Part shown: piece by piece, positions 1-64,000 of the stretch
Position numbering within the stretch: position 1 is the first letter of the stretch
Layout of the letters: each line of letters opens with the position of its first letter
Origin: Kordia aestuariivivens
GTDB taxonomy: Bacteria > Bacteroidota > Bacteroidia > Flavobacteriales > Flavobacteriaceae
Assembly: GCF_014397005.1 (NCBI RefSeq)
Contig: NZ_JACGWS010000005.1
Location: forward strand, 310,001-374,000
DNA length: 64,000 bases
Reading direction: 5' to 3'
Position numbers and translations under genes: made by a program
The notes under the pieces: generated by a model
Told to the model about the DNA's origin: nothing
The model's input: only the letters and a program-made list of their open reading frames with translations
Database searches by the model: none

Positions 1-17
1 CAATCGCAAAATTAGAT

Positions 18-70
18 TTTAGACCGCTTTGCTACTAGAATTTAGATCGCTTCGCTGTTAGAGTTTAGAT
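18..70. repeat. 23-bp imperfect tandem repeat
   Basis: Two adjacent 23-nt units (18-40 and 41-63), both starting tttaga and containing a cgctt(t/c)gct core, are followed by a third partial unit (64-70). The stretch lies upstream of the LptB gene. It is non-coding in any convincing frame. Function unknown. Confidence 0.6.
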
Positions 71-162
71 AAGATATAGATTTAGCGACGTTAATTTAGT
101 ATTAAAAAGTATCAGTGTTCTACTGAAAATAGTATTTTTACGCTGTTTAATGAACAAAATAT

Positions 163-903
163 ATGATTTTAAGAGCCGATAGTATCATGAAGTCCTACAA
201 AGGACGAAAAGTTGTAAAAGGAATTTCATTGGAAGTAAATCAAGGAGAAATTGTTGGTTTACTAGGTCCAAATGGAGCTGGAAAAACTACTTCTTTTTAC
301 ATGATTGTAGGATTGATAAAGCCTAATGGCGGAAAAATCTTTTTGGACAATATGGAAATCACCAATTATCCAATGTACAAACGTGCGCAAAACGGAATTG
401 GTTATTTGGCGCAAGAAGCTTCTGTATTTAGAAAACTAAGCATTGAAGAAAACATTTTAAGTGTATTACAATTAACCAAACTATCAAAGAAAGAGCAAGT
501 CATGAAAATGGAATCGCTCATTGAAGAGTTTGGTTTAGGTCACATTCGTAAAAACCGTGGCGATTTATTGTCTGGTGGAGAACGAAGACGTACTGAAATT
601 GCACGTGCCTTAGCAACAGACCCTAGTTTTGTATTGTTGGATGAACCTTTTGCTGGTGTTGATCCAGTTGCAGTAGAAGACATTCAGCGAATCATTGCAC
701 ATTTAAAAAATAAAAACATTGGAATTTTAATTACCGATCACAACGTACAAGAAACATTAGCGATTACCGATAGAACCTATTTAATGTTTGAAGGAAACAT
801 ATTAAAAGCAGGAAAACCAAAAGAATTGGCTGAAGATGAAATGGTTAGAAAAGTGTATTTAGGACAAAACTTTGAGTTGCGAGAAAAGAAACTCGATTTT
901 TAA
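163..903 (+). CDS. lptB: LPS export ABC transporter ATP-binding protein LptB
   Basis: Cytoplasmic ATPase expected to power extraction of lipopolysaccharide from the inner membrane with LptF/LptG. At 246 aa it has the usual LptB length. Visible motifs are Walker A GPNGAGKT (35-42), Q-loop Q84, signature LSGGE (136-140), Walker B FVLLDE (156-161) and the H-loop His193. The run EPFAGVDP after Walker B is typical of LptB. The ATG at 163 is the only start that preserves the beta-strand before Walker A. The gene stands alone here; the next gene begins after about 150 nt and belongs to a different operon. Assignment to LptB rather than another single-domain ABC ATPase rests on overall resemblance. 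Confidence 0.9.
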   Translation: MILRADSIMKSYKGRKVVKGISLEVNQGEIVGLLGPNGAGKTTSFYMIVGLIKPNGGKIFLDNMEITNYPMYKRAQNGIGYLAQEASVFRKLSIEENILSVLQLTKLSKKEQVMKMESLIEEFGLGHIRKNRGDLLSGGERRRTEIARALATDPSFVLLDEPFAGVDPVAVEDIQRIIAHLKNKNIGILITDHNVQETLAITDRTYLMFEGNILKAGKPKELAEDEMVRKVYLGQNFELREKKLDF

Positions 904-990
904 ATCTAATAAATTGAATTGAATCTCTTTAACAAACCGCTCCTACTTTGTCTAAAGCGTGAATTCTAAAAAAGTTAATTTTTTTTACAT

Positions 991-1010
991 AAAAGTATTC
1001 GTTACTTTTG
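991..1010 (+). promoter_or_regulatory. -7 promoter element overlapped by a palindrome (operator candidate)
   Basis: Positions 1003-1010 read TACTTTTG, a perfect match to the Bacteroidota -7 consensus TAnnTTTG. The same bases form the right arm of an inverted repeat, aaaagta (991-997), 5-nt spacer, tactttt (1003-1009). It sits about 50 nt before the small-protein/TonB-receptor operon. A repressor such as a Fur/Zur-type protein bound here would block the promoter; that is inference. Confidence 0.55.
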
Positions 1011-1056
1011 TTAAGATCATTAGTGGTTAATTTCACTAAGATTGCAAGGAGAAATT

Positions 1057-1389
1057 ATGAAAGTTGTACAAAAAATAAAAGAAATTACCATAGCATCACT
1101 GTTCGTTGTAACATTGGTGTTGCCTTCTTTGATACAGTTTTCACATCAATTAACGGAAGATCACGAGTACACTTGGTGTAAAGAACAAAAAGCACACATT
1201 CATGAAGGCAATCTGCATTGTGATTCGTGTACTTATCACTTTACAAATTTCATTTATGAAGTTACAAGTCTTCCAAAATTAGAATTGCCTCCAATAATTT
1301 TCAAAACAACATTAGGCTCCACTACGCCTCTATGTAATTATGCACCGCTTACGAGCAAACAATTACGTGCACCACCAATCTTTTCTTGA
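1057..1389 (+). CDS. small membrane-anchored His/Cys-rich protein
   Basis: A 110-aa protein not tied to a named family. An N-terminal hydrophobic segment (about residues 9-28) is followed by a metal-ligand-like region with Cys, HxH and HCxxC groups and a YHF. The ATG at 1057 is preferred over an in-frame TTG at 1042 because an AAGGAG-like ribosome site (1046-1051) sits 5 nt before it. It is the first gene of an operon with a TonB-dependent receptor and a lipoprotein, so a role in sensing or handling a metal ion at the envelope is plausible. The actual ligand and topology are unknown; a degraded DUF2946-like protein is an alternative. Confidence 0.65.
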   Translation: MKVVQKIKEITIASLFVVTLVLPSLIQFSHQLTEDHEYTWCKEQKAHIHEGNLHCDSCTYHFTNFIYEVTSLPKLELPPIIFKTTLGSTTPLCNYAPLTSKQLRAPPIFS

Positions 1390-1433
1390 TTTAAAACATT
1401 TTAAAACATTTTATTTTTTAATTAAGAATTTAC

Positions 1434-3836
1434 ATGCGTAAATATATCTATATATTACTGCTATGTAGTGGACTTTTTGCAAAAGCACAAGAAAATTGCA
1501 ATTTTACACTGACTGGTAAAGTAATTGATTTACATGATGATTCTGTGCTTCCAGGCGCAACGCTTATTATCGCCGGATTTGAAAAAGTAACGCAGTCCTC
1601 AATTGATGGAACGTTTGCTTTTACGAAACTCTGCGAAGGAACGTACTCAATCCAAATATCACACCCTAATTGTGCAACACAAGCTTTTAAAGTGAAGGTT
1701 TCTGGTAATACGGAAAAAAACTTTCGTTTAGAACATCACTTAGAAGAGCTAAATGCAATTACGTTAAATGCTTCAATTTATGGAAGAAAAACCAAAACAA
1801 ATTTCGAGCAAAAAATAACGGAAAAACAATTAGATCGTTATAGTAATGGCTCTTTAGGAGACATTTTAAATACGTTGAGTGGTGTTTCTTCTCTCAATAC
1901 AGGAAATGCTGTAGTAAAACCTATTATAAATGGTGTACACAGTAGTCGTATTGTTGTGATGAATAATGGTGTCCGAATGGAAGATCAAGAATGGGGAGCT
2001 GAACACGCTCCAAGTGTTGATGTGAATGCTATCGGTAATATTACCCTTATTAAAGGTGCTGGTTCCTTAAAATATAGTGGTGATGCCGTTGGTGGGATCA
2101 TAATTACAGAAGCTTCCAAAATTCCTGTAAAAGATACAATATATGGAAAAACGCTCATGTCTGCCGCAACAAATGGTCGTGGCGGAATTTTGACATCTAC
2201 ACTTACCAAAAGCTACCAGAATGGTTGGTATGGTTCAGTACAAGGAACGCTAAAACGCTACGGCGACTATGAAGCTCCAGATTATGTACTGAGCAATACG
2301 GGTGTTTTTGGTCGAAACATTGCTGCCAGAATTGGGATCAATCGTTTTGATTATGGTGTAGAAGCGTATTATTCTTTCTTTAAAAATGAAATTGGCATTT
2401 TGAGTGCGTCGCACATTGGCGGTGCAAGTGACCAAGTGCGTGCCATTAATAGTGGTATTCCATTAATTATTAGAGATTTCACATATAAAATAGACGCTCC
2501 AAAGCAAGATGTAACACATCATCTATTTAAAATACGTGGATTTAAAAACTTTAAAAAATTAGGGAAAATTAGTTTCCAATACGATTTTCAACAAAATAAC
2601 CGTTTGGAATTCGATGTGCGACGTGGTGATGATACTGATAATGCATCATTAGATTTAACACTGAATTCACATACAATACGTCTTGACTTAGATACAAACA
2701 ATACTGATCTTTTTAACCTGAAAACTGGTTTGATGACGCAATATCAAGAAAATATTGCCAACCCAAATACAGGTGTCAGAAGATTAATTCCAGATTATGA
2801 ACGAATTAATGTTGGAATTTATGGTATTGCCGATATATCTATTAATGAGAATTGGTTGGTAGAATTTGGCGGTCGTTTTGATTATATTCATATCGATGCG
2901 CAAAAATTTTACCGCACTTCTTTTTGGGAAGACCGAAACTATGATGAATTAATTCCTGATATTATTGTAGAAGAATTTGGAAACCAAATTTTGACAAATC
3001 CAAAACTAAACTTTTCGAATGCTTCCGCAACATTAGGTATTCGCTATACATTTAATGATCAATACAAACTATTTGCTAATTATTCGTTGGTATCTCGCGC
3101 ACCAAATCCATCAGAATTATTTAGTGAAGGTTTGCATCATTCCGCATCGCGCATAGAATTAGGAGATGTACGTTTCAATTCGGAAATCGCACACAAAGTG
3201 TCATTAACATTGCAAAAAAAAGGAACTGTCTTTGGTTTTTCAATCAATCCATATATCAATTTAATCAATGATTTTATGATCATTGAACCAACAGAAATTC
3301 AACAAACCATACGTGGCAACTTCCAAGTATGGGAATACCGACAAACTGATGCTCGCTTATTAGGAGTTGACATTGACGCGTCACTTGTATTCACGAAAAA
3401 TTTGAATTTCTTTCATCAATTTTCAATGGTAAAAGGATATGACAGAACATTAGATCTTCCTTTGATAGACATTCCACCTGTAAATATTACAAATGGCTTA
3501 GTATATCAAAATAGTAATTTTAAAAACTTCAGATTTGAAGTCAAAAGTGAATATACATTTAGACAAAATGAATTCCCAGACAATAATTTTGAAGTTTTCA
3601 TTCCAGAAACAAATACCCAAGAATTGGTAGATGTAAGTACGTCACCAGACGCATACCATTTACTACACTTAAATTCTAGTGCTGATTTTAAGCTCAGTAA
3701 AACATCTATGCTAAATGTTGGTGTATCTGTTTCAAACATATTCAATACTAATTATAGAAATTACTTAAACCGTGTGCGTTATTATGCAGATGATTTGGGT
3801 AGAAATTTTTCAATCAATTTAAAAATAACGTATTAA
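1434..3836 (+). CDS. TonB-dependent outer-membrane receptor, metal-uptake type
   Basis: An 800-aa receptor. A signal peptide (about residues 1-18, ending AKAQ) is followed by a carboxypeptidase-like regulatory repeat (about 25-95; GKVIDLHDDSVLPGAT), a plug domain (about 120-230; GVRMEDQEWG, KYSGDAVGGI) and a 22-strand-type barrel ending in aromatic residues. It imports a ligand using TonB/ExbBD energy. The short plug and barrel resemble ZnuD-like zinc receptors more than SusC-type glycan receptors. The preceding Cys/His-rich protein and the following lipoprotein, 12 nt downstream, support a metal-uptake operon. Substrate identity is inference; copper, heme or a siderophore cannot be excluded. 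Confidence 0.85.
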   Translation: MRKYIYILLLCSGLFAKAQENCNFTLTGKVIDLHDDSVLPGATLIIAGFEKVTQSSIDGTFAFTKLCEGTYSIQISHPNCATQAFKVKVSGNTEKNFRLEHHLEELNAITLNASIYGRKTKTNFEQKITEKQLDRYSNGSLGDILNTLSGVSSLNTGNAVVKPIINGVHSSRIVVMNNGVRMEDQEWGAEHAPSVDVNAIGNITLIKGAGSLKYSGDAVGGIIITEASKIPVKDTIYGKTLMSAATNGRGGILTSTLTKSYQNGWYGSVQGTLKRYGDYEAPDYVLSNTGVFGRNIAARIGINRFDYGVEAYYSFFKNEIGILSASHIGGASDQVRAINSGIPLIIRDFTYKIDAPKQDVTHHLFKIRGFKNFKKLGKISFQYDFQQNNRLEFDVRRGDDTDNASLDLTLNSHTIRLDLDTNNTDLFNLKTGLMTQYQENIANPNTGVRRLIPDYERINVGIYGIADISINENWLVEFGGRFDYIHIDAQKFYRTSFWEDRNYDELIPDIIVEEFGNQILTNPKLNFSNASATLGIRYTFNDQYKLFANYSLVSRAPNPSELFSEGLHHSASRIELGDVRFNSEIAHKVSLTLQKKGTVFGFSINPYINLINDFMIIEPTEIQQTIRGNFQVWEYRQTDARLLGVDIDASLVFTKNLNFFHQFSMVKGYDRTLDLPLIDIPPVNITNGLVYQNSNFKNFRFEVKSEYTFRQNEFPDNNFEVFIPETNTQELVDVSTSPDAYHLLHLNSSADFKLSKTSMLNVGVSVSNIFNTNYRNYLNRVRYYADDLGRNFSINLKITY

Positions 3837-3848
3837 AAAAAGACAACT

Positions 3849-4409
3849 ATGAATACATATAAATTTTCAACTTTAGTAATTATTACCCTATTTAGTTCAC
3901 TCTTTATCGCATGTTCTAGTGATGATGACGCTCCAGTTCCTGTGAATGAAGAAGAACTGATTACAACCGTAACAGTTACATTAACGCCAACTGGTGGTGG
4001 AACAGCAATTACATTAGAATCAAGTGATTTGGATGGAGATGGACCAAATGATCCAGTAATTACTGTGTCTGGTGATTTAGCCGCAATGACAACCTATAAC
4101 GGAGCTGTAGTTTTGTTAAACGAAACGGTTACGCCTGCGGATAATATTACGTCGGAAGTACAGGCGGAAGCTGAAGAACACCAATTTTTTTATACAACAA
4201 ACGCAAGCTTAGATTTGACAACATCAAATTATGATCTTGATGCAAATATGAATCCGTTAGGAATTACTTTCGATTTAACAACTGGCGCAGCAAGCACTGG
4301 AACATTTACAGTAACCTTACGTCATGAGCCAACAAAACCAAATACAGGTTTGGCAGATGCAGGTGGTGAAACGGATATTTCATCAACGTTTACGGTAACT
4401 GTGCAGTAA
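3849..4409 (+). CDS. acidic surface/periplasmic lipoprotein of the receptor operon
   Basis: A 186-aa lipoprotein. The signal sequence ends in a lipobox (LFIAC, Cys22), followed by SSDDD, a run common in flavobacterial lipoproteins. The rest is Thr- and Asp-rich with short beta-strand repeats and a DLDGDGPND stretch that could bind a divalent cation. It starts 12 nt after the TonB receptor stop and ends just before a strong terminator, so it is the last gene of the operon. Flavobacterial homologues are often labelled type 1 periplasmic-binding-fold superfamily protein, but the fold is not visible to me. A partner of the receptor is the likely role. Confidence 0.7.
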   Translation: MNTYKFSTLVIITLFSSLFIACSSDDDAPVPVNEEELITTVTVTLTPTGGGTAITLESSDLDGDGPNDPVITVSGDLAAMTTYNGAVVLLNETVTPADNITSEVQAEAEEHQFFYTTNASLDLTTSNYDLDANMNPLGITFDLTTGAASTGTFTVTLRHEPTKPNTGLADAGGETDISSTFTVTVQ

Positions 4410-4444
4410 TGTTTTGTTATAAATAATAACATCAAATTTCATAA

Positions 4445-4484
4445 AAAAGGCGGTATTCTAATTAAAGAATACCGCCTTTTTCGT
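4445..4484 (+). terminator. Rho-independent terminator of the receptor operon
   Basis: A perfect 15-bp stem (arms 4445-4459 and 4466-4480) with a GC-rich centre GGCGGTATTC and a 6-nt loop, followed by a T-run. It lies 35 nt after the lipoprotein stop. Confidence 0.95.
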
Positions 4485-4592
4485 GTTTTATAATTAATAT
4501 GAATTCTATATAATTTTATAAAGAGAACCTTCTAATTTTTCAAGAATACATTCATATAAAACTATAATACTAATTAGTTTTTACTTTTTCTA

Positions 4593-4621
4593 TATCTGAT
4601 AATTCCGTGAATTGTCAGATA
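4593..4621 (+). promoter_or_regulatory. 13-bp hairpin upstream of the GG-motif peptide gene
   Basis: Arms 4593-4605 and 4609-4621 pair over all 13 positions with one T-G wobble, around the tri-nucleotide loop CGT. No T-run follows, so it is not a simple terminator. It lies 66 nt before the peptide start and could be an RNA structure in the leader or a dimeric protein-binding site. Confidence 0.6.
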
Positions 4622-4687
4622 CTTAATTATTATTACTAGCACTACTCTACTACTTTAGCTTCATTATTAATTTTAAAACTCATTATT

Positions 4688-4780
4688 ATGAAAGCATTAA
4701 ATCAACTTGCACACTACCAAATCGAAAACGCTCAATTAATCGTTGGCGGTTTCATTGGTGCTACTGATGGAGACATCTAA
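4688..4780 (+). CDS. 30-aa peptide with double-glycine motif
   Basis: A short gene coding for 30 residues: MKALNQLAHYQIENAQLIVGG, then a 9-residue acidic tail FIGATDGDI. The first 21 residues resemble the leader of GG-cleaved bacteriocin or pheromone precursors, with hydrophobic residues spaced before Gly20-Gly21. A stem-loop terminator starts 7 nt after the stop and a 13-bp hairpin lies upstream, so it forms its own transcription unit. No C39-peptidase transporter or modification enzyme is adjacent, so any processing enzyme would be encoded elsewhere. Whether the tail is released, and its function, are inference. Confidence 0.6.
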   Translation: MKALNQLAHYQIENAQLIVGGFIGATDGDI

Positions 4781-4786
4781 AACTTT

Positions 4787-4816
4787 AAAGCGAACTTCGC
4801 GGTTCGTTTTATTTTT
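4787..4816. terminator. terminator after the peptide gene
   Basis: A 9-bp stem, arms 4787-4795 and 4802-4810 with one G-T wobble and loop ttcgcg, followed by attttttact. It closes the peptide unit and abuts the stop codon of the convergent pssA gene, so it may act in both directions. Confidence 0.8.
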
Positions 4817-5562
4817 TACTTCTTAATAATCGAAAGTACTACGTATAGCAAAATAATAATCGGAATGGCTAAAAAGTGTAAAAAGAGTAATAATGCAATA
4901 CATATTGCTAAGAAAATATACTTTACAGCATTGTTTTTAAAGCTCCAATCTTTAAATTTTAAGGCAAATAACGGAATGTTTGCATTGAGTAAATAACTAC
5001 TTACTAAGGTCATTCCCACTAAAAACCATTTGTTTAAAATGATCGCATCCACAATTTCACTTCCTTGATACATTAAAATTAATGGCAAAGAGATGATTAA
5101 TAAGGTATTTGCTGGAGTTGGCAATCCGATAAACGATGAGGTTTGGTTTTCATCTATATTGAATTTTGCCAAGCGATACGCAGAAGCAAGCGCAATTAAA
5201 AGTCCAAACAACGGCAATAATTGTACTTCATTTTGAAACCAATGCCACGAATCTGACCAAGAATGTCCGTCGTTCACTTTCTCGTGTATATCTAAGGATC
5301 TGTTAAATAATTGATACATGAAAATTCCGGGAACAACACCACTGGTTACCATATCTGCTAACGAATCTAGTTGTAAACCCAATTCACTTTGCACCTTCAA
5401 CAATCTGGCTGCCAGGCCGTCAAAAAAGTCAAAAAATATTCCTAAAAACACAAAAAATGCGGCAATTTCTAATTGATTTTTCACCGCAAAAATTACAGCC
5501 AAACAACCGCAAAATAAATTTAATAAAGTGATAAAGTTTGGAATGTGTTTCTTGATATTCAT
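4816..5562 (-). CDS. pssA: CDP-diacylglycerol--serine O-phosphatidyltransferase
   Basis: Inner-membrane enzyme that transfers phosphatidyl from CDP-diacylglycerol to L-serine, the first step towards phosphatidylethanolamine. The 248-aa chain carries the complete CDP-alcohol phosphotransferase signature: D45, D48-G49, A52-R53, G62, D66 and D70. The remaining sequence is a set of hydrophobic helices, consistent with a polytopic protein. It begins with MNIKKHIPN, typical of the flavobacterial family. It is transcribed alone, divergent from the PorV-like gene and convergent with the peptide unit. Confidence 0.93.
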   Translation of the reverse strand: MNIKKHIPNFITLLNLFCGCLAVIFAVKNQLEIAAFFVFLGIFFDFFDGLAARLLKVQSELGLQLDSLADMVTSGVVPGIFMYQLFNRSLDIHEKVNDGHSWSDSWHWFQNEVQLLPLFGLLIALASAYRLAKFNIDENQTSSFIGLPTPANTLLIISLPLILMYQGSEIVDAIILNKWFLVGMTLVSSYLLNANIPLFALKFKDWSFKNNAVKYIFLAICIALLLFLHFLAIPIIILLYVVLSIIKK

Positions 5563-5656
5563 GTATCTGATTTTTTGTAAAAATAATTAAAGTTTATAAA
5601 CTCCACTGAAAAGAAGTGAAAATGTTCTGTGAATCCATACAATATCTGTGTATTTT

Positions 5657-5689
5657 TTGAGTTTATTAGGTTAGAAAATTGCATCTTTG
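5657..5689 (+). promoter_or_regulatory. possible promoter of the PorV-like gene
   Basis: A TTG (5657-5659) and CATCTTTG (5682-5689, one mismatch to TAnnTTTG) are separated by 22 nt, within the spacing tolerated in Flavobacteria. The element ends 17 nt before the TTG start of the downstream gene. Confidence 0.4.
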
Positions 5690-5706
5690 TATAAAAAATT
5701 ACACTC

Positions 5707-6765
5707 TTGAAAAAGTCATTAGTTCTCCTCTTTATAATAATTACCCACCAAGCGTACAGTCAATCTGTTGCTAAGTATTCCAATGAATTTATGAATATTG
5801 GTGTTGACGCTGCCGCTTTTGGTATGGGAAATGCCGTTGTTGCTAATATTAATGACGTAAATTCTGGATACTGGAATCCTGCGGGATTGATCGGTTTGGA
5901 AGACAAACAAATGGCGTTAATGCACTCTAGTTATTTTGCAAATATTGCTTTGTATGATTATGCTGCGTTTGCAATGCCAATTGACGATAGAAGTGCTTGG
6001 GGAATTTCATTAATTCGTTTTGGAGTTGATGATATCTTAAATACTACACAATTAATTGATAGTCAAGGAAATATTGATTTTAATAGAATCAGCCTCTTCT
6101 CTACTGCCGATTACGGAATTACGTTTTCGTATGCACGAAAATTGCCCGTACAAGGATTAAATTATGGAATTAATGCCAAAGTAATTCGTAGAATTATTGG
6201 GGATTTTGCTTCTTCTTGGGGATTTGGATTTGACTTAGGAATTCAATTTAAACATAAAGATTGGAAATTTGGTTTGATGGCACGTGATATCACGACAACA
6301 TTCAACACGTGGAGCATTGATGAAGATTTATTCAGCGCTGTAAGCGATCAAATTCCAACACAAGATTTACCAGAAACTACCGAAATTACGATTCCTAAAT
6401 TACAATTCGGAGTTGCGCGATCATTTACGTTTAGTTATGATTATACCTTAACGGCGGAAGTGGATTTAAACATGCGTTTTGCAGAAACAAATGACATCAT
6501 TTCTACTTCGTTTGCAAGTATTACGCCTGCTGTCGGACTTCAATTTGCCTATACCGATTTGGTATTTTTACGCGCTGGCGTTGGAAATTTCCAAAACGAA
6601 AACAATTTTGGTTCTGAATCGTTGACGTTTCAACCAAATATTGGAATTGGTTTTAAATACAAAGGAATTCAAGTTGATTACGCGTTGACAGATATTGGTG
6701 ATCAAAGCGCAGCTGTGTATTCAAATGTATTCTCATTAAAAATCGATTGGAGCTTATTTAGATAA
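5707..6765 (+). CDS. PorV/PorQ-family outer-membrane protein
   Basis: A 352-aa outer-membrane beta-barrel protein with a signal peptide (about residues 1-18, ...HQAYSQ). After it come AAAFGMGNAVVAN and SGYWNPAGL, typical of the PorV/PorQ/FadL-like family linked with type IX secretion. The downstream DUF4105 gene overlaps it by one base, and the pair looks like a conserved flavobacterial operon. Homologues are often labelled PorV2; involvement in type IX secretion is inferred from the family. The start is TTG at 5707: no ATG lies near, and starting here gives a proper signal peptide. Confidence 0.8.
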   Translation: MKKSLVLLFIIITHQAYSQSVAKYSNEFMNIGVDAAAFGMGNAVVANINDVNSGYWNPAGLIGLEDKQMALMHSSYFANIALYDYAAFAMPIDDRSAWGISLIRFGVDDILNTTQLIDSQGNIDFNRISLFSTADYGITFSYARKLPVQGLNYGINAKVIRRIIGDFASSWGFGFDLGIQFKHKDWKFGLMARDITTTFNTWSIDEDLFSAVSDQIPTQDLPETTEITIPKLQFGVARSFTFSYDYTLTAEVDLNMRFAETNDIISTSFASITPAVGLQFAYTDLVFLRAGVGNFQNENNFGSESLTFQPNIGIGFKYKGIQVDYALTDIGDQSAAVYSNVFSLKIDWSLFR

Positions 6766-7955
6766 TGAAAAAAGCGAGTCTACTTCTACTCTTTTTATAT
6801 GCAGGAATGCTGTTTGGGCAAGAAGCAAATCGTGTAAAAATATCTTCAGAAGCCTATTTTTCAGTCATAACTTGTAGTGCTGGCGAAGAATTGTACTCTT
6901 CCTTTGGACATAGCGCATTTCGTTTCCAAGATCCTGTGTATGGTTATGATATGGTTTACAACTACGGAACCTTTGATTTTGACACACCTTTATTTTATGT
7001 AAAATTTGCACGCGGAAAACTTCCGTATCAACTTGGCAGAAGTAGTTTTAAAAGATTTATATATACCTATAAACAAGAAAAACGTTGGGTAAAAGCCCAA
7101 GTGTTAGATTTCACTCCGGAACAAGTCCGACAGTTATTTGAATACTTAGAGAATAATTACAAAGAAGAAAACAGGAATTATAAATATGATTTCTTCTTCA
7201 ATAATTGTGCGACGAAAAAAAGAGACATTATTCAAGAGAATTTTGGAGATGCATTTATTTTTAATGAAGATCATTTAACCGAAGAAAATAGCTTTAGAGA
7301 TTTAATTCACGCTAACTTAGATTCCAATTCGTGGTCAAGTTTCGGAATTGACATTGCTTTAGGAGCTGTCATTGATAAAGTTGCGGAACCGAAAGAATAC
7401 CAGTTTTTACCCGAATATGTTTTTAAAGCGTTTGCGAATGCCACAAAACAAGACGGTACTCCATTAGTCAAAGAAACCAATTTGATCTTAGAAGCGCCTG
7501 AAAACGCTGCTACAAGCAAAAATATACTATTTAGTCCATACATAATATTCTCCATCTTACTATTGATTGTTTTGATCATTACTTTTCTTGATTATAAAAA
7601 CAGTAAACGCACACGCTGGCTAGATTTCACCATATTATTAGTCAATGGAATCGCTGGAATTGTGATTCTATTACTTTGGTTTGCTACTGACCATACCGCG
7701 ACATACACAAACATGAACGTATTCTGGTTGTTTGCACCAAATGTATTGTTTGCGTACAAATTCTTAGCTAAAAAACAAGAATGCAAAGCATTGTGGAGAC
7801 ATTCTGCTTTTTTGTTGGTATTACTCGTTGTATTAACTTTCTTATGGCTGATAGATTTTGAACAGTTTGCGTTAGCCGCTATTCCCTTATTGATTGCGTT
7901 GGCAGTTCGGTATGCGTATTTGACGTATTACTTTTTGAGGTTGAAGGAAGTGTAA
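6765..7955 (+). CDS. DUF4105 (Lnb N-terminal-like) membrane protein
   Basis: A 396-aa protein. The signal peptide (about 1-18) is followed by a DUF4105 domain (about 25-200) with the conserved ELYSSFGHSAFR, a Tyr-Asn-Tyr-Gly-Thr-Phe-Asp-Phe run and FFNNCATKKRD. This His/Cys arrangement resembles NlpC/P60-like papain folds. Four or five transmembrane helices make up the C-terminal half (about 255-390). The catalytic domain should face the periplasm. The ATG overlaps the stop of the PorV-like gene by one base (TAATG), implying translational coupling. The substrate is unknown; peptidase or lipid-active function is a family-level guess. Confidence 0.8.
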   Translation: MKKASLLLLFLYAGMLFGQEANRVKISSEAYFSVITCSAGEELYSSFGHSAFRFQDPVYGYDMVYNYGTFDFDTPLFYVKFARGKLPYQLGRSSFKRFIYTYKQEKRWVKAQVLDFTPEQVRQLFEYLENNYKEENRNYKYDFFFNNCATKKRDIIQENFGDAFIFNEDHLTEENSFRDLIHANLDSNSWSSFGIDIALGAVIDKVAEPKEYQFLPEYVFKAFANATKQDGTPLVKETNLILEAPENAATSKNILFSPYIIFSILLLIVLIITFLDYKNSKRTRWLDFTILLVNGIAGIVILLLWFATDHTATYTNMNVFWLFAPNVLFAYKFLAKKQECKALWRHSAFLLVLLVVLTFLWLIDFEQFALAAIPLLIALAVRYAYLTYYFLRLKEV

Positions 7956-7975
7956 GTATGCATCTTTCAAACTAA

Positions 7976-10912
7976 TCAAATCAACTTCTCCACAACAGCC
8001 TTCAACGTTTTTGAAGTTTTCCAAACAGTCAGTTTCTCTGTCGTTTCATCACTAATTGCAGCTTCTGGGAATGTGCGTTTGAGTTCTAAAAAGAGTTCTA
8101 ATAGTTTTTTTACGCCTCGTATTGGCGTATCATTCATCGTGCTAATCATTGCATTTATAAGTTCAAACAAACGCTTATTGTGTAGTGTAGATATGGCAAA
8201 CATGCTTTCTGTGATCAGATCTGTGAATCGTTTCATTGGTGCATAATCCCCAAATTGAAGTTTCCCTAGCGTTTTACCTAAAAGCACATTATTCATCGTT
8301 GCTGTTGAATTTGCTTTTATCCAGATTTCTGCCGCAATGTCTCTTGCTACTTTATCACTACACAAAAATCCTGTTGCCAGAAACAAATACGTCGTTTCAA
8401 AATAATCCTCACGATTCCATATTTCATACAATCCTTTTAAAATATTGATCATATTCTTTCTGGTGCCTTCATCAAAAAATGTGGATTCCTGCAGGTTGTT
8501 ATGAATCACTTGACTTAAAAAAACACATGGATTGTTTGGTGTTAAAAGCAAAAACTTCAAATCATCATTTGGCTGGATTAAGGTTGTAAATTGCTGCTTT
8601 CTAATGCGGATAAATTTGTAGATGCTATTTTGATGTACAACTTTGCGTTTGTTGCCTTTGAAAAAATCTTTTATACTCGTAAGTAAAGATGCATATTCAA
8701 ATTTTTTGGGGAGAAATTCATTAAAATATAATTTCTTTTCAGTTACTTTTTCATTTGTATATTTTCCAGCTTGATAATCATATAATTTAAAGGTACGTTC
8801 TCGCGACATACATGCCCAAGTATAGAAAGCCATTTCTTTTTGTAATGAATAACCTAAATCTTCCTCAAAATAGTTGATATCTTCCGCATTTTTTTTACTC
8901 AAAATGCTTTGCATCCACAATGCTGGTCGCATAATCTTGCTTTCTTTTAAACTTGTCAAGTTAAAATGGTAGCGCAGTACTTCTTGGAGTTCTTTGGATT
9001 GAATTTGAGCAATTTTTTCAGTAATTTCTTTGGTGCATTCAGTAATCGGCAAACGACCAATCGCGATTTGATAATCGTTGAAATCAAACTTCTTATTTGT
9101 ATTTTGATATTGGAGAATTCGATCCAAAAATACTGCTGGAGCAATCCAACATGGCGTATGTGTTGGCGTTGATAACAACGGAAATGCTTGTCCTTTTTGG
9201 ATAAATTCTTTCGATCTTATGAATAAAAAACGATACAAATTATAAATATACCCCGGAATGGAGCGCTTCTCTAATTCAACTGAGTAATCTTTATTATCAC
9301 GTTCATAATGCCTGATATCTTTCGTTTTTTCTACCGTATATCTCCAGAAGTCTCGCAACTCCGCAGGATATTTTCGCACCAACATTTTACCAAAATCATT
9401 GATGTAATCTGCTGCTGCAACCTCAATATTTCCAACTTGTGTAATCCATTCTGTAATAAATACAAGATCAAAAGAGCGTTTTAAAATTGGAGCTAATCTT
9501 GATGCGTTTTCTGAATTGATCAAAAGGTTCAATTTTGGTAAATTCGCCAATAACAAATCAATGTGATAGACTTCATTATTATCTATTGCCTGACTCACAA
9601 AGAAAATAAGATCATCTATCGTTTCATATACTGGTAATTTATTTTCTTCTGAAAGTATTGTTATTTCTTCAATTGCGTCAATTTCTTCTTCATTGGTTTC
9701 TTCAGTTTCGGCGCTTATATATTCGCTCAGAATTTCTTTGGCAGCATACAACAAACCATCAGTGTACATTTCTATTTCGTCTCGCAATTCTTCATTTGTC
9801 GAATCGCCATATTTTTCAATAATCTTTGCAGCTCTAACTTGAATCTTTTCATCCGTGTGTAACAATGCCTCTGACGCAGTTTTACAAACAATACTTTGAG
9901 ATGAAGCATGTGTTTTTGCAATTTTATCCAACATCATTAAACTAGAACTTACCACCGATTTCACTTCTGAACTCAATAATATAGAAGCATTTTCAACAAA
10001 AGTTGCATGCTTAAATTTTTTATCCGTCGCAACGATTTTAAAGTATTTTAAAACTGTGTTTACGACTTTCGAATGTGGCGCATTTAAAGCTGCATAAAAT
10101 TCATCTTGCAAGCGCAATACTTCTTCTTTTGTTGGGTTTAATTTTATAAGTAAATCAAAAAACCAACCACTTAAGTTTTGATTAAATCCTTTTGTAGCCG
10201 TGTAAATTGTGGCAATTAGCGTTTTTTCACGATCTAGTTTTTGTTTCTCTACGAGATTGATTATCGTATATATCCAAGCATCGTCTACTCCTTTATGATT
10301 GTCAAATTTGTTATAATAATTAAAGTTATTAATCCCAGATTCGGCTTCAAATAAATACCAAATATGTGTTTCTAAGGTCTCTTTATACTCCTCTAAAACT
10401 TCTGGTGTGTAAAAACTTTTATGCTCTTTATTTTCCCAACTACTTTTCACAATAATACTTGGTAATCTGGCTACAATCAGCTCGCTAGATGGTTCTAAAT
10501 AACCATTAGAATATAATAGCATTAGCTTTTCATAAGTCAAACCCCAAGAATTAGTTTCATTGAGTAAATCACTATACCATTTAGGTATAAACCATGGAAG
10601 TATATTTGCAATTACATCATCATTAGAAAGAAAGTTATTGTTTGTAAAAATTCTTCTTGCTTCTGTCTTATTAAAACAGACAAAACGCGCCATATCAACA
10701 ATTGCTCGTTGTTTATCCGTATGTGTTGACTCTGAAGAATACGACATTCCCCATTTCGTTTTCTCCGTTACATCTCTGCGTTCAAATACAATATCTGCTA
10801 ACTTTTTTAGCTCAGGAACAAATTCTCTTTTCTCTTTTGAAGTCAATTTCTTCAAAAAAGGAACGACATCTTTTTCGTGCTTTACAATATCTTTCAGTTC
10901 TTCTATAAACAT
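7976..10912 (-). CDS. DUF6493-family HEAT-like repeat protein
   Basis: A 978-aa cytoplasmic protein without signal peptide or membrane segments. It is largely alpha-helical, with HEAT-like units most evident at residues 290-395. An acidic linker (about 405-425, rich in Glu, Thr and Ile) separates the N-terminal third from the rest. It begins four bases after the SWIM zinc-finger gene stop, so the two form an operon. The same pair occurs in other Bacteroidota, sometimes near MoxR/VWA genes and WGR-domain genes. No enzymatic motif is visible; a scaffold or nucleic-acid-associated role is speculative. Confidence 0.7.
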   Translation of the reverse strand: MFIEELKDIVKHEKDVVPFLKKLTSKEKREFVPELKKLADIVFERRDVTEKTKWGMSYSSESTHTDKQRAIVDMARFVCFNKTEARRIFTNNNFLSNDDVIANILPWFIPKWYSDLLNETNSWGLTYEKLMLLYSNGYLEPSSELIVARLPSIIVKSSWENKEHKSFYTPEVLEEYKETLETHIWYLFEAESGINNFNYYNKFDNHKGVDDAWIYTIINLVEKQKLDREKTLIATIYTATKGFNQNLSGWFFDLLIKLNPTKEEVLRLQDEFYAALNAPHSKVVNTVLKYFKIVATDKKFKHATFVENASILLSSEVKSVVSSSLMMLDKIAKTHASSQSIVCKTASEALLHTDEKIQVRAAKIIEKYGDSTNEELRDEIEMYTDGLLYAAKEILSEYISAETEETNEEEIDAIEEITILSEENKLPVYETIDDLIFFVSQAIDNNEVYHIDLLLANLPKLNLLINSENASRLAPILKRSFDLVFITEWITQVGNIEVAAADYINDFGKMLVRKYPAELRDFWRYTVEKTKDIRHYERDNKDYSVELEKRSIPGYIYNLYRFLFIRSKEFIQKGQAFPLLSTPTHTPCWIAPAVFLDRILQYQNTNKKFDFNDYQIAIGRLPITECTKEITEKIAQIQSKELQEVLRYHFNLTSLKESKIMRPALWMQSILSKKNAEDINYFEEDLGYSLQKEMAFYTWACMSRERTFKLYDYQAGKYTNEKVTEKKLYFNEFLPKKFEYASLLTSIKDFFKGNKRKVVHQNSIYKFIRIRKQQFTTLIQPNDDLKFLLLTPNNPCVFLSQVIHNNLQESTFFDEGTRKNMINILKGLYEIWNREDYFETTYLFLATGFLCSDKVARDIAAEIWIKANSTATMNNVLLGKTLGKLQFGDYAPMKRFTDLITESMFAISTLHNKRLFELINAMISTMNDTPIRGVKKLLELFLELKRTFPEAAISDETTEKLTVWKTSKTLKAVVEKLI

Positions 10913-10916
10913 ATAC

Positions 10917-12260
10917 TTAAGATTTTGTTTTTTTCTTTACCGCCAAGATATGCTTGCAGGCACCGCGTTCACCTTGATTTTTACTAAACCAAGTACAGGT
11001 ACATTTTTGCGTATCGCCTTTTAAAACTACATAATGTTGTACGCCGCTACCAGCTACCTTTGCTTCTATTTCGTTATCTTTTTTTGAAGTGATAACTACT
11101 TTATTTTCTTCCAGAAGTTTCTCTGCGCCTTTTAATCTTGGGTTTAAGGATAGAATTCGATCTAGCTTGAAAGGCAATCTTCGGTAGAAGAATCCGTTTT
11201 TGTCCAAATCATAGCCTAACAATCCCATCGCGGATAATTTAGTGGCCAATTTGTCTATTTTAGAAATATCAATGCCTTCTTCAAACGAAAGTAATGTTGG
11301 ATTAAATTCTTGGTTTGTATATGAATAATTGTCAAATGCTTGTACTAATGAATCTGGCAAATCTTCTATTAATGCTTCCAAAGCTGCACCTTCTCCAGAA
11401 AATCCACGCCAGAAATCTCTCGAAAGAGAAAACACGAAATTCAATTCGTTGAAACATAATGTAAAGGTGATCGATTGCATATCTTTTTGTGGATATACTT
11501 TTAATTCTTTGATCAATGGAATTAATGGCTGCAATAATTTTAATCGATGAATTCCGCCAATACAGACTGCGTTTGCTGCTTTTAGCGGACTAAACAGGTA
11601 TTTACTTCCTCTTTTGATTAGATAATAATCGATTTTTACTTTTCCAGAAGGAATCGTTTTAAAAAGTTGCAATGCTTGAATTCTATTCAGTGTCAACGCA
11701 TAATCTGATTCTGAGAAATAGTGTTGAACTGTCGTTAATCCTTTAATCCATTTTGTGGGCAATGGTACTTTTCGTTCTATAAAACTCTCGCCTTCTTTAT
11801 GAAAACCAACTTCTTTTTGTCCGACAGATAAGATTAATTCGTCATTTTTTTTAATCTTTCCCAATTCAGAAATCAACGGCGTATTAAAATCTACGTTGGT
11901 TGTTCCGTTTTCGATGAATTCGCCATCTTGTCCATTTTCCAATACATCTACTCTAGCGTACACGCCTGCGCAATGTGAAAAACCTTCAAATCGTATTTGA
12001 TTATTTCCGGCTGTTACAATAGGATCTTTTAGCAATGCCAATTGAAATGGTGATAAGTTAAAACTTGATTGTACAATGTTTGAAAGTGTAATTAAACATC
12101 TTGACAATTCATACGGATTATTGAGTTTTCCCCAGAAAAAACAAGGAGAATTTCCTTTGTGAACTTCATTAAACTTTGATAATAGTAAATTTTCTTGTCC
12201 AGCTTTCTTTTGTAAACTTGAAAGCGCATTGTATTGATAGTTCAATGTATTTGTTGCCAT
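10917..12260 (-). CDS. SWIM zinc-finger protein
   Basis: A 447-aa protein with a C-terminal SWIM zinc finger, CxCx(13)CxH, in the sequence KCTCTWFSKNQGERGACKH near residues 416-435. SWIM fingers bind DNA or protein. The large N-terminal region has no family I recognise and is rich in beta-strand-like segments. It is the upstream gene of the pair with the DUF6493 protein. The start (ATG at 12260) is preceded by A/T-rich DNA without a clear -7 element. A joint role of the pair in DNA metabolism or stress is only a guess. Confidence 0.8.
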   Translation of the reverse strand: MATNTLNYQYNALSSLQKKAGQENLLLSKFNEVHKGNSPCFFWGKLNNPYELSRCLITLSNIVQSSFNLSPFQLALLKDPIVTAGNNQIRFEGFSHCAGVYARVDVLENGQDGEFIENGTTNVDFNTPLISELGKIKKNDELILSVGQKEVGFHKEGESFIERKVPLPTKWIKGLTTVQHYFSESDYALTLNRIQALQLFKTIPSGKVKIDYYLIKRGSKYLFSPLKAANAVCIGGIHRLKLLQPLIPLIKELKVYPQKDMQSITFTLCFNELNFVFSLSRDFWRGFSGEGAALEALIEDLPDSLVQAFDNYSYTNQEFNPTLLSFEEGIDISKIDKLATKLSAMGLLGYDLDKNGFFYRRLPFKLDRILSLNPRLKGAEKLLEENKVVITSKKDNEIEAKVAGSGVQHYVVLKGDTQKCTCTWFSKNQGERGACKHILAVKKKTKS

Positions 12261-12641
12261 ATATTCCGCTTCTAAAACGAGTTTTTAGTTTATTTTCATT
12301 GATGTTGAATCAATTCATTTGGAGGAAATATAGAGAGAAAAAATGATGTGTTTTTCTTTCTTCTTCTAAGATAGAAAAATTTTAAGAAATGTAGTCCGTC
12401 ACTATTTAAAATCTACTGCAAAGACAGGTTACTCTGTTATAAGAATAAATAAACTAAAAAAACATTTGTGAATTCGTGGCAAAAGATATTATTTTCATAG
12501 TACTTCTCGATACACCTTTTCTTCATTTCATTCTAAAAAATCACTCGTAGAGACGTTTTGAAATAGTTTGTTAGTTAGTTTCTAATCCAACAAGTCTAAA
12601 AATCTAAGTCAGTCTAACAAAGTCTAATCAAGTCCAGAAAA
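12261..12641. other. intergenic region with a palindromic element and AGTCTA-rich tract
   Basis: A 381-nt gap between the 3' end of the polysaccharide locus and the SWIM gene. No gene or RNA is recognisable. It contains a palindrome-type element (12501-12547) and, at 12592-12635, a degenerate series of agtcta/agtcaagtc words. No convincing terminator for the long upstream operon was found. Confidence 0.6.
12501..12547 (-). repeat. REP-like intergenic element, copy 1
   Basis: Read on the minus strand it starts CGAGTGATTTTTTAG and ends GTGTATCGAGAAGTA. The ends match the element at 24230-24270 (CGAGTGA... GTATCGAGAAATAAGTA), with a divergent middle. Two copies in gaps of the same window suggest a dispersed family. 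Confidence 0.55.
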
Positions 12642-14039
12642 TCATCGCCCACGATAAAACAACACAGTACTCAAGGTTTTGACAATAATGTTTAAATCTA
12701 AGAAAAACCCTCTATGTTTTATATAATACAAGTCGTATTGAAGCTTACGCAAACTGTCTTCCATAGAAGCGCCGTACTCGGTTTTTACTTGCGCCCAGCC
12801 TGTTACACCTGGTTTTACTACATGTCGAATTTCATAAAAGGTGAGACTTTCCGAAAGTTTTTTTACAAATGAAGGACGTTCTGGTCGTGGACCAATCATG
12901 CTCATTTCGCCTTTTAAAACATTGATAAACTGTGGAACTTCATCCAATCGCGACTTCCGCAAGAAACTACCAAATTTCGTAATCCGTGCATCATTTTTTG
13001 CTGCCCAAACTGCACCATCTTTTTCTGCATCAATCACCATACTACGCAATTTGTAAATCTTAAAAGGCACACCATTTTTCCCAACACGTTTTTGTGTATA
13101 TAATAATGGACCACGATTTCCTATCAAGTTTCCAATGAGTATAAACGGAAGAAATAATAAGCTTACCAATAATCCAAATATCGAAGAAACAATATCAAAC
13201 AACCGATGCGCAAACAAATATAGCTTGTTTTGATTGCTTCGGCTAAACGGAAAATACTTGTAAAAATCTTTTCCAATATATTGTACAGGCACGCGAAATG
13301 TCAATTCTTCATACACTTGTATGTATTCTTTAATCGGCAAACCAGTTTCTAACAAAGCAATCAAACCATCAAACAATGGCTTGCTCAATTCTTCCCGTTC
13401 ATTACTTCCGATTATAATTTCTGAAACTGCTTTTTCCTGGACAACTTCTTTCAGATTCAAATCTGTAATTTCTTCTATATCAGTTAATTCGTTACTTTTA
13501 ATTGTTAAGTTTAAACTTGAATCTATATAACCAACAATCTTATAGTATTTTGTGTTTTTTTGAATTGCATCGGACATAATTTTAATTTCTTCCGTACTTC
13601 CGATCAATAAGATATTTTTGAAAAATCTTGGTGAAGAAATAAAGAAAATATACGCACAACGCCACAAAAAGATCGCGACAGAAATTGCTAAGAAAAAATA
13701 TATAATTTGCAATCGATTTTCAGGCAGTTCAGGTGTAAAGAAAGGTGTCAATAAATAACACAATACGGTAATAGAAACCGTAAGCACAATGCCTTGAAAC
13801 GTAGTGTCATAGCGACTTGATTTCTGCAAACTATACAATTCAAAAATTGTAGAGAAAAGCACATAATACAACACCAAAACTACCATCCATAACCAGCGCT
13901 CTTTCCTGATCATAAAATAATCAAAATCAAATATATTGGATACGATGTATAAACCAAAAAATAGCGCAGCTACATCAACAACCCTAAGTAGCAGTTTTCG
14001 TTCCGAGATTTCGAAATGTATGTTAGATTTTGAGGCCAT
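12642..14039 (-). CDS. polyprenyl-phosphate sugar-phosphate transferase (initiating)
   Basis: Integral membrane enzyme that starts glycan synthesis by moving a hexose-1-phosphate from a nucleotide sugar to undecaprenyl phosphate. The 465-aa protein has four N-terminal helices (about 15-135), a CoA-binding-like domain (about 145-250), a re-entrant helix (about 275-300) and the bacterial sugar-transferase domain. Motifs include KIYKLRSM, RLDEVPQF, GEMSMIGPRPE and KPGVTGWAQV. This is the WcaJ/WbaP architecture. It is the last gene of the minus-strand locus, 9 nt after the PaaK-like gene. The sugar it transfers cannot be told from sequence. Confidence 0.9.
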   Translation of the reverse strand: MASKSNIHFEISERKLLLRVVDVAALFFGLYIVSNIFDFDYFMIRKERWLWMVVLVLYYVLFSTIFELYSLQKSSRYDTTFQGIVLTVSITVLCYLLTPFFTPELPENRLQIIYFFLAISVAIFLWRCAYIFFISSPRFFKNILLIGSTEEIKIMSDAIQKNTKYYKIVGYIDSSLNLTIKSNELTDIEEITDLNLKEVVQEKAVSEIIIGSNEREELSKPLFDGLIALLETGLPIKEYIQVYEELTFRVPVQYIGKDFYKYFPFSRSNQNKLYLFAHRLFDIVSSIFGLLVSLLFLPFILIGNLIGNRGPLLYTQKRVGKNGVPFKIYKLRSMVIDAEKDGAVWAAKNDARITKFGSFLRKSRLDEVPQFINVLKGEMSMIGPRPERPSFVKKLSESLTFYEIRHVVKPGVTGWAQVKTEYGASMEDSLRKLQYDLYYIKHRGFFLDLNIIVKTLSTVLFYRGR

Positions 14040-14048
14040 AATGTAGTA

Positions 14049-15326
14049 CTAAATATAAGAGATAAAACTTTTAGTTTTGCCGTCGCCAGCTTTTTTCTTC
14101 ACATTTTGATTGATATTGTAGGTAATATCATCGGAAAAATAATTGAAAATCTCTTGTTTTAGCAGTTGTTCGTGTTTGTCAGTTAGGTTTTCTTCGAGGT
14201 TAAATATAAGGATTCCTTTTTCTTTTTGGATAATTTGATACGTAAGTTTTAGGTGATGTTTTTTTCCTAAATTTTTAAAAATATAATAAAAATAAAGACT
14301 TGGGTAAATTTCTTTCTTTCCATAGACGTTTGTTCCTATTCTTCCGGTGACTTCATTAAGAATGTAATGCGACTTACCACAAGTGCACTTGCTATCTTTA
14401 GCTGCCAATTCAATATAATCGCCCAATTGATAGCGAATAATTGGAAACGTTTTCATTTGCAAATTCGTCACCACAATTTGATTATCAATTTCTTCTACAA
14501 AAACACCTTCCATGTTAATATGCATGTTTCCTTCTTGGCATTCAAAAGCAATAATACCAGTTTCTGCAGCGCCATATTCGCTAATAATTGGCACACCAAA
14601 CGCTTCTTCAATTTCGGCTTTATAACTGTCGTAAATTTTCTCCGAAGTTCCTTTCACCATTTTAATATGTTTCGGTTTTGGCAACTTTTTATCATTAATG
14701 AGCTTTGCAGCTTGATAAATCATGGAAGAATACCCGTGAATGTAACGTGCACGCTGCAATTTATGCACAAAACGTTTGAATGCTTTTTCTTTGTAATCAA
14801 ACACGCGGAAACGATTTTGTAATGCATCTAAAACACTTATTTTGAATCGTTTAAATCGTGAAAAGTCAAATCCCCAAAAATAACCATTGCGTTCCCAAGG
14901 CTGCACATCATGCCATGAATAACCTCTAAAAATAGACGCTCTGTTGAAAGAATCAGCACTTTCTTCACGTTCATACACTAGTGGATCGCCCGAAGAACCT
15001 GAAGTTGTCGCGGTAAATACTTTTTTAAAGGTATGTTTCGTGTGAATTTTTTCGTTGAACTGAATCACATCTTGTTTTGACAATAACGGCAATTGTTGAA
15101 TGTCTTCTAAAGATTTAAATGACTTACTATCAATACTTTTAAATTTATCTTTATAATATGTTGAATTTGCTTTCGCGAAAGAAATCAGTTCCTTTAATTG
15201 TGCTAATTGATAGGTTTCTAATTGTTCTATAGACCAAGCTTCTGACTGTTTCAAAAACGCAAACCACTTCCGAATAGAAGGATTCCGTAAACGTTCGCCA
15301 ATATTGAAAATGAGTTTATGAAGCAT
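14049..15326 (-). CDS. PaaK/CapK-like adenylate-forming protein
   Basis: A 425-aa member of the phenylacetate--CoA ligase-like (CapK) group of adenylating enzymes. Visible are the phosphate-binding loop TTSGSSGDPLVYERE (about 107-121) and the adenylation-domain motifs EYGAAETG and YQLGDY. Homologues are frequent in capsule and exopolysaccharide loci, where they may activate an organic acid for attachment to the glycan. A CTCGKSHYILNEVTGR zinc-ligand-like stretch lies near 315-330. It is located 9 nt upstream of the initiating transferase, and its promoter-proximal side faces the divergent methyltransferase. Substrate unknown. Confidence 0.8.
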   Translation of the reverse strand: MLHKLIFNIGERLRNPSIRKWFAFLKQSEAWSIEQLETYQLAQLKELISFAKANSTYYKDKFKSIDSKSFKSLEDIQQLPLLSKQDVIQFNEKIHTKHTFKKVFTATTSGSSGDPLVYEREESADSFNRASIFRGYSWHDVQPWERNGYFWGFDFSRFKRFKISVLDALQNRFRVFDYKEKAFKRFVHKLQRARYIHGYSSMIYQAAKLINDKKLPKPKHIKMVKGTSEKIYDSYKAEIEEAFGVPIISEYGAAETGIIAFECQEGNMHINMEGVFVEEIDNQIVVTNLQMKTFPIIRYQLGDYIELAAKDSKCTCGKSHYILNEVTGRIGTNVYGKKEIYPSLYFYYIFKNLGKKHHLKLTYQIIQKEKGILIFNLEENLTDKHEQLLKQEIFNYFSDDITYNINQNVKKKAGDGKTKSFISYI

Positions 15327-15490
15327 GGTTTTTTAAAAACGAATCTGTTATAAAATGTGCCATAACAATCAATTATGATCGACTGATATGATTATAGACA
15401 AATTCCATCTGACAAAATTAATCTAATATAGATAAACAGATGAAAATAATCATTTTTTATTTGTTATTTTGCAATTGAACCCGATCATTC

Positions 15491-16369
15491 ATGAATCATA
15501 AAATCAAGTCTTTAATTTTTAAATCGTTAGATATCTTGCCCAACAAGATTGGCTACGGTATTTATCACCAATTACAGAAGTTTCTAAACAGAAACAGTGT
15601 AAACTATAAAATTAAGACGAATGATCGCTCATTTCAGGAAGCTTTAAAAATTTTGGCAGAAGCCAATATTGAATTAAAAGACAAAACAGTTTTCGAATTA
15701 GGTTCAGGTTGGGCTCCGATTATTCCTTACTTTTTCACGTATTTTGCAGAAGCTTCCAATGTGGTTACGTATGATATTAACGAACATTACGATGCAAAAA
15801 CCATTGCGAAACTAAACGCGTATTTTAAAGATAAGTTTCAAATTGATGTTACTACGGAAAAAGGTAGGTATAAATTGCCAAGCACTATTAAATACTACCC
15901 GAACAAGGATTTAGCAAACCCAGATTCACTTTCAAATGATGCGGTTGATTTGATTTTTTCTCGATTTGTCTTAGAACACATTCCACCAGCAGAATTGTTG
16001 CGGATTCATGAAAATTTTGTGCAAAAATTGCCAAAGCCGTTTTATATTTTGCACATGATTTCGCCAAGTGATCACAGAGCTTACAACGATACATCGCTTT
16101 CGTATTATGACTTTTTAAAGTATAGTCCTGAGGAATGGAAAGAGCAACATACAAAGTTTGATTATCACAATCGATTGCGCTTGCCTGATTATTTAGAAAT
16201 CTTTGATGAAGCTGGTTTTGAAGTCGTTTCGTTAGATTATGACACCTGCGATACAGCTTCTGAGAAGTATAAAAAATTCAAGGAATTAACGCTCCACAAA
16301 GACTTCGAAAACTACACCGAAGAAGAGTTGTTAGCAGGAAGTATAAATGTGTTATTGAAGGTAAAGTGA
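15491..16369 (+). CDS. SAM-dependent methyltransferase, opposite to the operon
   Basis: A 292-aa class I methyltransferase. Motif I is VFELGSGWAPIIPYFF (about 66-81), followed by the acidic residue of motif II in VVTYDINEH and motif IV-like DLIFSRFVLEHI. It is the only gene of the central 43 kb read on the plus strand, flanked by 164 nt of divergent spacer on one side and a hairpin-rich convergent gap on the other. A near-match -7 element (TTATTTTG) lies about 20 nt upstream. It may be an insertion into the locus or an independently expressed modification enzyme. Acceptor unknown. Confidence 0.8.
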   Translation: MNHKIKSLIFKSLDILPNKIGYGIYHQLQKFLNRNSVNYKIKTNDRSFQEALKILAEANIELKDKTVFELGSGWAPIIPYFFTYFAEASNVVTYDINEHYDAKTIAKLNAYFKDKFQIDVTTEKGRYKLPSTIKYYPNKDLANPDSLSNDAVDLIFSRFVLEHIPPAELLRIHENFVQKLPKPFYILHMISPSDHRAYNDTSLSYYDFLKYSPEEWKEQHTKFDYHNRLRLPDYLEIFDEAGFEVVSLDYDTCDTASEKYKKFKELTLHKDFENYTEEELLAGSINVLLKVK

Positions 16370-16422
16370 TCAATTCGTTAATTTGAAGATGTAATAATTT
16401 GAAAATTACATTTCAAAATTGT

Positions 16423-16492
16423 TCTCGAATGCGCTCGAACTGACGATTGGAATTTCGAATTTTACTAAATGTCACATCGAGCGCAGTCGAGA
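16423..16492. repeat. large imperfect hairpin / REP-like inverted pair
   Basis: Arms 16423-16438 and 16477-16492 pair at 15 of 16 positions. Each is a copy of the CGAGCGCAnTCGAGA word in opposite orientation. They lie in the convergent gap between the plus-strand methyltransferase and the minus-strand GT4. Further AATTTGA/TCAAATT words outside the arms extend the symmetry. It may serve as a bidirectional terminator. Confidence 0.75.
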
Positions 16493-16537
16493 TGGCTTTG
16501 AAACATCATTTTCAAATTATCAAATTAAAAAAGAAGT

Positions 16538-17548
16538 CTAAGAATCTGACAATAACGCTTTCCACTGCAATTTCACAACTTCCCAATCGAATTGCGTTGC
16601 TTTATTTTTTGCGTTTTGAGTGATCTTTTGAACTAATTCAGGAGATTTTACAAGGTTTTCAATCGCGTTGACCATTTCATCTACACTATTTTGTTTGACT
16701 AATAAACCATCTTTTTGATCTTCGATTAGATATGGAATTCCACCAACATTCGTGGAAACAATCGGCATTCCGAGCGCCATTGCCTCAATGAGACTGATCG
16801 GCGTATTGTCAAAATTTGTAGTATTTATAAAGATATCGTACTCCGCAGAAAGTGAAACCCAATCGTGTTTTGAGAGTTTCCCCGTGAATGTGACTTCAAC
16901 ATTGAGTTCTGAAGCCAACTGTTTTGTTTTTTGAAAAGAAGCATCTTTTTCGGGTCCAACCATACACAAAGAAGCTTCAATTCCTTTAGCTTTCAAACTG
17001 TGCACTACCCGAACAGCGAGTTGTGGATTGTATATTTCGGCAAACGATCGCACCCATAAAAGTTTTGCTTTTACGTTTTCACGATTCTTGAAAGGATACT
17101 GATCTAATTCTAAATTATTTGGAATATGCACTAAGTTTGTGTAACCGTAGTTTGAAAATGTAGTTTTCAAGAATAATGACGGACACACATTCACTTTTGC
17201 ATTCTTGAAGATTGTGTCACTTTTAGATTTGCTATTTTTTAAACGTTCTTCTAAGTTTCCACCATGTAAAATCGGAATATACTTGATTTTCAATAATATA
17301 CACAACTTACTCACCAAATATGCATAGTAAAAATTGGATGTACTATATGTATCAATTAAAACAGTAGTTACCTTTTTTCGGTATTTAAAAACCGTCCAAA
17401 GCATGTCAAACATGCGCAGGATTTTATTTTTTTTATTGGAAGTCAATCGCACTTCAAAACCATCTTCTTGGAGTAATTTCCCTAAGGTTTCAATGGTTGT
17501 TGCCGTTTTTCCGTGACCAGAAACGATATTTCCAACATAAACTATCAT
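16538..17548 (-). CDS. glycosyltransferase family 4
   Basis: A 336-aa GT-B-fold retaining glycosyltransferase. The N-terminal acceptor domain begins MIVYVGNIVSGHGKTATT with the glycine-rich loop. The C-terminal donor domain has the E-x7-E-type motif in TPISLIEAMALGMPIVSTNVGG (about 247-268). It should add one sugar to the lipid-linked glycan at the cytoplasmic face. Its start overlaps the stop of the upstream methyltransferase by four bases (ATGA). Donor and acceptor are not predictable. Confidence 0.88.
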   Translation of the reverse strand: MIVYVGNIVSGHGKTATTIETLGKLLQEDGFEVRLTSNKKNKILRMFDMLWTVFKYRKKVTTVLIDTYSTSNFYYAYLVSKLCILLKIKYIPILHGGNLEERLKNSKSKSDTIFKNAKVNVCPSLFLKTTFSNYGYTNLVHIPNNLELDQYPFKNRENVKAKLLWVRSFAEIYNPQLAVRVVHSLKAKGIEASLCMVGPEKDASFQKTKQLASELNVEVTFTGKLSKHDWVSLSAEYDIFINTTNFDNTPISLIEAMALGMPIVSTNVGGIPYLIEDQKDGLLVKQNSVDEMVNAIENLVKSPELVQKITQNAKNKATQFDWEVVKLQWKALLSDS

Positions 17549-18225
17549 GCTTTTTTGTGCGCTACAAAGACATCAAATAATGGTAAGATTGGTAATATTT
17601 TTGCCAAACTTTTTACTTTGTACGTTTTGCTTACAATTTTACGAATTGATTGTATTTCAGAATCGTGATAATCTCCTGTGAAATCTTGTCCGGCAAGCTT
17701 TCTTCCTATTTTATACAAAAAGTTTTCCGTAGGTCCTGAAATAATTACTTCACCATCATCTTTTAGTAAACTTCTGAACTTTTCCATGTATTTTATGAGC
17801 TGTTCATCGTTCATGTGCTCTAAAACATCAAGCGCAATAACTACATCAAACGAGTTTTCTTCTAAATCTTTATCAAACAAATCGCCTTCCATAAAAGTAA
17901 TAGAATCAGGATATTTGATCGCTTGTTTGAGTAAATGCACAGGTCGCAAGTCTAAATCCAAGCCAACAACTTCGTGTGAATTTGAAGCCAATTCATACGA
18001 CATTACTCCTGTTCCACAACCAAAATCTAATACTTTTAGCGTACCATTTTTTTTCTTTTTCACATAATCAGCAACTACTTTTAGACGCTTCCAAAAGATA
18101 TGATCAATTAGTGGGTTTTTATGCGCGTACGCAGGCAAAGCCGCTTCTGATAAAACTTCGTCAGTTCCTTGTGCTTTTAGGCGTTTTATAATTTCTGTTT
18201 TGAAAACTTTCTTTGTTGCTTTCAT
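17545..18225 (-). CDS. class I SAM-dependent methyltransferase
   Basis: A 226-aa methyltransferase with motif I VLDFGCGTGVMSYELA (about 65-80), the acidic binding residue in VVGLDLDLRP, and motif IV DVVIALDVLEHM (about 126-137). It is similar in layout to UbiG/UbiE-type enzymes, but the position in the glycan locus suggests sugar or lipid-linked substrate methylation. It overlaps the following GT4 by four bases and follows the propeller gene after 12 nt, so it is co-transcribed with both. Confidence 0.85.
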   Translation of the reverse strand: MKATKKVFKTEIIKRLKAQGTDEVLSEAALPAYAHKNPLIDHIFWKRLKVVADYVKKKKNGTLKVLDFGCGTGVMSYELASNSHEVVGLDLDLRPVHLLKQAIKYPDSITFMEGDLFDKDLEENSFDVVIALDVLEHMNDEQLIKYMEKFRSLLKDDGEVIISGPTENFLYKIGRKLAGQDFTGDYHDSEIQSIRKIVSKTYKVKSLAKILPILPLFDVFVAHKKA

Positions 18226-18237
18226 GTTTCTTGTAGG

Positions 18238-19206
18238 TTAAAAGTTGTTTTTTAGGCTAAACGTAATTTTCTCTGTTCCATATCCATAACCATCAAAAAT
18301 GGCTTTATACGTTCCGTTTGGCAATTTATGAATATCTATGTGATGCATTCCATTTTTTGCCCAAGTTTCTCCTTGATTTTTTAGAATTGGGTTATTTTTT
18401 AATACCGTTTCTTTGTAATATGTCTTTGAGATTGAATCGATTGAAAAACCATAAACCGCACGTCCGTAACCTCCAAAATGATCTTGTGCAAAGCGAATTG
18501 TCTTTCCTTCATCTTGCAACACACGACCTGCAGAACGTGTATAGTTTCCTGAACGTACAGGCGACATTGGATGTTCTTTAAAATCGCCAAATAAACTATC
18601 AGAAATGTACAATCGTAAATCTTGATTTTCTGTGGCGAAAAGATACGAAACTCCATCTCTTTCAAGATAAGTTGCATCAACTAGGCGCTTATCTTCAATC
18701 AATACTTTTTCAACTTCCCAATCGAAAGGAAAGTTCGTGCTTTTGTACAATCGCACTTGTCCATGACGTTTTGTTTCAGGAATCATATACGTTGTTCCTC
18801 CTTTTTCAAAGATAAACGGATATGATAAGTGAACCGTTTCATCAAGGGAAATTCCTAGATACTTCCAGTGTCCATTTTCTTCTACGGCAACACCAATATC
18901 GGCATGTTTTCCGCTCATAATTTCAAAAAAAGCATACCATTTTCCATCTTTTTGATGTAAAAAAGGATCTGCCATGAGCAATGATGACGGAATGTTATTT
19001 GTGTCTCTATTAAATACTTTTGCATCTTTTATATTCCATTGCAATGGATTTGTGGAAGTTCCGTTAGCAATTGAATAATACGCGCCAGTTATTTTTCGTC
19101 CGAAGAATGGCACTGGTTTTTTCATAAAGTAACAATAGCCAATGTAGCCCGAAAATAGTATTCCGAGAATGAAAATAAGTCCTATGATTTTTTTTAGAAG
19201 CTTCAC
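18238..19206 (-). CDS. GINT1 N-terminal-like beta-propeller, membrane anchored
   Basis: A 322-aa protein with one N-terminal membrane helix (about 5-26), then an exported domain with repeated motifs ADPFLHQKDGKWYAFFE, HLSYPFIFEKGGTTYMIPE and VDATYLERDGVSYLFA. These match the five-bladed propeller found at the N terminus of glucosamine inositolphosphorylceramide transferase 1 and of some bacterial formyltransferase fusions. Here it stands alone. The start is GTG at 19206, one base after the TAG of the upstream membrane protein. It may bind or trim glycan in the periplasm; this is inference. Confidence 0.65.
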   Translation of the reverse strand: MKLLKKIIGLIFILGILFSGYIGYCYFMKKPVPFFGRKITGAYYSIANGTSTNPLQWNIKDAKVFNRDTNNIPSSLLMADPFLHQKDGKWYAFFEIMSGKHADIGVAVEENGHWKYLGISLDETVHLSYPFIFEKGGTTYMIPETKRHGQVRLYKSTNFPFDWEVEKVLIEDKRLVDATYLERDGVSYLFATENQDLRLYISDSLFGDFKEHPMSPVRSGNYTRSAGRVLQDEGKTIRFAQDHFGGYGRAVYGFSIDSISKTYYKETVLKNNPILKNQGETWAKNGMHHIDIHKLPNGTYKAIFDGYGYGTEKITFSLKNNF

Positions 19207-19207
19207 A

Positions 19208-20800
19208 CTATTTTGTCACTTTATACACTCGCCATATTCCTTTTTGAAACAGCAATTCAAATTCTGGCAAATCTATATAAATTAATACATAATCTACACC
19301 ATAATCACGTAAATATTGGTTTGATTCTAAGCGTGGTAATGTGTTGAATGTTTGATAGTCATGATACCATTGCACAAATCGTTTTGGATTTCCTTCAATC
19401 AACATATTAGCGCCTTTACTGTCTAAAACAACCGAACGTTCTCCACCTGATCTACCAATATCGGGCGCAAAAAATACAGCATCTTTGGGCGTGTTTTCAC
19501 GAATGTAAATTAATACTTCATTCAAATCTTCACTTTCTTGCCCGTTTTCAATGCTTCCAACACTTAAAGAGTTTGGCAATACGCGTCTGATAATATCGTT
19601 TGACACGAATGGAAATTTGTCAAATTCACTATGTTTTCCAAAAATTAAGATCAATAGAAATCCTCCAAAAATATACGGAAAGACTTTTTTAAAGTTTTCA
19701 TTTCTGTATAAAATATCCAAGATGAATGCAATTGCAAAATAGATCGCCAAAATTAATAGTTTCTGCATCCGAACTAATTGAAACGACATTCTAATATTCA
19801 AATCAAACATAGAATTTACTGCAAGTTCAATAAACGTTGCCAAGTTTGGAAGTATGAATAGTAAAGCAGCCAAACCAATTAAATAGTTACTTCGCAATCG
19901 GTCTTTGTGTGTTCCTTTTAAATACGCGAGTACAACAAACGCAAAAACGATTGAAAAGTAAGCGCCATATTTGAATGTAAACCATTCTTTCCAAAAAGTA
20001 GTTGGCTCTGTAATAAAGCTTGGATATTTTAATGCCAATGCTTCTTTGTATAAGGTTAAATCGTAATCTGTTTTTACGGAAATATTTGTGACATAGCTTA
20101 GAAAAAACGGCACCATTCCTATAAAAATAAATACTAAAGAAAGTATGTTTTGCTTACGAAATAATGCTTTCCAACGTTTTTCTTCTAGATACGAATACCA
20201 AAAAATGAATCCGATGAAGAGCAATATTCCACTTAAACCTGTGATTGGGTGAAAGTTAAAAAGCAATCCTGCCAAAAATGCTGCTAGATATAATTTTGTG
20301 TTGTTTTTAAAATTTAAGAGTAAAAATGGCAATGGTAAAACTGCATAGTATACAACACGTGGCAACATGGACCATAAATCGGAAATTCCCCAATATTCAA
20401 AACCTGGAATCCAAACAATTCCGCGCATGAGCAAAGACACAAAAAGTGCAACCCAAAAGTTTTTCGTGATTCTAAATAGTAAGAAATACCAAAGCAATCC
20501 AAATAGAATGTGACAAATAAACGTCAATAAATTCAACGCTTGCACATAGTTTCCATCGGTGAATTTTGCTAAGAAACGCAGCGTTTCAATATAGAAAGGT
20601 GTGTAATATTTTACATTGTTAATGTCATTCAAAAAAGTATCTTGTTGAAACAACGTTGGATCATCAATTTTGAGACAGATTGGAATGATGTTATGTAAAT
20701 CTGAACTTAAGTGTGTTTCGTTTACGGATAAATTCCCCAAATAATATCCGAAAGCAATACATATATTGAGTAAAATTACGATGCTATGTTTGCGATTCAT
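19208..20800 (-). CDS. polytopic membrane protein, GT-C-like
   Basis: A 530-aa protein with about ten or more hydrophobic helices, a first periplasmic loop after helix 1 containing Asp/Glu residues (LKIDDPTLFQQDTF), and a soluble C-terminal tail of about 130 residues. This resembles GT-C glycosyltransferases or DUF6798-like proteins that use polyprenyl-linked donors. The start overlaps the upstream GT2 stop by four bases. That GT2 could make the lipid-linked donor it uses. A flippase function was considered but the layout does not fit. Confidence 0.6.
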   Translation of the reverse strand: MNRKHSIVILLNICIAFGYYLGNLSVNETHLSSDLHNIIPICLKIDDPTLFQQDTFLNDINNVKYYTPFYIETLRFLAKFTDGNYVQALNLLTFICHILFGLLWYFLLFRITKNFWVALFVSLLMRGIVWIPGFEYWGISDLWSMLPRVVYYAVLPLPFLLLNFKNNTKLYLAAFLAGLLFNFHPITGLSGILLFIGFIFWYSYLEEKRWKALFRKQNILSLVFIFIGMVPFFLSYVTNISVKTDYDLTLYKEALALKYPSFITEPTTFWKEWFTFKYGAYFSIVFAFVVLAYLKGTHKDRLRSNYLIGLAALLFILPNLATFIELAVNSMFDLNIRMSFQLVRMQKLLILAIYFAIAFILDILYRNENFKKVFPYIFGGFLLILIFGKHSEFDKFPFVSNDIIRRVLPNSLSVGSIENGQESEDLNEVLIYIRENTPKDAVFFAPDIGRSGGERSVVLDSKGANMLIEGNPKRFVQWYHDYQTFNTLPRLESNQYLRDYGVDYVLIYIDLPEFELLFQKGIWRVYKVTK

Positions 20801-21753
20801 GACACAGATTTTGGAGCTTTTAAGATGTCAAACTGAATGGCTTGCAAAAGTAATTGAAACCCAAGAATTAGCGAAACCGTAATTAACATGATAGTTCCGG
20901 TTGGTGTAAATTCGCCTATGGAAGCGTAATGAATCCAGTTATAAACTCCGTATATCAACCCAAAGAGAAACATCGGGAAACCGAATAATAAGTATATAGA
21001 GGCAATATTGAAATCGTAAATGAAGTAACTTTTCACAATACGTTTAAAGAATGTTTTTGTCAATTTTGGAATGAAGATGAATGGTATTTTCCAGACTTGC
21101 ATGCTCGATTTTTCATCGCCATAATTGGCTGGCATTGGTACATCTTTGATTCTCGCTTCATGAAAATACAATTCTGAAATTAGTGAAGATTCGAAATAAT
21201 AATCACGATGAATGTTATTGAAATCTAGTTTTTTTAGTAAATCTACTTTAATCGCAAAGAAGCCATTTGTTGGATCGAAATTATTCCAATATCCCGAAGC
21301 AGCTTTTATCAAAAAGGAAAGTCCTAAGTTGCCTATTTTTCGCGTCAACGGCATTTGCCGCAATGCTTTAAAGTCTTTGAAACGATTTCCTTTTGCGTAT
21401 TCTGCGGTATTTTCAATCAATGGACGTAATAAGTCAGGAATGAATGCACTATCCATTTGATCATCCGAATCTACTTTTATAACATAGTCAAGCTCTAATT
21501 CGATGGCTTTTTTAAAACCACTTTTAGTTGCGCCACCAACACCAGAATTCTTCTTGTTTTTTACAACCACAATTCTGTCTGTTAATTTTGTTTCTGCAAC
21601 TAAATTTTCGGGTAAGGGTTCTTTTCCACAATCATCTACAATGATAATGGTATCAATATATTCGGGCAGTTTTTCCACTACTTTTTCTATATGCTTTGCT
21701 GCATTATAGTATGGAATAACAACACCTATTTTATGTTCGGAAAAGTTTGTCAT
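20797..21753 (-). CDS. glycosyltransferase family 2 with C-terminal membrane helices
   Basis: A GT-A inverting enzyme of 318 aa. The conserved start GVVIPYYNA, the D in IIIVDDCG and the metal-binding VIKVDSDDQMD are visible. Two hydrophobic helices (about residues 250-305) end the protein, as in polyprenyl-phosphate glycosyltransferases. I start at the ATG at 21753 (MTNFSEHKIG), because it overlaps the polymerase stop by four bases and the longer upstream reading adds only non-conserved residues. It likely makes a lipid-linked sugar or extends the chain. Confidence 0.85.
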   Translation of the reverse strand: MTNFSEHKIGVVIPYYNAAKHIEKVVEKLPEYIDTIIIVDDCGKEPLPENLVAETKLTDRIVVVKNKKNSGVGGATKSGFKKAIELELDYVIKVDSDDQMDSAFIPDLLRPLIENTAEYAKGNRFKDFKALRQMPLTRKIGNLGLSFLIKAASGYWNNFDPTNGFFAIKVDLLKKLDFNNIHRDYYFESSLISELYFHEARIKDVPMPANYGDEKSSMQVWKIPFIFIPKLTKTFFKRIVKSYFIYDFNIASIYLLFGFPMFLFGLIYGVYNWIHYASIGEFTPTGTIMLITVSLILGFQLLLQAIQFDILKAPKSVS

Positions 21754-23066
21754 GACTTTGTGTAATATCGAGGGCTTAGTAATATTGCTGTTGCAAATAA
21801 AAACAAGCCCAATATAGCAAAAACAGGGCGGTAAACATATAATTGTTCTCCAAATAATAATGTCACCATGGTCGCAATCACTAAACCTTTGAGCGTGATT
21901 TCTAAATATTTGAAACGCTTGAATCCTAAACCTAAGTAACTTAACAACCAACGAACATAGAAATACAAACCTACCAAACCAACTTCATTAATCAATGTTA
22001 AGTAAATATTATGTGCCGAATTTCCAACCAATATAAAGTTGTTAAATCCAGAGCCAAATGGAACAACATATATGTGATTAAACAAATAATCAACATACAT
22101 TAAAGACAAGTTTTTTCGTCCTGCGCCTAAATCTTCGTACAATTGGTTTACATCACCACTCGCAATCAACGTTGGATCTGAAATTTTATTGACAACTCTT
22201 CCTTCAAACACATCGGTAACAATTGAAAATATTTCTGGATCGTAATTGGTAATCCCTATAATTGCTATTCCGATAACAATTGACATATAAATAAATTTCC
22301 CCGTAGAACGCACAAAGAAATAGATCAAAAAAATCAAAACGCCTACATAACTCGTCCGAGAACCGCTTAAACCTAAGCCAATTAACGTAAAAACAATTCC
22401 TGCAATCAATATTATTTTGTTGATTTTTAATTCTTTCTGAATAAAAACTCCAATAAATGTAATAATGGAAATCATCATGACCATTCCTAATACAATCTTA
22501 TTTGGTCCTAAAATCCCTGATAAAAAGCCTCCGTATGATTTTCTGTCCACATCACTCCATAAATAAGCAACGACTCCAAAGTGCTGTAACAACACGACTA
22601 ACGAAGCTATAATTGCCATAATAATATGTAAATATATAAATTGTCGTAATATTTTCATATCCCGCAAAAGAATCAGGAAAAACACAAACGAAAAGTAAAA
22701 TATCAAGAAATGATACATGAATAATATGGTTCGTAAAATCCACAAAAATTTCCCAATCAAATAACTAGTGAAAAACGTGAAAATCATCGTAAACATAGCC
22801 CATTGAATAAAAATCCACAAGTAATGTGTATACTTTTCACGCTTTATAAACCAAAGCAAAATGACTCTATTTTGATAAAAATGATACATAACCAACATCC
22901 CCACAAAATCATACAATCGCATTTCATTATTTCCGGTAACACTGTATTGCATTACTGCCACATTGTAGAAATAAGAAACCAAAATGGCAAATAGCGTCAA
23001 CTTAAGAAACGTAGATTTTCCTAGTGCCGCCAAGCGTTTTTCCATGATTTCTTTTTGCTTACTCAT
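21750..23066 (-). CDS. O-antigen polymerase/ligase-family membrane protein
   Basis: A 438-aa polytopic protein with about a dozen helices and a large periplasmic loop (about 275-345) followed by NSAHNIYLTLINEVGLVG, a hallmark of the Wzy/WaaL O-antigen ligase family. LGLGLSGSRTSYVGV (about 235-245) gives the first conserved arginine. It would polymerise repeat units or join the finished glycan to lipid A. Since the locus carries an ABC exporter and no visible Wzx, ligation is as likely as polymerisation. It overlaps both neighbours (1 and 4 bases). Confidence 0.85.
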   Translation of the reverse strand: MSKQKEIMEKRLAALGKSTFLKLTLFAILVSYFYNVAVMQYSVTGNNEMRLYDFVGMLVMYHFYQNRVILLWFIKREKYTHYLWIFIQWAMFTMIFTFFTSYLIGKFLWILRTILFMYHFLIFYFSFVFFLILLRDMKILRQFIYLHIIMAIIASLVVLLQHFGVVAYLWSDVDRKSYGGFLSGILGPNKIVLGMVMMISIITFIGVFIQKELKINKIILIAGIVFTLIGLGLSGSRTSYVGVLIFLIYFFVRSTGKFIYMSIVIGIAIIGITNYDPEIFSIVTDVFEGRVVNKISDPTLIASGDVNQLYEDLGAGRKNLSLMYVDYLFNHIYVVPFGSGFNNFILVGNSAHNIYLTLINEVGLVGLYFYVRWLLSYLGLGFKRFKYLEITLKGLVIATMVTLLFGEQLYVYRPVFAILGLFLFATAILLSPRYYTKS

Positions 23067-24139
23067 TACAATTCGCTGTAAAATGTAATTAACTGTTGCA
23101 CAATTGCTTCTTGTGCAAAATGTTGCTGAATATGTTCATTCATTTTTTTTGCCTTTGCGGCACGATCGTTCTCATTTTCAATCAAATACTGTAACTTTTT
23201 TGTAAAAGCTTCTGTATTTTTAGAAGCTACTAAAAACCCTTTCGTTTCGTCAGAAACAACGCGTTTGCATTCGCCGACATCGGTTGCCAACACGGCTAAC
23301 TCATGCAGTCCATATTCTAGCAATGCAATTGGCAAACCTTCAGATTGTGAAGATAGCACACCAATAGCACATTGCGCCAAAATATGTGAAACATCTTCCC
23401 TACTTCCATATACAAACACGTTTTCGCTCAATCCATGATCGTGAATATATAATTTAATTTTTCTCGAATACTCATCTTCAAAATCTTTTCCTACCAAATG
23501 TACTGTCCAATCTTTTTGTGCATTTTGAATACTTTTAAAAGCTCTCAACAATAAAAAATGATCTTTTTGCGGACGTAAATTTGCCAAACACACAATGCGT
23601 TTTCCATCAATTCCATGCAATTTTGTGCTTGCTTTTACTGTTTCGTTCTTTACAGGAAAATTTGATAAATACGTTACTTTATCAATTGCCAAGTTTCCTT
23701 CTGCCCATTCTTTCAACTGTTGATTTACAGAAATAATTCCATTCATCGCATATGAAGCTATTTTTAGTGCAAACGACTTTCTTTCAGACAAAAACTCGCT
23801 ATTTCCGTAATGATCGTGCCAAACCATTTTAAACTTCGGATAGATCATTTTCGTCAAAAACACTATAAAAAACGAAGTTGCATGTGCATGTACAATATCA
23901 ATTTCATTTTCTTTAATAAAAGCTTTCAATCGCTTGATAGCAGCGAAATCAAACGTGCTTTTCCGATTCAAAAACAAATACCCAACTTCTTCTGAAACCT
24001 GATTCTTCAGCAACCCTTCTTTTCGTGTTGCACACAAAAACGAAGCTTCCACTTCCGTTACCAACGCATTCGCATACGTAACGGCTAACTTTTCAGCGCC
24101 GCCGGTATCTAAAGTGTCTATGACTTGAAGGGTTTTCAT
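23066..24139 (-). CDS. glycosyltransferase family 4
   Basis: A 357-aa GT-B enzyme. The N terminus MKTLQVIDTLDTGGAEKLA is the classic GT4 acceptor-domain loop. The donor domain contains SEGLPIALLEYGLHELAVLATDVGE (about 270-295) with the conserved glutamates. Its ATG sits one base downstream (on the minus strand) of a run of seven 8-bp repeats, so the ribosome-binding region is made of repeat DNA. It is separated by 149 nt from the preceding GT47 gene, the second-largest gap in the minus-strand part of the locus. Confidence 0.88.
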   Translation of the reverse strand: MKTLQVIDTLDTGGAEKLAVTYANALVTEVEASFLCATRKEGLLKNQVSEEVGYLFLNRKSTFDFAAIKRLKAFIKENEIDIVHAHATSFFIVFLTKMIYPKFKMVWHDHYGNSEFLSERKSFALKIASYAMNGIISVNQQLKEWAEGNLAIDKVTYLSNFPVKNETVKASTKLHGIDGKRIVCLANLRPQKDHFLLLRAFKSIQNAQKDWTVHLVGKDFEDEYSRKIKLYIHDHGLSENVFVYGSREDVSHILAQCAIGVLSSQSEGLPIALLEYGLHELAVLATDVGECKRVVSDETKGFLVASKNTEAFTKKLQYLIENENDRAAKAKKMNEHIQQHFAQEAIVQQLITFYSEL

Positions 24140-24140
24140 T

Positions 24141-24196
24141 TATGAGTTTATGAGTTTATGAGTTTATGAGTTTATGAGTTTATGAGTTTATGAGTA
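24141..24196. repeat. 8-bp microsatellite, seven copies, at a start codon
   Basis: Six perfect TATGAGTT units (24141-24188) plus TATGAGTA (24189-24196). The run ends one base from the start codon of the GT4 gene and would form its 5' untranslated region. Copy-number change by slippage would alter leader length by 8 nt per unit. Confidence 0.95.
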
Positions 24197-24221
24197 AAAT
24201 AATTTATAATTTGTTCTAAAC

Positions 24222-24270
24222 CGTCATTTCGAGTGAATTTGTAAAACAAATTTGTATCGAGAAATAAGTA
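24222..24270 (+). repeat. REP-like intergenic element, copy 2
   Basis: The segment contains an inner inverted repeat aatttgt-aaa-acaaatt (24236-24252) framed by CGAGTG and TATCGAGAAATAAGTA. The outer ends match copy 1 at 12501-12547. It sits between the GT47 and GT4 genes, beside the 8-bp microsatellite. Confidence 0.6.
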
Positions 24271-24288
24271 GCCTGAGGCACTCAAAGG

Positions 24289-25338
24289 CTACAATTTTCC
24301 ATTTTTCAAAAGATCATGAATCCTAGCAAAGAATGCTGTTAAGGTTAAATATTCTTCCCATAATTTTCTATTTTCTTTCTGAATGTGTTCAAATTGTTCC
24401 TGTGTCAAATTTTGATGAAACTCCAATAATCGTTGTTCCATTTCGTGTTCCTTTCCTTGCGGAATGCGAATACAATGTTGCGTCCAATCAATGATTCCTT
24501 CCAGTGGTAACAAGCAATCGGTATCAATCAAAACAGGAATTCGTCCCATCGCTAATGTTTGATAAAATCGAACTGAAAAATTTCCCGCACCACGCAAATT
24601 AAAAATATAATCGGAATCATTGAGGTTTTCGTAAAATTCATACGTCGTTTTATCAACAGAACGATTTTTTCGCACGCCAGCTCTATACCGTTGTCTGTAA
24701 ATAATATTCGTTTCAATCTTTGTATTTTTCTCTAATCGTTTCAAATATTTATAACGCATAAATGGCGCAGCAAACCATTGTTGCGGTTCTAATAACGATT
24801 TTCCTAAATGATATTTTAGGTTTCGATAGACAATCAAGCCAATATCTTTCGCAGCTTTCAACAAATTTGGCGTTGCTTGCCCAACAAATCCGATCACAGG
24901 TTTCTCACCTTTTATCCGAACCTGATGGTTTTCTTTCTCAATATAATGCACCAATGGATCTTTAAAAAACGCCGGAAACGCAATCTGATTCGCCAACTTT
25001 TTACTTTTATAACCACTATTTCTAAAAACGTATACATCTTTATTCGTAGGCATTACACCTTCATCACCAGAAACATACGTTAATACTTTTAAATTAATTG
25101 TATAGCATTGATTTATAAATCGTTCTGCTTCTGACTGCAAGTTATTATTTAAGTAATAATTCCATGAAAATGGTAAAAAAGCTACTTCAGCTTCTTGAAT
25201 ATTTTCAACGATTTGATAATAGTTTTTTACTTCTGGAAACTCGTTTCGTTCATCAAATAACAAGGCATAAATCAACGGAAACTTCTCTCCTTTTGAATGT
25301 GCTTTTATAAAATTGGTATCTGTGTAAACGTTGAGCAT
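24289..25338 (-). CDS. exostosin-family (GT47-like) glycosyltransferase
   Basis: A 349-aa protein related to the exostosin GT47 family. Visible are DYIFNLRGAGNFSVRFYQTLAMGRIPVLIDTDC (about 255-288), the donor-binding segment of that family, and a conserved FLPFSWNYYL near the N terminus. Members in bacterial capsule loci add hexoses or uronic acids. It is joined head to tail with the upstream GT4, whose TAA immediately precedes its own start region (0 nt gap). Confidence 0.8.
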   Translation of the reverse strand: MLNVYTDTNFIKAHSKGEKFPLIYALLFDERNEFPEVKNYYQIVENIQEAEVAFLPFSWNYYLNNNLQSEAERFINQCYTINLKVLTYVSGDEGVMPTNKDVYVFRNSGYKSKKLANQIAFPAFFKDPLVHYIEKENHQVRIKGEKPVIGFVGQATPNLLKAAKDIGLIVYRNLKYHLGKSLLEPQQWFAAPFMRYKYLKRLEKNTKIETNIIYRQRYRAGVRKNRSVDKTTYEFYENLNDSDYIFNLRGAGNFSVRFYQTLAMGRIPVLIDTDCLLPLEGIIDWTQHCIRIPQGKEHEMEQRLLEFHQNLTQEQFEHIQKENRKLWEEYLTLTAFFARIHDLLKNGKL

Positions 25339-26454
25339 TTATAACAATGATTTTAGTTCTTGTTCAAAAGTATCAAGCGTATATGTGCGACTCCATGCAA
25401 TTGCATTCTGTACACTTTCTTGATACTTTTCGGAATCATTCAATACATTTTCAATTTCGGTTACTGCATTTTCCAAAGTTGGATCAATCAAAATACCACG
25501 ATTTCCTTCATCCAACATATACGGAACACAGGAAATCTTAGTCACAATTGGTAAACTTCCCCAAAACATAGCTTCTGCAACAACTTTTGGCCAACCTTCC
25601 GATTTTGAAGGCAGCATCATAAAATGTGATGTTTTATGTACTTTTTGAATCTGTTCACCAGCTACATTTCCATGTAATATAATGTATTCTTGTAATTTAT
25701 TTTTTTCTATATAACGTTCCAATTCGTTTCGCATCACGCCATCGCCATAAATGTCTAATCGTACATTGTAACTACGTTTCTTAAGATCTTCTATGATCTG
25801 AACCGCTAATAACGGACGTTTTCCTGTTGATAATGAACCGACAAAACTAAACTTGATAATTCCATCTAATGTAAGAACATTAACTGCTTCTTTGTCTGTA
25901 TCTCTATACGTTGCCGTAAAAAATGACTTGATATTTTTTGTTTGATGCTGCCAATCACCATAGACTAAAACGTTCATATTTTTTGTCAAAAACGTATTTG
26001 ATAAAATTCGTTTTTGCAATCGGTAACTAAAAGGTTGCTTGCTGTTTGGGTCCCAATTTCCTGCGTATTTCGCCGTTTTTGTTTTTGACGGAAAGAAAAT
26101 TTGTGCCACACAACCAATCAAACCAATGTTTCCAGGACATCGCAAGTGAATATGATCTGCTTTTCGCATAGCGGCAATAATTCTAAAAAAGATAATCGGC
26201 AACACCAAAAGCGCTTTCAAGCTCGACTTGACACTTAATAAATTAAACGCTGGAATCGGTCTAAAATCAATCTGATCGTGTTCGTAGGCAATATCTATCG
26301 GACGAATTTCTTTGTTTGGCAACAATGGCGCAACAATCGTGACTTTATCAACGTATTTTAACCACAAGTTCATTTCCTTCACATACGGAGCGTATGCAAA
26401 GAATTTCGCCTCCTTTTTGGCGTGTAAAACGTGTGTGACGATTAAAAAATTCAT
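25339..26454 (-). CDS. glycosyltransferase family 4
   Basis: A GT-B enzyme of 371 aa when started at MNFLIVTHVLHAKKE (ATG 26454), one base after the upstream FkbM gene stop. An in-frame ATG eight codons earlier exists but would overlap that gene and precede the conserved first beta-strand. The donor domain shows FSFVGSLSTGKRPLLAVQI and SKSEGWPKVVAEAMFWGSLPIVT (about 293-315). It adds an unidentified sugar at the cytoplasmic membrane. Confidence 0.87.
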   Translation of the reverse strand: MNFLIVTHVLHAKKEAKFFAYAPYVKEMNLWLKYVDKVTIVAPLLPNKEIRPIDIAYEHDQIDFRPIPAFNLLSVKSSLKALLVLPIIFFRIIAAMRKADHIHLRCPGNIGLIGCVAQIFFPSKTKTAKYAGNWDPNSKQPFSYRLQKRILSNTFLTKNMNVLVYGDWQHQTKNIKSFFTATYRDTDKEAVNVLTLDGIIKFSFVGSLSTGKRPLLAVQIIEDLKKRSYNVRLDIYGDGVMRNELERYIEKNKLQEYIILHGNVAGEQIQKVHKTSHFMMLPSKSEGWPKVVAEAMFWGSLPIVTKISCVPYMLDEGNRGILIDPTLENAVTEIENVLNDSEKYQESVQNAIAWSRTYTLDTFEQELKSLL

Positions 26455-26455
26455 G

Positions 26456-27235
26456 TTAGGCAATGCTATTTCCTGCAAAGGTTATGACTTCTCCGTCTTT
26501 ATAAAAAACGGTTTTGTACGGATATTTTTTTGCTTTGAAAAAAGCTTCTACTTTTTTATAAGTTTGTTCCTCGTTTACCCAATGATAACTTGCGATTGCG
26601 AAGTTTGGCTTAAATTTTTCTAGCACTTCAACCAAACCATCCATCGCTTCAATTTCGGCACCTTCAATGTCCATTTTGATGAAATCTAAACGATCTAATT
26701 GTTCACGTTTTTGGAAAAAATCAATCGTGATGGCATCTTTTAAAATAGCGGTAGCATTTTCAGGTTTGTAGTGAATAGATGAAGAAACACTTCCAGCCTC
26801 AAAAAATTCTAATTTTGTGTTTTCATTCCAGATTAATTCTTCTTGAATTTGAATATTTTTAACACTTGAATTTAATGCAATATTCGCTTCCATTTCCACA
26901 ATATTAATCGCGTCTGGTTCAAAAGCAAATACTTTTCCGCTTGCGCCAACTTTTTTACCATAATAAATAGATAAATACGCATGATTCGCGCCAGCATCAA
27001 TCACAATATCGTCTTTTTTAACGGTGTAAAACGTCTCGTATCTATTGATATCTTTGACAACATAATACATTGGAAGTTTTGTTACAACTTCTAATTCACC
27101 TGAAAATATAGTCGAATACCCTTTGCTAGTTCGCTTAAATTTTTCCTTGCGAATTGCATTAAAATACACTTGTTTAAGCGATTCTTTCAAGCCTTTTGAC
27201 GGCAGCATTTTATATATAGTTTTGAGCAAACTCAT
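26456..27235 (-). CDS. FkbM-family SAM-dependent methyltransferase
   Basis: A 259-aa FkbM-type methyltransferase. IVIDAGANHAYLSIYYGKKVG is motif I (about 81-101), and LDFIKMDIEGAEIEAMDGL (about 190-208) is the signature second half. FkbM enzymes O-methylate hydroxyls on sugars or polyketides. I start at ATG 27235 (MSLLKTIYKML), which overlaps the stop of the upstream GT2 by four bases; the longer form would overlap by 43. It is one of two FkbM genes in this part of the locus. Confidence 0.85.
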   Translation of the reverse strand: MSLLKTIYKMLPSKGLKESLKQVYFNAIRKEKFKRTSKGYSTIFSGELEVVTKLPMYYVVKDINRYETFYTVKKDDIVIDAGANHAYLSIYYGKKVGASGKVFAFEPDAINIVEMEANIALNSSVKNIQIQEELIWNENTKLEFFEAGSVSSSIHYKPENATAILKDAITIDFFQKREQLDRLDFIKMDIEGAEIEAMDGLVEVLEKFKPNFAIASYHWVNEEQTYKKVEAFFKAKKYPYKTVFYKDGEVITFAGNSIA

Positions 27236-28233
27236 GACTTTATTTGGGGTTTTTGAAACCATAATGTGAACCAAGCCGCTATTCTACCAACGGATTCAGT
27301 AAAGGCTTCCATCCTATTTTGATGGGTAAATATATTTGTAAATCTGAGAAACGCCAAGAACAAAGTGGTTACATTCCATTTTATTCTTGCTTTTACTGTC
27401 GGATTCGGATACTTTACACGCCAAACATACCAACCATTTTTGACAACCATTTTGCCATATTTATACTGATTTGGTCGACCAGCAACATCATGATGATGTT
27501 CTAATTGTGCCGCCGTATTGAGATACAATTGACCCAATTTTGATACGCGCAATGTAAAATCGGTATCTTCATACAAACCATATCCGTCAAAATAAGTGGA
27601 AAAATTTAGTTGCTTAAAAATTTCTTTTTTAAACGACGAAACGCCGCCCATAAAAACTTCTACATGATATATATTTCCTGAAGGCGGAAAGAACCCTACA
27701 GCTCTTCCATGTGCAAAAGTTGGCATAATGCACGGTTTCGTATCATCGAGTAATCCTAGCTTTTTTCGTATTCGGAAACGCAAAGGTTCACTTCTAAACC
27801 AACCATCATAATAAAATGATGTAGACGTAGGTTTTTCTGTTTCTGTAATTTGCGTCCACTTGACTTCATTTGTGATGTAACCGCCAACACCTAAAGCTTT
27901 TGGATACACTTTATACGTTCCGATTAGGTTTTCAAAGTATGTTTTTGATAAAATCGTATCATCATCCAAGAAACAAACGATTTCACTAGTTTCGGTAACC
28001 TTTCGGATACCAAAATTGCGTTGTTTTGTCAAGCCACGTTCTGAATCGTCTACCTTAAAATAGATTAGATTTTTGTATGGATTTTCATCCAGCATTGCTT
28101 TCGTTTCATCATTTGTTGAGCCATCAATGATTAAAATCTCATCAGGATACAAAGTTTGCTCCGTAACCGATTGCAAAAGTGTTTGCAATGGTTTCGGGCG
28201 CATGTATGTACATATAATGAGAGTGAATTTCAT
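27232..28233 (-). CDS. glycosyltransferase family 2
   Basis: A 333-aa GT-A inverting glycosyltransferase. The N terminus FTLIICTYMRPKPLQTLL, the acidic ILIIDGSTND, and the metal-binding triad VCFLDDDTIL (about 88-97) are all present, together with a downstream YEDTDFTLRV. It is soluble or peripherally bound, with no clear membrane helix. It lies between two FkbM methyltransferase genes, 6 nt from one and overlapping the other, so sugar addition and methylation may be coupled. Confidence 0.88.
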   Translation of the reverse strand: MKFTLIICTYMRPKPLQTLLQSVTEQTLYPDEILIIDGSTNDETKAMLDENPYKNLIYFKVDDSERGLTKQRNFGIRKVTETSEIVCFLDDDTILSKTYFENLIGTYKVYPKALGVGGYITNEVKWTQITETEKPTSTSFYYDGWFRSEPLRFRIRKKLGLLDDTKPCIMPTFAHGRAVGFFPPSGNIYHVEVFMGGVSSFKKEIFKQLNFSTYFDGYGLYEDTDFTLRVSKLGQLYLNTAAQLEHHHDVAGRPNQYKYGKMVVKNGWYVWRVKYPNPTVKARIKWNVTTLFLAFLRFTNIFTHQNRMEAFTESVGRIAAWFTLWFQKPQIKS

Positions 28234-28239
28234 AATAGT

Positions 28240-29082
28240 TTATGCTCTGATGAATATGGTGTTGAATTTATCTGTTCGAAATGAATTTTCTAAGGTAACT
28301 TCTTTTTTATCAACATGATACGAAAGTGGTTTGAATCCGTACGAAGTCACAAAATCAAAGACTTTTTCATCTGAAATTCCGAATCTAGAACCCGAATTAT
28401 TGAATTCTAACAGAATATATTTTAGTGATTCTTTTTTCAAGGTTTCTGTTGCGCCTTTTAAAACATAATATTCAAAACCTTCAACGTCAATTTTTAAAAA
28501 TGTTGGCTGTTCATTTTGCAATACTTCATCTAGTTTTTGGACAGGAACCGAAATTGTAGGCACATTTTCATTTTCAAGCGCTACTCTATTCATCACATCA
28601 TAGCCTTTTGTAAACTTCAATTCGCCTTTATCTTCTCCTAAACCAATATTTAAGCACTCAACTTTGTCTTGTAAGTTATTAAGATTGATGTTTTTTTGAA
28701 GCTTTTCATAGGTATTCGGAATTGGCTCAATCGCAATTGTTCGCGCTTTGGAAACTCCAGAAGCTAATAACGTAAAATGTCCAACATTTGCCCCAATATC
28801 AACAAATAGATCATTTTCATGCAAATGATGCATCAAAAACATAGAATCCTCATAATCAGCTAGTTTTATGTAAATATTTGAAACAATTCCTGCATCACCT
28901 TTTTTAGCATAAAATTTTAAACCGTGAATCCAATTGTAAATTCTGGTTTTCGGTTTGATCGTTTGAATCGCATTAAATTTTATATATCGAAACAACGCAT
29001 CATATCCATTTCCATTAATTAATGGGTGACTTTGGAACTTTTTTCGTCGTTTTTTAAGCTTTTTGAGTACTTTTTTAATCAT
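28240..29082 (-). CDS. FkbM-family SAM-dependent methyltransferase
   Basis: A 280-aa FkbM-type enzyme. Motif I is FVDIGANVGHFTLLASG (about 90-106), and FLKIDVEGFEYYVLKGATETL (about 195-215) is the signature FkbM segment. A Lys/Arg-rich N-terminal helix (MIKKVLKKLKKRRKK) may bind membrane phospholipid. The ATG at 29082 is chosen over a TTG at 29091; it overlaps the upstream GT4 by eight bases. It probably methylates a sugar hydroxyl in the glycan. Confidence 0.85.
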   Translation of the reverse strand: MIKKVLKKLKKRRKKFQSHPLINGNGYDALFRYIKFNAIQTIKPKTRIYNWIHGLKFYAKKGDAGIVSNIYIKLADYEDSMFLMHHLHENDLFVDIGANVGHFTLLASGVSKARTIAIEPIPNTYEKLQKNINLNNLQDKVECLNIGLGEDKGELKFTKGYDVMNRVALENENVPTISVPVQKLDEVLQNEQPTFLKIDVEGFEYYVLKGATETLKKESLKYILLEFNNSGSRFGISDEKVFDFVTSYGFKPLSYHVDKKEVTLENSFRTDKFNTIFIRA

Positions 29083-30220
29083 TTTTTGCAATTAGTGATT
29101 CGTACACTTCTATATTTTGTTGCGCAATTTTCATAATATCAAATCGTTCAACGGCTTCTTTTCGGGCATTTTTTGCCATATTGGAAGCAAATTCTTCATC
29201 GATCAATAATAGGTTAATTTTTTCTGCAAACTTTTTATGCGATTTTGGGTTTACCAAAAAACCAGTTTCTCCATCTACTACGATTTCTTTTGCCCAAGGA
29301 TAATCGGTAGTTACGAATGGTTTTTCCATTGCCATCGCTTCAATTGTAACCATTCCGAACGATTCTGCCAACGAAGGAAATACACAAACACTCGCTTCAT
29401 TGATCAATTCCTTCATTTTGTCGTAATTGACTTTTCCAACGTAATTGGTTTTCTGTAAAGCTATTTCACTTAATTGCTCTTGCATGATTTCCCATGTAGA
29501 ACGCTGTTCTTTAGCATCAATCGCATCATTTCCAACGATTAACAGACTGCAATTACTATTTTTCTGAATCAATTCATTGAAAATATGTGCCAATTCTAAA
29601 ATTCCCTTTTTACGAATTAAAGTTCCAAAATATAAAATAACACCCACTTTTCGCTTTGTAATATCTGGCTGAAAATCATTCATATAAATTCCGTTTGGAA
29701 TGACTTTAACTTGCTTACTTTCAGCAAATAACGAATTCGTTTTCTCTGCTACAAACTGACTTACTGCAATGATTTTATCTGCTTTTTGAAAAGCATTTTT
29801 CTCACGATTGTAATTTGCTTTTTTAATTTCTCTGCCTTCTAAATGACAGAAAAACGTATCTGTTCCGTGCAAACGCATTACTTGTGGAATGTTGAAAGTC
29901 ATATTTGCCGAAATGCCTGTCCAATCAACTACTTCCAACACATCAATTTGATCTTTTTTAATGATTTTGTTGATATAATTTTCAATAATTCCTTCGTTGA
30001 TTTTCCATGTCAACACAGGATATTTCCGCAATTTTATTTTATGAATCGTGATTTTTCCATCTTGAAATACTTCTTGATGATCTTGAAAATACGTAAATAC
30101 CGTAATTTTAATTCCTGCATCAACCAACGCTTTGAGTAAATTTTTCGTACTCGTTCCTATTCCCGCAGCTTTCGGGAGTTTTTCGTGTGGATATTCGGGA
30201 AGTAAAAAACCGATATGCAT
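29075..30220 (-). CDS. glycosyltransferase family 4
   Basis: A 381-aa GT-B enzyme that starts MHIGFLLPEYPHEKLPKAAGIGTST (ATG 30220). The start shares one base with the stop of the preceding gene (TAATG). An upstream TTG/ATG extension lies inside that gene and is rejected. The donor domain has ILYFGTLIRKKGILEL and FPSLAESFGMVTIEAMAMEKPFVTTDYP (about 293-320) with the E-x7-E motif. Donor unknown. Confidence 0.9.
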   Translation of the reverse strand: MHIGFLLPEYPHEKLPKAAGIGTSTKNLLKALVDAGIKITVFTYFQDHQEVFQDGKITIHKIKLRKYPVLTWKINEGIIENYINKIIKKDQIDVLEVVDWTGISANMTFNIPQVMRLHGTDTFFCHLEGREIKKANYNREKNAFQKADKIIAVSQFVAEKTNSLFAESKQVKVIPNGIYMNDFQPDITKRKVGVILYFGTLIRKKGILELAHIFNELIQKNSNCSLLIVGNDAIDAKEQRSTWEIMQEQLSEIALQKTNYVGKVNYDKMKELINEASVCVFPSLAESFGMVTIEAMAMEKPFVTTDYPWAKEIVVDGETGFLVNPKSHKKFAEKINLLLIDEEFASNMAKNARKEAVERFDIMKIAQQNIEVYESLIAKND

Positions 30221-31620
30221 TAGCTCAATAGGTTTTGAAACGCTGTATACATGCGCTGTTGTACGTTTTCTAATGGATGTGCAGCAATGCTTTCTGCCCA
30301 TTTTTTGCGTTCCTCGCGATTTTGTACTTCTAAGGTATCAAAATCTTGTAACATATTGATTATTTGATTTTTAGATTGTAAAATATGAACAGCTTTCGGA
30401 TGTTTATCAAACGTTTTGAAATGTACAAATTGATACAAACGATCAATATTGAAATCCTTGTGCCCGTTTGGTTGCTTGTAATGACAGTAATACGCTGGTT
30501 TTCCGAGTAAAATTGCGTCAAGCGCCATCGTAGAACCAATATTGAAAATCGCGCTACTATATTGTAATGTACTGTATAAAACGCCTAAATTTGAATTGAC
30601 TTTATAGGTTTCTGGCAACGGAAATTCTTCATGATTCCAAGTTGGAATGACTTCCGTAATGACATCTTTATAGTGTGCCAAAATTGGGATGAATCCTTGA
30701 TTGTAATCCGCAGGATTCGCCCGTAAAATCACATGATATTGCTCAGTATTCGTTTGATTATGCGCTTTTACAGCTTCCGCTAGATCTTTTAAATACAACG
30801 GATCATCCATTCCGATAGACGTAAAATTTCCTGAGAAACAAAGCAATTTCTTGTCTTTTGGCAACTTGTATGCGTTATAAAATAAATCTTTTTCAATTAA
30901 ATATTCAGATTGTGTATAACATGCAAATTGCGGCGTTCCCGTAACTGTAATCTTATTTTCGTTGACTTCATCCGTGTAATATTGCTGCATTTCGGCATTC
31001 ATATAATCACTCCAAACAAAGTAATGATCGGCTTTTAGCATTTTGTTTCCTTTCGGAAGATTGTCCCAAGAGTGAATAAAACTTACTACTGGAATTCCTA
31101 AGTCACGTGCCGCCAATACAGGCGCGAGCGATAAACTTGACACTTGATGCGAACAATAAATGATGTCTGGTTTTTCAGCTTTTAAATACGCTAAACATTC
31201 TTTGTAATAGTTAGAAATTCTAGTTTGCTTGAAGAATTTGTCTTCTAATTTTTGAATTCCACTTTTTGAAGCGTAAAAACGTGATAAAAAACTAATTATA
31301 TCAAATTTTAGTTTCTTCTTCAAATTACTTTTCCCAGGTGAAACTCTATATAATAAATGATCTTTTCGCGCTTGAACTTTGTCGTTGTAACGTAAGGTTG
31401 TTTTTGCTTTTAGATAGCGTAAAAAGTCGGTTTTCCCTTGATAATCAAAGCTTGGAAGTTGTTGTGTTTGAATAGAATTCGGTAATTTTTCCAATGCAGA
31501 CGATTTCACATTGTGCCAAACCAACATGTCAAATTCTTGTGGAACTTCAAAGAAATCACTTGCGTAATGATTTTCAAAACTTTGATATCCAACAAATATG
31601 GAAATTATCTTTTTTCGCAT
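30220..31620 (-). CDS. GT-B-like surface carbohydrate protein
   Basis: A 466-aa cytoplasmic protein resembling CDP-glycerol glycerophosphotransferase/surface-carbohydrate-biosynthesis GT-B proteins. Features are IPVVSFIHSWDNLPKGN in the N-terminal Rossmann half (about 176-192), ITVTGTPQFACYTQ, and the C-terminal IFNIGSTMALDAILLGKPAYY (about 361-381), a donor-binding motif of this superfamily. It overlaps the asparagine-synthase-like gene by 16 bases. It could transfer a polyol phosphate or a sugar; this cannot be resolved from sequence alone. Confidence 0.65.
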   Translation of the reverse strand: MRKKIISIFVGYQSFENHYASDFFEVPQEFDMLVWHNVKSSALEKLPNSIQTQQLPSFDYQGKTDFLRYLKAKTTLRYNDKVQARKDHLLYRVSPGKSNLKKKLKFDIISFLSRFYASKSGIQKLEDKFFKQTRISNYYKECLAYLKAEKPDIIYCSHQVSSLSLAPVLAARDLGIPVVSFIHSWDNLPKGNKMLKADHYFVWSDYMNAEMQQYYTDEVNENKITVTGTPQFACYTQSEYLIEKDLFYNAYKLPKDKKLLCFSGNFTSIGMDDPLYLKDLAEAVKAHNQTNTEQYHVILRANPADYNQGFIPILAHYKDVITEVIPTWNHEEFPLPETYKVNSNLGVLYSTLQYSSAIFNIGSTMALDAILLGKPAYYCHYKQPNGHKDFNIDRLYQFVHFKTFDKHPKAVHILQSKNQIINMLQDFDTLEVQNREERKKWAESIAAHPLENVQQRMYTAFQNLLS

Positions 31621-33179
31621 GGGGCAACAGCGTTTTTGATACTGTCGACAAATATAGCCATTGAAACGATTCTAAAAAGAAAATAGACACCTCTATTCGG
31701 ACTTTTTTGCTGCTTTTTTACAAGTTGTAATACTTTTTCCATGTCAAAGACAGTTTTTAAGGCGTGAATGTGTTTTTCCAAGAGCTTATACAACACGTTT
31801 CCTGTATCGTCAGAAATACGTTCATTCCAACCTTGCACAGAGATTTCGGACTTGATCGGGTTTTTAAAGAATTGCAATAAATCTTGGTTACTATCATAAA
31901 TGATTTGCTCATGAATTTTATCATTTTCGTAGCGTTCATGAGGCAAATTGTGCGTTTGCTTGATGAAATCTTCATGTAAAAACGGTGTAATTTTATCTCT
32001 AAAAACGGATAAAAGCTTGTGTCTGTTTCCAAAATTGCCTGGCAAACGTCCGTTTCTGTAAAAATTGACTAAGATTTCAGCATTGGAGTTTCCTGTGTAG
32101 TTTTCGGCAACAGCCGATGAAATATTTTCAGGATATTGATTTAAAAAACCTAGATAATCATTTGTAAATGAATCTAATAAAAATTCTTTTGGCGTTAAAT
32201 AGTTATGCATCGCTTTCGCTAGATTGGTATCTTCTGGGAAAAACATACGCACGCACTCGCCTGCTTCACCCATGACATAACTGTAGTTTTCTGGAATTCC
32301 TTCATCAACAAATTTTAACATGTCTACGTACGAAACTGTTGCCAATCCGCCAGAAATCATCGCTATTTGCCTTGCATAGTGCTCAAATTCGTCTTCATCA
32401 CACAAGGTTGTATATTTATATTCTAAATCGAGATTGACCGCGATTTCCTTTCCTTGAATGACGTCTGCGGAATAGATATTCCCGAAGTTTCCTGCTTTTA
32501 TATATTCGCTTCCTTCTTTTACTTGACTTAACAATGCCAAACTATCTTTTCCTGCAGTGGCACCAATGAATAGCTTTTCAGTAGCATTCATACCATTTTT
32601 TAACGAAAATGATGGTTTATTGTTTGAAAAGTTGATTGCTAAAGCTGTTGTTTCGTGTTTTAATGCTGAATCAAATGTATGGAGTTTCCCGCCTTCAATT
32701 TGTGTAATATTTTTGTATGGTAATGGAAATGGTTTCACTTGATACCCAAACGCAAAGTGTGCTTGCAAACCAATTACATCTAATTCTAAAGGAACTTCAA
32801 GTTGATTGAAATTTTGAAAGTTTAAGAAGAAATTAAGTTGATTATTTTTAATTAAACTAAAACTTCCATTTACACCATATAAATCATTTACAATTAATAG
32901 TTTATGATTTTCTTTATTGCGAATAAAAATTTCAAAAATACCACCAACATAATTGTATATACTTTCTAGCGTTTCTTCAAAATGATAGTGTAATTTTTCT
33001 AAGAAATCTCTAATTTTTTCTTCATGATGATCTGACGAATACCAAATGATTTCGTAGTGATCATCTTCAATCCAATACAATGTACTTCCCTGTTTTTCCG
33101 CTTTGAACAATTCCACATGAAATGCTTTTTTGTCAAAGGAAATATGAAAGTTTGTTATGGTATGTTTTTCAAATTTCAA
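31605..33179 (-). CDS. asparagine-synthase-like protein with degenerate glutaminase domain
   Basis: A 524-aa protein. Residues 1-180 resemble the class II glutamine amidotransferase fold (KLLIVNDLYGVNGSF), but the catalytic Cys2 is absent: the chain begins MKFEKH. Residues 200-450 form the synthetase half with PP-loop GATAGKDS (206-213). Relatives in polysaccharide loci (WbpG-like) amidate uronic acids or related sugars using ammonia from a partner. The start is TTG at 33179, overlapping the neuA stop as TTGA; no ATG occurs until after residue 190. The substrate is unknown. Confidence 0.75.
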   Translation of the reverse strand: MKFEKHTITNFHISFDKKAFHVELFKAEKQGSTLYWIEDDHYEIIWYSSDHHEEKIRDFLEKLHYHFEETLESIYNYVGGIFEIFIRNKENHKLLIVNDLYGVNGSFSLIKNNQLNFFLNFQNFNQLEVPLELDVIGLQAHFAFGYQVKPFPLPYKNITQIEGGKLHTFDSALKHETTALAINFSNNKPSFSLKNGMNATEKLFIGATAGKDSLALLSQVKEGSEYIKAGNFGNIYSADVIQGKEIAVNLDLEYKYTTLCDEDEFEHYARQIAMISGGLATVSYVDMLKFVDEGIPENYSYVMGEAGECVRMFFPEDTNLAKAMHNYLTPKEFLLDSFTNDYLGFLNQYPENISSAVAENYTGNSNAEILVNFYRNGRLPGNFGNRHKLLSVFRDKITPFLHEDFIKQTHNLPHERYENDKIHEQIIYDSNQDLLQFFKNPIKSEISVQGWNERISDDTGNVLYKLLEKHIHALKTVFDMEKVLQLVKKQQKSPNRGVYFLFRIVSMAIFVDSIKNAVAPCEKR

Positions 33180-33874
33180 AGTGTAATGTTTTTAGCTAAT
33201 TCCTCCGCTTTTTGCCAATCTTCTTGCGTATCAATATTTACATAGTATGCTGAATCAGAAACTATATAAGATAGTGAATTTCCGTATAAAGAATTTTCAT
33301 TTTGAATGATATTCGTTTTTGTGATGTAAATACTTCCATCTCTATGATATGCTTTTGGCAATTCTTGTCGTCTGGGAATGATGTTTTTTTCGCCAGTTGC
33401 TATCTCTAAGATACCATTTTTATTTGGTTCAAACGTCCAATGCGGATTGTATTGATGTGGAACTTCTAATACAGAAATTAACGCGTCTGTTTGTTTTTCT
33501 ATGAATGTTTCGAGCGCTTTGTCTAAAAAACCTTTGGGTCGAAATGGACTTGTTGGTTGTAATAAACAGATCGCATCAAACAGTTTTCCTTCCGCTTCAA
33601 AGTGTGAAATTGCGTGCTGAATGACTGGTAATGTTGGCGTTGTGTCTTCCGCCAAGTGTTTTGGTCTTACAAAGGGAACATTCGCACCAAGCGACTTAGC
33701 AATAGAAATAATTTCTTCATCGTCCGTCGTGACCACAACTTCCGTAATGTGTTTTGATTGCAACGCTGCGTCAATACTGTACTGAATTAACGGTTTTCCA
33801 AGAAGTAATTTTTTATTCTTCCCTGGAACACCTTTGCTTCCGCCTCTTGCCGGTATGATTGCTAAGATTTTCAT
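33176..33874 (-). CDS. neuA: CMP-nonulosonate (acylneuraminate) cytidylyltransferase
   Basis: A 232-aa enzyme that activates sialic-acid-like sugars with CTP. Visible are IIPARGGSKGVPGKNKK (6-22), the CTP-binding P-loop-like motif, VVTTDDEEI (47-55), and LQPTSPFRPKG (104-114). Length fits NeuA/LegF. It should make the CMP-activated donor from the product of NeuB encoded about 9 kb upstream in the same operon. It is two bases from the SGNH gene stop, and its own stop overlaps the next gene. Confidence 0.9.
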   Translation of the reverse strand: MKILAIIPARGGSKGVPGKNKKLLLGKPLIQYSIDAALQSKHITEVVVTTDDEEIISIAKSLGANVPFVRPKHLAEDTTPTLPVIQHAISHFEAEGKLFDAICLLQPTSPFRPKGFLDKALETFIEKQTDALISVLEVPHQYNPHWTFEPNKNGILEIATGEKNIIPRRQELPKAYHRDGSIYITKTNIIQNENSLYGNSLSYIVSDSAYYVNIDTQEDWQKAEELAKNITL

Positions 33875-33875
33875 T

Positions 33876-34799
33876 CTATTTTTGTGTAAATCCTTTTTGA
33901 ATGTCTTTTGTTAAAAATTGAGTTCGCTTTTTCCGTCCTTCTTTCGTCAAATGATACGGATGATCAAATATTAAATCGTCTGAAAAGATATAGGTTTCTG
34001 GTTGTCCAATCAATTTTAAACCACTGTTTTTGTAGAATTTTTTTAAATCTTTTGAAAAACGCTCGTCGTACTGTGATTGTGCGATGGAAGGATATGATAT
34101 GTAAAAAATAGCACCATTACTTTCGGCTATTTTTTGCGCTTTGAGTAATGCATTTTTGAATTGATTGCTCAATTTATGATCATACTTATACTTTTCATAG
34201 CGTGTGATTGCTGATTTTTTCCAAGTTGCAGATTGCTCTAAATGTGTTACATAATCACCACGATTATCCGTTTTTAACATGATAGTTTTGTTAGAAACTA
34301 GATGTTTCAGGTTTTTGTAAAGCAACAGAATGTTTAGTTTTGGAACTTTCGTTAGAAAATTTATTTTTTGCTGAAAGTTCAGGTATTGAAAGGTTGATGG
34401 TTTGTTGTAAATACTCACGCAAAGCGCATCTGACATTGTGTTTTCATTGTTGATATAATATTGATCATATTCAGGAATGTACAAGAATGTGTCGTTTTTT
34501 TTAAGGCTTGAAGCGATATAATTCAACACATATTCATAGTCATGCGAGATTGAAAATGAAACATTGTACACTTCTTGCTGTAAATTTTTAGATAACAATT
34601 CTGAATCCAACGAATAGCCAACATTGGAACCGCCAGAAATTATTATTTTAGGCGTATGCACTTGATTTTCAATGAATGAAGTTCGATTGTTTTCAGTGAC
34701 CAACCCAAAGCTTTCACGTTGTAAACTCACAAAAATTAGTGCGTTTACTACTATGAATACGATTCCGAATAGTGTTATTTTCTTTAAAAATTGTTTCAT
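33876..34799 (-). CDS. membrane-anchored SGNH-like/AlgJ-type acetylation partner
   Basis: A 307-aa protein with one N-terminal membrane helix (about 7-25) and an exported domain. ISGGSNVGYSLDS (55-66) supplies a candidate nucleophile Ser58, and D279/H283 in DHPYH could complete the triad as in SGNH/DltD/AlgJ-like acetyltransferases. It starts one base before the MBOAT stop codon, so the pair is co-translated. It probably completes O-acylation of the glycan in the periplasm. An esterase role is possible. Confidence 0.7.
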   Translation of the reverse strand: MKQFLKKITLFGIVFIVVNALIFVSLQRESFGLVTENNRTSFIENQVHTPKIIISGGSNVGYSLDSELLSKNLQQEVYNVSFSISHDYEYVLNYIASSLKKNDTFLYIPEYDQYYINNENTMSDALCVSIYNKPSTFQYLNFQQKINFLTKVPKLNILLLYKNLKHLVSNKTIMLKTDNRGDYVTHLEQSATWKKSAITRYEKYKYDHKLSNQFKNALLKAQKIAESNGAIFYISYPSIAQSQYDERFSKDLKKFYKNSGLKLIGQPETYIFSDDLIFDHPYHLTKEGRKKRTQFLTKDIQKGFTQK

Positions 34800-36227
34800 C
34801 TAAAATTGAAAATAAATAAAATCTACCACATTGTTTTTAGCACCGTAGAATAAAATCAGTTGTGTAATTCCGATATAATAGATCCATCTAAAATACGGAT
34901 TTTGTAGTTGTAGCGTTTCTTTTGTACGTGTGACCCATTCGATGACTATGAATAGGATTAAAAGAATGAGAATTTCTAAATTCCAGCCATATGTGATTTT
35001 GTCTGTTGTCCATTCAAAAATATGTTGAAGGTATGTAAACGCTGCTTTTAAGTTTTCTGCTCTAAAAAATATCCAAGCAAACGTTACAATGATAAATGTA
35101 CTTACCACTTGATAAAGCTCATATAATGAAGGAAATACATGGTTTTCTGCAACGGTGTTTGTGTTTGAACGGTTTTTGTTTAATAATAATAGTGGAATGA
35201 AAAATAGTGCATTTAATAATCCCCAAAAGATGAATGTCAAATTGGCACCATGCCAAAATCCGCTGACCAAAAATATGATAAATACGTTTCTAATTTTAAT
35301 TCCTAAACTTCCTTTGCTTCCGCCAAGCGGAATGTACACATAATCGCGAAACCAAGTGGACAATGAAATGTGCCATCTGCGCCAAAATTCGGCAATGTCT
35401 CTTGAGAAATAGGGTTTTTTGAAGTTTGTCATTAAATCAAAACCGAACAATCGTGCAACGCCAATTGCAATGTCTGAATAACCGCTAAAGTCACCATATA
35501 TTTGAAATGCAAAGAATATTGCCCCCAAAATTAGTGTGCTCGAATTGTAGTTTTCACTATTTTCAAAAATGATATTTACATAGGTTGCGCATGAATCTGC
35601 AATGACTACTTTTTTGAATAATCCCCACAATATAAGTTGAACTCCTGAAACTGCTTTTTCATAGGAAAAGGTCCGTTTTAATGAAAATTGTGGTAATAAG
35701 TTACTCGCACGTTCTATAGGTCCGGCAACTAATTGCGGAAAAAACGCTACGAATGCAGAGAATTTTATAATGTCCGTTTCTGGCTCAATTTTTCTACGAT
35801 ATACATCAATTGTATAGCTTAAGGTTTGAAACGTATAAAATGAAATTCCAACAGGTAAAATAATGCTTAGCGTACTTATATTAGCTCGTAAACCGATACT
35901 TTGCGAGAGATCAACCCAACTTTCTATGAAGAAATTGAAGTATTTGAAAAACCCTAATAATCCGAGATTTATTGCTAAACTTATGTATAAAAAATATTTT
36001 CGTTTGGAATCTGATGTTGCCTTATGCATTGCTTTCGCAACTGAGTAATCAACGATTGTACTGAAAATGATTAAGGATAAAAATCGCCAATCCCACCAAC
36101 CATAAAACACATAACTTGCTCCAAGAATTAAGATATTTTGATATCTGAGCTGTTTTTGAAGCAAAAACCAATAGCAGCTAAATACTATTGGCAGAAATAT
36201 GAGAAACGCTAATGAGTTGAATAACAT
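34800..36227 (-). CDS. MBOAT O-acyltransferase (AlgI-like)
   Basis: A 475-aa polytopic membrane enzyme of the AlgI/DltB branch. The conserved segment FWRRWHISLSTWFRDYVYIPLGG (281-303) is present, with the MBOAT histidine His326 in SGFWHGANLTFIFWG. It would take an acyl group, usually acetyl, across the inner membrane and hand it to a periplasmic acceptor. The following SGNH-like gene is the natural partner. It overlaps the neuC stop by one base, placing acylation in the nonulosonate block. Confidence 0.92.
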   Translation of the reverse strand: MLFNSLAFLIFLPIVFSCYWFLLQKQLRYQNILILGASYVFYGWWDWRFLSLIIFSTIVDYSVAKAMHKATSDSKRKYFLYISLAINLGLLGFFKYFNFFIESWVDLSQSIGLRANISTLSIILPVGISFYTFQTLSYTIDVYRRKIEPETDIIKFSAFVAFFPQLVAGPIERASNLLPQFSLKRTFSYEKAVSGVQLILWGLFKKVVIADSCATYVNIIFENSENYNSSTLILGAIFFAFQIYGDFSGYSDIAIGVARLFGFDLMTNFKKPYFSRDIAEFWRRWHISLSTWFRDYVYIPLGGSKGSLGIKIRNVFIIFLVSGFWHGANLTFIFWGLLNALFFIPLLLLNKNRSNTNTVAENHVFPSLYELYQVVSTFIIVTFAWIFFRAENLKAAFTYLQHIFEWTTDKITYGWNLEILILLILFIVIEWVTRTKETLQLQNPYFRWIYYIGITQLILFYGAKNNVVDFIYFQF

Positions 36228-37384
36228 TAGTACATAATCGTTTTGTGCGCAATTAGTTTTGTGTTTGCCAGTGCGTCTGCAATGCGTTTTCCAGAGTTTC
36301 CATCGCCGTAAATTTCTTCTGAAAGTCTTCCTTTTTTAGCAATTCGTTCGTGAATCGCTTCTTTTATTTGTTCAGTATCGTATGCGACATCTACTACATT
36401 TTTCCCACGTTTACGACGATTTTGACGTGTTCCAATATTTACTGTTGGTACACCAATAAAGGAACATTCGCGAATTCCGACACTAGAGTTTCCTATCAAA
36501 CAATCGCTGTCTTTTAGCAAGTGCAAAAAGTCGTTTGGCTCCATGTTTTTGAAGAAACGAATGTTTTTTGGATCGTTTACTTCACGAAAATGACGAATTC
36601 CACTCGAAGTTCCATCCGAACCTGCATCTACGTTTGGCCAAAACCAAAAAGTTGGCATGTTTAGCTCATGAATCGCCTTTAACGTACATAATACGTCTTC
36701 TCTTGCCGATTTATAACGACTTGTCTCTGGATGTTGCATCACGACTAAATATCCGTTAGAAAGGTCTAAATCAGCTCCAACGCCACCATATTTTTCAATC
36801 GGATTGAAACTGTGATCTACAGCAGCTAATACTTCTTTGGCAATGTCAATAGACGGACATCCTGTGTTGATAACATAGTCTTCATCTTCTCCTAGCTTGA
36901 TGACTCTTTCTTTTGCATCTTCCGAAGCAACCAAGTGTAAATCAGCTAATTTAGTATTTGCATGACGTACTTTTTCATCAATGTTTCCCGTCACTTCTCC
37001 ACCTTGAATGTGAACTAATGGAATGTTTTGATATGCCGCCGCAATACTCGTTGCAATGGTTTCAAAACGATCTGCAATCGTAATGACCGCATCGGGTTTT
37101 AGATTGTAGAATACATTTGAAAGTTCCATGACGCCCAAACCAGTAGTTTTTGCCATTGCCATTGGGCTTTCGCCTTCTAATACCATGAACACTTTTTCAT
37201 CGATCTTAAAACCATCTTTTTCGATGACATTGACAGCATTTCCGTAACGTCCAAGCAATGCCGAACCCGCCACAACTAACTGTAATTCGAGTTCTGGATG
37301 CTCTTGAATTGCTTTTAACGCAGTTTTTATTCTACTGTAAGATGGTCTTGCTGTAACGACAGCACATATTTTTCTTTTTTTCAT
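36227..37384 (-). CDS. neuC: UDP-N-acetylglucosamine 2-epimerase (hydrolysing)
   Basis: A 385-aa NeuC/LegG-type enzyme which removes UDP while inverting C2, giving ManNAc or a related hexosamine. Visible features are VVTARPSYSRIKTAL at the N terminus, DAVITIADRFETIATSIAAAYQNIPLVHIQGGEVTG, RHANTKLADLHLVAS, and LIGNSSVGIRE. The ATG at 37384 (MKKRKICAVV) is taken; a TTG six codons earlier overlaps the preceding gene further. The product would feed NeuB. Whether the substrate is UDP-GlcNAc or a diamino sugar cannot be read. Confidence 0.9.
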   Translation of the reverse strand: MKKRKICAVVTARPSYSRIKTALKAIQEHPELELQLVVAGSALLGRYGNAVNVIEKDGFKIDEKVFMVLEGESPMAMAKTTGLGVMELSNVFYNLKPDAVITIADRFETIATSIAAAYQNIPLVHIQGGEVTGNIDEKVRHANTKLADLHLVASEDAKERVIKLGEDEDYVINTGCPSIDIAKEVLAAVDHSFNPIEKYGGVGADLDLSNGYLVVMQHPETSRYKSAREDVLCTLKAIHELNMPTFWFWPNVDAGSDGTSSGIRHFREVNDPKNIRFFKNMEPNDFLHLLKDSDCLIGNSSVGIRECSFIGVPTVNIGTRQNRRKRGKNVVDVAYDTEQIKEAIHERIAKKGRLSEEIYGDGNSGKRIADALANTKLIAHKTIMY

Positions 37385-37391
37385 CGTGTGC

Positions 37392-39059
37392 TTATTCTTC
37401 AATTTCTAATATTCCCCAAAAAGCACCTTTTCGTTGAAATTGCTCTTGATATTTATTTTCTAATTTGCTTAGAAAGTTTGGAATCACGGAGTAAAATACC
37501 ATTTTCTCATTCCCAAATTGTATCATAGATGCTTTATCGTATAGATTATCTCGCAAGATAAAAAAGTTTACTTCTAATTGATCGCCCGTTGCGTTTGTAA
37601 ATGTTCGTTCACAGTATAAGCCATTTTTAGTATAAAACAGCGGATCATTACTTGTATATCCTTTTTCAAAGAGTTTTGTGTACATCATGCAATGATCTGA
37701 ACCTTGAAGAATTCGGACATTATTTTTTATAGCAAATTGAAAAGCGTCTTCTCTTTCTTGATTTATTTTTTCAACAATTGCATACCATTCTCCACCCAAA
37801 AGTACAGAAAAGAAACCACCTAACGGTCTTGGCCCTTCAGGTGTTGGAATTGCCAAACCACCATGCAGCGTGATTCCAATGTCTGAATTTGCTGTTTTTT
37901 TGTCTGAATTATTTTTGATTGAGAATGTAAAATCTGGTCCCCAAACTACGTTATTGTAATTCACTTTTACGCCTATTAGCCACGGAATAAAGATGACAAT
38001 AAGTATCAATAAGCGAACACGTTTCGAACAATAATTCCATCCTGTAAGTACAATTAACAGAAAAGCAGGAAATACAAAAATCATTGTTTTAAATGTTCCA
38101 ACCGCTGTTATTAGAATGGCAAAAGGCAAATATGTTAGCAACAGGGGCAATAAGAGCTTGCTTTCTTTTTTTATTGTTGCAACGATTCCTAGGATGAATA
38201 AAATGACACAAGCTGGCGTTAAGAATGTAAAATTATTGATGAATGCAGCTTTTATTTTTGTACTCGTACTGATTGGTTCCGCCATGTATGACCTCGCAAA
38301 AAGAAATGTGTCTTTGATGTCAATAATAGAATATCCTGAAATAGCGATAAAAGTCAGTATCGTAAGTATACAGCTTACGCCAAATATAATACTTGTTGCG
38401 TAAAACCTTTTATCAGTAAAGACGTTTTTATTTTCGATTTTGTTGACTTGACTGTAATGCAAGAACAATTCTGCTAGTAAAAAGAAAATAAAGAATCCGT
38501 TTACCCATCTAAATCCTGTTGCAATTCCGAATGCAATCGCTGTAAGTATTAAAAAATAGTTTTTTCCTTTCTTGAAATAGTGCAATAAACTGCAATAAGA
38601 TAATAGTAAAAAGAAGAAAGAATGCATCGTTGGATTTATGTATAATCCTTCAAATAGTAATTCTGGTATCATGAAAGGAACTAACATTAAAAGAAAGAAA
38701 GTGCCTTTTAAATTGGTCTGTTTCGTTTTTACTAATACACAATATGACAATACTGACAACGAAGCCAACGTCATGATGAACGTGGAAAGCAACGCAAATT
38801 TTCGGTAAGCAACTTCACTTGCCAAACCAAAGAAACCAAGGTATGTATCAAATAGTGAATGATAAGATGAAAATGGTTTTTGCAGTGCCGCATCTCTTCC
38901 AAATAAGTGGTGTAAAATGATAGACGCATCGTCACCTTCTACATAGTTATAATTTAAAGAAGTAAAGAAAAGAATTGCAAATATGAATATATAATATACA
39001 GAAATAAGATAGTATATGTTTTTCTTTTTTGATGGGAATTTATACTTCATAGAAAGCAT
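37392..39059 (-). CDS. polytopic GT-C-like membrane protein
   Basis: A 555-aa protein with about eleven hydrophobic helices. The first periplasmic loop has VEGDDASIILHHLFGRDAA (about 40-58), with acidic residues reminiscent of PMT/ArnT-type GT-C enzymes. The last ~170 residues are soluble with GLAIPTPEGPRPLGG. It could transfer a sugar from a polyprenyl donor in the periplasm. Two in-frame ATGs (39059 and 39050) are plausible starts; both overlap the aminotransferase stop. Family is not certain. Confidence 0.6.
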   Translation of the reverse strand: MLSMKYKFPSKKKNIYYLISVYYIFIFAILFFTSLNYNYVEGDDASIILHHLFGRDAALQKPFSSYHSLFDTYLGFFGLASEVAYRKFALLSTFIMTLASLSVLSYCVLVKTKQTNLKGTFFLLMLVPFMIPELLFEGLYINPTMHSFFFLLLSYCSLLHYFKKGKNYFLILTAIAFGIATGFRWVNGFFIFFLLAELFLHYSQVNKIENKNVFTDKRFYATSIIFGVSCILTILTFIAISGYSIIDIKDTFLFARSYMAEPISTSTKIKAAFINNFTFLTPACVILFILGIVATIKKESKLLLPLLLTYLPFAILITAVGTFKTMIFVFPAFLLIVLTGWNYCSKRVRLLILIVIFIPWLIGVKVNYNNVVWGPDFTFSIKNNSDKKTANSDIGITLHGGLAIPTPEGPRPLGGFFSVLLGGEWYAIVEKINQEREDAFQFAIKNNVRILQGSDHCMMYTKLFEKGYTSNDPLFYTKNGLYCERTFTNATGDQLEVNFFILRDNLYDKASMIQFGNEKMVFYSVIPNFLSKLENKYQEQFQRKGAFWGILEIEE

Positions 39060-40164
39060 TGATATCTTTTATTATTTTTTCTACTTCTTCAATCGTTAGA
39101 TCGTAATATAAAGGCAATCGTACGAGTTGATTTGAATATTTTTCAACATTTCCCAACGTTCTACCATCATGTTCATCTGCAAAGTAATTGCTTAGATGTA
39201 ATGATTGGTAATGAAAAACTGCATGTACGTTGTGCTGTTTTAGGTGTTGAATGAGTTGTTTGCGCTCTTCTAAATTTTTACAAACCATATAAAACATGTG
39301 TCCATTAGAAACATGTTCTTCTAAGTTGAAGAATTGCAGATGTCCATTTTCTTCAAGCAATTGTAAACCTACGTAATATGCGTTCCAAATTTGTTTTCGT
39401 TTGGATTGAATTTTTTCTAAGTTTTCTAATTGTGCAAATAGAAACGCTGCGTTGAGTTCAGATGGCAAAAACGAAGAGCCAATGTCAACCCAACCATATT
39501 TGTCAATTTCGCCACGAAAAAAAGCAGCTCTGTTGGTTCCTTTTTCCCAAATGATTTCTGCGCGTTCTTTAAATTTTTCGTCATTAATCATCAACATGCC
39601 ACCTTCGCCACATTGAATGTTTTTGGTTTCATGAAAGGAATATGTTCCCATGTGTCCAATACCTCCAAGTGCTTTTCCGTTGTAAAACGAATCAATCGCT
39701 TGTGCAGCATCTTCAATTACATATAGATTATTTGTATTTGCAATATTCATAATGTAGTCCATATTGCATGGAATTCCTGCATAATGTACAACGACAATTG
39801 CTTTTGTTTTTTCTGTGATTAACGCTTCTATTTTCGTTTCGTCAATGTTTGGATTACTGTCTTTACTATCAACAAATACAATTTTTGCGCCTCGTAATAT
39901 AAATGCATTTGCAGTAGAAACAAAGGTAAACGCTGGCATGATGATTTCGTCACCTGGAACAATATTGAGCAATATTGCCGCCATTTCCAACGCATCTGTA
40001 CATGAAGTGGTCAGCAAGCATTTTTTGAATCCGTAAGCGTTTTCAAAGAATTCTTGACATAGTTTGGTGTATTTTCCGTTTCCAGAAATTTTCCCACATT
40101 GAACCGCATCCGTAATGTATGAAAGCTCATTTCCTATGATGTATGGTTTGTTGAATGGTATCAT
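39040..40164 (-). CDS. rffA: dTDP-4-amino-4,6-dideoxygalactose transaminase (WecE/RffA type)
   Basis: A PLP enzyme of 374 aa that closely resembles E. coli WecE in the text: MIPFNKPYIIGNE, SGNGKYTK, GDEIIMPAFTFVSTANAF, EDAAQAID, the PLP lysine in SFHETKN, and WEKGTNRAAFFRGEIDKYGW. It would transaminate dTDP-4-keto-6-deoxyglucose to dTDP-4-amino-4,6-dideoxygalactose. The required RmlA/RmlB enzymes are not in the window. The adjacent PglD-like acetyltransferase (1-base overlap) could N-acylate the product. Confidence 0.9.
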   Translation of the reverse strand: MIPFNKPYIIGNELSYITDAVQCGKISGNGKYTKLCQEFFENAYGFKKCLLTTSCTDALEMAAILLNIVPGDEIIMPAFTFVSTANAFILRGAKIVFVDSKDSNPNIDETKIEALITEKTKAIVVVHYAGIPCNMDYIMNIANTNNLYVIEDAAQAIDSFYNGKALGGIGHMGTYSFHETKNIQCGEGGMLMINDEKFKERAEIIWEKGTNRAAFFRGEIDKYGWVDIGSSFLPSELNAAFLFAQLENLEKIQSKRKQIWNAYYVGLQLLEENGHLQFFNLEEHVSNGHMFYMVCKNLEERKQLIQHLKQHNVHAVFHYQSLHLSNYFADEHDGRTLGNVEKYSNQLVRLPLYYDLTIEEVEKIIKDINAFYEV

Positions 40165-40799
40165 TACAATTGTATATTTTTCAGAAGGAAAGGATTTCCC
40201 AAACCTTTTGTTTTTGCAGGTACTGTTTTTGTTATCGAACTTCCTATTCCTATCACAGAATCAGCGCCAATATTGACATCATTTGAAATTAGAGAACCTG
40301 TTCCGATAAAGGTACGTTCTTCAATAGAGACACGACCAGAAATTACAACGCCAGGCGAAATATAACAGCATTCTCCAATAGTTGTATCGTGTGAAATAGT
40401 GACTGAATTATTAATTAAAGCACCCGATTTTATAGTCACGCCGGCATCAATAGTACACATTGGATAAATAATTACACCTTGCTCAATAATTGCATCAGAA
40501 GCAACATAACTACTTGGATGCACAAATGTTAGCAACAGATTTTCTTGTTTTTTTATATGATTTTGAATTTCTTGTTTGAGTGCTAAATATTTATAACCTA
40601 AACCAATACAGACTAAATAATCGTGAGGTAATTTGCTTTTATATGCATCAAATTTATATGAATTGTCAGCGCTTTTCTGCGCTTGCACATCATCAAAAAT
40701 TAGCGTTTCTGAAACCTTGATGTTTGCATTTTTTAGCAAATTTTCAACTTGCTTTCCCAAAACTCCATATCCTATGTATGCCAATTTGATAGTATTCAT
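40164..40799 (-). CDS. PglD/NeuD-type sugar N/O-acetyltransferase
   Basis: A 211-aa protein with a short Rossmann-like N terminus (LAYIGYGVLGKQV) and a left-handed beta-helix built of hexapeptide repeats (about 95-195, e.g. IEQGVIIYPMCTIDAGVTIKS). HDTTIGECCYISPG contains the catalytic-type histidine. This is the layout of PglD and NeuD, which acetylate amino sugars or nonulosonates. Directly next to the WecE-like aminotransferase, it most likely acylates the 4-amino sugar, though acting on the nonulosonate is possible. Confidence 0.85.
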   Translation of the reverse strand: MNTIKLAYIGYGVLGKQVENLLKNANIKVSETLIFDDVQAQKSADNSYKFDAYKSKLPHDYLVCIGLGYKYLALKQEIQNHIKKQENLLLTFVHPSSYVASDAIIEQGVIIYPMCTIDAGVTIKSGALINNSVTISHDTTIGECCYISPGVVISGRVSIEERTFIGTGSLISNDVNIGADSVIGIGSSITKTVPAKTKGLGNPFLLKNIQL

Positions 40800-40802
40800 A
40801 TG

Positions 40803-41714
40803 CTATTTCTTGATGGTATAATTTGGTCTCTTGGTCGTTTTCAAATTGATTCTGTATGTGTATTCGCCAATAATTCCTAAACCTAGTAAAAGAAAACTCA
40901 CGCCAATTCCGACAGCGATAATTAAGGTTGGAAAACCTGCAATTAAATCATCATATATTAACTTCCGAACCACAATATACACACTGTAAATTAAAGTGAT
41001 AAAAAATATCAAAATGGACGAATAGGATAAGATACGAATTGGAATGTTTGAAAATGTAAAGAGAATATTGATCGAATGTTCAACCAACTTTTTCGTTGTA
41101 TACGAACTCTCGCCTGCAAATCGTTCTTTGTGCTCTACTCTAGTACTACCTACATTATTCGTAATCCAACTTAGATAACCGTCTAAAAATGTGTATGAAT
41201 TTCGCATGCCAACCAATTGCAACGCAATGTCACGTTTAATTAATCGGAAAGCAGAATACTCTTTGTGTAAATTTTCAATAGCATAGGAAAGGACTTTTTT
41301 CAGAATTCTAGAAGTTATATTCCGAAATCGTGAATGCTCTAAGGATTCGTTCACACCATACACAACATCGTAATCTCCTTCTTTTTGCTTACTCAGCAAA
41401 CGTTTGATGTCTTTTGGTTGATGTTGCAAATCTTCATCCATCGTAATAATCATTTCACCAGAACACGCCGTAAAACCTGCAATAATAGCATTATGCTGCC
41501 CGTAATTTCGAGTCAACTCTATCACTTTTATATGTTCAGGAAATGCTTCTTTTAGCTTTTTTAAGACAGTGAGTGAATTGTCAGGGCCGCAATCGTTTAT
41601 AAAAATAATTTCATGTTTTAGCTGTTCTGCTTCACAAAATGTAACAATTTGTGAATGCAACGCTTCTAAGGTTTTTTCGCCATTATATACTGGCACAACA
41701 ATCGATATGTCCAT
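40803..41714 (-). CDS. polyprenyl-phosphate glycosyltransferase, family 2
   Basis: A 303-aa GT2 enzyme of the DPM1/ArnC/GtrB group. ISIVVPVYNGEKTLE, IFINDCGPDN and the metal-binding IITMDEDLQHQP (about 89-100) are followed by two C-terminal helices (about 230-290). These enzymes load a sugar onto undecaprenyl phosphate for use by a periplasmic GT-C transferase; the GT-C-like gene at 37.4-39.1 kb is a candidate user. It is located 3 nt after the WbqC gene-proximal stop region of its neighbours within the operon. Confidence 0.87.
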   Translation of the reverse strand: MDISIVVPVYNGEKTLEALHSQIVTFCEAEQLKHEIIFINDCGPDNSLTVLKKLKEAFPEHIKVIELTRNYGQHNAIIAGFTACSGEMIITMDEDLQHQPKDIKRLLSKQKEGDYDVVYGVNESLEHSRFRNITSRILKKVLSYAIENLHKEYSAFRLIKRDIALQLVGMRNSYTFLDGYLSWITNNVGSTRVEHKERFAGESSYTTKKLVEHSINILFTFSNIPIRILSYSSILIFFITLIYSVYIVVRKLIYDDLIAGFPTLIIAVGIGVSFLLLGLGIIGEYTYRINLKTTKRPNYTIKK

Positions 41715-41715
41715 T

Positions 41716-42411
41716 TTAGAAACTTTTCATGAATTTATGAGCATTTGGGCCTTCATTGAATATTAAATCTAATATAGTTACACCATGTTCAAATGGCAAA
41801 TATTTTTGATGGTATTCTGGATATCCTGAATAATCAACCCATTCTATTTTGATATTATGAGTTTCAAACAATTCAGTATCCATATAATTTTTAGCTTTCG
41901 GACCAGAAATATACGTTGTTGCATTTAGTTGTTGACAAATTTCGATCAATCGTTCATTTCTACTTCCTTTAAATTGCAAATCTTTACTTTGAATAATTTC
42001 AGTCTCAATATTCAATATTTTATTGATTGTTTTGATAAAAGAAATGTTTATTTCTGACAAATTTGTCGCTGAAACATCTAAATATAACTGTTCAAAAACT
42101 TCTTTATATGTATTAAAATATGGCGTTTTGTTATAATTCTGAACAATCGTTTTCCAGTGTTTCTTTCGCCATATCTGGTTAGAAACTTCCGTTTCGTTTA
42201 TTTTTTGCCCAAATTTCCCGCTCATTTGTATTGGAATTGTGAGCCATTGTGTTCCATTTTGGGTTTTGATAATGTTTCTATTTCGCCAATCGTTTTTGGT
42301 ATATTGCATTTCGTCATACACTACAAAAACATCGGAATTATTTATCATATCAAAATAACCCTTCCAAGGAATGTAGTTTGATTGTATAATGGCAACTTTT
42401 TTAGGCTTCAT
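41716..42411 (-). CDS. WbqC-family protein
   Basis: A 231-aa WbqC-like protein, a family common in O-antigen loci. The diagnostic start VAIIQSNYIPWKGYFDMI is followed by VVYDEMQYTKNDWRNRN and LTIPI. The biochemical role is poorly defined; links to 4-amino-sugar modification have been proposed. I take the ATG at 42411 (MKPKKVAI), which overlaps the neuB stop by 11 bases; an ATG five codons earlier is also possible. It lies next to the WecE/PglD genes after one GT2. Confidence 0.85.
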   Translation of the reverse strand: MKPKKVAIIQSNYIPWKGYFDMINNSDVFVVYDEMQYTKNDWRNRNIIKTQNGTQWLTIPIQMSGKFGQKINETEVSNQIWRKKHWKTIVQNYNKTPYFNTYKEVFEQLYLDVSATNLSEINISFIKTINKILNIETEIIQSKDLQFKGSRNERLIEICQQLNATTYISGPKAKNYMDTELFETHNIKIEWVDYSGYPEYHQKYLPFEHGVTILDLIFNEGPNAHKFMKSF

Positions 42412-43411
42412 GAATATCTTCTTCATTTAAAAAATTCCACTGTTTCATAGATTTCACAAGCTTTTTACCAATAACTTCTTGAAATTTTGACGCTAGGATT
42501 CCGTAATTTTTTGGCTTTTTCGCTTCCAAATCATCAAACGTCAAGATATGTCCTTTTGGCAAGTCTTTATTAACCGCTAATGATTTTTCAAATATTTGTT
42601 TGAGTTCCGAAAATTGCGAATTGTCTTTTTTATCTATTGGATGATTCAACGCTTCATCAATGTTTCTGACTGCTTTTACTAATTGTGTCGTTTCTGGAAA
42701 TGTTAAGGATGATTTTGCATCTGGACCGAACATTTCTTTGTCAAAAACCACATGAAATTCTAGAATTTCCGCACCTAAAGTCGCAGCAGCAATTCCCGCT
42801 TCGATTCCTGAAGAATGATCTGAAAAACCAATAGAAACCTGATATTTTTCTTTTAATTCTTGAATAACGTTTAACCCAAATTGCTTAGGCGCTGTCGGAT
42901 ATGACGTTGTGCACTGTAAGATGGAGAATTCGCAGTTTTTTCCTTTTAAGAACGCTACTGTTTCATCCAATTCAGCAAACGAACTCATTCCCGAAGAAAT
43001 GATAATTGGTTTTTTGGTATTCGCGATTTTCTCCAATAATAGAAAATTATTGACTTCACCTGAACCTACTTTATACAGTTTTACGCCAACTTCTTCTAAC
43101 AAATCCACTGCTGCATTGCTAAATGGCGACGAAATAAAATCGAGCCCTACTTCATCACAGTGTGCTTTGAGCCCTTTCCACTGCTCCAACGAAAATTCCA
43201 TACGTTGCCAGTATTCGTAACGCGTTGCATCTTGTTTGGAGAATTTTACTCTGAAAGGTTCGTGCACGCTACTTTCCGCAGCAGCGATATGCGTTTGAAA
43301 CTTGATTGCATCCGCGCCCGTTTTTGCCACAGCATCAATGTACGCATGCGCCATGCCGAGACTTCCGTCGTGTGCTTGTGCGATTTCTGCTATGATGTAG
43401 GTTTTTTTCAT
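42401..43411 (-). CDS. neuB: N-acetylneuraminate/nonulosonate synthase
   Basis: A 336-aa synthase that condenses phosphoenolpyruvate with ManNAc or a 6-deoxy analogue to give a nonulosonic acid. The NeuB barrel shows IIAEIAQAHDGSLGMAHAYIDA, ADAIKFQTHIAAAE, LYKVGSGEVNNFLLLEKIA, IISSGMSS, CTTSYPTAP and IGFSDHSSGIE. The C-terminal SAF (antifreeze-like) domain covers about 280-336. Its start is only 9 nt from an array of ten 7-bp repeats. It heads the sugar-precursor block of the operon. Confidence 0.92.
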   Translation of the reverse strand: MKKTYIIAEIAQAHDGSLGMAHAYIDAVAKTGADAIKFQTHIAAAESSVHEPFRVKFSKQDATRYEYWQRMEFSLEQWKGLKAHCDEVGLDFISSPFSNAAVDLLEEVGVKLYKVGSGEVNNFLLLEKIANTKKPIIISSGMSSFAELDETVAFLKGKNCEFSILQCTTSYPTAPKQFGLNVIQELKEKYQVSIGFSDHSSGIEAGIAAATLGAEILEFHVVFDKEMFGPDAKSSLTFPETTQLVKAVRNIDEALNHPIDKKDNSQFSELKQIFEKSLAVNKDLPKGHILTFDDLEAKKPKNYGILASKFQEVIGKKLVKSMKQWNFLNEEDIHEA

Positions 43412-43420
43412 TTTTTCTCA

Positions 43421-43494
43421 GTTGTGTGTTGTGTGTTGTGTGTTGTGTGTTGTGTGTTGTGTGTTGTGTGTTGTGTGTTGTGTGTTGTGTGTTG
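43421..43494. repeat. 7-bp microsatellite, 10.6 copies, upstream of neuB
   Basis: Ten perfect GTTGTGT units (43421-43490) plus GTTG. On the transcribed strand it reads ACACAAC repeated and ends 9 nt before the neuB start codon, so it occupies the leader. A heptamer is not a multiple of three, but being outside the coding region it would change spacing, not frame. Confidence 0.97.
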
Positions 43495-43501
43495 AAAATG
43501 C

Positions 43502-43719
43502 TTAATTTTTAGTTGTTTTCCAATCTTTTTCTACATATTTGATGAAATTATATAGTTTTCCTCCTAATTGTTCATAATCAGATAGTAAAGTTGTCACTTC
43601 ATCTATTTCGTATATTTCTTTTATCATTTGTAATTGCGAAATACATTCTAGTTATGATGCACTTTAATAGCCAAATCAAAAGCGACCTTATATGTATCTA
43701 AATCTTTATATGATTTTAT
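43502..43719 (-). pseudogene. decayed four-helix-bundle (S23-type) protein gene
   Basis: On the minus strand, 43719-43655 codes for SYKDLDTYKVAFDLAIKVHHN, then a stop. In a shifted frame, 43650-43502 gives ECISQLQMIKEIYEIDEV, continues to KLYNFIKYVEKDW, and ends at a TAA. These are the N- and C-terminal helices of the four-helix-bundle family (23S rRNA intervening-sequence protein, TIGR02436-like). The middle (about 60 residues) is missing, the frame is broken and the initiator looks mutated from ATG to ATA. It sits in the largest gap of the minus-strand locus, beside two tandem repeats. Confidence 0.75.
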
Positions 43720-43750
43720 CTGTTTATTAACTTAATACTGACAACCCAAA

Positions 43751-43771
43751 ACTCATAACTCATAACTCATA
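43751..43771. repeat. three 7-bp repeats at a gene end
   Basis: Three perfect ACTCATA units. The stop codon of the GT4 gene (43760-43762) lies inside the array, so the repeat encodes its last residues (YEL). The word is the complement of the TATGAGT repeated at 24141-24196. Confidence 0.9.
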
Positions 43772-44977
43772 ACCGACAACTGACTCCACAAACTCCTTCA
43801 ATTTCTCAACTTGTTGATCAACAGTGAAGTGGTTTTGAAACGTTTTTCGAGCATTATCGCCTATAAATATCAGCTTTTCTTGGTTTTTATACAAATCTAG
43901 TAATTGTGTTTTCATTTGGTTTAAATCGTCACTTAAAATACTGTTTTCATCATGAATGACTTCAGGATAACAACTTGCCGCCGCTTTTGTACACACTAAT
44001 ACTTGCGCGTAATTGAAAACCAACGGAATTCGTGTGCGCGTTCCGGTGTTGTATTCCCATGGAATGATGTGAATATCGTACGCTTTTAATTCCGGTTGCA
44101 AATCTTCCACAAAACCTACACAGTTAATTTGCGGATCTTTTAATCGTTTTTTTAAGGAATCGGAAGCATATTTCAAGTTTCCGATTACTTTTAGTTCTAT
44201 TGTTGGAATTTTTTGTTTTAAATCGTCCCAACATACTTCTAAGAAACGTTCCAAACCAATTCTGTTTGCCGTAGTTCCCATGCCGCCTAAATGCACAATT
44301 GACGGAGTTTCTGAATCATTTGGAGTTATTGTTACTTCTTGGTATGTCAACGGAATGTATAATGCTTTTGGATTTCCGTACGCTTTGATTTCTTCCGTTT
44401 CCGTGAACGAAGCTGAAATACAGGCAGCAACATTTTTAACTAAGTCCAACTCTACTCTTTTCTTTTGCTTGAGGTGGAATTTTTCCAGCAATGATAAACT
44501 ACTTTTTAATTTTCTCAGTTTGAATTCCCAATCGTGATGTGCGTAAACAATCGGAACTGTTAGGTTTGAATACTGCGCTAAAATTGCGGTCCAACGCCAT
44601 TCTGCCCAAACGAGATTTATTTTATGTTTAGAAATATATTCTTTTAAAAGATTTTCATTTTGAGAATTTACAAAGAAATATTCAAATTTTTCAGGAGCTG
44701 AAATCGCCGTTTTGATTCGATTCACAATTCCTTTTGGATGAATTTGCGCTACTTGAAAGTGATTGATTTCACTGTAAAATCCTTTTATTTCTTGAATATA
44801 CTCAGAATTTACTTTTGATGAGATTTCTCCATTTGGCTTGTCGCTAAAATCTACCAATAACACATGCACCTTATACCCAAGTTTCGCCAATAATTCCAAG
44901 TGACTGAAATATACCGAAGCGCCACCATTCGCGTTTGGTGAAATTTTGGTGTTATTTACAAGGAAGATAATATTCAT
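43760..44977 (-). CDS. glycosyltransferase family 4
   Basis: A 405-aa GT-B enzyme. The N terminus MNIIFLVNNTKISPNANGGASVYFSHLELL has the glycine-rich acceptor loop. The donor side has PSIVHLGGMGTTANRIGLERFLEV and DIHIIPWEYNTGTRTRIPLVFNYAQVLVC (about 315-343), where TGTR replaces the usual E-x7-E neighbourhood. The last codons are made of a 7-bp repeat. It follows the upstream GT2 with no gap, and a 348-nt repeat-rich gap separates it from neuB. Confidence 0.85.
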   Translation of the reverse strand: MNIIFLVNNTKISPNANGGASVYFSHLELLAKLGYKVHVLLVDFSDKPNGEISSKVNSEYIQEIKGFYSEINHFQVAQIHPKGIVNRIKTAISAPEKFEYFFVNSQNENLLKEYISKHKINLVWAEWRWTAILAQYSNLTVPIVYAHHDWEFKLRKLKSSLSLLEKFHLKQKKRVELDLVKNVAACISASFTETEEIKAYGNPKALYIPLTYQEVTITPNDSETPSIVHLGGMGTTANRIGLERFLEVCWDDLKQKIPTIELKVIGNLKYASDSLKKRLKDPQINCVGFVEDLQPELKAYDIHIIPWEYNTGTRTRIPLVFNYAQVLVCTKAAASCYPEVIHDENSILSDDLNQMKTQLLDLYKNQEKLIFIGDNARKTFQNHFTVDQQVEKLKEFVESVVGYEL

Positions 44978-45835
44978 CTACATGAAGTATTTATTGAGAA
45001 AACCGAGTCCATTTGCCATGAAAATACGTCCAATTTTTGATTTTATGGCAACCATTTTCGGACTTCCCCATTTTTTATGAAAAATGATGTGACCTTCCAA
45101 GAGTTTTTTACGTACCAACATCCAACGATTTTGTTCCGTAAATATATATCTTGGGATGTCCTTTTCAGGAATTTCTACATCGTCAAAAAAAGCACTTTTC
45201 TTCTGTGTTAGCTCTTTGGAAACTTTACTTTCTAAGTGTGAAACCTCAGACGCAGCCACAACGACATGCTTTTTATTGTATTTCTGAAGCATCAAACTGT
45301 ATTCATCATCTGCATAGAAAAAACTGAACCGCTCATCTAATAAACCCGTTTTTTTAAATAGTTTTTTTTCAGCAATGATACACCAACCAACTATATGACG
45401 GCGAACTTTATATCCAAATAGATACGGTGCTTCTTTGAAGAAACTTTTAGGTGTAAATTTAGAATCATAATCTACAGGGCAAAACGATTCTACCTTTGGA
45501 TGTTTCTTTTTTACGTTTAGAATTTCCGTGAACCAATTCTTTTTAAAGATTAAATCGTTATTGAATAAACCAACAAATTCGCCTGTTGACGCTTTAATTC
45601 CAATGTTTAAAAAGGCATGAAAGTTAAAATTTTCTTTTGGAATGATGACTTTTACATAGTCAGGAAATTGAAACGCTGAATCGTGAATTTGCTTGTTACT
45701 TTCTATCAATAAAACCTCAAATTCAACATTTGTATTGTCTTTTTCCGCTTTTATCATTGTTTCAATACAATGAAGCGTCATATCGAAAATCGACTGACTT
45801 TTTGTATTGGATAATATGATGGCTGAAAATAGCAT
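44978..45835 (-). CDS. glycosyltransferase family 2
   Basis: A 285-aa GT-A enzyme. The N-terminal beta-strand FSAIILSNTKSQSIFDMTL, VGLFNNDLIFKKNWFTEIL (about 89-107, the metal-site region with NND), and RFSFFYADDEYSLMLQKYNKKH are typical of rhamnosyl/galactosyl GT2 proteins. No membrane helices are evident. It is one base from the methyltransferase gene upstream and abuts the GT4 downstream. Confidence 0.85.
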   Translation of the reverse strand: MLFSAIILSNTKSQSIFDMTLHCIETMIKAEKDNTNVEFEVLLIESNKQIHDSAFQFPDYVKVIIPKENFNFHAFLNIGIKASTGEFVGLFNNDLIFKKNWFTEILNVKKKHPKVESFCPVDYDSKFTPKSFFKEAPYLFGYKVRRHIVGWCIIAEKKLFKKTGLLDERFSFFYADDEYSLMLQKYNKKHVVVAASEVSHLESKVSKELTQKKSAFFDDVEIPEKDIPRYIFTEQNRWMLVRKKLLEGHIIFHKKWGSPKMVAIKSKIGRIFMANGLGFLNKYFM

Positions 45836-45836
45836 G

Positions 45837-46484
45837 TTATTTTTTTACACAGCGAAATACGTACTGAAATGTAAAGAAGTTTTTGAACAATCCAAGTTTT
45901 TTGAAGATTCTCGGAATGATTGGAAATCCACCTTTGTACGCTCTAAAACGTGTTACACGCGTTAATTCTTCAATTTCCATTCCTGCCTGATCGACTAATT
46001 CTTCTATGTTTTTCAGCGTAAACCAACGCATGTGTGTTTTATCGTATAATCCGCTTGGTTCGTACGGGAATTTCCCTTTGAATGCTAAGTGAATTAAGGT
46101 TTCTAAGTGTTGTACATTTGGCAATGAAATGATCATTTTTCCAGACGATTTTAACGATTTTTCCAAAGATGACAGTGCATGCCACGGATCAATTAGATGC
46201 TCTAATACATCGCCCAAAATGATATAATCGAATTCTTGACCTTTCAAGCTTTCCAACAATGCTTCGTCTTCAATACTTTTTTCAATGACTTGCGTGATAT
46301 TTTGTTTGGCATTTACAACCGATTCTTTGTGTGTTTCTATACCAATAACTTCGGTTGCCATTCCTTGATCGAGCAGCCATTTTCCATTGATTCCATTAGA
46401 ACAACCAACATCCAAGACTTTGAGGTTTTCACCTTCAATCAATGCAATGATATCTTTTCGAAGTTTTATATATGCTTGATTCAT
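45837..46484 (-). CDS. class I SAM-dependent methyltransferase next to Wzt
   Basis: A 215-aa methyltransferase with motif I VLDVGCSNGINGKWLLDQG (about 21-39), acidic residue E50 in VIGIETH, and DYIILGDVLEHLIDPWHAL (about 88-106). It follows the Wzt gene after 7 nt. In ABC-exported O antigens, a terminal methyl or phosphate added by such enzymes is read by the Wzt C-terminal domain as a length signal, so a chain-capping role is a reasonable guess. General sugar methylation is the alternative. Confidence 0.85.
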   Translation of the reverse strand: MNQAYIKLRKDIIALIEGENLKVLDVGCSNGINGKWLLDQGMATEVIGIETHKESVVNAKQNITQVIEKSIEDEALLESLKGQEFDYIILGDVLEHLIDPWHALSSLEKSLKSSGKMIISLPNVQHLETLIHLAFKGKFPYEPSGLYDKTHMRWFTLKNIEELVDQAGMEIEELTRVTRFRAYKGGFPIIPRIFKKLGLFKNFFTFQYVFRCVKK

Positions 46485-46491
46485 TCGTAGG

Positions 46492-47817
46492 TTATTTAGA
46501 GTCTAAAGGTTCTTTTTTTATGTTCCACGCTAACATTGGACGCATGATACCAGGCCATTTTCCTGCATAAGGTCCACGAACACCATCGCCTGTTGTATCA
46601 TCAAATACTTCAAAACTTAATAAATTATCTTCAATGGCGTGAATGATTTCTGGATTGTAATTTCCAACCGCAATTAATAGATTGAATTGTCCTTCTGCTA
46701 ATAAATGACGTGGAATTTTACAGGTAGCCGTCACAATTCCTTTTTCTTTGTTGTGAAAGTCTAACCAATCTGGCGCATTGAATTCATTGGACGCAAATAA
46801 ACGTTGTCCGCGTTCGTTTACGACATGAATTATTGCAGTATTGTTGTATTCTGTGTTTAAATCCCAATAGGAAACTTCTACATAAATATCATCCCGAACA
46901 CTGAAACGATTGCATAAATCACCTTTTTCATTGCGAACTGCCGCCGATTTTAATCGACCAAAGTCGTTTCCTGGTGCAGTATCCATATCTTCCCATTCAC
47001 AATATGGTTTTGTATCTAATCCTTGATTTAGGTATGCTTGAATCGCTTTTTCCGTATCGCCATCAAATAGTACTTCTCCATCTGACAATACAACTGTACG
47101 TTGTGTTAGTTTTTGAATAGCATCCATATCGTGACTTACAAATAAAACCGTACGTCCTTCACCTTTGGCAATGTCTTGCATTTTTCCAATGGCTTTTTTC
47201 TGAAATTCTGCATCACCAACTGCCAATACTTCATCAACCACTAATATTTCAGGTTCTAAATGTGCAGCTACGGCAAATGCTAAACGTACTTTCATTCCAG
47301 AAGAATATCGTTTTACAGGTGTATTTACATACCGTTGCACACCCGCAAATTCTACTATTTCGTCAAATTTTGTTTTGATTTCGGCTTTGGTCATTCCCAA
47401 AATAGCGCCGTTTAGGAAGATGTTTTCTTTTCCAGTTAATTCTGGATGAAATCCGGTTCCAACTTCTAATAAGGAAGCTATTCTACCTTTGGAACGAATG
47501 ATTCCCGTTGTTGGCATCGTTACTTTGGATAGAATTTTTAGCAAGGTAGATTTCCCTGCACCATTTTTTCCAATGATACCTAGTACTTCTCCGCTACGCA
47601 CTTCAAAATTTACATCTTTGATTGCCCAAACATAGTCCGTTTTTCCAAGGGAAGCACGTTTGTTGCGCTCACCTATACGTAAATATGGATCTTCTTTTCC
47701 ACGAATTTTATGCCACCAACGATTCAAATCGTGACTGATGGTTCCTGTTCCAATAACACCTAAACGATATTGTTTGGATAGATTTTCTACGCGTAATATG
47801 ACTTCTTTTTCCTCCAT
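46492..47817 (-). CDS. wzt: polysaccharide ABC exporter ATPase with C-terminal binding domain
   Basis: A 441-aa Wzt protein. The ATPase half (about 30-260) shows Walker A GIIGKNGAGKSTLL, signature KRYSSGMKVRLA, Walker B ILVVDEVLAVGD and the H-loop SHDMDA. The C-terminal half (about 280-425) is a beta-sandwich-like domain with YVEVSYWDLNTEYNNTAIIHV, as in Wzt proteins that bind the modified non-reducing end of the glycan. It pairs with the Wzm permease, whose stop codon it overlaps by one base. Confidence 0.93.
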   Translation of the reverse strand: MEEKEVILRVENLSKQYRLGVIGTGTISHDLNRWWHKIRGKEDPYLRIGERNKRASLGKTDYVWAIKDVNFEVRSGEVLGIIGKNGAGKSTLLKILSKVTMPTTGIIRSKGRIASLLEVGTGFHPELTGKENIFLNGAILGMTKAEIKTKFDEIVEFAGVQRYVNTPVKRYSSGMKVRLAFAVAAHLEPEILVVDEVLAVGDAEFQKKAIGKMQDIAKGEGRTVLFVSHDMDAIQKLTQRTVVLSDGEVLFDGDTEKAIQAYLNQGLDTKPYCEWEDMDTAPGNDFGRLKSAAVRNEKGDLCNRFSVRDDIYVEVSYWDLNTEYNNTAIIHVVNERGQRLFASNEFNAPDWLDFHNKEKGIVTATCKIPRHLLAEGQFNLLIAVGNYNPEIIHAIEDNLLSFEVFDDTTGDGVRGPYAGKWPGIMRPMLAWNIKKEPLDSK

Positions 47818-48707
47818 TATACCGTATCTATAAAATTACGTTCTGTTCTATTGAATATAATGAGTCCGAAAAGAAAGATAACGAAAGCCACCACTAACAT
47901 CGCTAGAATGTTAACTGACGAAAAATCGTTTGTTGGATCTTTCATGTATGCGCCCGAAAAAACCATGTATCGAAACGATTCTATTACATGTGCTAACGGA
48001 TTGTATTCTACCAACCAAGAAACATAACTTGGTAATTTATCTTTTACAATTGCAATTGGATACATTACTGCCGAAATGTACATGAATAGTTGAATTCCAA
48101 ATTGTACTAAGAATGTTAAATCGCGATATTTTGTCACCATGGAGGAAATAATCATTCCGAAACCTAAGCCCAACATTCCCATGATGAGAATGATCACTGG
48201 TGTCCACAGAATGTATATTGAAACCGTTCCTGCATCGCCACTTAATGAAAAGTATACATAGAAAGCAATAAATATTAGTAATTGTATTGCTAGTTTTAAT
48301 AAGTTGGAAACCGTAATTGATAACGGCATGATAACTCTTGGAAAGTAAACTTTCCCAAAGATGTTTTCGTTCTTTTTAAAGGTATCTGAAGTCGCTTTGA
48401 GACATTCTGCAAAGTAATTCCAAATGGTAATTCCCGCAAGGTTAAACAAAAAAGCATTTACACTTCCTGTGCTAATGTCTGCAATTCCGTTAAATACGAG
48501 CGTAAATATAACCGACGTTAGTAATGGTTGAATTAAATACCACAATGGTCCTAAAACCGTTTGTTTGTATAGTGTGACCACATCACGACGTACAAAAAGC
48601 ATCAGTAAATCTCGGTATTGCCAAATTTCTTTGAATTTGAAATCTAGGAGATTGCTTTTTGAAGATATTTCAAATAACCATGTATTATTTTTTTGGGGCT
48701 TGTCCAA
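47817..48707 (-). CDS. wzm: polysaccharide ABC exporter permease
   Basis: A 296-aa integral membrane permease of the ABC-2 type. FKEIWQYRDLLMLFVRRDVVTLYKQTVLGPLWYLIQPL (about 24-61) is the conserved cytoplasmic entry helix, followed by six hydrophobic segments. It forms the channel through which lipid-linked glycan crosses the inner membrane with Wzt. The start is TTG at 48707; there is no ATG upstream of the conserved helix. It is 16 nt after the SxtJ gene. Confidence 0.92.
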   Translation of the reverse strand: MDKPQKNNTWLFEISSKSNLLDFKFKEIWQYRDLLMLFVRRDVVTLYKQTVLGPLWYLIQPLLTSVIFTLVFNGIADISTGSVNAFLFNLAGITIWNYFAECLKATSDTFKKNENIFGKVYFPRVIMPLSITVSNLLKLAIQLLIFIAFYVYFSLSGDAGTVSIYILWTPVIILIMGMLGLGFGMIISSMVTKYRDLTFLVQFGIQLFMYISAVMYPIAIVKDKLPSYVSWLVEYNPLAHVIESFRYMVFSGAYMKDPTNDFSSVNILAMLVVAFVIFLFGLIIFNRTERNFIDTV

Positions 48708-48723
48708 ATTGGGTTGTTTTAGG

Positions 48724-49104
48724 TTACCAAATATTTTCTAAATCTTTTTTGGTGTAGGTATGATTACGTTCTACAAATGTGGTTTTAGAGCTTTGCTTGA
48801 GTTGTAATGCGTTTTTTGAGAATATTCTTGACAGTATTCCAAATGGTGTCAGAAAGATAAAAAACACAACTGATAGGATAATTTTTGTATTGACCCAACC
48901 TAAAACCATGGCAATTTTTTCCCAAATCCAAACCACTAATCGTTCTAATGGTGGGAAAAAAGAAGCTGTACCAATTCCTAACGCAACATAACGTACATAT
49001 TTTGCAGCATCAATTTTTAAATAGTAAAACTCTAGCACGGCTGAGATTATTAAAAACCCAGCAATAATAACCAATAATACTTTTGAATTATCCTCTTTTT
49101 TCAT
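48724..49104 (-). CDS. SxtJ-family membrane protein
   Basis: A 126-aa protein with two or three hydrophobic segments (about 9-30, 38-52 and 74-95) and a hydrophilic tail KTTFVERNHTYTKKDLENIW. The sequence fits the SxtJ family, first named in saxitoxin clusters, where it accompanies a carbamoyltransferase (SxtI) and a small protein (SxtK). The same three-gene arrangement is present here. The function is not known; a membrane anchor or chaperone for the carbamoyltransferase is a guess. Confidence 0.8.
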   Translation of the reverse strand: MKKEDNSKVLLVIIAGFLIISAVLEFYYLKIDAAKYVRYVALGIGTASFFPPLERLVVWIWEKIAMVLGWVNTKIILSVVFFIFLTPFGILSRIFSKNALQLKQSSKTTFVERNHTYTKKDLENIW

Positions 49105-49197
49105 TTGATATTTTTTATTTTATGAATTAAGCCAAATGGAATTCGCCAATAATCAAATCGGTTGGCACCAACTGATTACTAAGGCTCATTTCATATA

Positions 49198-49347
49198 CTA
49201 GAATAATGTGTAAATAAATGGTGCTACGGCAGATCCACCTGCTAATACTAAGATGACACCTAATAGTAGTAATACGATAATCATTGGCAAAAGCCAGAAT
49301 TTTTTTCGTTCTTTTAAGAAATTAAACATGTCCTTCAAAAACTCCAT
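49198..49347 (-). CDS. DUF5989 (SxtK-like) small membrane protein
   Basis: A 49-aa protein. MEFLKDMFNFLKERKKFWL forms an amphipathic start, followed by a single membrane helix and the end APFIYTLF. This matches the DUF5989 pattern of 50-residue proteins next to SxtJ and carbamoyltransferases. The stop of the SGNH hydrolase lies three bases upstream, and 93 nt separate it from SxtJ. Its conservation with those partners suggests an accessory subunit. Confidence 0.8.
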   Translation of the reverse strand: MEFLKDMFNFLKERKKFWLLPMIIVLLLLGVILVLAGGSAVAPFIYTLF

Positions 49348-49350
49348 AAT

Positions 49351-50490
49351 CTATTTATTTTTGTCTTTTATAAATTTCGCTAGTTCGTCGCCCATTTTTT
49401 TGCTTCCCTCAGGATTAAAATGGCAATCATCATACAAATACGTGCTTGTTTTTGGAATGATGGAATCTGTTTTGAATACCCGAATATTGAATTGTTTCCC
49501 TTGATTCACCGTAATTGCATTGATGCTATCTACTTTTTGTTGCAGTTTCTTCGCATTGTATCGAATACCGCCACGGGACGTCATCCAATGCCAGTTTTTC
49601 AATGCTTCTTCTTCCGTATCCCAAGTCACTACTTGCGTCGCAAATATAAGCTTTATATCATTTGCTTGACAAATACCGATCAACGATTTTAATTTATTAC
49701 TGTAATTTCCATAATCGGTTTCAGGTAGCTGATTTTCAACAGGTCGCGCTTGTGTTTTGGTTACTTTTTTTCGATAGTTCGATTGAATTTCTATCGTTTC
49801 CAACGCTTCATCTTTACTTTTGAACGCGTAGTATAAACGTCGTGGAATTTGAAATTCATACATAAAAACACCCAACATGTTTCCAAAACTGACTTCAGCG
49901 TCTTCTTTTTTCGTTACATTGAATTTGAGTGGATTTTTGTCTAACATTAAACGTGTCACATCATTTATTCCACAGAAAACAATGACTTCATCAGGTTGCA
50001 AGTGAATGATTCGGTGTGACAACATTGCCAAATGATCTTGAATGTTATCGCCTGATTTTCCTGCGTTGTATACTTTTACTATTGTAGAATCATTTTCACG
50101 ATTCAGGTTTTCTTGTAATACATGCGTCCAAACGTCTGTGTCGTCAATGTATAAACTTTCCGTAGAACTTCCGCCAATAGCGAAAATTCTGTATTCATTG
50201 TTTGGTTTCGGCACGATGAGTTCATCACCACGAAAACCATAGTTATTGATTGTAAAGTTGGTTGTTTCTTTATAAGTATCAAATCCTAATAAACCATCTT
50301 CCGTAGCAAATTGCAATGCTAAATTTTGATCGAACTGCGATTCAATATATTGGTTTCCAACTGTTGGAAAGAACATGTTTTTCTTCGCATTCTCGTACGG
50401 ATCAGGCACAGGAAAAAACTGCAAAATCACTTCAACTAGCACTAAAAGCACTAATAGTATAATTAGGTTATATTTTATTGTTTTCCACAC
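49351..50490 (-). CDS. SGNH/GDSL-type hydrolase, membrane anchored
   Basis: A 379-aa protein when started at the GTG at 50490, just after the carbamoyltransferase stop. A longer TTG-started form (50523) would overlap by 28 bases. One N-terminal helix anchors an exported SGNH domain: IFAIGGSSTESLYI supplies the Ser nucleophile, VIVFCGINDVTRL the Asn block, and DDCHFNPEGSKKM the Asp/His pair near the C terminus. It may be an esterase or acyltransferase acting on the glycan. The gene is embedded in the sxtI/J/K-like cassette. Confidence 0.75.
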   Translation of the reverse strand: MWKTIKYNLIILLVLLVLVEVILQFFPVPDPYENAKKNMFFPTVGNQYIESQFDQNLALQFATEDGLLGFDTYKETTNFTINNYGFRGDELIVPKPNNEYRIFAIGGSSTESLYIDDTDVWTHVLQENLNRENDSTIVKVYNAGKSGDNIQDHLAMLSHRIIHLQPDEVIVFCGINDVTRLMLDKNPLKFNVTKKEDAEVSFGNMLGVFMYEFQIPRRLYYAFKSKDEALETIEIQSNYRKKVTKTQARPVENQLPETDYGNYSNKLKSLIGICQANDIKLIFATQVVTWDTEEEALKNWHWMTSRGGIRYNAKKLQQKVDSINAITVNQGKQFNIRVFKTDSIIPKTSTYLYDDCHFNPEGSKKMGDELAKFIKDKNK

Positions 50491-50495
50491 AATAA

Positions 50496-52355
50496 TTAGT
50501 CTAATAAAAATTCTTCTTTCCAATCATCCGCATCTTGCCAACTTGGTTGATTTTCTTTTTTGTAAACATGGTTTCCAATGACTAAATAGTCCATTTCCGT
50601 TCGCATAAAACAACGATATGCATCATCTGGTGAACAAACAATCGGTTCTCCACGCACATTAAAACTTGTGTTAACCACAACGCCAACACCCGTAATTTTC
50701 TTGAATTCATTGATCAATTCCCAATATTCAGCATTCGTATCTTTGTGAACCGTTTGAATTCTTCCAGAGAAATCAATATGCGTAATTGCTGGCAATGAAG
50801 AACGTTCTACATATAGTTTATCACGAATTGGCAACTCGTTATAGTTTGCTGGAACTTCATGCTTTATTTTTGGGTGAATTTTATGCACCAATAACATGTA
50901 TGGCGAAATTCCTTCGTAATCGAAAAATTCGTTTACATCTTCTGCCAAAACTGAAGGCGCAAACGGTCGGAACGATTCTCTATATTTTATTTTTAGGTTG
51001 AGTTTTTTCTGCATTTCAGGATTTCGTGCGTCACCTAAGATACTTCTTCGACCCAATGCACGTGGACCAAATTCCATACGTCCTTGCATCCAACCAATGG
51101 CGTTTCCTTCTGAAATGTATGTTGCAACATCTTTTGTTAATTCATTAAAATCTGAATAATGTGTTGCTACTGCACTGTATTTCCTGTTGATATTTTCTAC
51201 ATCTAAGTCTGAGTATTCAGGACCTAAATACGAACCTTGCATTGCATCTGTTGGTACAATTTCACGTTCTTGTTCAAAGTATAGATGATACGCCGTTAAT
51301 GCAGCTCCTAATGCGCCTCCAGCATCTCCAGCCGCTGGCTGAATGAATATTTCTTTGAATATGTTTTCGTTTTGTAATTTTCCGTTTGCAACACAGTTTA
51401 GTGCAACTCCACCAGCCATACATAAATAATCGGCTCCTGTGATTTCTTTGGCGTGTTTTGCAAGTTTGATGATGATTTCTTCCGTAACTTCCTGAATTGC
51501 CAAACCGAGATCGGAATGTTGTTGTTCAAATTCAGATTCTGAGGTTCTTCGTGGGAAACCGAACAATGCTTCCCATTTGTCATCATACACCATGCGTAAA
51601 CCTACCGCATAGTTGAAATATTTTTGATCTAACCAAATGGAACCGTCATCATTTATTTTGATGAGTTTCGTTTTGATGATTTCTTTGAATTTACGAACAC
51701 GTTCCGAATCTGGATTCCCGTAAGGTGCCAACCCCATGAGTTTGTATTCACCTGAGTTTACTTTGAATCCTAAGAAATATGTGAATGCAGAATACAATAA
51801 TCCAACAGAATGTGGAAATTGCAATTCTTTGAGCATTTTAATGTTTTTTCCTTCTCCAACACTAATGGAAGCGGTTGCCCACTCGCCTACACCATCTAAG
51901 GTTAAGATTGCTGCTTTTTCGTAAGGCGACGGATAAAATGCACTTGCCGCGTGTGATAAGTGATGCTCTGGAAAGAGTAATTTTAGTTTTTTCTTGTCAA
52001 ACGATTGTACTTCTTTGAGTTCATCTTTGATCAATTTTTTTAGGAACATTTTCTCCTTCAACCACACCGGAATTGCTGTGATGAATGACGCTACACCTTT
52101 CGGCGAGAAGCCATAATAGGTTTCTAGTAAACGTTCAAATTTTAATAATGGTTTGTCATAAAAGACAACCGCATCTAGTTGATCTATTGTTTTACCAGCA
52201 TGTTCCAAACAATACGAAACGGCATTCGTAGGAAACGCTGGATCGTGTTTTTTTCGTGTAAAACGTTCTTCTTGTGCTGCTGCTATTACTTTTCCATCTT
52301 GGACGATAGCTGCGGCAGAATCGTGGTAAAATGCGGATATTCCTAATATCGTCAT
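50496..52355 (-). CDS. carbamoyltransferase (NodU/TobZ/SxtI family)
   Basis: A 619-aa cytoplasmic enzyme using carbamoyl phosphate and ATP to O-carbamoylate a hydroxyl. The Kae1-like N-terminal half has ISAFYHDSAAAIVQDG, HHLSHAASAFYPSPYEKAA and LTLDGVGEWAT; the C-terminal YrdC-related half has the GRMEFGPRALGRRSILGD and YRESFRPFAPSVL motifs. Location within the export genes suggests the acceptor is a polysaccharide sugar or lipid-linked intermediate. It is followed by SGNH, DUF5989 and SxtJ genes. Confidence 0.88.
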   Translation of the reverse strand: MTILGISAFYHDSAAAIVQDGKVIAAAQEERFTRKKHDPAFPTNAVSYCLEHAGKTIDQLDAVVFYDKPLLKFERLLETYYGFSPKGVASFITAIPVWLKEKMFLKKLIKDELKEVQSFDKKKLKLLFPEHHLSHAASAFYPSPYEKAAILTLDGVGEWATASISVGEGKNIKMLKELQFPHSVGLLYSAFTYFLGFKVNSGEYKLMGLAPYGNPDSERVRKFKEIIKTKLIKINDDGSIWLDQKYFNYAVGLRMVYDDKWEALFGFPRRTSESEFEQQHSDLGLAIQEVTEEIIIKLAKHAKEITGADYLCMAGGVALNCVANGKLQNENIFKEIFIQPAAGDAGGALGAALTAYHLYFEQEREIVPTDAMQGSYLGPEYSDLDVENINRKYSAVATHYSDFNELTKDVATYISEGNAIGWMQGRMEFGPRALGRRSILGDARNPEMQKKLNLKIKYRESFRPFAPSVLAEDVNEFFDYEGISPYMLLVHKIHPKIKHEVPANYNELPIRDKLYVERSSLPAITHIDFSGRIQTVHKDTNAEYWELINEFKKITGVGVVVNTSFNVRGEPIVCSPDDAYRCFMRTEMDYLVIGNHVYKKENQPSWQDADDWKEEFLLD

Positions 52356-52406
52356 AATCGCTTTGTTCTGAAATACTTTTTAGAGCATTTCATAGTTTGG
52401 GGATGT

Positions 52407-54866
52407 TTAGTTTTTATTTTTTCGGAAAAGACTTTTTAGTCTCGACAATACTGTTTTTTGTTCGTCTTCATGATAGCCATTTCCATAACTTCCATAGCCA
52501 TAACCGTAGCCATAACCGTATCCATAACCATAACCATATTTCGCTTTTTGGCGGTAATCATTGAATACAAGACTTATATTTTTCACTTCTCCTTTTTTAT
52601 ATTTATCATTGATGATATTCAACATTGCCTTTTTTGTATAATCTTGTCGAATCATATATATAGTAGCATCAACGTGATCTATGAGGTCTAATGCATCCGC
52701 AACCAAACCTACTGGCGGCGTATCTAAAATGATATAATCGTACCGTTGTTTAAGTTCCCCAATAAATTCGTCTAATTGCTGACTGATTAATAATTCTGAA
52801 GGATTTGGCGGAATTGGTCCAGACGTAATAATATCTAAATTTTCATATTTTGTTGGTTGAATTACTTCATCTAATGTTTTTTGTCCGATCAAATAATTTA
52901 CTGTACCAAATTCGTTGGTAATCCCAAAATCACCAAAAATTTTAGGTTTACGCAAATCTAATCCTACTAAAATTGTCTTTTTTCCTGTTAATGATAATAC
53001 AGATGCTACATTGATAGAGCAAAATGTTTTTCCTTCTCCACTAACTGAAGAAGTGACCATTACAGTTTTTGTTTTGTTTTTATCTATATTTTTGTAAATG
53101 TATTGCAAGCTTGATCGAATTCCACGGAATGATTCTGCTACCGAAGATTTAGGATTTTCAAATACCGCCAAATTTGTTTCAGCTCTACTACGACTGACAA
53201 TTCCCAAAATAGGAATGTTAGATAAGTTTTTTATATCATCTGGCGTATTGATATTATTGTCTAAAATAGTGACTAGAAATACAAATGCCATCGGAATTAA
53301 TAGTCCAAGAAATAGTGCAACGGAATAGTTTTTTTGAGTGTTTGGCATAATTGATCCTTGCCCTAAATCTTTAGCACTGTCAATAACTTTTACATCCGAA
53401 ACATTGGCTGCTTTTACAATTCCTGCTTCGTTTTTCTTTTCCAATAATAATGTATATGAAGCTTCACTTAATTTATAACTACGTTCAATATTGAACAATT
53501 GTTGTTCTTCTTCTGGAAGCTTTCTAAATTCGGCATTTGCTCTTGCAGTTCTAGTATTGACATTAGAAATATCAATATCTATAGATGAACGTGCAGATTT
53601 TACACTTTCAAGCAATACGCTCTTTGTGGATTGTATGTCTTGATCTATTTCTTTAAAGAAAACATCATTTTTGACGGTTTCTCCTAGTTTGGCACGTTTA
53701 ATTGATAATCCAACGATTTTAGATACATTGTTCACAATATTTGCATCTTCAATTCCAGAAGAAGCTGGCGCTGGCAACGATCTGAAATCTGTACTATTGA
53801 TTAAATAATCTTCTAGTAATTTGTAGTATTGAAGCTTCAGCATGTAATCATTCTTCTCAATACTATATTTATTCAGCTTAGCAAAAACTTCTTCTCCTTT
53901 TAAGGATGGATTGAATACTTTGTTATCCTGTTTGTATTTTTTTAATTTTAATTCGTCTTTTCGCAAAGAATCTTCTACACCAGTAATCATTTTATCAATG
54001 AACGCAAGCGTATTGGTTGCAAATTGATTCTTTTCTTCAAGTTGTTTTTCTTTTAAAATTTCTGAAGTAACATTCAAATAATCCGCTAAAATAGCTCTAT
54101 TCGGACCTGTTAAACTTAGCACCAACATAGAAGCTCCTTGTACTTTTAAGTTGACTGCGATAGCTCTGTATTTGGAAATTTCAGAATTTAAGCTTGTAAA
54201 TACAACAAAATATTCTTTTCCAACCTCAATGTTTGTATTTCTTCGTGGCGTGAGTGCAAATTTATAGTAATCTGTAGCCGCTTCTTCATCTATAACAAAA
54301 TCATCAGAAAACACTTCTTCTTTAGGAATAATGCCAACAGCTTTATTCAATTTATAATTTATACTGGAAAAACTTTCTGCATTGGTAAAGTCGATAGTTG
54401 TTGTATATTTTTGGTCACCAGTAAATACAATTTTTATAGGCGTATTGAGGATTTGCGGATGATTTTCATCCAAACTGACTATAAATGGCGCATTTGTGTG
54501 AATGTCTTCTAAACGATATTCGCCTTGTTTTTTATAATGAATATACGATTCTAAAACACGTACCACATTTTCGTTATGTCCTCTAGATTTTAAAATTGTT
54601 TTGATGGTTTCTACTTTGTCACTCGCACCGCCCCAATTGAACGTTAGGTTCATACTCGACGAAAAGAAAGGGTTTTGTTCTTCTTTTATAGAAATTAAGC
54701 TTTCTACTCTATAAATTCGTTCCAATTGCTTGTTATAAAAATACGTAGCAACGAAAGCTATTCCTAATGTAATCACAAACAAATACCAATAATTTAGCGC
54801 TCGAAAAGCAAGTGCCTTGATATCGAAGGAATTTTGTGATTTTAATTCTTCAAATTCTTCTTCCAT
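52407..54866 (-). CDS. wzc: chain-length determinant tyrosine kinase (Wzc-like)
   Basis: An 819-aa inner-membrane copolymerase. Two membrane helices (about 30-50 and 515-535) flank a long periplasmic coiled-coil region. The cytoplasmic BY-kinase has Walker A SGEGKTF, Walker A' VGLDLRKPK, Walker B YIILDTPPVG and a C-terminal Tyr cluster in which GY is repeated about eight times. Autophosphorylation of that cluster controls export length through Wza. It starts 4 nt after the wza stop. The GY-coding DNA is a hexamer repeat that can vary in number. Confidence 0.92.
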   Translation of the reverse strand: MEEEFEELKSQNSFDIKALAFRALNYWYLFVITLGIAFVATYFYNKQLERIYRVESLISIKEEQNPFFSSSMNLTFNWGGASDKVETIKTILKSRGHNENVVRVLESYIHYKKQGEYRLEDIHTNAPFIVSLDENHPQILNTPIKIVFTGDQKYTTTIDFTNAESFSSINYKLNKAVGIIPKEEVFSDDFVIDEEAATDYYKFALTPRRNTNIEVGKEYFVVFTSLNSEISKYRAIAVNLKVQGASMLVLSLTGPNRAILADYLNVTSEILKEKQLEEKNQFATNTLAFIDKMITGVEDSLRKDELKLKKYKQDNKVFNPSLKGEEVFAKLNKYSIEKNDYMLKLQYYKLLEDYLINSTDFRSLPAPASSGIEDANIVNNVSKIVGLSIKRAKLGETVKNDVFFKEIDQDIQSTKSVLLESVKSARSSIDIDISNVNTRTARANAEFRKLPEEEQQLFNIERSYKLSEASYTLLLEKKNEAGIVKAANVSDVKVIDSAKDLGQGSIMPNTQKNYSVALFLGLLIPMAFVFLVTILDNNINTPDDIKNLSNIPILGIVSRSRAETNLAVFENPKSSVAESFRGIRSSLQYIYKNIDKNKTKTVMVTSSVSGEGKTFCSINVASVLSLTGKKTILVGLDLRKPKIFGDFGITNEFGTVNYLIGQKTLDEVIQPTKYENLDIITSGPIPPNPSELLISQQLDEFIGELKQRYDYIILDTPPVGLVADALDLIDHVDATIYMIRQDYTKKAMLNIINDKYKKGEVKNISLVFNDYRQKAKYGYGYGYGYGYGYGYGSYGNGYHEDEQKTVLSRLKSLFRKNKN

Positions 54867-54870
54867 ATCA

Positions 54871-55674
54871 CTATAAATTTCTAGATAGTACTATTACACT
54901 TGTTACCAATGATAATACCGTAACAATTGTTGTTATAGATTGTATAAGCGTTGTTCCTGTTCCTAAAGATTTTTGTTTTAATGGCTTTACATAAATCATA
55001 TCATTAGGTTTTATGTAATAATATGGAGAGTTAAATGCTTCAATACTTGTGAGATCAATATGATGTATTTTTTGTCCTTGAGGATATTGACGAATGATCA
55101 ATACATCTTTTCTATTTCCAACCGTAGTAATATCTCCTGAACTTGCCAATGCTTCAATAATATTTACACGATCTTGGTATAGAACATAGATTCCTGTGTT
55201 ACCAACTTCTCCCGTAACTGTAAATCGTAATCCTGCTAATTTTACCACAACAAAAAGGTCCGCTTCTTCTTTGAAATAATCTTCTAACAACTTTTTCTTG
55301 ATTGCTTCTTCTATCTCAGTCAACGTATAAGCGAGGACATTCATCTTTCCAAGCGTAGGAATTTCAATATTTCCGTGCTTACTTACCGTAAATCCATTAA
55401 AATATAAACTTTGCTCGGAAGTTCCATTGTTAGAACCATCTTCGCTCGCTACTGGTTGAAACATCGCTACCAATTTTTGATCAGACGATTTAATCATTAT
55501 GGATAGCAAATCACTAATTTGAACTCTATAAGGTTTTTCGTTTAATTTTATATTCTGAGCAAGTAACTCATCTCCGTTACCTTTATCACCAAAATAAGTC
55601 AAATCTTTATTGGAAACACAAGAAGTTAGCAAAAAGAATGTAACTAAAATAGATATTGAGGCTTTCAATTTCAT
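54871..55674 (-). CDS. wza: outer-membrane polysaccharide export lipoprotein
   Basis: A 267-aa lipoprotein of the Wza/polysaccharide-export family. The lipobox LLTSC (Cys19) follows the signal peptide. The export domain begins near YRVQISDLLSIMIKS (about 54-68), and an SLBB domain follows with VTGEVGNTGIYVLYQDRVNIIEALASSGDITTVGNRKDVLIIR. A C-terminal helix (about 245-265) could span the outer membrane. It is the first gene of the operon and is shorter than E. coli Wza, as usual in Bacteroidota. Confidence 0.92.
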   Translation of the reverse strand: MKLKASISILVTFFLLTSCVSNKDLTYFGDKGNGDELLAQNIKLNEKPYRVQISDLLSIMIKSSDQKLVAMFQPVASEDGSNNGTSEQSLYFNGFTVSKHGNIEIPTLGKMNVLAYTLTEIEEAIKKKLLEDYFKEEADLFVVVKLAGLRFTVTGEVGNTGIYVLYQDRVNIIEALASSGDITTVGNRKDVLIIRQYPQGQKIHHIDLTSIEAFNSPYYYIKPNDMIYVKPLKQKSLGTGTTLIQSITTIVTVLSLVTSVIVLSRNL

Positions 55675-55699
55675 TAATAAATTCTATTAGTTTAATTAG

Positions 55700-55707
55700 C
55701 AAATATA
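55700..55707 (-). promoter_or_regulatory. -7 element of the polysaccharide operon
   Basis: On the minus strand this reads TATATTTG, a perfect TAnnTTTG, 26 nt before the wza start. No matching TTG at the -33 position was found. It is the best promoter candidate for the 43-kb minus-strand locus. Confidence 0.6.
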
Positions 55708-55785
55708 AGTTTTACACAGTAATAATAAAATTCTATGCGACTTATATGATCTTTTTATTTTTAATTTGCAAAAAATATATATAAA

Positions 55786-57657
55786 GTGAATTACTTATCT
55801 GTTGAAAATATCTCCAAGTCATTTGGAGAACGCGTATTGTTTAATGACATTTCTTTTGGAATTAATAAAGATCAAAAAGTTGCTTTTATTGCCAAGAATG
55901 GTACTGGAAAAACTTCTTTATTAAATATCATTACAGGACATGCAGAAGCAGATAGCGGGCAAATTGTGACTCGAAAAGGAATTCATGTAGCATTTCTTTC
56001 TCAAAAAGAAAATTTAGATCCAAAACTTACGGTTGAAGAAACCATTTTTGCCTCTGATAATCCTGTGTTGGACATTATTGCCAATTACGAAAAAGCATTG
56101 CTCAATCCGGATGATGCAGAAGCGTATCAACATGCATTTGAAAAGATGGACGCGCACAATGCTTGGGATTTTGAAACGCAATACAAGCAAATTTTATTCA
56201 AGCTTAAGCTAGAAGATTTATCGCAAAAAGTGAGTAATCTTTCTGGTGGACAGAAAAAACGATTGGGTTTAGCGACAGTTTTAATCAACAGACCCGATTT
56301 GTTAATTTTGGATGAACCAACAAACCATCTAGATTTAGAGATGATTGAATGGTTAGAAGAATATTTCAAAAAGGAAAACATTACACTTTTCATGGTGACG
56401 CACGATCGTTACTTTTTAGAAAGAGTTTGTAATGAAATTGTAGAATTGGAAGATGGTCAATTATACAGCTACAAAGGAAGTTATTCGTATTATTTAGAGA
56501 AAAAAGAAGCGCGCATTGCTTCAGAGCAAGCTTCGGTAGAAAAAGCCAAGAATTTATATAAAAAAGAACTGAATTGGATGCGTCGTCAGCCAAAAGCACG
56601 AACGACGAAATCAAAATCGAGAATTGACGATTTTTACGATATCAAAGAAAGAGCGCACAAACGTCGTAACGACCACGAAGTGCAATTGGAAATTAATATG
56701 GAACGCGTTGGAAGTAAAATTCTGGAACTCCATAATATTTCTAAATCCTTTGAAGATAAAGTATTAATGGACAAGTTTGAATACGTCTTTAAAAAAGGAG
56801 AACGTATTGGTATCATTGGGAAAAACGGAACTGGAAAGTCTACGTTTTTGAATATGATTACTGGAAACTTAGACACAGATGCTGGAAAAGTGGTGGTTGG
56901 TGAAACGACGAAATTTGGCTATTACACACAAAGTGGAATCAATCCGAAAAAAGGTCAAAAAGTAATTGACATTATTAAAGAGTTTGGAGAATACATTCCG
57001 TTGAAAAAAGGAAAGTTAATTTCGGCAGCGCAATTGCTAGAACGCTTCATGTTTAGTAGAAAACGTCAATATGATTTTGTTGAGAAATTATCTGGTGGCG
57101 AACTAAAACGTTTGTATTTATGTACTGTTTTGATTCAAAATCCTAATTTTTTAATTCTCGATGAACCGACAAACGATTTAGATATTGTTACGCTCAATGT
57201 GTTGGAAAGTTTTCTGCTCGATTTCCCTGGTTGTTTACTCGTGGTTTCTCACGATAGATATTTCATGGACAAAATTGTAGATCACTTATTTATTTTTAGA
57301 GGAGACGGCGTTATTGAAGATTTCCCTGGAAACTACACCGATTTTAGAGTGTATGAAGATAGTGTGGTGCCTGAATCTAAAAGTAAAAATGCAGGAGAAA
57401 AGAAAGAAAAGCAATCGTGGCGACAAGATGATGGAAATCAGAAATTGACGCACAACGAACAAAAAGAATACAAACGTTTGGAAAAAGACATTCAGCGTTT
57501 GGAAGAGCAAAAAGAAACGATAGAACAACTTTTTGTGACAAGTGAATTGTCGCAGGAAGAAATTCAAGAGAAATCAATAGAATTGCAGAAAATCATCAAA
57601 GAATCGGAAGAAAAAACGGAACGTTGGTTTGAATTGGCTGCAAAAATGGAAGCATAA
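55786..57657 (+). CDS. ABC-F family ATPase
   Basis: A 623-aa soluble protein with two ABC cassettes and no membrane region. First cassette: Walker A AKNGTGKTSLL, signature NLSGGQKKRLGLA, Walker B LLILDEPTNHLD. Second: GKNGTGKSTFL, KLSGGELKRLYLC, FLILDEPTNDLD. A C-terminal coiled coil (about 555-623) is Uup-like. ABC-F proteins bind the ribosome and help stalled translation; Uup also tolerates replication stress. The start is GTG at 55786, divergent from wza. It heads the plus-strand group and is 2 nt from the next gene. Confidence 0.92.
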   Translation: MNYLSVENISKSFGERVLFNDISFGINKDQKVAFIAKNGTGKTSLLNIITGHAEADSGQIVTRKGIHVAFLSQKENLDPKLTVEETIFASDNPVLDIIANYEKALLNPDDAEAYQHAFEKMDAHNAWDFETQYKQILFKLKLEDLSQKVSNLSGGQKKRLGLATVLINRPDLLILDEPTNHLDLEMIEWLEEYFKKENITLFMVTHDRYFLERVCNEIVELEDGQLYSYKGSYSYYLEKKEARIASEQASVEKAKNLYKKELNWMRRQPKARTTKSKSRIDDFYDIKERAHKRRNDHEVQLEINMERVGSKILELHNISKSFEDKVLMDKFEYVFKKGERIGIIGKNGTGKSTFLNMITGNLDTDAGKVVVGETTKFGYYTQSGINPKKGQKVIDIIKEFGEYIPLKKGKLISAAQLLERFMFSRKRQYDFVEKLSGGELKRLYLCTVLIQNPNFLILDEPTNDLDIVTLNVLESFLLDFPGCLLVVSHDRYFMDKIVDHLFIFRGDGVIEDFPGNYTDFRVYEDSVVPESKSKNAGEKKEKQSWRQDDGNQKLTHNEQKEYKRLEKDIQRLEEQKETIEQLFVTSELSQEEIQEKSIELQKIIKESEEKTERWFELAAKMEA

Positions 57658-57659
57658 CT

Positions 57660-58424
57660 ATGTGGTATCAAATCTTTGCATATTTCAGATTTTTGATAAA
57701 ATCCACCAATCAACATGGTGTGCATTCGCCTTTTGTGTATGATTTGATTACGAAATGTTTTTACGATAAAGAATCAAAAGAAATGTATCAAACCATTTCA
57801 AAGTATCGAAACGATGTATTAAACGATCACACAGAAATTGAAGTCAAAGATTTTGGTGCTGGAAGCAGAGTCTTTTCATCTAATAAACGGAAAGTTTCCG
57901 CCATCGCGAAAAATGCTGGAATTACACTAAAACGTGGCAAACTGTTAGCGCGACTTGTCTCCTACTTTAGGATAAAAAATAGTTTAGAACTCGGAACTTC
58001 TTTAGGAATGGCAACGATTGCAATGAAAGAAGCAACCAAAGTTACTACTTTAGAAGGTTGTCCTGAAACGGCAGCAATCGCGCAGAAGCAATTTAAAAAA
58101 TATAAGTTGACGAATGTAACTGTTTATGTTGACGAATTTTCAACTTTGCTAGCAAAACTCACAAATACGAGCTATGACTTGGTTTACATTGACGGAAACC
58201 ATCAAAAAGAAGCAACAGTTCGTTATTTTGAACAATTATTGACAACGGCAAACAACGATTCGCTATTTATTTTTGATGATATTCATTGGAGTCAAGAAAT
58301 GTCGGAAGCGTGGGAAATCATTAAAAACCATCCGAAAGTTACGGTCACTATTGACACCTTTTTTTGGGGATTTGTATTTTTTCGTCAAGAACAAGTAAAA
58401 GAACATTTTATTGTACGTTTGTAA
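57660..58424 (+). CDS. SAM-dependent O-methyltransferase-like protein
   Basis: A 254-aa methyltransferase with motif I SLELGTSLGMATIAM (about 113-127), VTTLEGCPETAAIAQ with the acidic ribose-binding residue, and YDLVYIDGNHQKEATVRYFE (about 177-196), as in catechol-O-methyltransferase-like enzymes. N-terminal HGVHSPFVYDLI is conserved in a flavobacterial subgroup. The ABC-F gene ends 2 nt upstream, so the pair is co-transcribed. Substrate unknown. Confidence 0.82.
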   Translation: MWYQIFAYFRFLIKSTNQHGVHSPFVYDLITKCFYDKESKEMYQTISKYRNDVLNDHTEIEVKDFGAGSRVFSSNKRKVSAIAKNAGITLKRGKLLARLVSYFRIKNSLELGTSLGMATIAMKEATKVTTLEGCPETAAIAQKQFKKYKLTNVTVYVDEFSTLLAKLTNTSYDLVYIDGNHQKEATVRYFEQLLTTANNDSLFIFDDIHWSQEMSEAWEIIKNHPKVTVTIDTFFWGFVFFRQEQVKEHFIVRL

Positions 58425-58428
58425 TTGT

Positions 58429-60279
58429 ATGCTACTACTCGTTATAAAATCCATACTATTATTATGCTCGCTTTTGGGAAGCATGTTGTTTATGCAGCGT
58501 AAATTTAAAATTTATGCTGGCTTCACGCCTATTCTTACGTTTTGCAGTATTGGCATTTTATTGACAATTGCAATGATGTTTAATATCTTGCAAATAGTCG
58601 CGTATCTTTTATATGTGTTAGGTTTTGTGAGTTTTGGGTATTACACGTTTCACTATTTTAAAAGTAACCGAACTGAAGTTTTACTAGAATTTCCGTTGCG
58701 TTTGTTTATTGTCCTTTTCGGGATAAGTCTCTTGGCTTATGGAAATTCGTATTTTTCCGCTTGGGACGAGTTTAGTTTTTGGGCAGTTGCGCTAAAAGAA
58801 TTGGTCATTACTGATCAGATTTATGGCTTGAATTTTACTGATTTCCCAGAATATCCGCGAATTACAACACTAATTCAATACTATTTTAATAAAACAATTG
58901 CTGGTAATTTGCATGAAGGCATCAGTATTTCGGCGCATGTTATTTTTTCGTTGGCTTTTATCCCAATGATTTGCTACAAACGTCAAAAAATGTATCTCAA
59001 TATAATCTTGACAACTATTATGCTTTTTGTGGCGTATCAAGTATTATGTACGCCTATTTATTTTCTGTACGCAGATAATACAATAGCAATGCTTTTAGGA
59101 AGTAGTTTGGCAATCTATTTTTTGCTTGAAGATAAAAATAAGGCATTATTGCTAACAGCAGTTTTACTTGCCGCATTGACACTCACAAAACCGATCGGAA
59201 TATTATTTAGCGTAATTGGTTTAGGTTGTATTGGTCTAAATTATCTCTTTACGAGTAACATTCGTGAGCAATTTCTACAAAAAATAAAACCTTTAGTATT
59301 GGCGGGATTGATTGTTTTTGGCTGTTTTGGAAGTTGGAAAGCATACATTTCTATTAAAAATGCAGAACCAATTTCAAAAACGACTTCTCAAATTACTTTG
59401 GAAAATATTATGAATCCTCCAGCACATTATGATGGTATTCGAGATTCGTTTGTAAATGCTTTTTTCTTTGGTGAACAAGAAATTGGAAGTGCTGTATTAA
59501 AACCTGCAACACTTCAAAAAGACCTAAAAAAGTACACAGGAATCAACCTTTCATTTCTGCAAGATGCTTCAAATATAAACATTAGCGCACTTTTTATCAT
59601 TGCGTTACTCGCAAGTATTGTGTTGTTTCATCGCAAGCGGATTTTATCATATTTCCCGAAAAAATATAGTTTCATAATATTACTAACAACCATGTTATTT
59701 GCCATTATTGGCTATGCAATTTTATTACTATTCATTTATGCTTTTGTATTTTATGAAATCACGCAAAAAGAAGCAGGAGAATTGGCTAGTTATTATCGTT
59801 ACATGGGAAGTTTGCTCTTAGCGTTCTTTTTCTTTTTAAGCATTTTAACTCATAATTCTAAAAGAAGGTACACATATTACGCAATTGCGGTTTTAGTATT
59901 TTTTATGATGGTTTTACCGCGTTCTTTCTTTTCTAATTTAGTACAATCTACGCCAAGTGAAAGTGTGAAAAGTAGAATTAGTATTGGCAAACAAATTGCA
60001 CCATTCATCAGCAAAGAAAAAATTCAAAACATTGCGTATATCACGTATGATAATATAGAAGATATTTCGCTGTATCATTTAAAATATGAAGCGTTACCAG
60101 TACAAACAAACAGTGAGCCTTTTACCTTTAAGCAATTAACAACTTTGCATACTATTGACGAATTAAAGTCAAAACTAGCAACATACGACGCAATCGTTAT
60201 CAAAAAAATAAACGCAGAAGAAATACAAAATTACTTAACAACACACGGTTTTACGCAAAAAATATATGTGTTAGACTAA
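58429..60279 (+). CDS. large polytopic membrane protein, GT-C/O-mannosyltransferase-like
   Basis: A 616-aa protein with about thirteen hydrophobic helices and one large periplasmic region. SAWDEFSFWAVALKELVITD (about 102-121) carries the acidic D/E pair expected after helix one in GT-C glycosyltransferases. The ATG at 58429 follows the previous stop by four bases; a TTG at 58411 would overlap. It lies outside the minus-strand locus but may act on surface glycans. The assignment rests on topology only. Confidence 0.6.
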   Translation: MLLLVIKSILLLCSLLGSMLFMQRKFKIYAGFTPILTFCSIGILLTIAMMFNILQIVAYLLYVLGFVSFGYYTFHYFKSNRTEVLLEFPLRLFIVLFGISLLAYGNSYFSAWDEFSFWAVALKELVITDQIYGLNFTDFPEYPRITTLIQYYFNKTIAGNLHEGISISAHVIFSLAFIPMICYKRQKMYLNIILTTIMLFVAYQVLCTPIYFLYADNTIAMLLGSSLAIYFLLEDKNKALLLTAVLLAALTLTKPIGILFSVIGLGCIGLNYLFTSNIREQFLQKIKPLVLAGLIVFGCFGSWKAYISIKNAEPISKTTSQITLENIMNPPAHYDGIRDSFVNAFFFGEQEIGSAVLKPATLQKDLKKYTGINLSFLQDASNINISALFIIALLASIVLFHRKRILSYFPKKYSFIILLTTMLFAIIGYAILLLFIYAFVFYEITQKEAGELASYYRYMGSLLLAFFFFLSILTHNSKRRYTYYAIAVLVFFMMVLPRSFFSNLVQSTPSESVKSRISIGKQIAPFISKEKIQNIAYITYDNIEDISLYHLKYEALPVQTNSEPFTFKQLTTLHTIDELKSKLATYDAIVIKKINAEEIQNYLTTHGFTQKIYVLD

Positions 60280-60368
60280 ACAATATACAAAGAGATTCAC
60301 AACAAAATTTAAGCATAATTCTTAGAAATAAAGTAATTTAGTAGTTTAGCCCCGAAAAAATCAAAAAA

Positions 60369-61184
60369 GTGAGCAATACACAATTAGAAGAAGTCTTAGA
60401 GACGAACAAAAAGCAGAAGGAATTTTACAATGTAAAGAAGAAGAATGCTGCGACAAAAGTTTGGTCTTTTATGCGGAATAAATTATTATCTGATTTTAGA
60501 AAAGAGCTCCAAATCAACGAGCAAGTATATGAAAAGCACAAAACTTGGTTGGGCGATTTGTCAGACAAAAAAGTATTGGATTTAGGCTGTTACGCTGGAA
60601 ATCACTTGAGTTTATACCTAGCCGAACATTCCAAAAGTTATCTTGGAATTGACTTGAGCGATAAAGCCATCGGACAATTGAACGAACGCTTGAAAGATTT
60701 TCCAAATGCAGAAGCGAAAGCGATTGATTTTTTATCGCCCGAATTTGCAGAAAATGACTTTGACATTATATACGCGTATGGCGTGTTGCACCATTTTGAA
60801 AGTTTGGACCTATTATTTGGGAAACTCAAAGAAAAACTAGCTGCTGATGGAAAACTCATCTCGTATGATCCGTTAAAGACAAGTTGGCCATTGCGCATCA
60901 TTCGTGGAATGTACAGACCTTTTCAGTCAGATGCTGATTGGGAATGGCCATTTTCAAAAAAAACAGTCAAACGTTTTCATACAGAATTTAAAGTTGTGGA
61001 ACGCAGAGCCATCTTAGGAAGTTCAAAATGGGCGTTTTTCTTGAATTTAATTCCGATGAGCGCTGCAAAGCGATTAAATTATATTAAAAAATTACATCAA
61101 AAAGATTGGGAACAATCACAAACAAATGATCGTCATTTATATAAATGTATGCATTTAACCATGTTGATGGAACAAAATAAATAA
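60369..61184 (+). CDS. class I SAM-dependent methyltransferase
   Basis: A 271-aa methyltransferase. Motif I VLDLGCYAGNHLSLYLA (about 70-86), YLGIDLSDKAIGQL and motif IV DIIYAYGVLHHFESLDLL (about 136-153) are clear. C-terminal residues include a PLRIIRGMYRPFQSDADWEWPFS stretch, resembling methyltransferases of lipid or glycan pathways. It starts at GTG 60369, 89 nt after the preceding gene; only a weak -7-like word is visible upstream. Confidence 0.83.
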   Translation: MSNTQLEEVLETNKKQKEFYNVKKKNAATKVWSFMRNKLLSDFRKELQINEQVYEKHKTWLGDLSDKKVLDLGCYAGNHLSLYLAEHSKSYLGIDLSDKAIGQLNERLKDFPNAEAKAIDFLSPEFAENDFDIIYAYGVLHHFESLDLLFGKLKEKLAADGKLISYDPLKTSWPLRIIRGMYRPFQSDADWEWPFSKKTVKRFHTEFKVVERRAILGSSKWAFFLNLIPMSAAKRLNYIKKLHQKDWEQSQTNDRHLYKCMHLTMLMEQNK

Positions 61185-61191
61185 CAAACTG

Positions 61192-61347
61192 ATGAGAGAT
61201 TTAATTATTGTCATCGTGATCGTCGTTATACTTGCGCCATTTTTATTTGTAAATACGCGTAAAAATAAAAAGCGTGCTATGAGTCGCAAGAACAAAGTGT
61301 TTATGAAAAAGCATTTAGAACAAAAAAAAGAACCTAAAGATGATTGA
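61192..61347 (+). CDS. 51-aa single-helix membrane microprotein
   Basis: MRDLIIVIVIVVILAPFLF, a single N-terminal membrane helix, is followed by a Lys/Arg-rich cytoplasmic tail ending KKEPKDD. It starts 7 nt after the methyltransferase stop and overlaps the next microprotein by 8 nt, so it lies in an operon with cobO/pduO-type and possibly secA-upstream genes. No family is recognised. The positive tail after the helix predicts N-out, C-in insertion. Confidence 0.6.
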   Translation: MRDLIIVIVIVVILAPFLFVNTRKNKKRAMSRKNKVFMKKHLEQKKEPKDD

Positions 61348-61510
61348 TTGGAAACTTCCAGCAGCATTACTCATTGGTGGATTATTTGTATATCTCACCA
61401 ATAGGAAAACTGAGAAAAAGCTGAAAGATCATTTTGAAAGAAAAAGAAAAGAAAACCACAAACCAAAAGCTACGAAAAGAAAAGATGAAAATATATACGA
61501 AGACAGGTGA
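61340..61510 (+). CDS. 56-aa single-helix membrane microprotein
   Basis: A weak membrane helix (AALLIGGLFVYL, about 8-19) is followed by a highly basic tail (about 22-50). It overlaps the upstream microprotein by 8 nt and the downstream adenosyltransferase by 26 nt. Such dense overlap argues for translation as part of the operon, but the second half shares DNA with the next start region, so coding here is less certain than for the first microprotein. Confidence 0.45.
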   Translation: MIDWKLPAALLIGGLFVYLTNRKTEKKLKDHFERKRKENHKPKATKRKDENIYEDR

Positions 61511-62060
61511 CAAAGGAACAACTGCCCTATTTGGCGGCACACGCGTTCCCAAACACCACATCCGAATTGATAGTTATGGAACTGTTGATGAACTCAATTC
61601 ACACATAGGATTAATCAGAGATCAGGAAATCAATCCGCACTATCAAGAGGTTTTAATGGAAATTCAAGATTTGTTGTTTACTGTTGGAGCTGTTTTAGCG
61701 ACCGATCCTGAAAAGGCAACCTTAAAGAACGGAAAAGACCGATTGAACATTCCTAGAATCTCAGAAGACAACATTGCTGTGTTAGAAAAAGAAATGGACA
61801 CTATGAATGATGAATTGCCACCAATGACGCACTTTGTCTTGCCTGGCGGACATCAAACCGTGTCATTCTGTCACATTGCCCGTTGTGTATGCCGTCGTGC
61901 AGAGCGTTTAGCATCAGCTCTTTATGAAATTGAGCCTTTTGATCAGCATACATTAAAATACTTAAACCGACTTTCTGACTATCTATTTGTATTGGCACGA
62001 AAGTTGTCCCATGATCTACAAGCAAACGAGATAAAATGGATTCCTAAAAAGAATTCGTAA
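61485..62060 (+). CDS. cob(I)yrinic acid a,c-diamide adenosyltransferase (PduO type)
   Basis: A 191-aa enzyme which attaches the adenosyl group from ATP to cob(I)alamin. The start MKIYTKTGDKGTTALFGGTRVPKH (ATG 61485) is the family's ATP-binding N terminus. Later motifs are TVDELNSHIG (about 29-38), the helical R-x-x-C-R-R-A-E-R region (IARCVCRRAERLAS), and YLNRLSDYLFVLAR. The longer in-frame reading from 61434 lacks conservation and is rejected. It is followed by the DUF2795 gene after 128 nt with its own promoter. Confidence 0.93.
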   Translation: MKIYTKTGDKGTTALFGGTRVPKHHIRIDSYGTVDELNSHIGLIRDQEINPHYQEVLMEIQDLLFTVGAVLATDPEKATLKNGKDRLNIPRISEDNIAVLEKEMDTMNDELPPMTHFVLPGGHQTVSFCHIARCVCRRAERLASALYEIEPFDQHTLKYLNRLSDYLFVLARKLSHDLQANEIKWIPKKNS

Positions 62061-62136
62061 TCACCTAAAAATTAAGGAAATACATATCCTTAAAAAAACG
62101 TTCTTAAAAATAATGTGTAAATAATGATTTTTTTAC

Positions 62137-62166
62137 TTGACTTTTTCATTTAAAAATTTATTTTTG
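62137..62166 (+). promoter_or_regulatory. promoter of the DUF2795 gene
   Basis: TTG at 62137-62139 and TATTTTTG at 62159-62166, a perfect -7 match, are separated by 19 nt. This is the canonical Bacteroidota spacing. The start codon follows 22 nt later. Confidence 0.8.
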
Positions 62167-62188
62167 CAAAAAATTAATATCAAAAAAT

Positions 62189-62410
62189 ATGTATTGGACA
62201 TTAGAATTGGCGTCTCACTTAAGTGATGCTCCTTGGCCAGCTACAAAGGATGAGTTGATTGACTATGCAATTAGAACAGGAGCTCCTTTAGAGGTTGTTG
62301 AAAACTTACAATCCATCGAAGATGAAGGTGAAACCTATGAATCTATCGAAGAAATTTGGCCAGATTATCCTACAGATGATGATTATCTCTGGAACGAAGA
62401 TGAATATTAA
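62189..62410 (+). CDS. DUF2795 domain protein
   Basis: A 73-aa acidic protein matching the DUF2795 family seen upstream of secA in Flavobacteria. Features include ELASHLSDAPWPATKDELIDYAIRTGAP, a compact helical fold, and an extremely acidic C terminus (DDDYLWNEDEY). It has its own promoter and is followed by a terminator, so it is probably highly expressed. A nucleic-acid-mimic or translation-associated role has not been shown. Confidence 0.85.
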   Translation: MYWTLELASHLSDAPWPATKDELIDYAIRTGAPLEVVENLQSIEDEGETYESIEEIWPDYPTDDDYLWNEDEY

Positions 62411-62426
62411 AACAAGTTAAACAAGG

Positions 62427-62456
62427 AAAAAGTCTCCATATTGAGACTTTTTTTTG
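62427..62456 (+). terminator. terminator between the DUF2795 gene and secA
   Basis: A 10-bp stem, aaaaagtctc (62427-62436) and gagacttttt (62443-62452), with loop catatt and a continuing T-run. It lies 17 nt after the DUF2795 stop and only about 25 nt before secA, so secA would be reached only by read-through or from an unseen promoter. Confidence 0.9.
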
Positions 62457-62479
62457 TTTAATGTAAAACCACATAAACC

Positions 62480-64000
62480 ATGAGTTTTTTAGATTCAGTG
62501 TTAAAGGTCTTTGTTGGAGATAAATCCAAGAAAGATATAAAAGGACTCAAGCCTATTGTTGATAAGATAAAAGCGCACGAAGCGCAATTGTCACAATTAA
62601 CGCTTGACGAACTTAGAGCTCGAACAACACACTTTAGAACGCAAATCGCGGAAGCGTGCAAAGAAAATAACGAAAGAATTGCTTCGCTACAAGAAGAAGC
62701 TGAATCAATTTCAGATATCGAACGTAAAGAAGATATCTATCAAGAAATTGATAAACTTAGAGACGAAGAATACGAAATAACGGAAGCTGTCTTGTTTGAT
62801 ATCTTACCAGAAGCATTTGCTGTGGTTAAAGAAACTGCAAAACGCTTTACAAATAACAAGGAACTAAATGTTACGGCAACTCCGTACGACAGAGAATTAT
62901 CTGGACTTCACGATTATGTAACACTTGATGGCGACAATGCTATCTGGCAAAACTCTTGGGATGCCGCTGGAAAGGAAGTCACTTGGGATATGATTCACTA
63001 CGATGTACAGTTAATTGGTGGAATTACCATGCATCAAGGTAAAATTGCCGAGATGAAAACAGGAGAAGGAAAAACCTTGGTTGCTACACTTTCTGTTTAC
63101 TTAAACGCATTACCAGCAAAAGGTGTGCATTTGGTAACTGTGAATGATTACTTAGCAAAACGTGATAGCGCGTGGATGGCACCAATATTCCAATTCCATG
63201 GATTTACCATTGATTGTATTGATTACCATCAACCAAACTCTGAAGCAAGAAGAAAAGCCTACGCAGCTGACATCACCTACGGAACAAACAATGAATTTGG
63301 TTTCGATTACTTGCGTGATAATATGTCGCATTCGCCAAACGATTTGGTACAACGTCCGCATAACTATGCAATTGTCGATGAGGTCGATTCTGTATTAGTT
63401 GATGATGCGCGTACGCCATTGATTATTTCTGGACCAATTCCGCAAGGAGATTTACATGAATTTAATGATTTAAAGCCTAAAATTGCTGACATTGTTGGAA
63501 AACAACGTCAGTATTTAACAGGTGTTTTAGCGGAAGCTAAGAAAATGATCAAAGATGGTGATACCAAAGAAGGTGGATTTTTATTATTAAGAGTTTTCAG
63601 AGGTTTACCAAAAAATAAAGCATTAATCAAGTTCTTAAGTGAAGAAGGTGTAAAACAACTACTTCAAAAAACGGAGAACTTTTACATGCAAGACAACAAT
63701 CGCGAAATGCACAAAGTAGATGCAGAATTATTATTCGTGATTGAAGAAAAGAACAATCAAATTGATCTTACAGACAAAGGAGTTGAATATTTATCTGCAG
63801 GAAGCAATGATAATGATTTCTTTGTAATGCCTGATATTGGTGGAGAAATTGCCAAAATTGAAGCGCAAGAATTAGAAAAAGAAAAAGAGGTTGAACTCAA
63901 AGAAGAACTTTTCCGTGAATTCGGAGTAAAAAGTGAACGTATTCATACCTTAAGTCAATTACTAAAAGCCTACACACTTTTTGAAAAAGATGTAGAATAT
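62480..64000 (+). CDS. secA: preprotein translocase ATPase SecA (5' part)
   Basis: The first 507 residues of SecA, cut by the window end. SecA drives preproteins through SecYEG. Walker A is MKTGEGKT (192-199), about 90 residues later than in E. coli, because of an insertion at about 60-155 that includes [24 protein letters not shown] and is typical of Bacteroidota. Walker B is in [21 protein letters not shown]. The ATG at 62480 follows the terminator of the DUF2795 gene. The reading frame is open to 64000. Confidence 0.95.

What the first reader, a model, noticed from the sequence alone, without database searches (positions are those of the whole stretch)
48724..52355. sxtI/sxtJ/sxtK-like cassette with an SGNH hydrolase inside an exporter locus
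Carbamoyltransferase, SGNH hydrolase, DUF5989 (49 aa) and SxtJ genes lie in one direction between Wzc and Wzm. SxtI, SxtJ and SxtK accompany each other in saxitoxin clusters with unknown roles for J and K. Here the target would be a surface glycan, suggesting a general carbamoylation machine whose membrane proteins serve presentation or export.
Basis: partly seen in the sequence, partly recalled or inferred. Interest (0 to 1): 0.7.

Follow-up and report, generated by a model that had tools for sequence, protein, structure and literature searches.

The report
Carbamoyl relay across the cell membrane
Four neighbouring genes in a marine bacterium look like a machine that makes a small chemical tag (a carbamoyl group) inside the cell, passes it across the membrane on a tyrosine of a tiny protein, and attaches it to sugars outside; tiny partner proteins of saxitoxin synthesis whose job was unknown may belong to the same kind of machine.

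Summary
Between Wzc and Wzm, on one strand, lie an O-carbamoyltransferase (CT), an SGNH protein, a 49-aa DUF5989 protein and an SxtJ-like protein. DUF5989 is inherited with CT: 103 of 104 DUF5989 genomes in the window's phylum and 47 of 47 in a proteobacterial sample, sometimes with the genes scattered. CT also occurs alone.

New here: DUF5989 ends in FIYTLF-COOH, the FXYXXF "acyl shuttle" of DltX and MBOAT acyltransferases, whose tyrosine carries an acyl group to a partner SGNH protein. It closes 171 of 171 DUF5989 ORFs read; of 4,942 other ORFs of 100 aa or more, two end so, both MBOATs. Four of four MBOATs found in the window's genome do too, one in this locus.

I propose an MBOAT-free relay: CT makes carbamoyl-AMP and loads Tyr46 of DUF5989 (SxtJ as platform); SGNH Ser119 moves the group to an exported glycan. 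Motif and linkage are shown; carbamoyl-Tyr, the loading step and glycan carbamate are inferred. By published gene order sxtI-J-K-L looks like the same set, so SxtL may be a transferase rather than a decarbamoylase.

The parts
50496..52355 (-). O-carbamoyltransferase (CT) of the NodU/TobZ/GdmN family, 619 aa; proposed to make carbamoyl-AMP and load the shuttle
   Evidence: Pfam Carbam_trans_N/C; GdmN, NovN and TobZ structures found by phmmer, best E 2.6e-88; H131, H135 and D154 invariant in 59 aligned cassette CTs
52008..52163 (-). cassette-specific helical block of CT, residues 65-116; proposed docking surface for SxtJ/DUF5989
   Evidence: K72, R75, P85, G87, F91, P96, W98, K102 at 96-100% in 104 cassette CTs against 10-65% in 20 comparison CTs, three of them cassette-type; 13 residues of it unmatched in GdmN; helices 68-83, 87-103, 105-116 with pLDDT 56-63 at 71-100 in a model of mean 84.8
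49351..50523 (-). SGNH-fold protein with an N-terminal membrane helix, 390 aa, Ser119/His368/Asp365; proposed terminal carbamoyl transferase
   Evidence: Pfam; AlphaFold2 model, mean pLDDT 74.5, helix 2-35 and SGNH core; G117, S119, H368 in 32 of 32 rows, D365 in 27 of 32
49198..49347 (-). DUF5989 microprotein, 49 aa, one membrane helix, N-in/C-out by charge; proposed carbamoyl shuttle
   Evidence: Pfam PF19451 92.4 bits; residues 1-18 net positive in 170 of 171 and residues 38-49 net zero in 171 of 171
49201..49218 (-). codons of the C-terminal FIYTLF (residues 44-49, then stop); Tyr46 at 49210-49212
   Evidence: F[IV]Y..F at the stop in 171 of 171 DUF5989 ORFs; F44, Y46, F49 at 100% over 152 distinct sequences
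48724..49104 (-). SxtJ-like membrane protein, 126 aa; proposed platform joining CT and DUF5989
   Evidence: Pfam 22.7 bits, below cut-off; W61 100%, P87 97%, aromatic last residue 97% in 134 relatives
46492..48707 (-). Wzm-like permease and Wzt-like ATPase, ABC exporter: context
52407..55674 (-). Wzc-like tyrosine kinase and Poly_export (Wza-like) genes: context
34800..36227 (-). MBOAT acyltransferase ending ...DFIYFQF in the same glycan locus: internal positive control for the shuttle motif
33876..34799 (-). SGNH-like neighbour (307 aa) of that MBOAT
   Evidence: no Pfam hit; weak match (19 bits) to my cassette SGNH HMM over residues 39-300

Best explanation
The four genes encode a trans-envelope carbamoyl relay that works like the Dlt and MBOAT-SGNH acylation machines but without an MBOAT protein. 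Step 1 (family knowledge, recalled): CT makes carbamoyl-AMP from carbamoyl phosphate and ATP in the cytosol. Step 2 (inferred): CT, docked through its cassette-specific helical block on SxtJ/DUF5989, transfers the group to Tyr46 in the C-terminal FIYTLF of DUF5989; the C-terminus is at the periplasmic face and must dip into a funnel formed with SxtJ. Step 3 (inferred from DltX/PatA): the carbamoyl-Tyr tail hands the group to Ser119 of the membrane-anchored SGNH protein. Step 4 (inferred): the SGNH protein puts it on a hydroxyl of the glycan that the adjacent ABC exporter brings out. A slowly hydrolysed carbamoyl-serine intermediate would suit a transferase.
For: Motif: 171 of 171 DUF5989 ORFs end F[IV]Y..F, including 90 of 90 drawn by the Pfam HMM rather than a motif pattern (the window counted twice; the HMM itself includes these positions). 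Specificity: 7 of 42,125 other closed stop-to-stop ORFs end so; of 4,942 with 100 aa or more, 2, both MBOAT. 4 of 4 MBOATs found in the window's genome end FIYF.F, one in this locus. The published Tyr-carrier motif is FXYXXF in DltX and PatA, with an SGNH acceptor (PMC12148441). Bt DltX is 48 aa, predicted N-in, one helix, ending FIYNEF (PMC5541007), the layout of DUF5989. Linkage: DUF5989 with CT 103/104, SxtJ with both 93/93; 47/47, and 49 of 53 DUF5989 matches with CT within 3 kb; 74 of 80 named loci with all three within 3.5 kb on one strand. All three kept though far apart in seven genomes (CT and SxtJ regions; DUF5989 places). SGNH: commonest Pfam family among 110 of 126 flanking ORFs, 9 Lipase_GDSL_2, plus 5 ALGX, an SGNH acetyltransferase family (overlap of the two lists not checked); 51 HMM hits within 5 kb against 7 at 5-10 kb (HMM trained on neighbours). 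Ten of 171 loci have 2-4 SGNH hits within 6.5 kb of DUF5989, eight of them with CT in the locus: odd for a decarbamoylase, natural for acceptor-specific transferases. One ORF with SxtJ-like front and DUF5989-like tail ending NNYTLY or DTYTLY, between CT and SGNH, in L188/L189 (no HMM match). DUF5989 beside carA in 4 loci.
Against: No MBOAT and no conserved His in SxtJ, so who catalyses and how a cytosolic CT reaches a periplasmic Tyr is unexplained. The DltX profile PF12459 does not recognise DUF5989. The window SGNH keeps what I take as the block II Gly (25 of 32 rows do), whereas OatA and PatB have Ser/Asn there, and its structural matches shown are mostly esterases. SGNH is within 6.5 kb of DUF5989 in only 45 of 80 named loci, and its excess near cassette CTs (35 of 76) over non-cassette CTs (3 of 17) is not significant, P = 0.054. 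Of three tandem SGNH-HMM hits scanned, two have no Pfam match at E 0.001. In the phylum sample 24 of 59 large DUF5989 loci lack CT and/or SxtJ nearby. CT often occurs without DUF5989 (25 of 128, 45 of 92). No chemistry was seen.
Confidence: 0.55

Rival explanations
1. CT carbamoylates a sugar nucleotide, lipid-linked sugar or nascent glycan in the cytosol, as WapO and NodU are thought to. SxtJ and DUF5989 only anchor CT at the membrane beside the exporter, and SGNH is an esterase that edits or removes carbamate.
For: Free-standing CTs of the family have solved structures and are credited with carbamoylation alone (GdmN, TobZ; role recalled). P. aeruginosa WapO is the putative core carbamoyltransferase (PMC8005017 passages; partners not searched). 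CT is often found without DUF5989. Export here is ABC-type, so the glycan is probably finished in the cytosol. The SGNH model resembles esterases. SxtL has been proposed to be a decarbamoylase.
Against: Mere anchoring does not predict an invariant Tyr in a FXYXXF-COOH tail shared with MBOATs, or 2-4 SGNH hits beside one DUF5989.
Confidence: 0.2
2. FIYTLF is only a docking tail by which DUF5989 holds the SGNH protein (or the exporter); it is never acylated.
For: The whole hexapeptide is kept, not the Tyr alone; aromatic tails can be binding motifs. No acyl-donor site such as an MBOAT His is conserved in SxtJ.
Against: In the presumed fusions both flanking Phe change (DTYTLY, NNYTLY) while Tyr at -4 and TL stay; in DltX and PatA the same Tyr is the nucleophile.
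Confidence: 0.13
3. DUF5989 is a shuttle, but for acetyl or another acyl group made elsewhere; the CT tie reflects a mixed decoration locus.
For: L128 has DUF5989 directly after an MBOAT and two SGNH-type genes (one by Pfam, one by my HMM only) with no CT in 20 kb; MBOATs occur in the same loci in L091 and the window.
Against: The genome of L128 also has a CT; DUF5989 over cut-off without CT in the genome was seen in 1 of 104 (G047, a match with an internal stop near a contig end) and 0 of 47 genomes; MBOATs carry their own tail.
Confidence: 0.07

Closest known systems
Dlt teichoic acid D-alanylation (DltA, DltC, DltB, DltX, DltD)
   Same: ATP-activated donor made in the cytosol; a ~50-aa single-helix microprotein ending FIYxxF-COOH; an SGNH protein as last actor; one operon
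   Different: No MBOAT (DltB) and no carrier protein among the four; the donor enzyme is an O-carbamoyltransferase; the group is carbamoyl (inferred); SxtJ has no Dlt counterpart that I know of
MBOAT-SGNH acetylation pairs (PatA/PatB, AlgI/AlgJ/AlgX)
   Same: C-terminal FXYXXF on a membrane partner, SGNH acceptor; a likely pair of this kind sits in the same window (33876-36227)
   Different: There the tail is fused to the MBOAT and the donor of PatA is acetyl-CoA
saxitoxin genes sxtI, sxtJ, sxtK, sxtL
   Same: CT, SxtJ, a 165-bp gene and a GDSL-lipase-like gene listed in that order (PMC2679770 table and passages); the same order CT, SxtJ, DUF5989, SGNH in L112 and L170
   Different: Small-molecule substrate; SxtL is published as a proposed decarbamoylase; sxt sequences were not fetched here, so SxtK = DUF5989 is untested
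Free-standing O-carbamoyltransferases (TobZ, GdmN, NovN; by recall also WapO, NodU)
   Same: Same enzyme family
   Different: GdmN and NovN lack part of the 65-116 block; WapO and NodU were not compared. No membrane partners that I know of
CgnD of crocagin biosynthesis (8a2n)
   Different: Reported as a very slow leader-removing protease; its cluster was not searched for SxtJ/DUF5989

Membership tests
MBOAT-SGNH / Dlt trans-envelope acylation | FXYXXF acyl-shuttle motif at a membrane protein's C-terminus | tested here: met
   FIYTLF-stop in DUF5989; 171 of 171 ORFs
MBOAT-SGNH / Dlt trans-envelope acylation | an MBOAT acyltransferase in the machine | tested here: not met
   none of the four proteins matches MBOAT in Pfam
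MBOAT-SGNH / Dlt trans-envelope acylation | SGNH partner with Ser/His/Asp outside the membrane | tested here: met
   Pfam and model; S119 and H368 in 32 of 32, D365 in 27 of 32 rows; outside location is inferred from the N-terminal helix and charges
MBOAT-SGNH / Dlt trans-envelope acylation | acyl-Tyr intermediate | not testable with these tools
   needs mass spectrometry
DltX (PF12459) | match to the DltX profile | tested here: not met
   no PF12459 hit at E up to 10 for two DUF5989 proteins, the window's and L091's; PF12459 over cut-off in 0 of 8 genomes that carry DUF5989, no weak hit at a DUF5989 place
O-carbamoyltransferase (PF02543/PF16861) | both domains and metal-site residues | tested here: met
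   the assignment of H131, H135 and D154 to the metal site is recalled from TobZ
DUF5989 (PF19451) | profile score over 27 bits | tested here: met
   92.4 bits
SxtJ (PF19588) | profile score over 24.4 bits | tested here: inconclusive
   22.7 bits, just under; iterated HMM and synteny support it
transferase-type SGNH (OatA/PatB) | block II Gly replaced by Ser or Asn | tested here: not met
   Gly158 in the window (my assignment of block II); Gly 25, Ser 3, Asn 2, other 2 of 32 rows; feature from PMC12148441
sxtIJKL cassette | sequence identity of SxtK with DUF5989 and of SxtL with this SGNH | not tested
   sxt sequences not fetched; sizes and order from PMC2679770

The most novel reading that the evidence does not exclude
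CT-SxtJ-DUF5989-SGNH is a third class of tyrosine-shuttle trans-membrane acyltransferase, beside MBOAT-SGNH and AT3-SGNH, and the first without a large acyltransferase membrane protein. It moves carbamoyl groups onto surface glycans in many phyla (named loci: Bacteroidota, proteobacteria including Pelagibacteraceae, Nitrospira, cyanobacteria, Elusimicrobia and others), with one loading module serving several SGNH end-enzymes. The saxitoxin set sxtIJKL is a captured copy, in which SxtK is the carrier and SxtL the transferase rather than a decarbamoylase.
Probability: 0.45. Interest if true: 0.87.

Novelty: new variant of a known kind. Interest (0 to 1): 0.76.

Why it matters
It gives a testable chemical role to proteins without one (DUF5989, SxtJ and the companion SGNH protein) that recur across many phyla, and extends the tyrosine-shuttle principle to carbamoyl and to machines without an MBOAT. 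It predicts carbamate on surface glycans of many environmental bacteria and reopens published annotations (SxtJ and SxtK unknown, SxtL proposed decarbamoylase). One residue, Tyr46, makes the idea easy to disprove.

Tried and rejected
Similarity of DUF5989 to DltX by profile: none, so DltX membership is rejected and only likeness of layout and motif is claimed. PDB sequence search for DUF5989 and SxtJ: nothing significant (best E 0.93 and 3.8). DUF5989 in the plasmid and phage collections: no match at E 0.01 by tblastn. Of two IMG/VR hits one has no cassette partner in 17 kb and the other is cut off by the contig edge and was dropped. The idea that CT carries a pure insert: my alignment shows a conserved block at 65-112 and a cassette-only stretch at 498-517 instead; the GdmN alignment does show 13 unmatched residues in the block. 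A first SGNH HMM drifted and was rebuilt with length limits; the rebuilt one was trained on neighbours, which favours near hits. Structural neighbours of the SGNH model do not separate transferases from esterases; DltD and PatB are not among the rows shown, which excludes nothing. The L188/L189 ORFs match neither the SxtJ nor the DUF5989 HMM (no hit in L173-L192); a search for more of them found only the query among 77 genomes. Fisher tests ignore relatedness of genomes. Rows dropped before counts: two DUF5989 matches under cut-off in each sample (G273, G140; G443, G469). Loci were read for 90 of the 107 matches printed, one of which (G273) holds no DUF5989 by my HMM. The three searches of each phylum report the same number of genomes and overlapping handles; I took each trio as one sample.

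Literature: DUF5989 in 0 papers. Passages read on SxtJ/SxtK call them unknown or uncharacterised, one also proposing that they act with SxtI; two searches were listings. No listed paper (5 of 5, 20 of 40, 15 of 47; titles and abstract starts seen) joins a carbamoyltransferase with an SGNH transferase or acyl-Tyr. Only open-licence PMC text was searched; the original Dlt mechanism paper (cited as reference 25 in PMC12148441) was not read.


Full report
What is there. On the minus strand, in the order of transcription: Poly_export/Wza-like, Wzc, CT (50496-52355), SGNH (49351-50523), DUF5989 (49198-49347), SxtJ-like (48724-49104), a Wzm-like permease, a Wzt-like ATPase (Wzt_C 27.0 bits, under its cut-off), a methyltransferase and a glycosyltransferase. 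Further on lie NeuB, a UDP-GlcNAc 2-epimerase, a cytidylyltransferase, a DegT aminotransferase and a hexapeptide transferase, so the glycan probably contains a nonulosonic acid (inference). The nearest named locus is Kordia zhangzhouensis, 96% identical in DUF5989. SxtJ scores 22.7 bits against Pfam's cut-off of 24.4.

Linkage. In 296 genomes of the phylum DUF5989 was found in 106 (104 over cut-off), CT in 128 and SxtJ in 93. DUF5989 over cut-off and CT share 103 genomes, with 1 DUF5989-only, 25 CT-only and 167 with neither; all 93 SxtJ genomes have both others, and 11 DUF5989 genomes have no SxtJ match. In 200 genomes of a second phylum (that of Azorhizobium, L134) the counts are 47 over cut-off, 92 and 41: DUF5989 and CT share 47 of 47, 45 CT genomes have no DUF5989, SxtJ and DUF5989 share 40, one genome has SxtJ and CT without DUF5989 (G447), and 7 DUF5989 genomes have no SxtJ match. 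Of 53 DUF5989 matches there, 49 have a CT within 3 kb. So DUF5989 and SxtJ go with CT, but CT does not need them. In 80 named loci from many phyla, 76 hold CT, 77 SxtJ and 74 have all three within 3.5 kb on one strand. In the phylum sample 35 of 59 large DUF5989 loci have all three within 3.5 kb. I read 20 regions around CT or SxtJ in 13 of the other genomes: in seven (G030, G179, G183, G085, G207, G034, G219) CT and SxtJ lie apart from each other and from DUF5989 (place); in five (G112, G223, G035, G082, G242) CT and SxtJ lie together and DUF5989 elsewhere; G125 was read at CT only. The genes are scattered yet retained. Tests ignore relatedness.

The shuttle motif. DUF5989 ends APFIYTLF and then stops. 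PMC12148441 (abstract, passages and Discussion read) describes FXYXXF as a C-terminal acyl-shuttle motif: in DltX and in MBOATs such as PatA its Tyr receives the acyl group and gives it to the Ser of an SGNH protein. All 90 DUF5989 ORFs drawn by the Pfam HMM (the window counted twice) carry F.Y..F at the stop, and 171 of 171 with the 80 named loci and one viral contig. The named loci were fetched partly by a pattern that includes the motif, and the Pfam HMM includes these positions, so neither set is wholly blind. Over 152 distinct sequences P43, F44, Y46 and F49 are 100%. Control: 7 of 42,125 other closed stop-to-stop ORFs end so; five are under 40 aa, and the two of 100 aa or more (of 4,942, many of them spurious frames) are both MBOAT. 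The four MBOATs found in the window's own genome all end FIYF.F, and one lies at 34800-36227 in this window beside an SGNH-like gene. B. thuringiensis DltX is 48 aa, with predicted cytoplasmic N-terminus, one helix and an outside tail ending FIYNEF (PMC5541007 passages); DUF5989 has the same layout by charge. The DltX profile does not match DUF5989, so this is likeness, not membership.

A presumed natural fusion. Two of the 25 CT-only genomes (G211, G227) have, between a cassette-type CT and an SGNH-HMM-matching gene, one ORF of 196 or 186 aa with an SxtJ-like front and a membrane helix ending NNYTLY or DTYTLY. The likeness is by position, topology and tail; no HMM matches. The Tyr at -4 survives while both flanking Phe change.

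CT. It matches GdmN, NovN and TobZ. In 104 cassette CTs residues 65-112 hold a block (K72, R75, P85, G87, F91, P96, W98, K102 at 96-100%) that is kept at 10-65% in 20 CTs from places without DUF5989, three of which are themselves cassette-type. In the AlphaFold2 model (mean pLDDT 84.8) the block forms helices 68-83, 87-103 and 105-116, with pLDDT 56-63 over residues 71-100: conserved yet uncertain alone, as expected of an interface (inference).

SGNH. The model has an N-terminal helix (2-35) and an SGNH core (mean pLDDT 74.5). Ser119 and His368 are in 32 of 32 rows, Asp365 in 27. Among 110 of 126 same-strand flanking ORFs Lipase_GDSL_2 is the commonest Pfam family (9) and ALGX, an SGNH acetyltransferase family, is third (5). 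SGNH-HMM hits number 51 within 5 kb (731 kb-bins available) and 7 at 5-10 kb (586). 45 of 80 named loci have one within 6.5 kb, and ten of 171 loci have two to four, eight of these with CT in the locus. Two types prevail: about 320-480 aa, and 600-770 aa, several of which carry TPR repeats. Several end-enzymes by one CT fit acceptor-specific transferases better than decarbamoylases; but of three tandem hits scanned two have no Pfam match, so some rest on my HMM alone. Against a transferase, the block II Gly is kept, while OatA and PatB changed it, and the excess near cassette CTs over non-cassette CTs is not significant (35 of 76 against 3 of 17, P = 0.054). That carbamoyl-serine hydrolyses slowly, as with carbamate inhibitors of serine hydrolases, is recalled knowledge and could make that change unnecessary (inference).

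Mechanism and weak point. The shown parts are the genes, their linkage, the tail and the catalytic residues. The loading of a periplasmic Tyr by a cytosolic enzyme is the weak step; SxtJ has an invariant Trp and a conserved Pro but no conserved His. Support for carbamoyl rather than another group: CT in 150 of 151 DUF5989 genomes of the two samples and in 8 of 8 genomes chosen for loci, three of which show no CT in the locus (L100, L122, L128), and carA next to DUF5989 on the same strand in four loci of two families (Pfam for one, phmmer for the others).

Saxitoxin. [quoted passage not shown] L112 and L170, both cyanobacterial, have CT, SxtJ, DUF5989, SGNH in that order. PMC3037375 (passages) reports that the L. 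wollei cluster has a truncated sxtI, lacks sxtL and yields no carbamoylated toxins, consistent with one functional unit but also with the older reading. I did not fetch or compare sxt sequences.

Novelty. No paper in the library names DUF5989, and the SxtJ/SxtK passages I read give no mechanism. I rate it a new variant of the tyrosine-shuttle acyl relay: it shares motif and SGNH partner, but fails the MBOAT criterion.

Noticed in passing
window 33876-36227: MBOAT ending DFIYFQF with an SGNH-like neighbour: probably a conventional acyl-transfer pair in the same glycan locus as the carbamoyl cassette.
   Followed up: partly
window 33176-43411: NeuB, UDP-GlcNAc 2-epimerase, cytidylyltransferase, DegT aminotransferase and hexapeptide transferase suggest a nonulosonic acid in the exported glycan.
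   Followed up: no
L188:4555-5142 and L189:3716-4273: One ORF seems to join an SxtJ-like part with a DUF5989-like tail ending NNYTLY or DTYTLY, between CT and SGNH. No further copy in 77 genomes of the family.
   Followed up: partly
L053, L062, L065, L066: DUF5989 lies about 130-300 bp upstream of carA (carbamoyl phosphate synthase small chain) on the same strand.
   Followed up: partly
L112:2894-6699 and L170:10122-14061: Three SGNH-HMM-matching genes in a row directly after CT-SxtJ-DUF5989 (a fourth upstream in L170).
   Followed up: partly
L106: Two CT genes (622 and 631 aa) flank a single SxtJ-DUF5989 pair.
   Followed up: no
L128:6525-10147: DUF5989 directly after an MBOAT ending in the shuttle motif and two SGNH-type genes (one by Pfam, one by HMM only), with the CT elsewhere in the genome.
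   Followed up: partly
L171 (IMG/VR contig): A contig of the viral collection encodes DUF5989 with no cassette partner in 17 kb.
   Followed up: no
PDB 8a2n (CgnD): The slow crocagin 'protease' CgnD is the longest-aligned structural match shown for the cassette SGNH, in a pathway that also has a carbamoyltransferase; its cluster could be checked for SxtJ/DUF5989.
   Followed up: no
L173 (window genome, contig C8): A second, non-cassette CT with an SGNH-HMM-matching 711-aa ORF next to it; no Pfam hit for that ORF.
   Followed up: no
L101:9008-9994: The SGNH-matching gene beside this cassette is split into two ORFs (119 and 209 aa).
   Followed up: no
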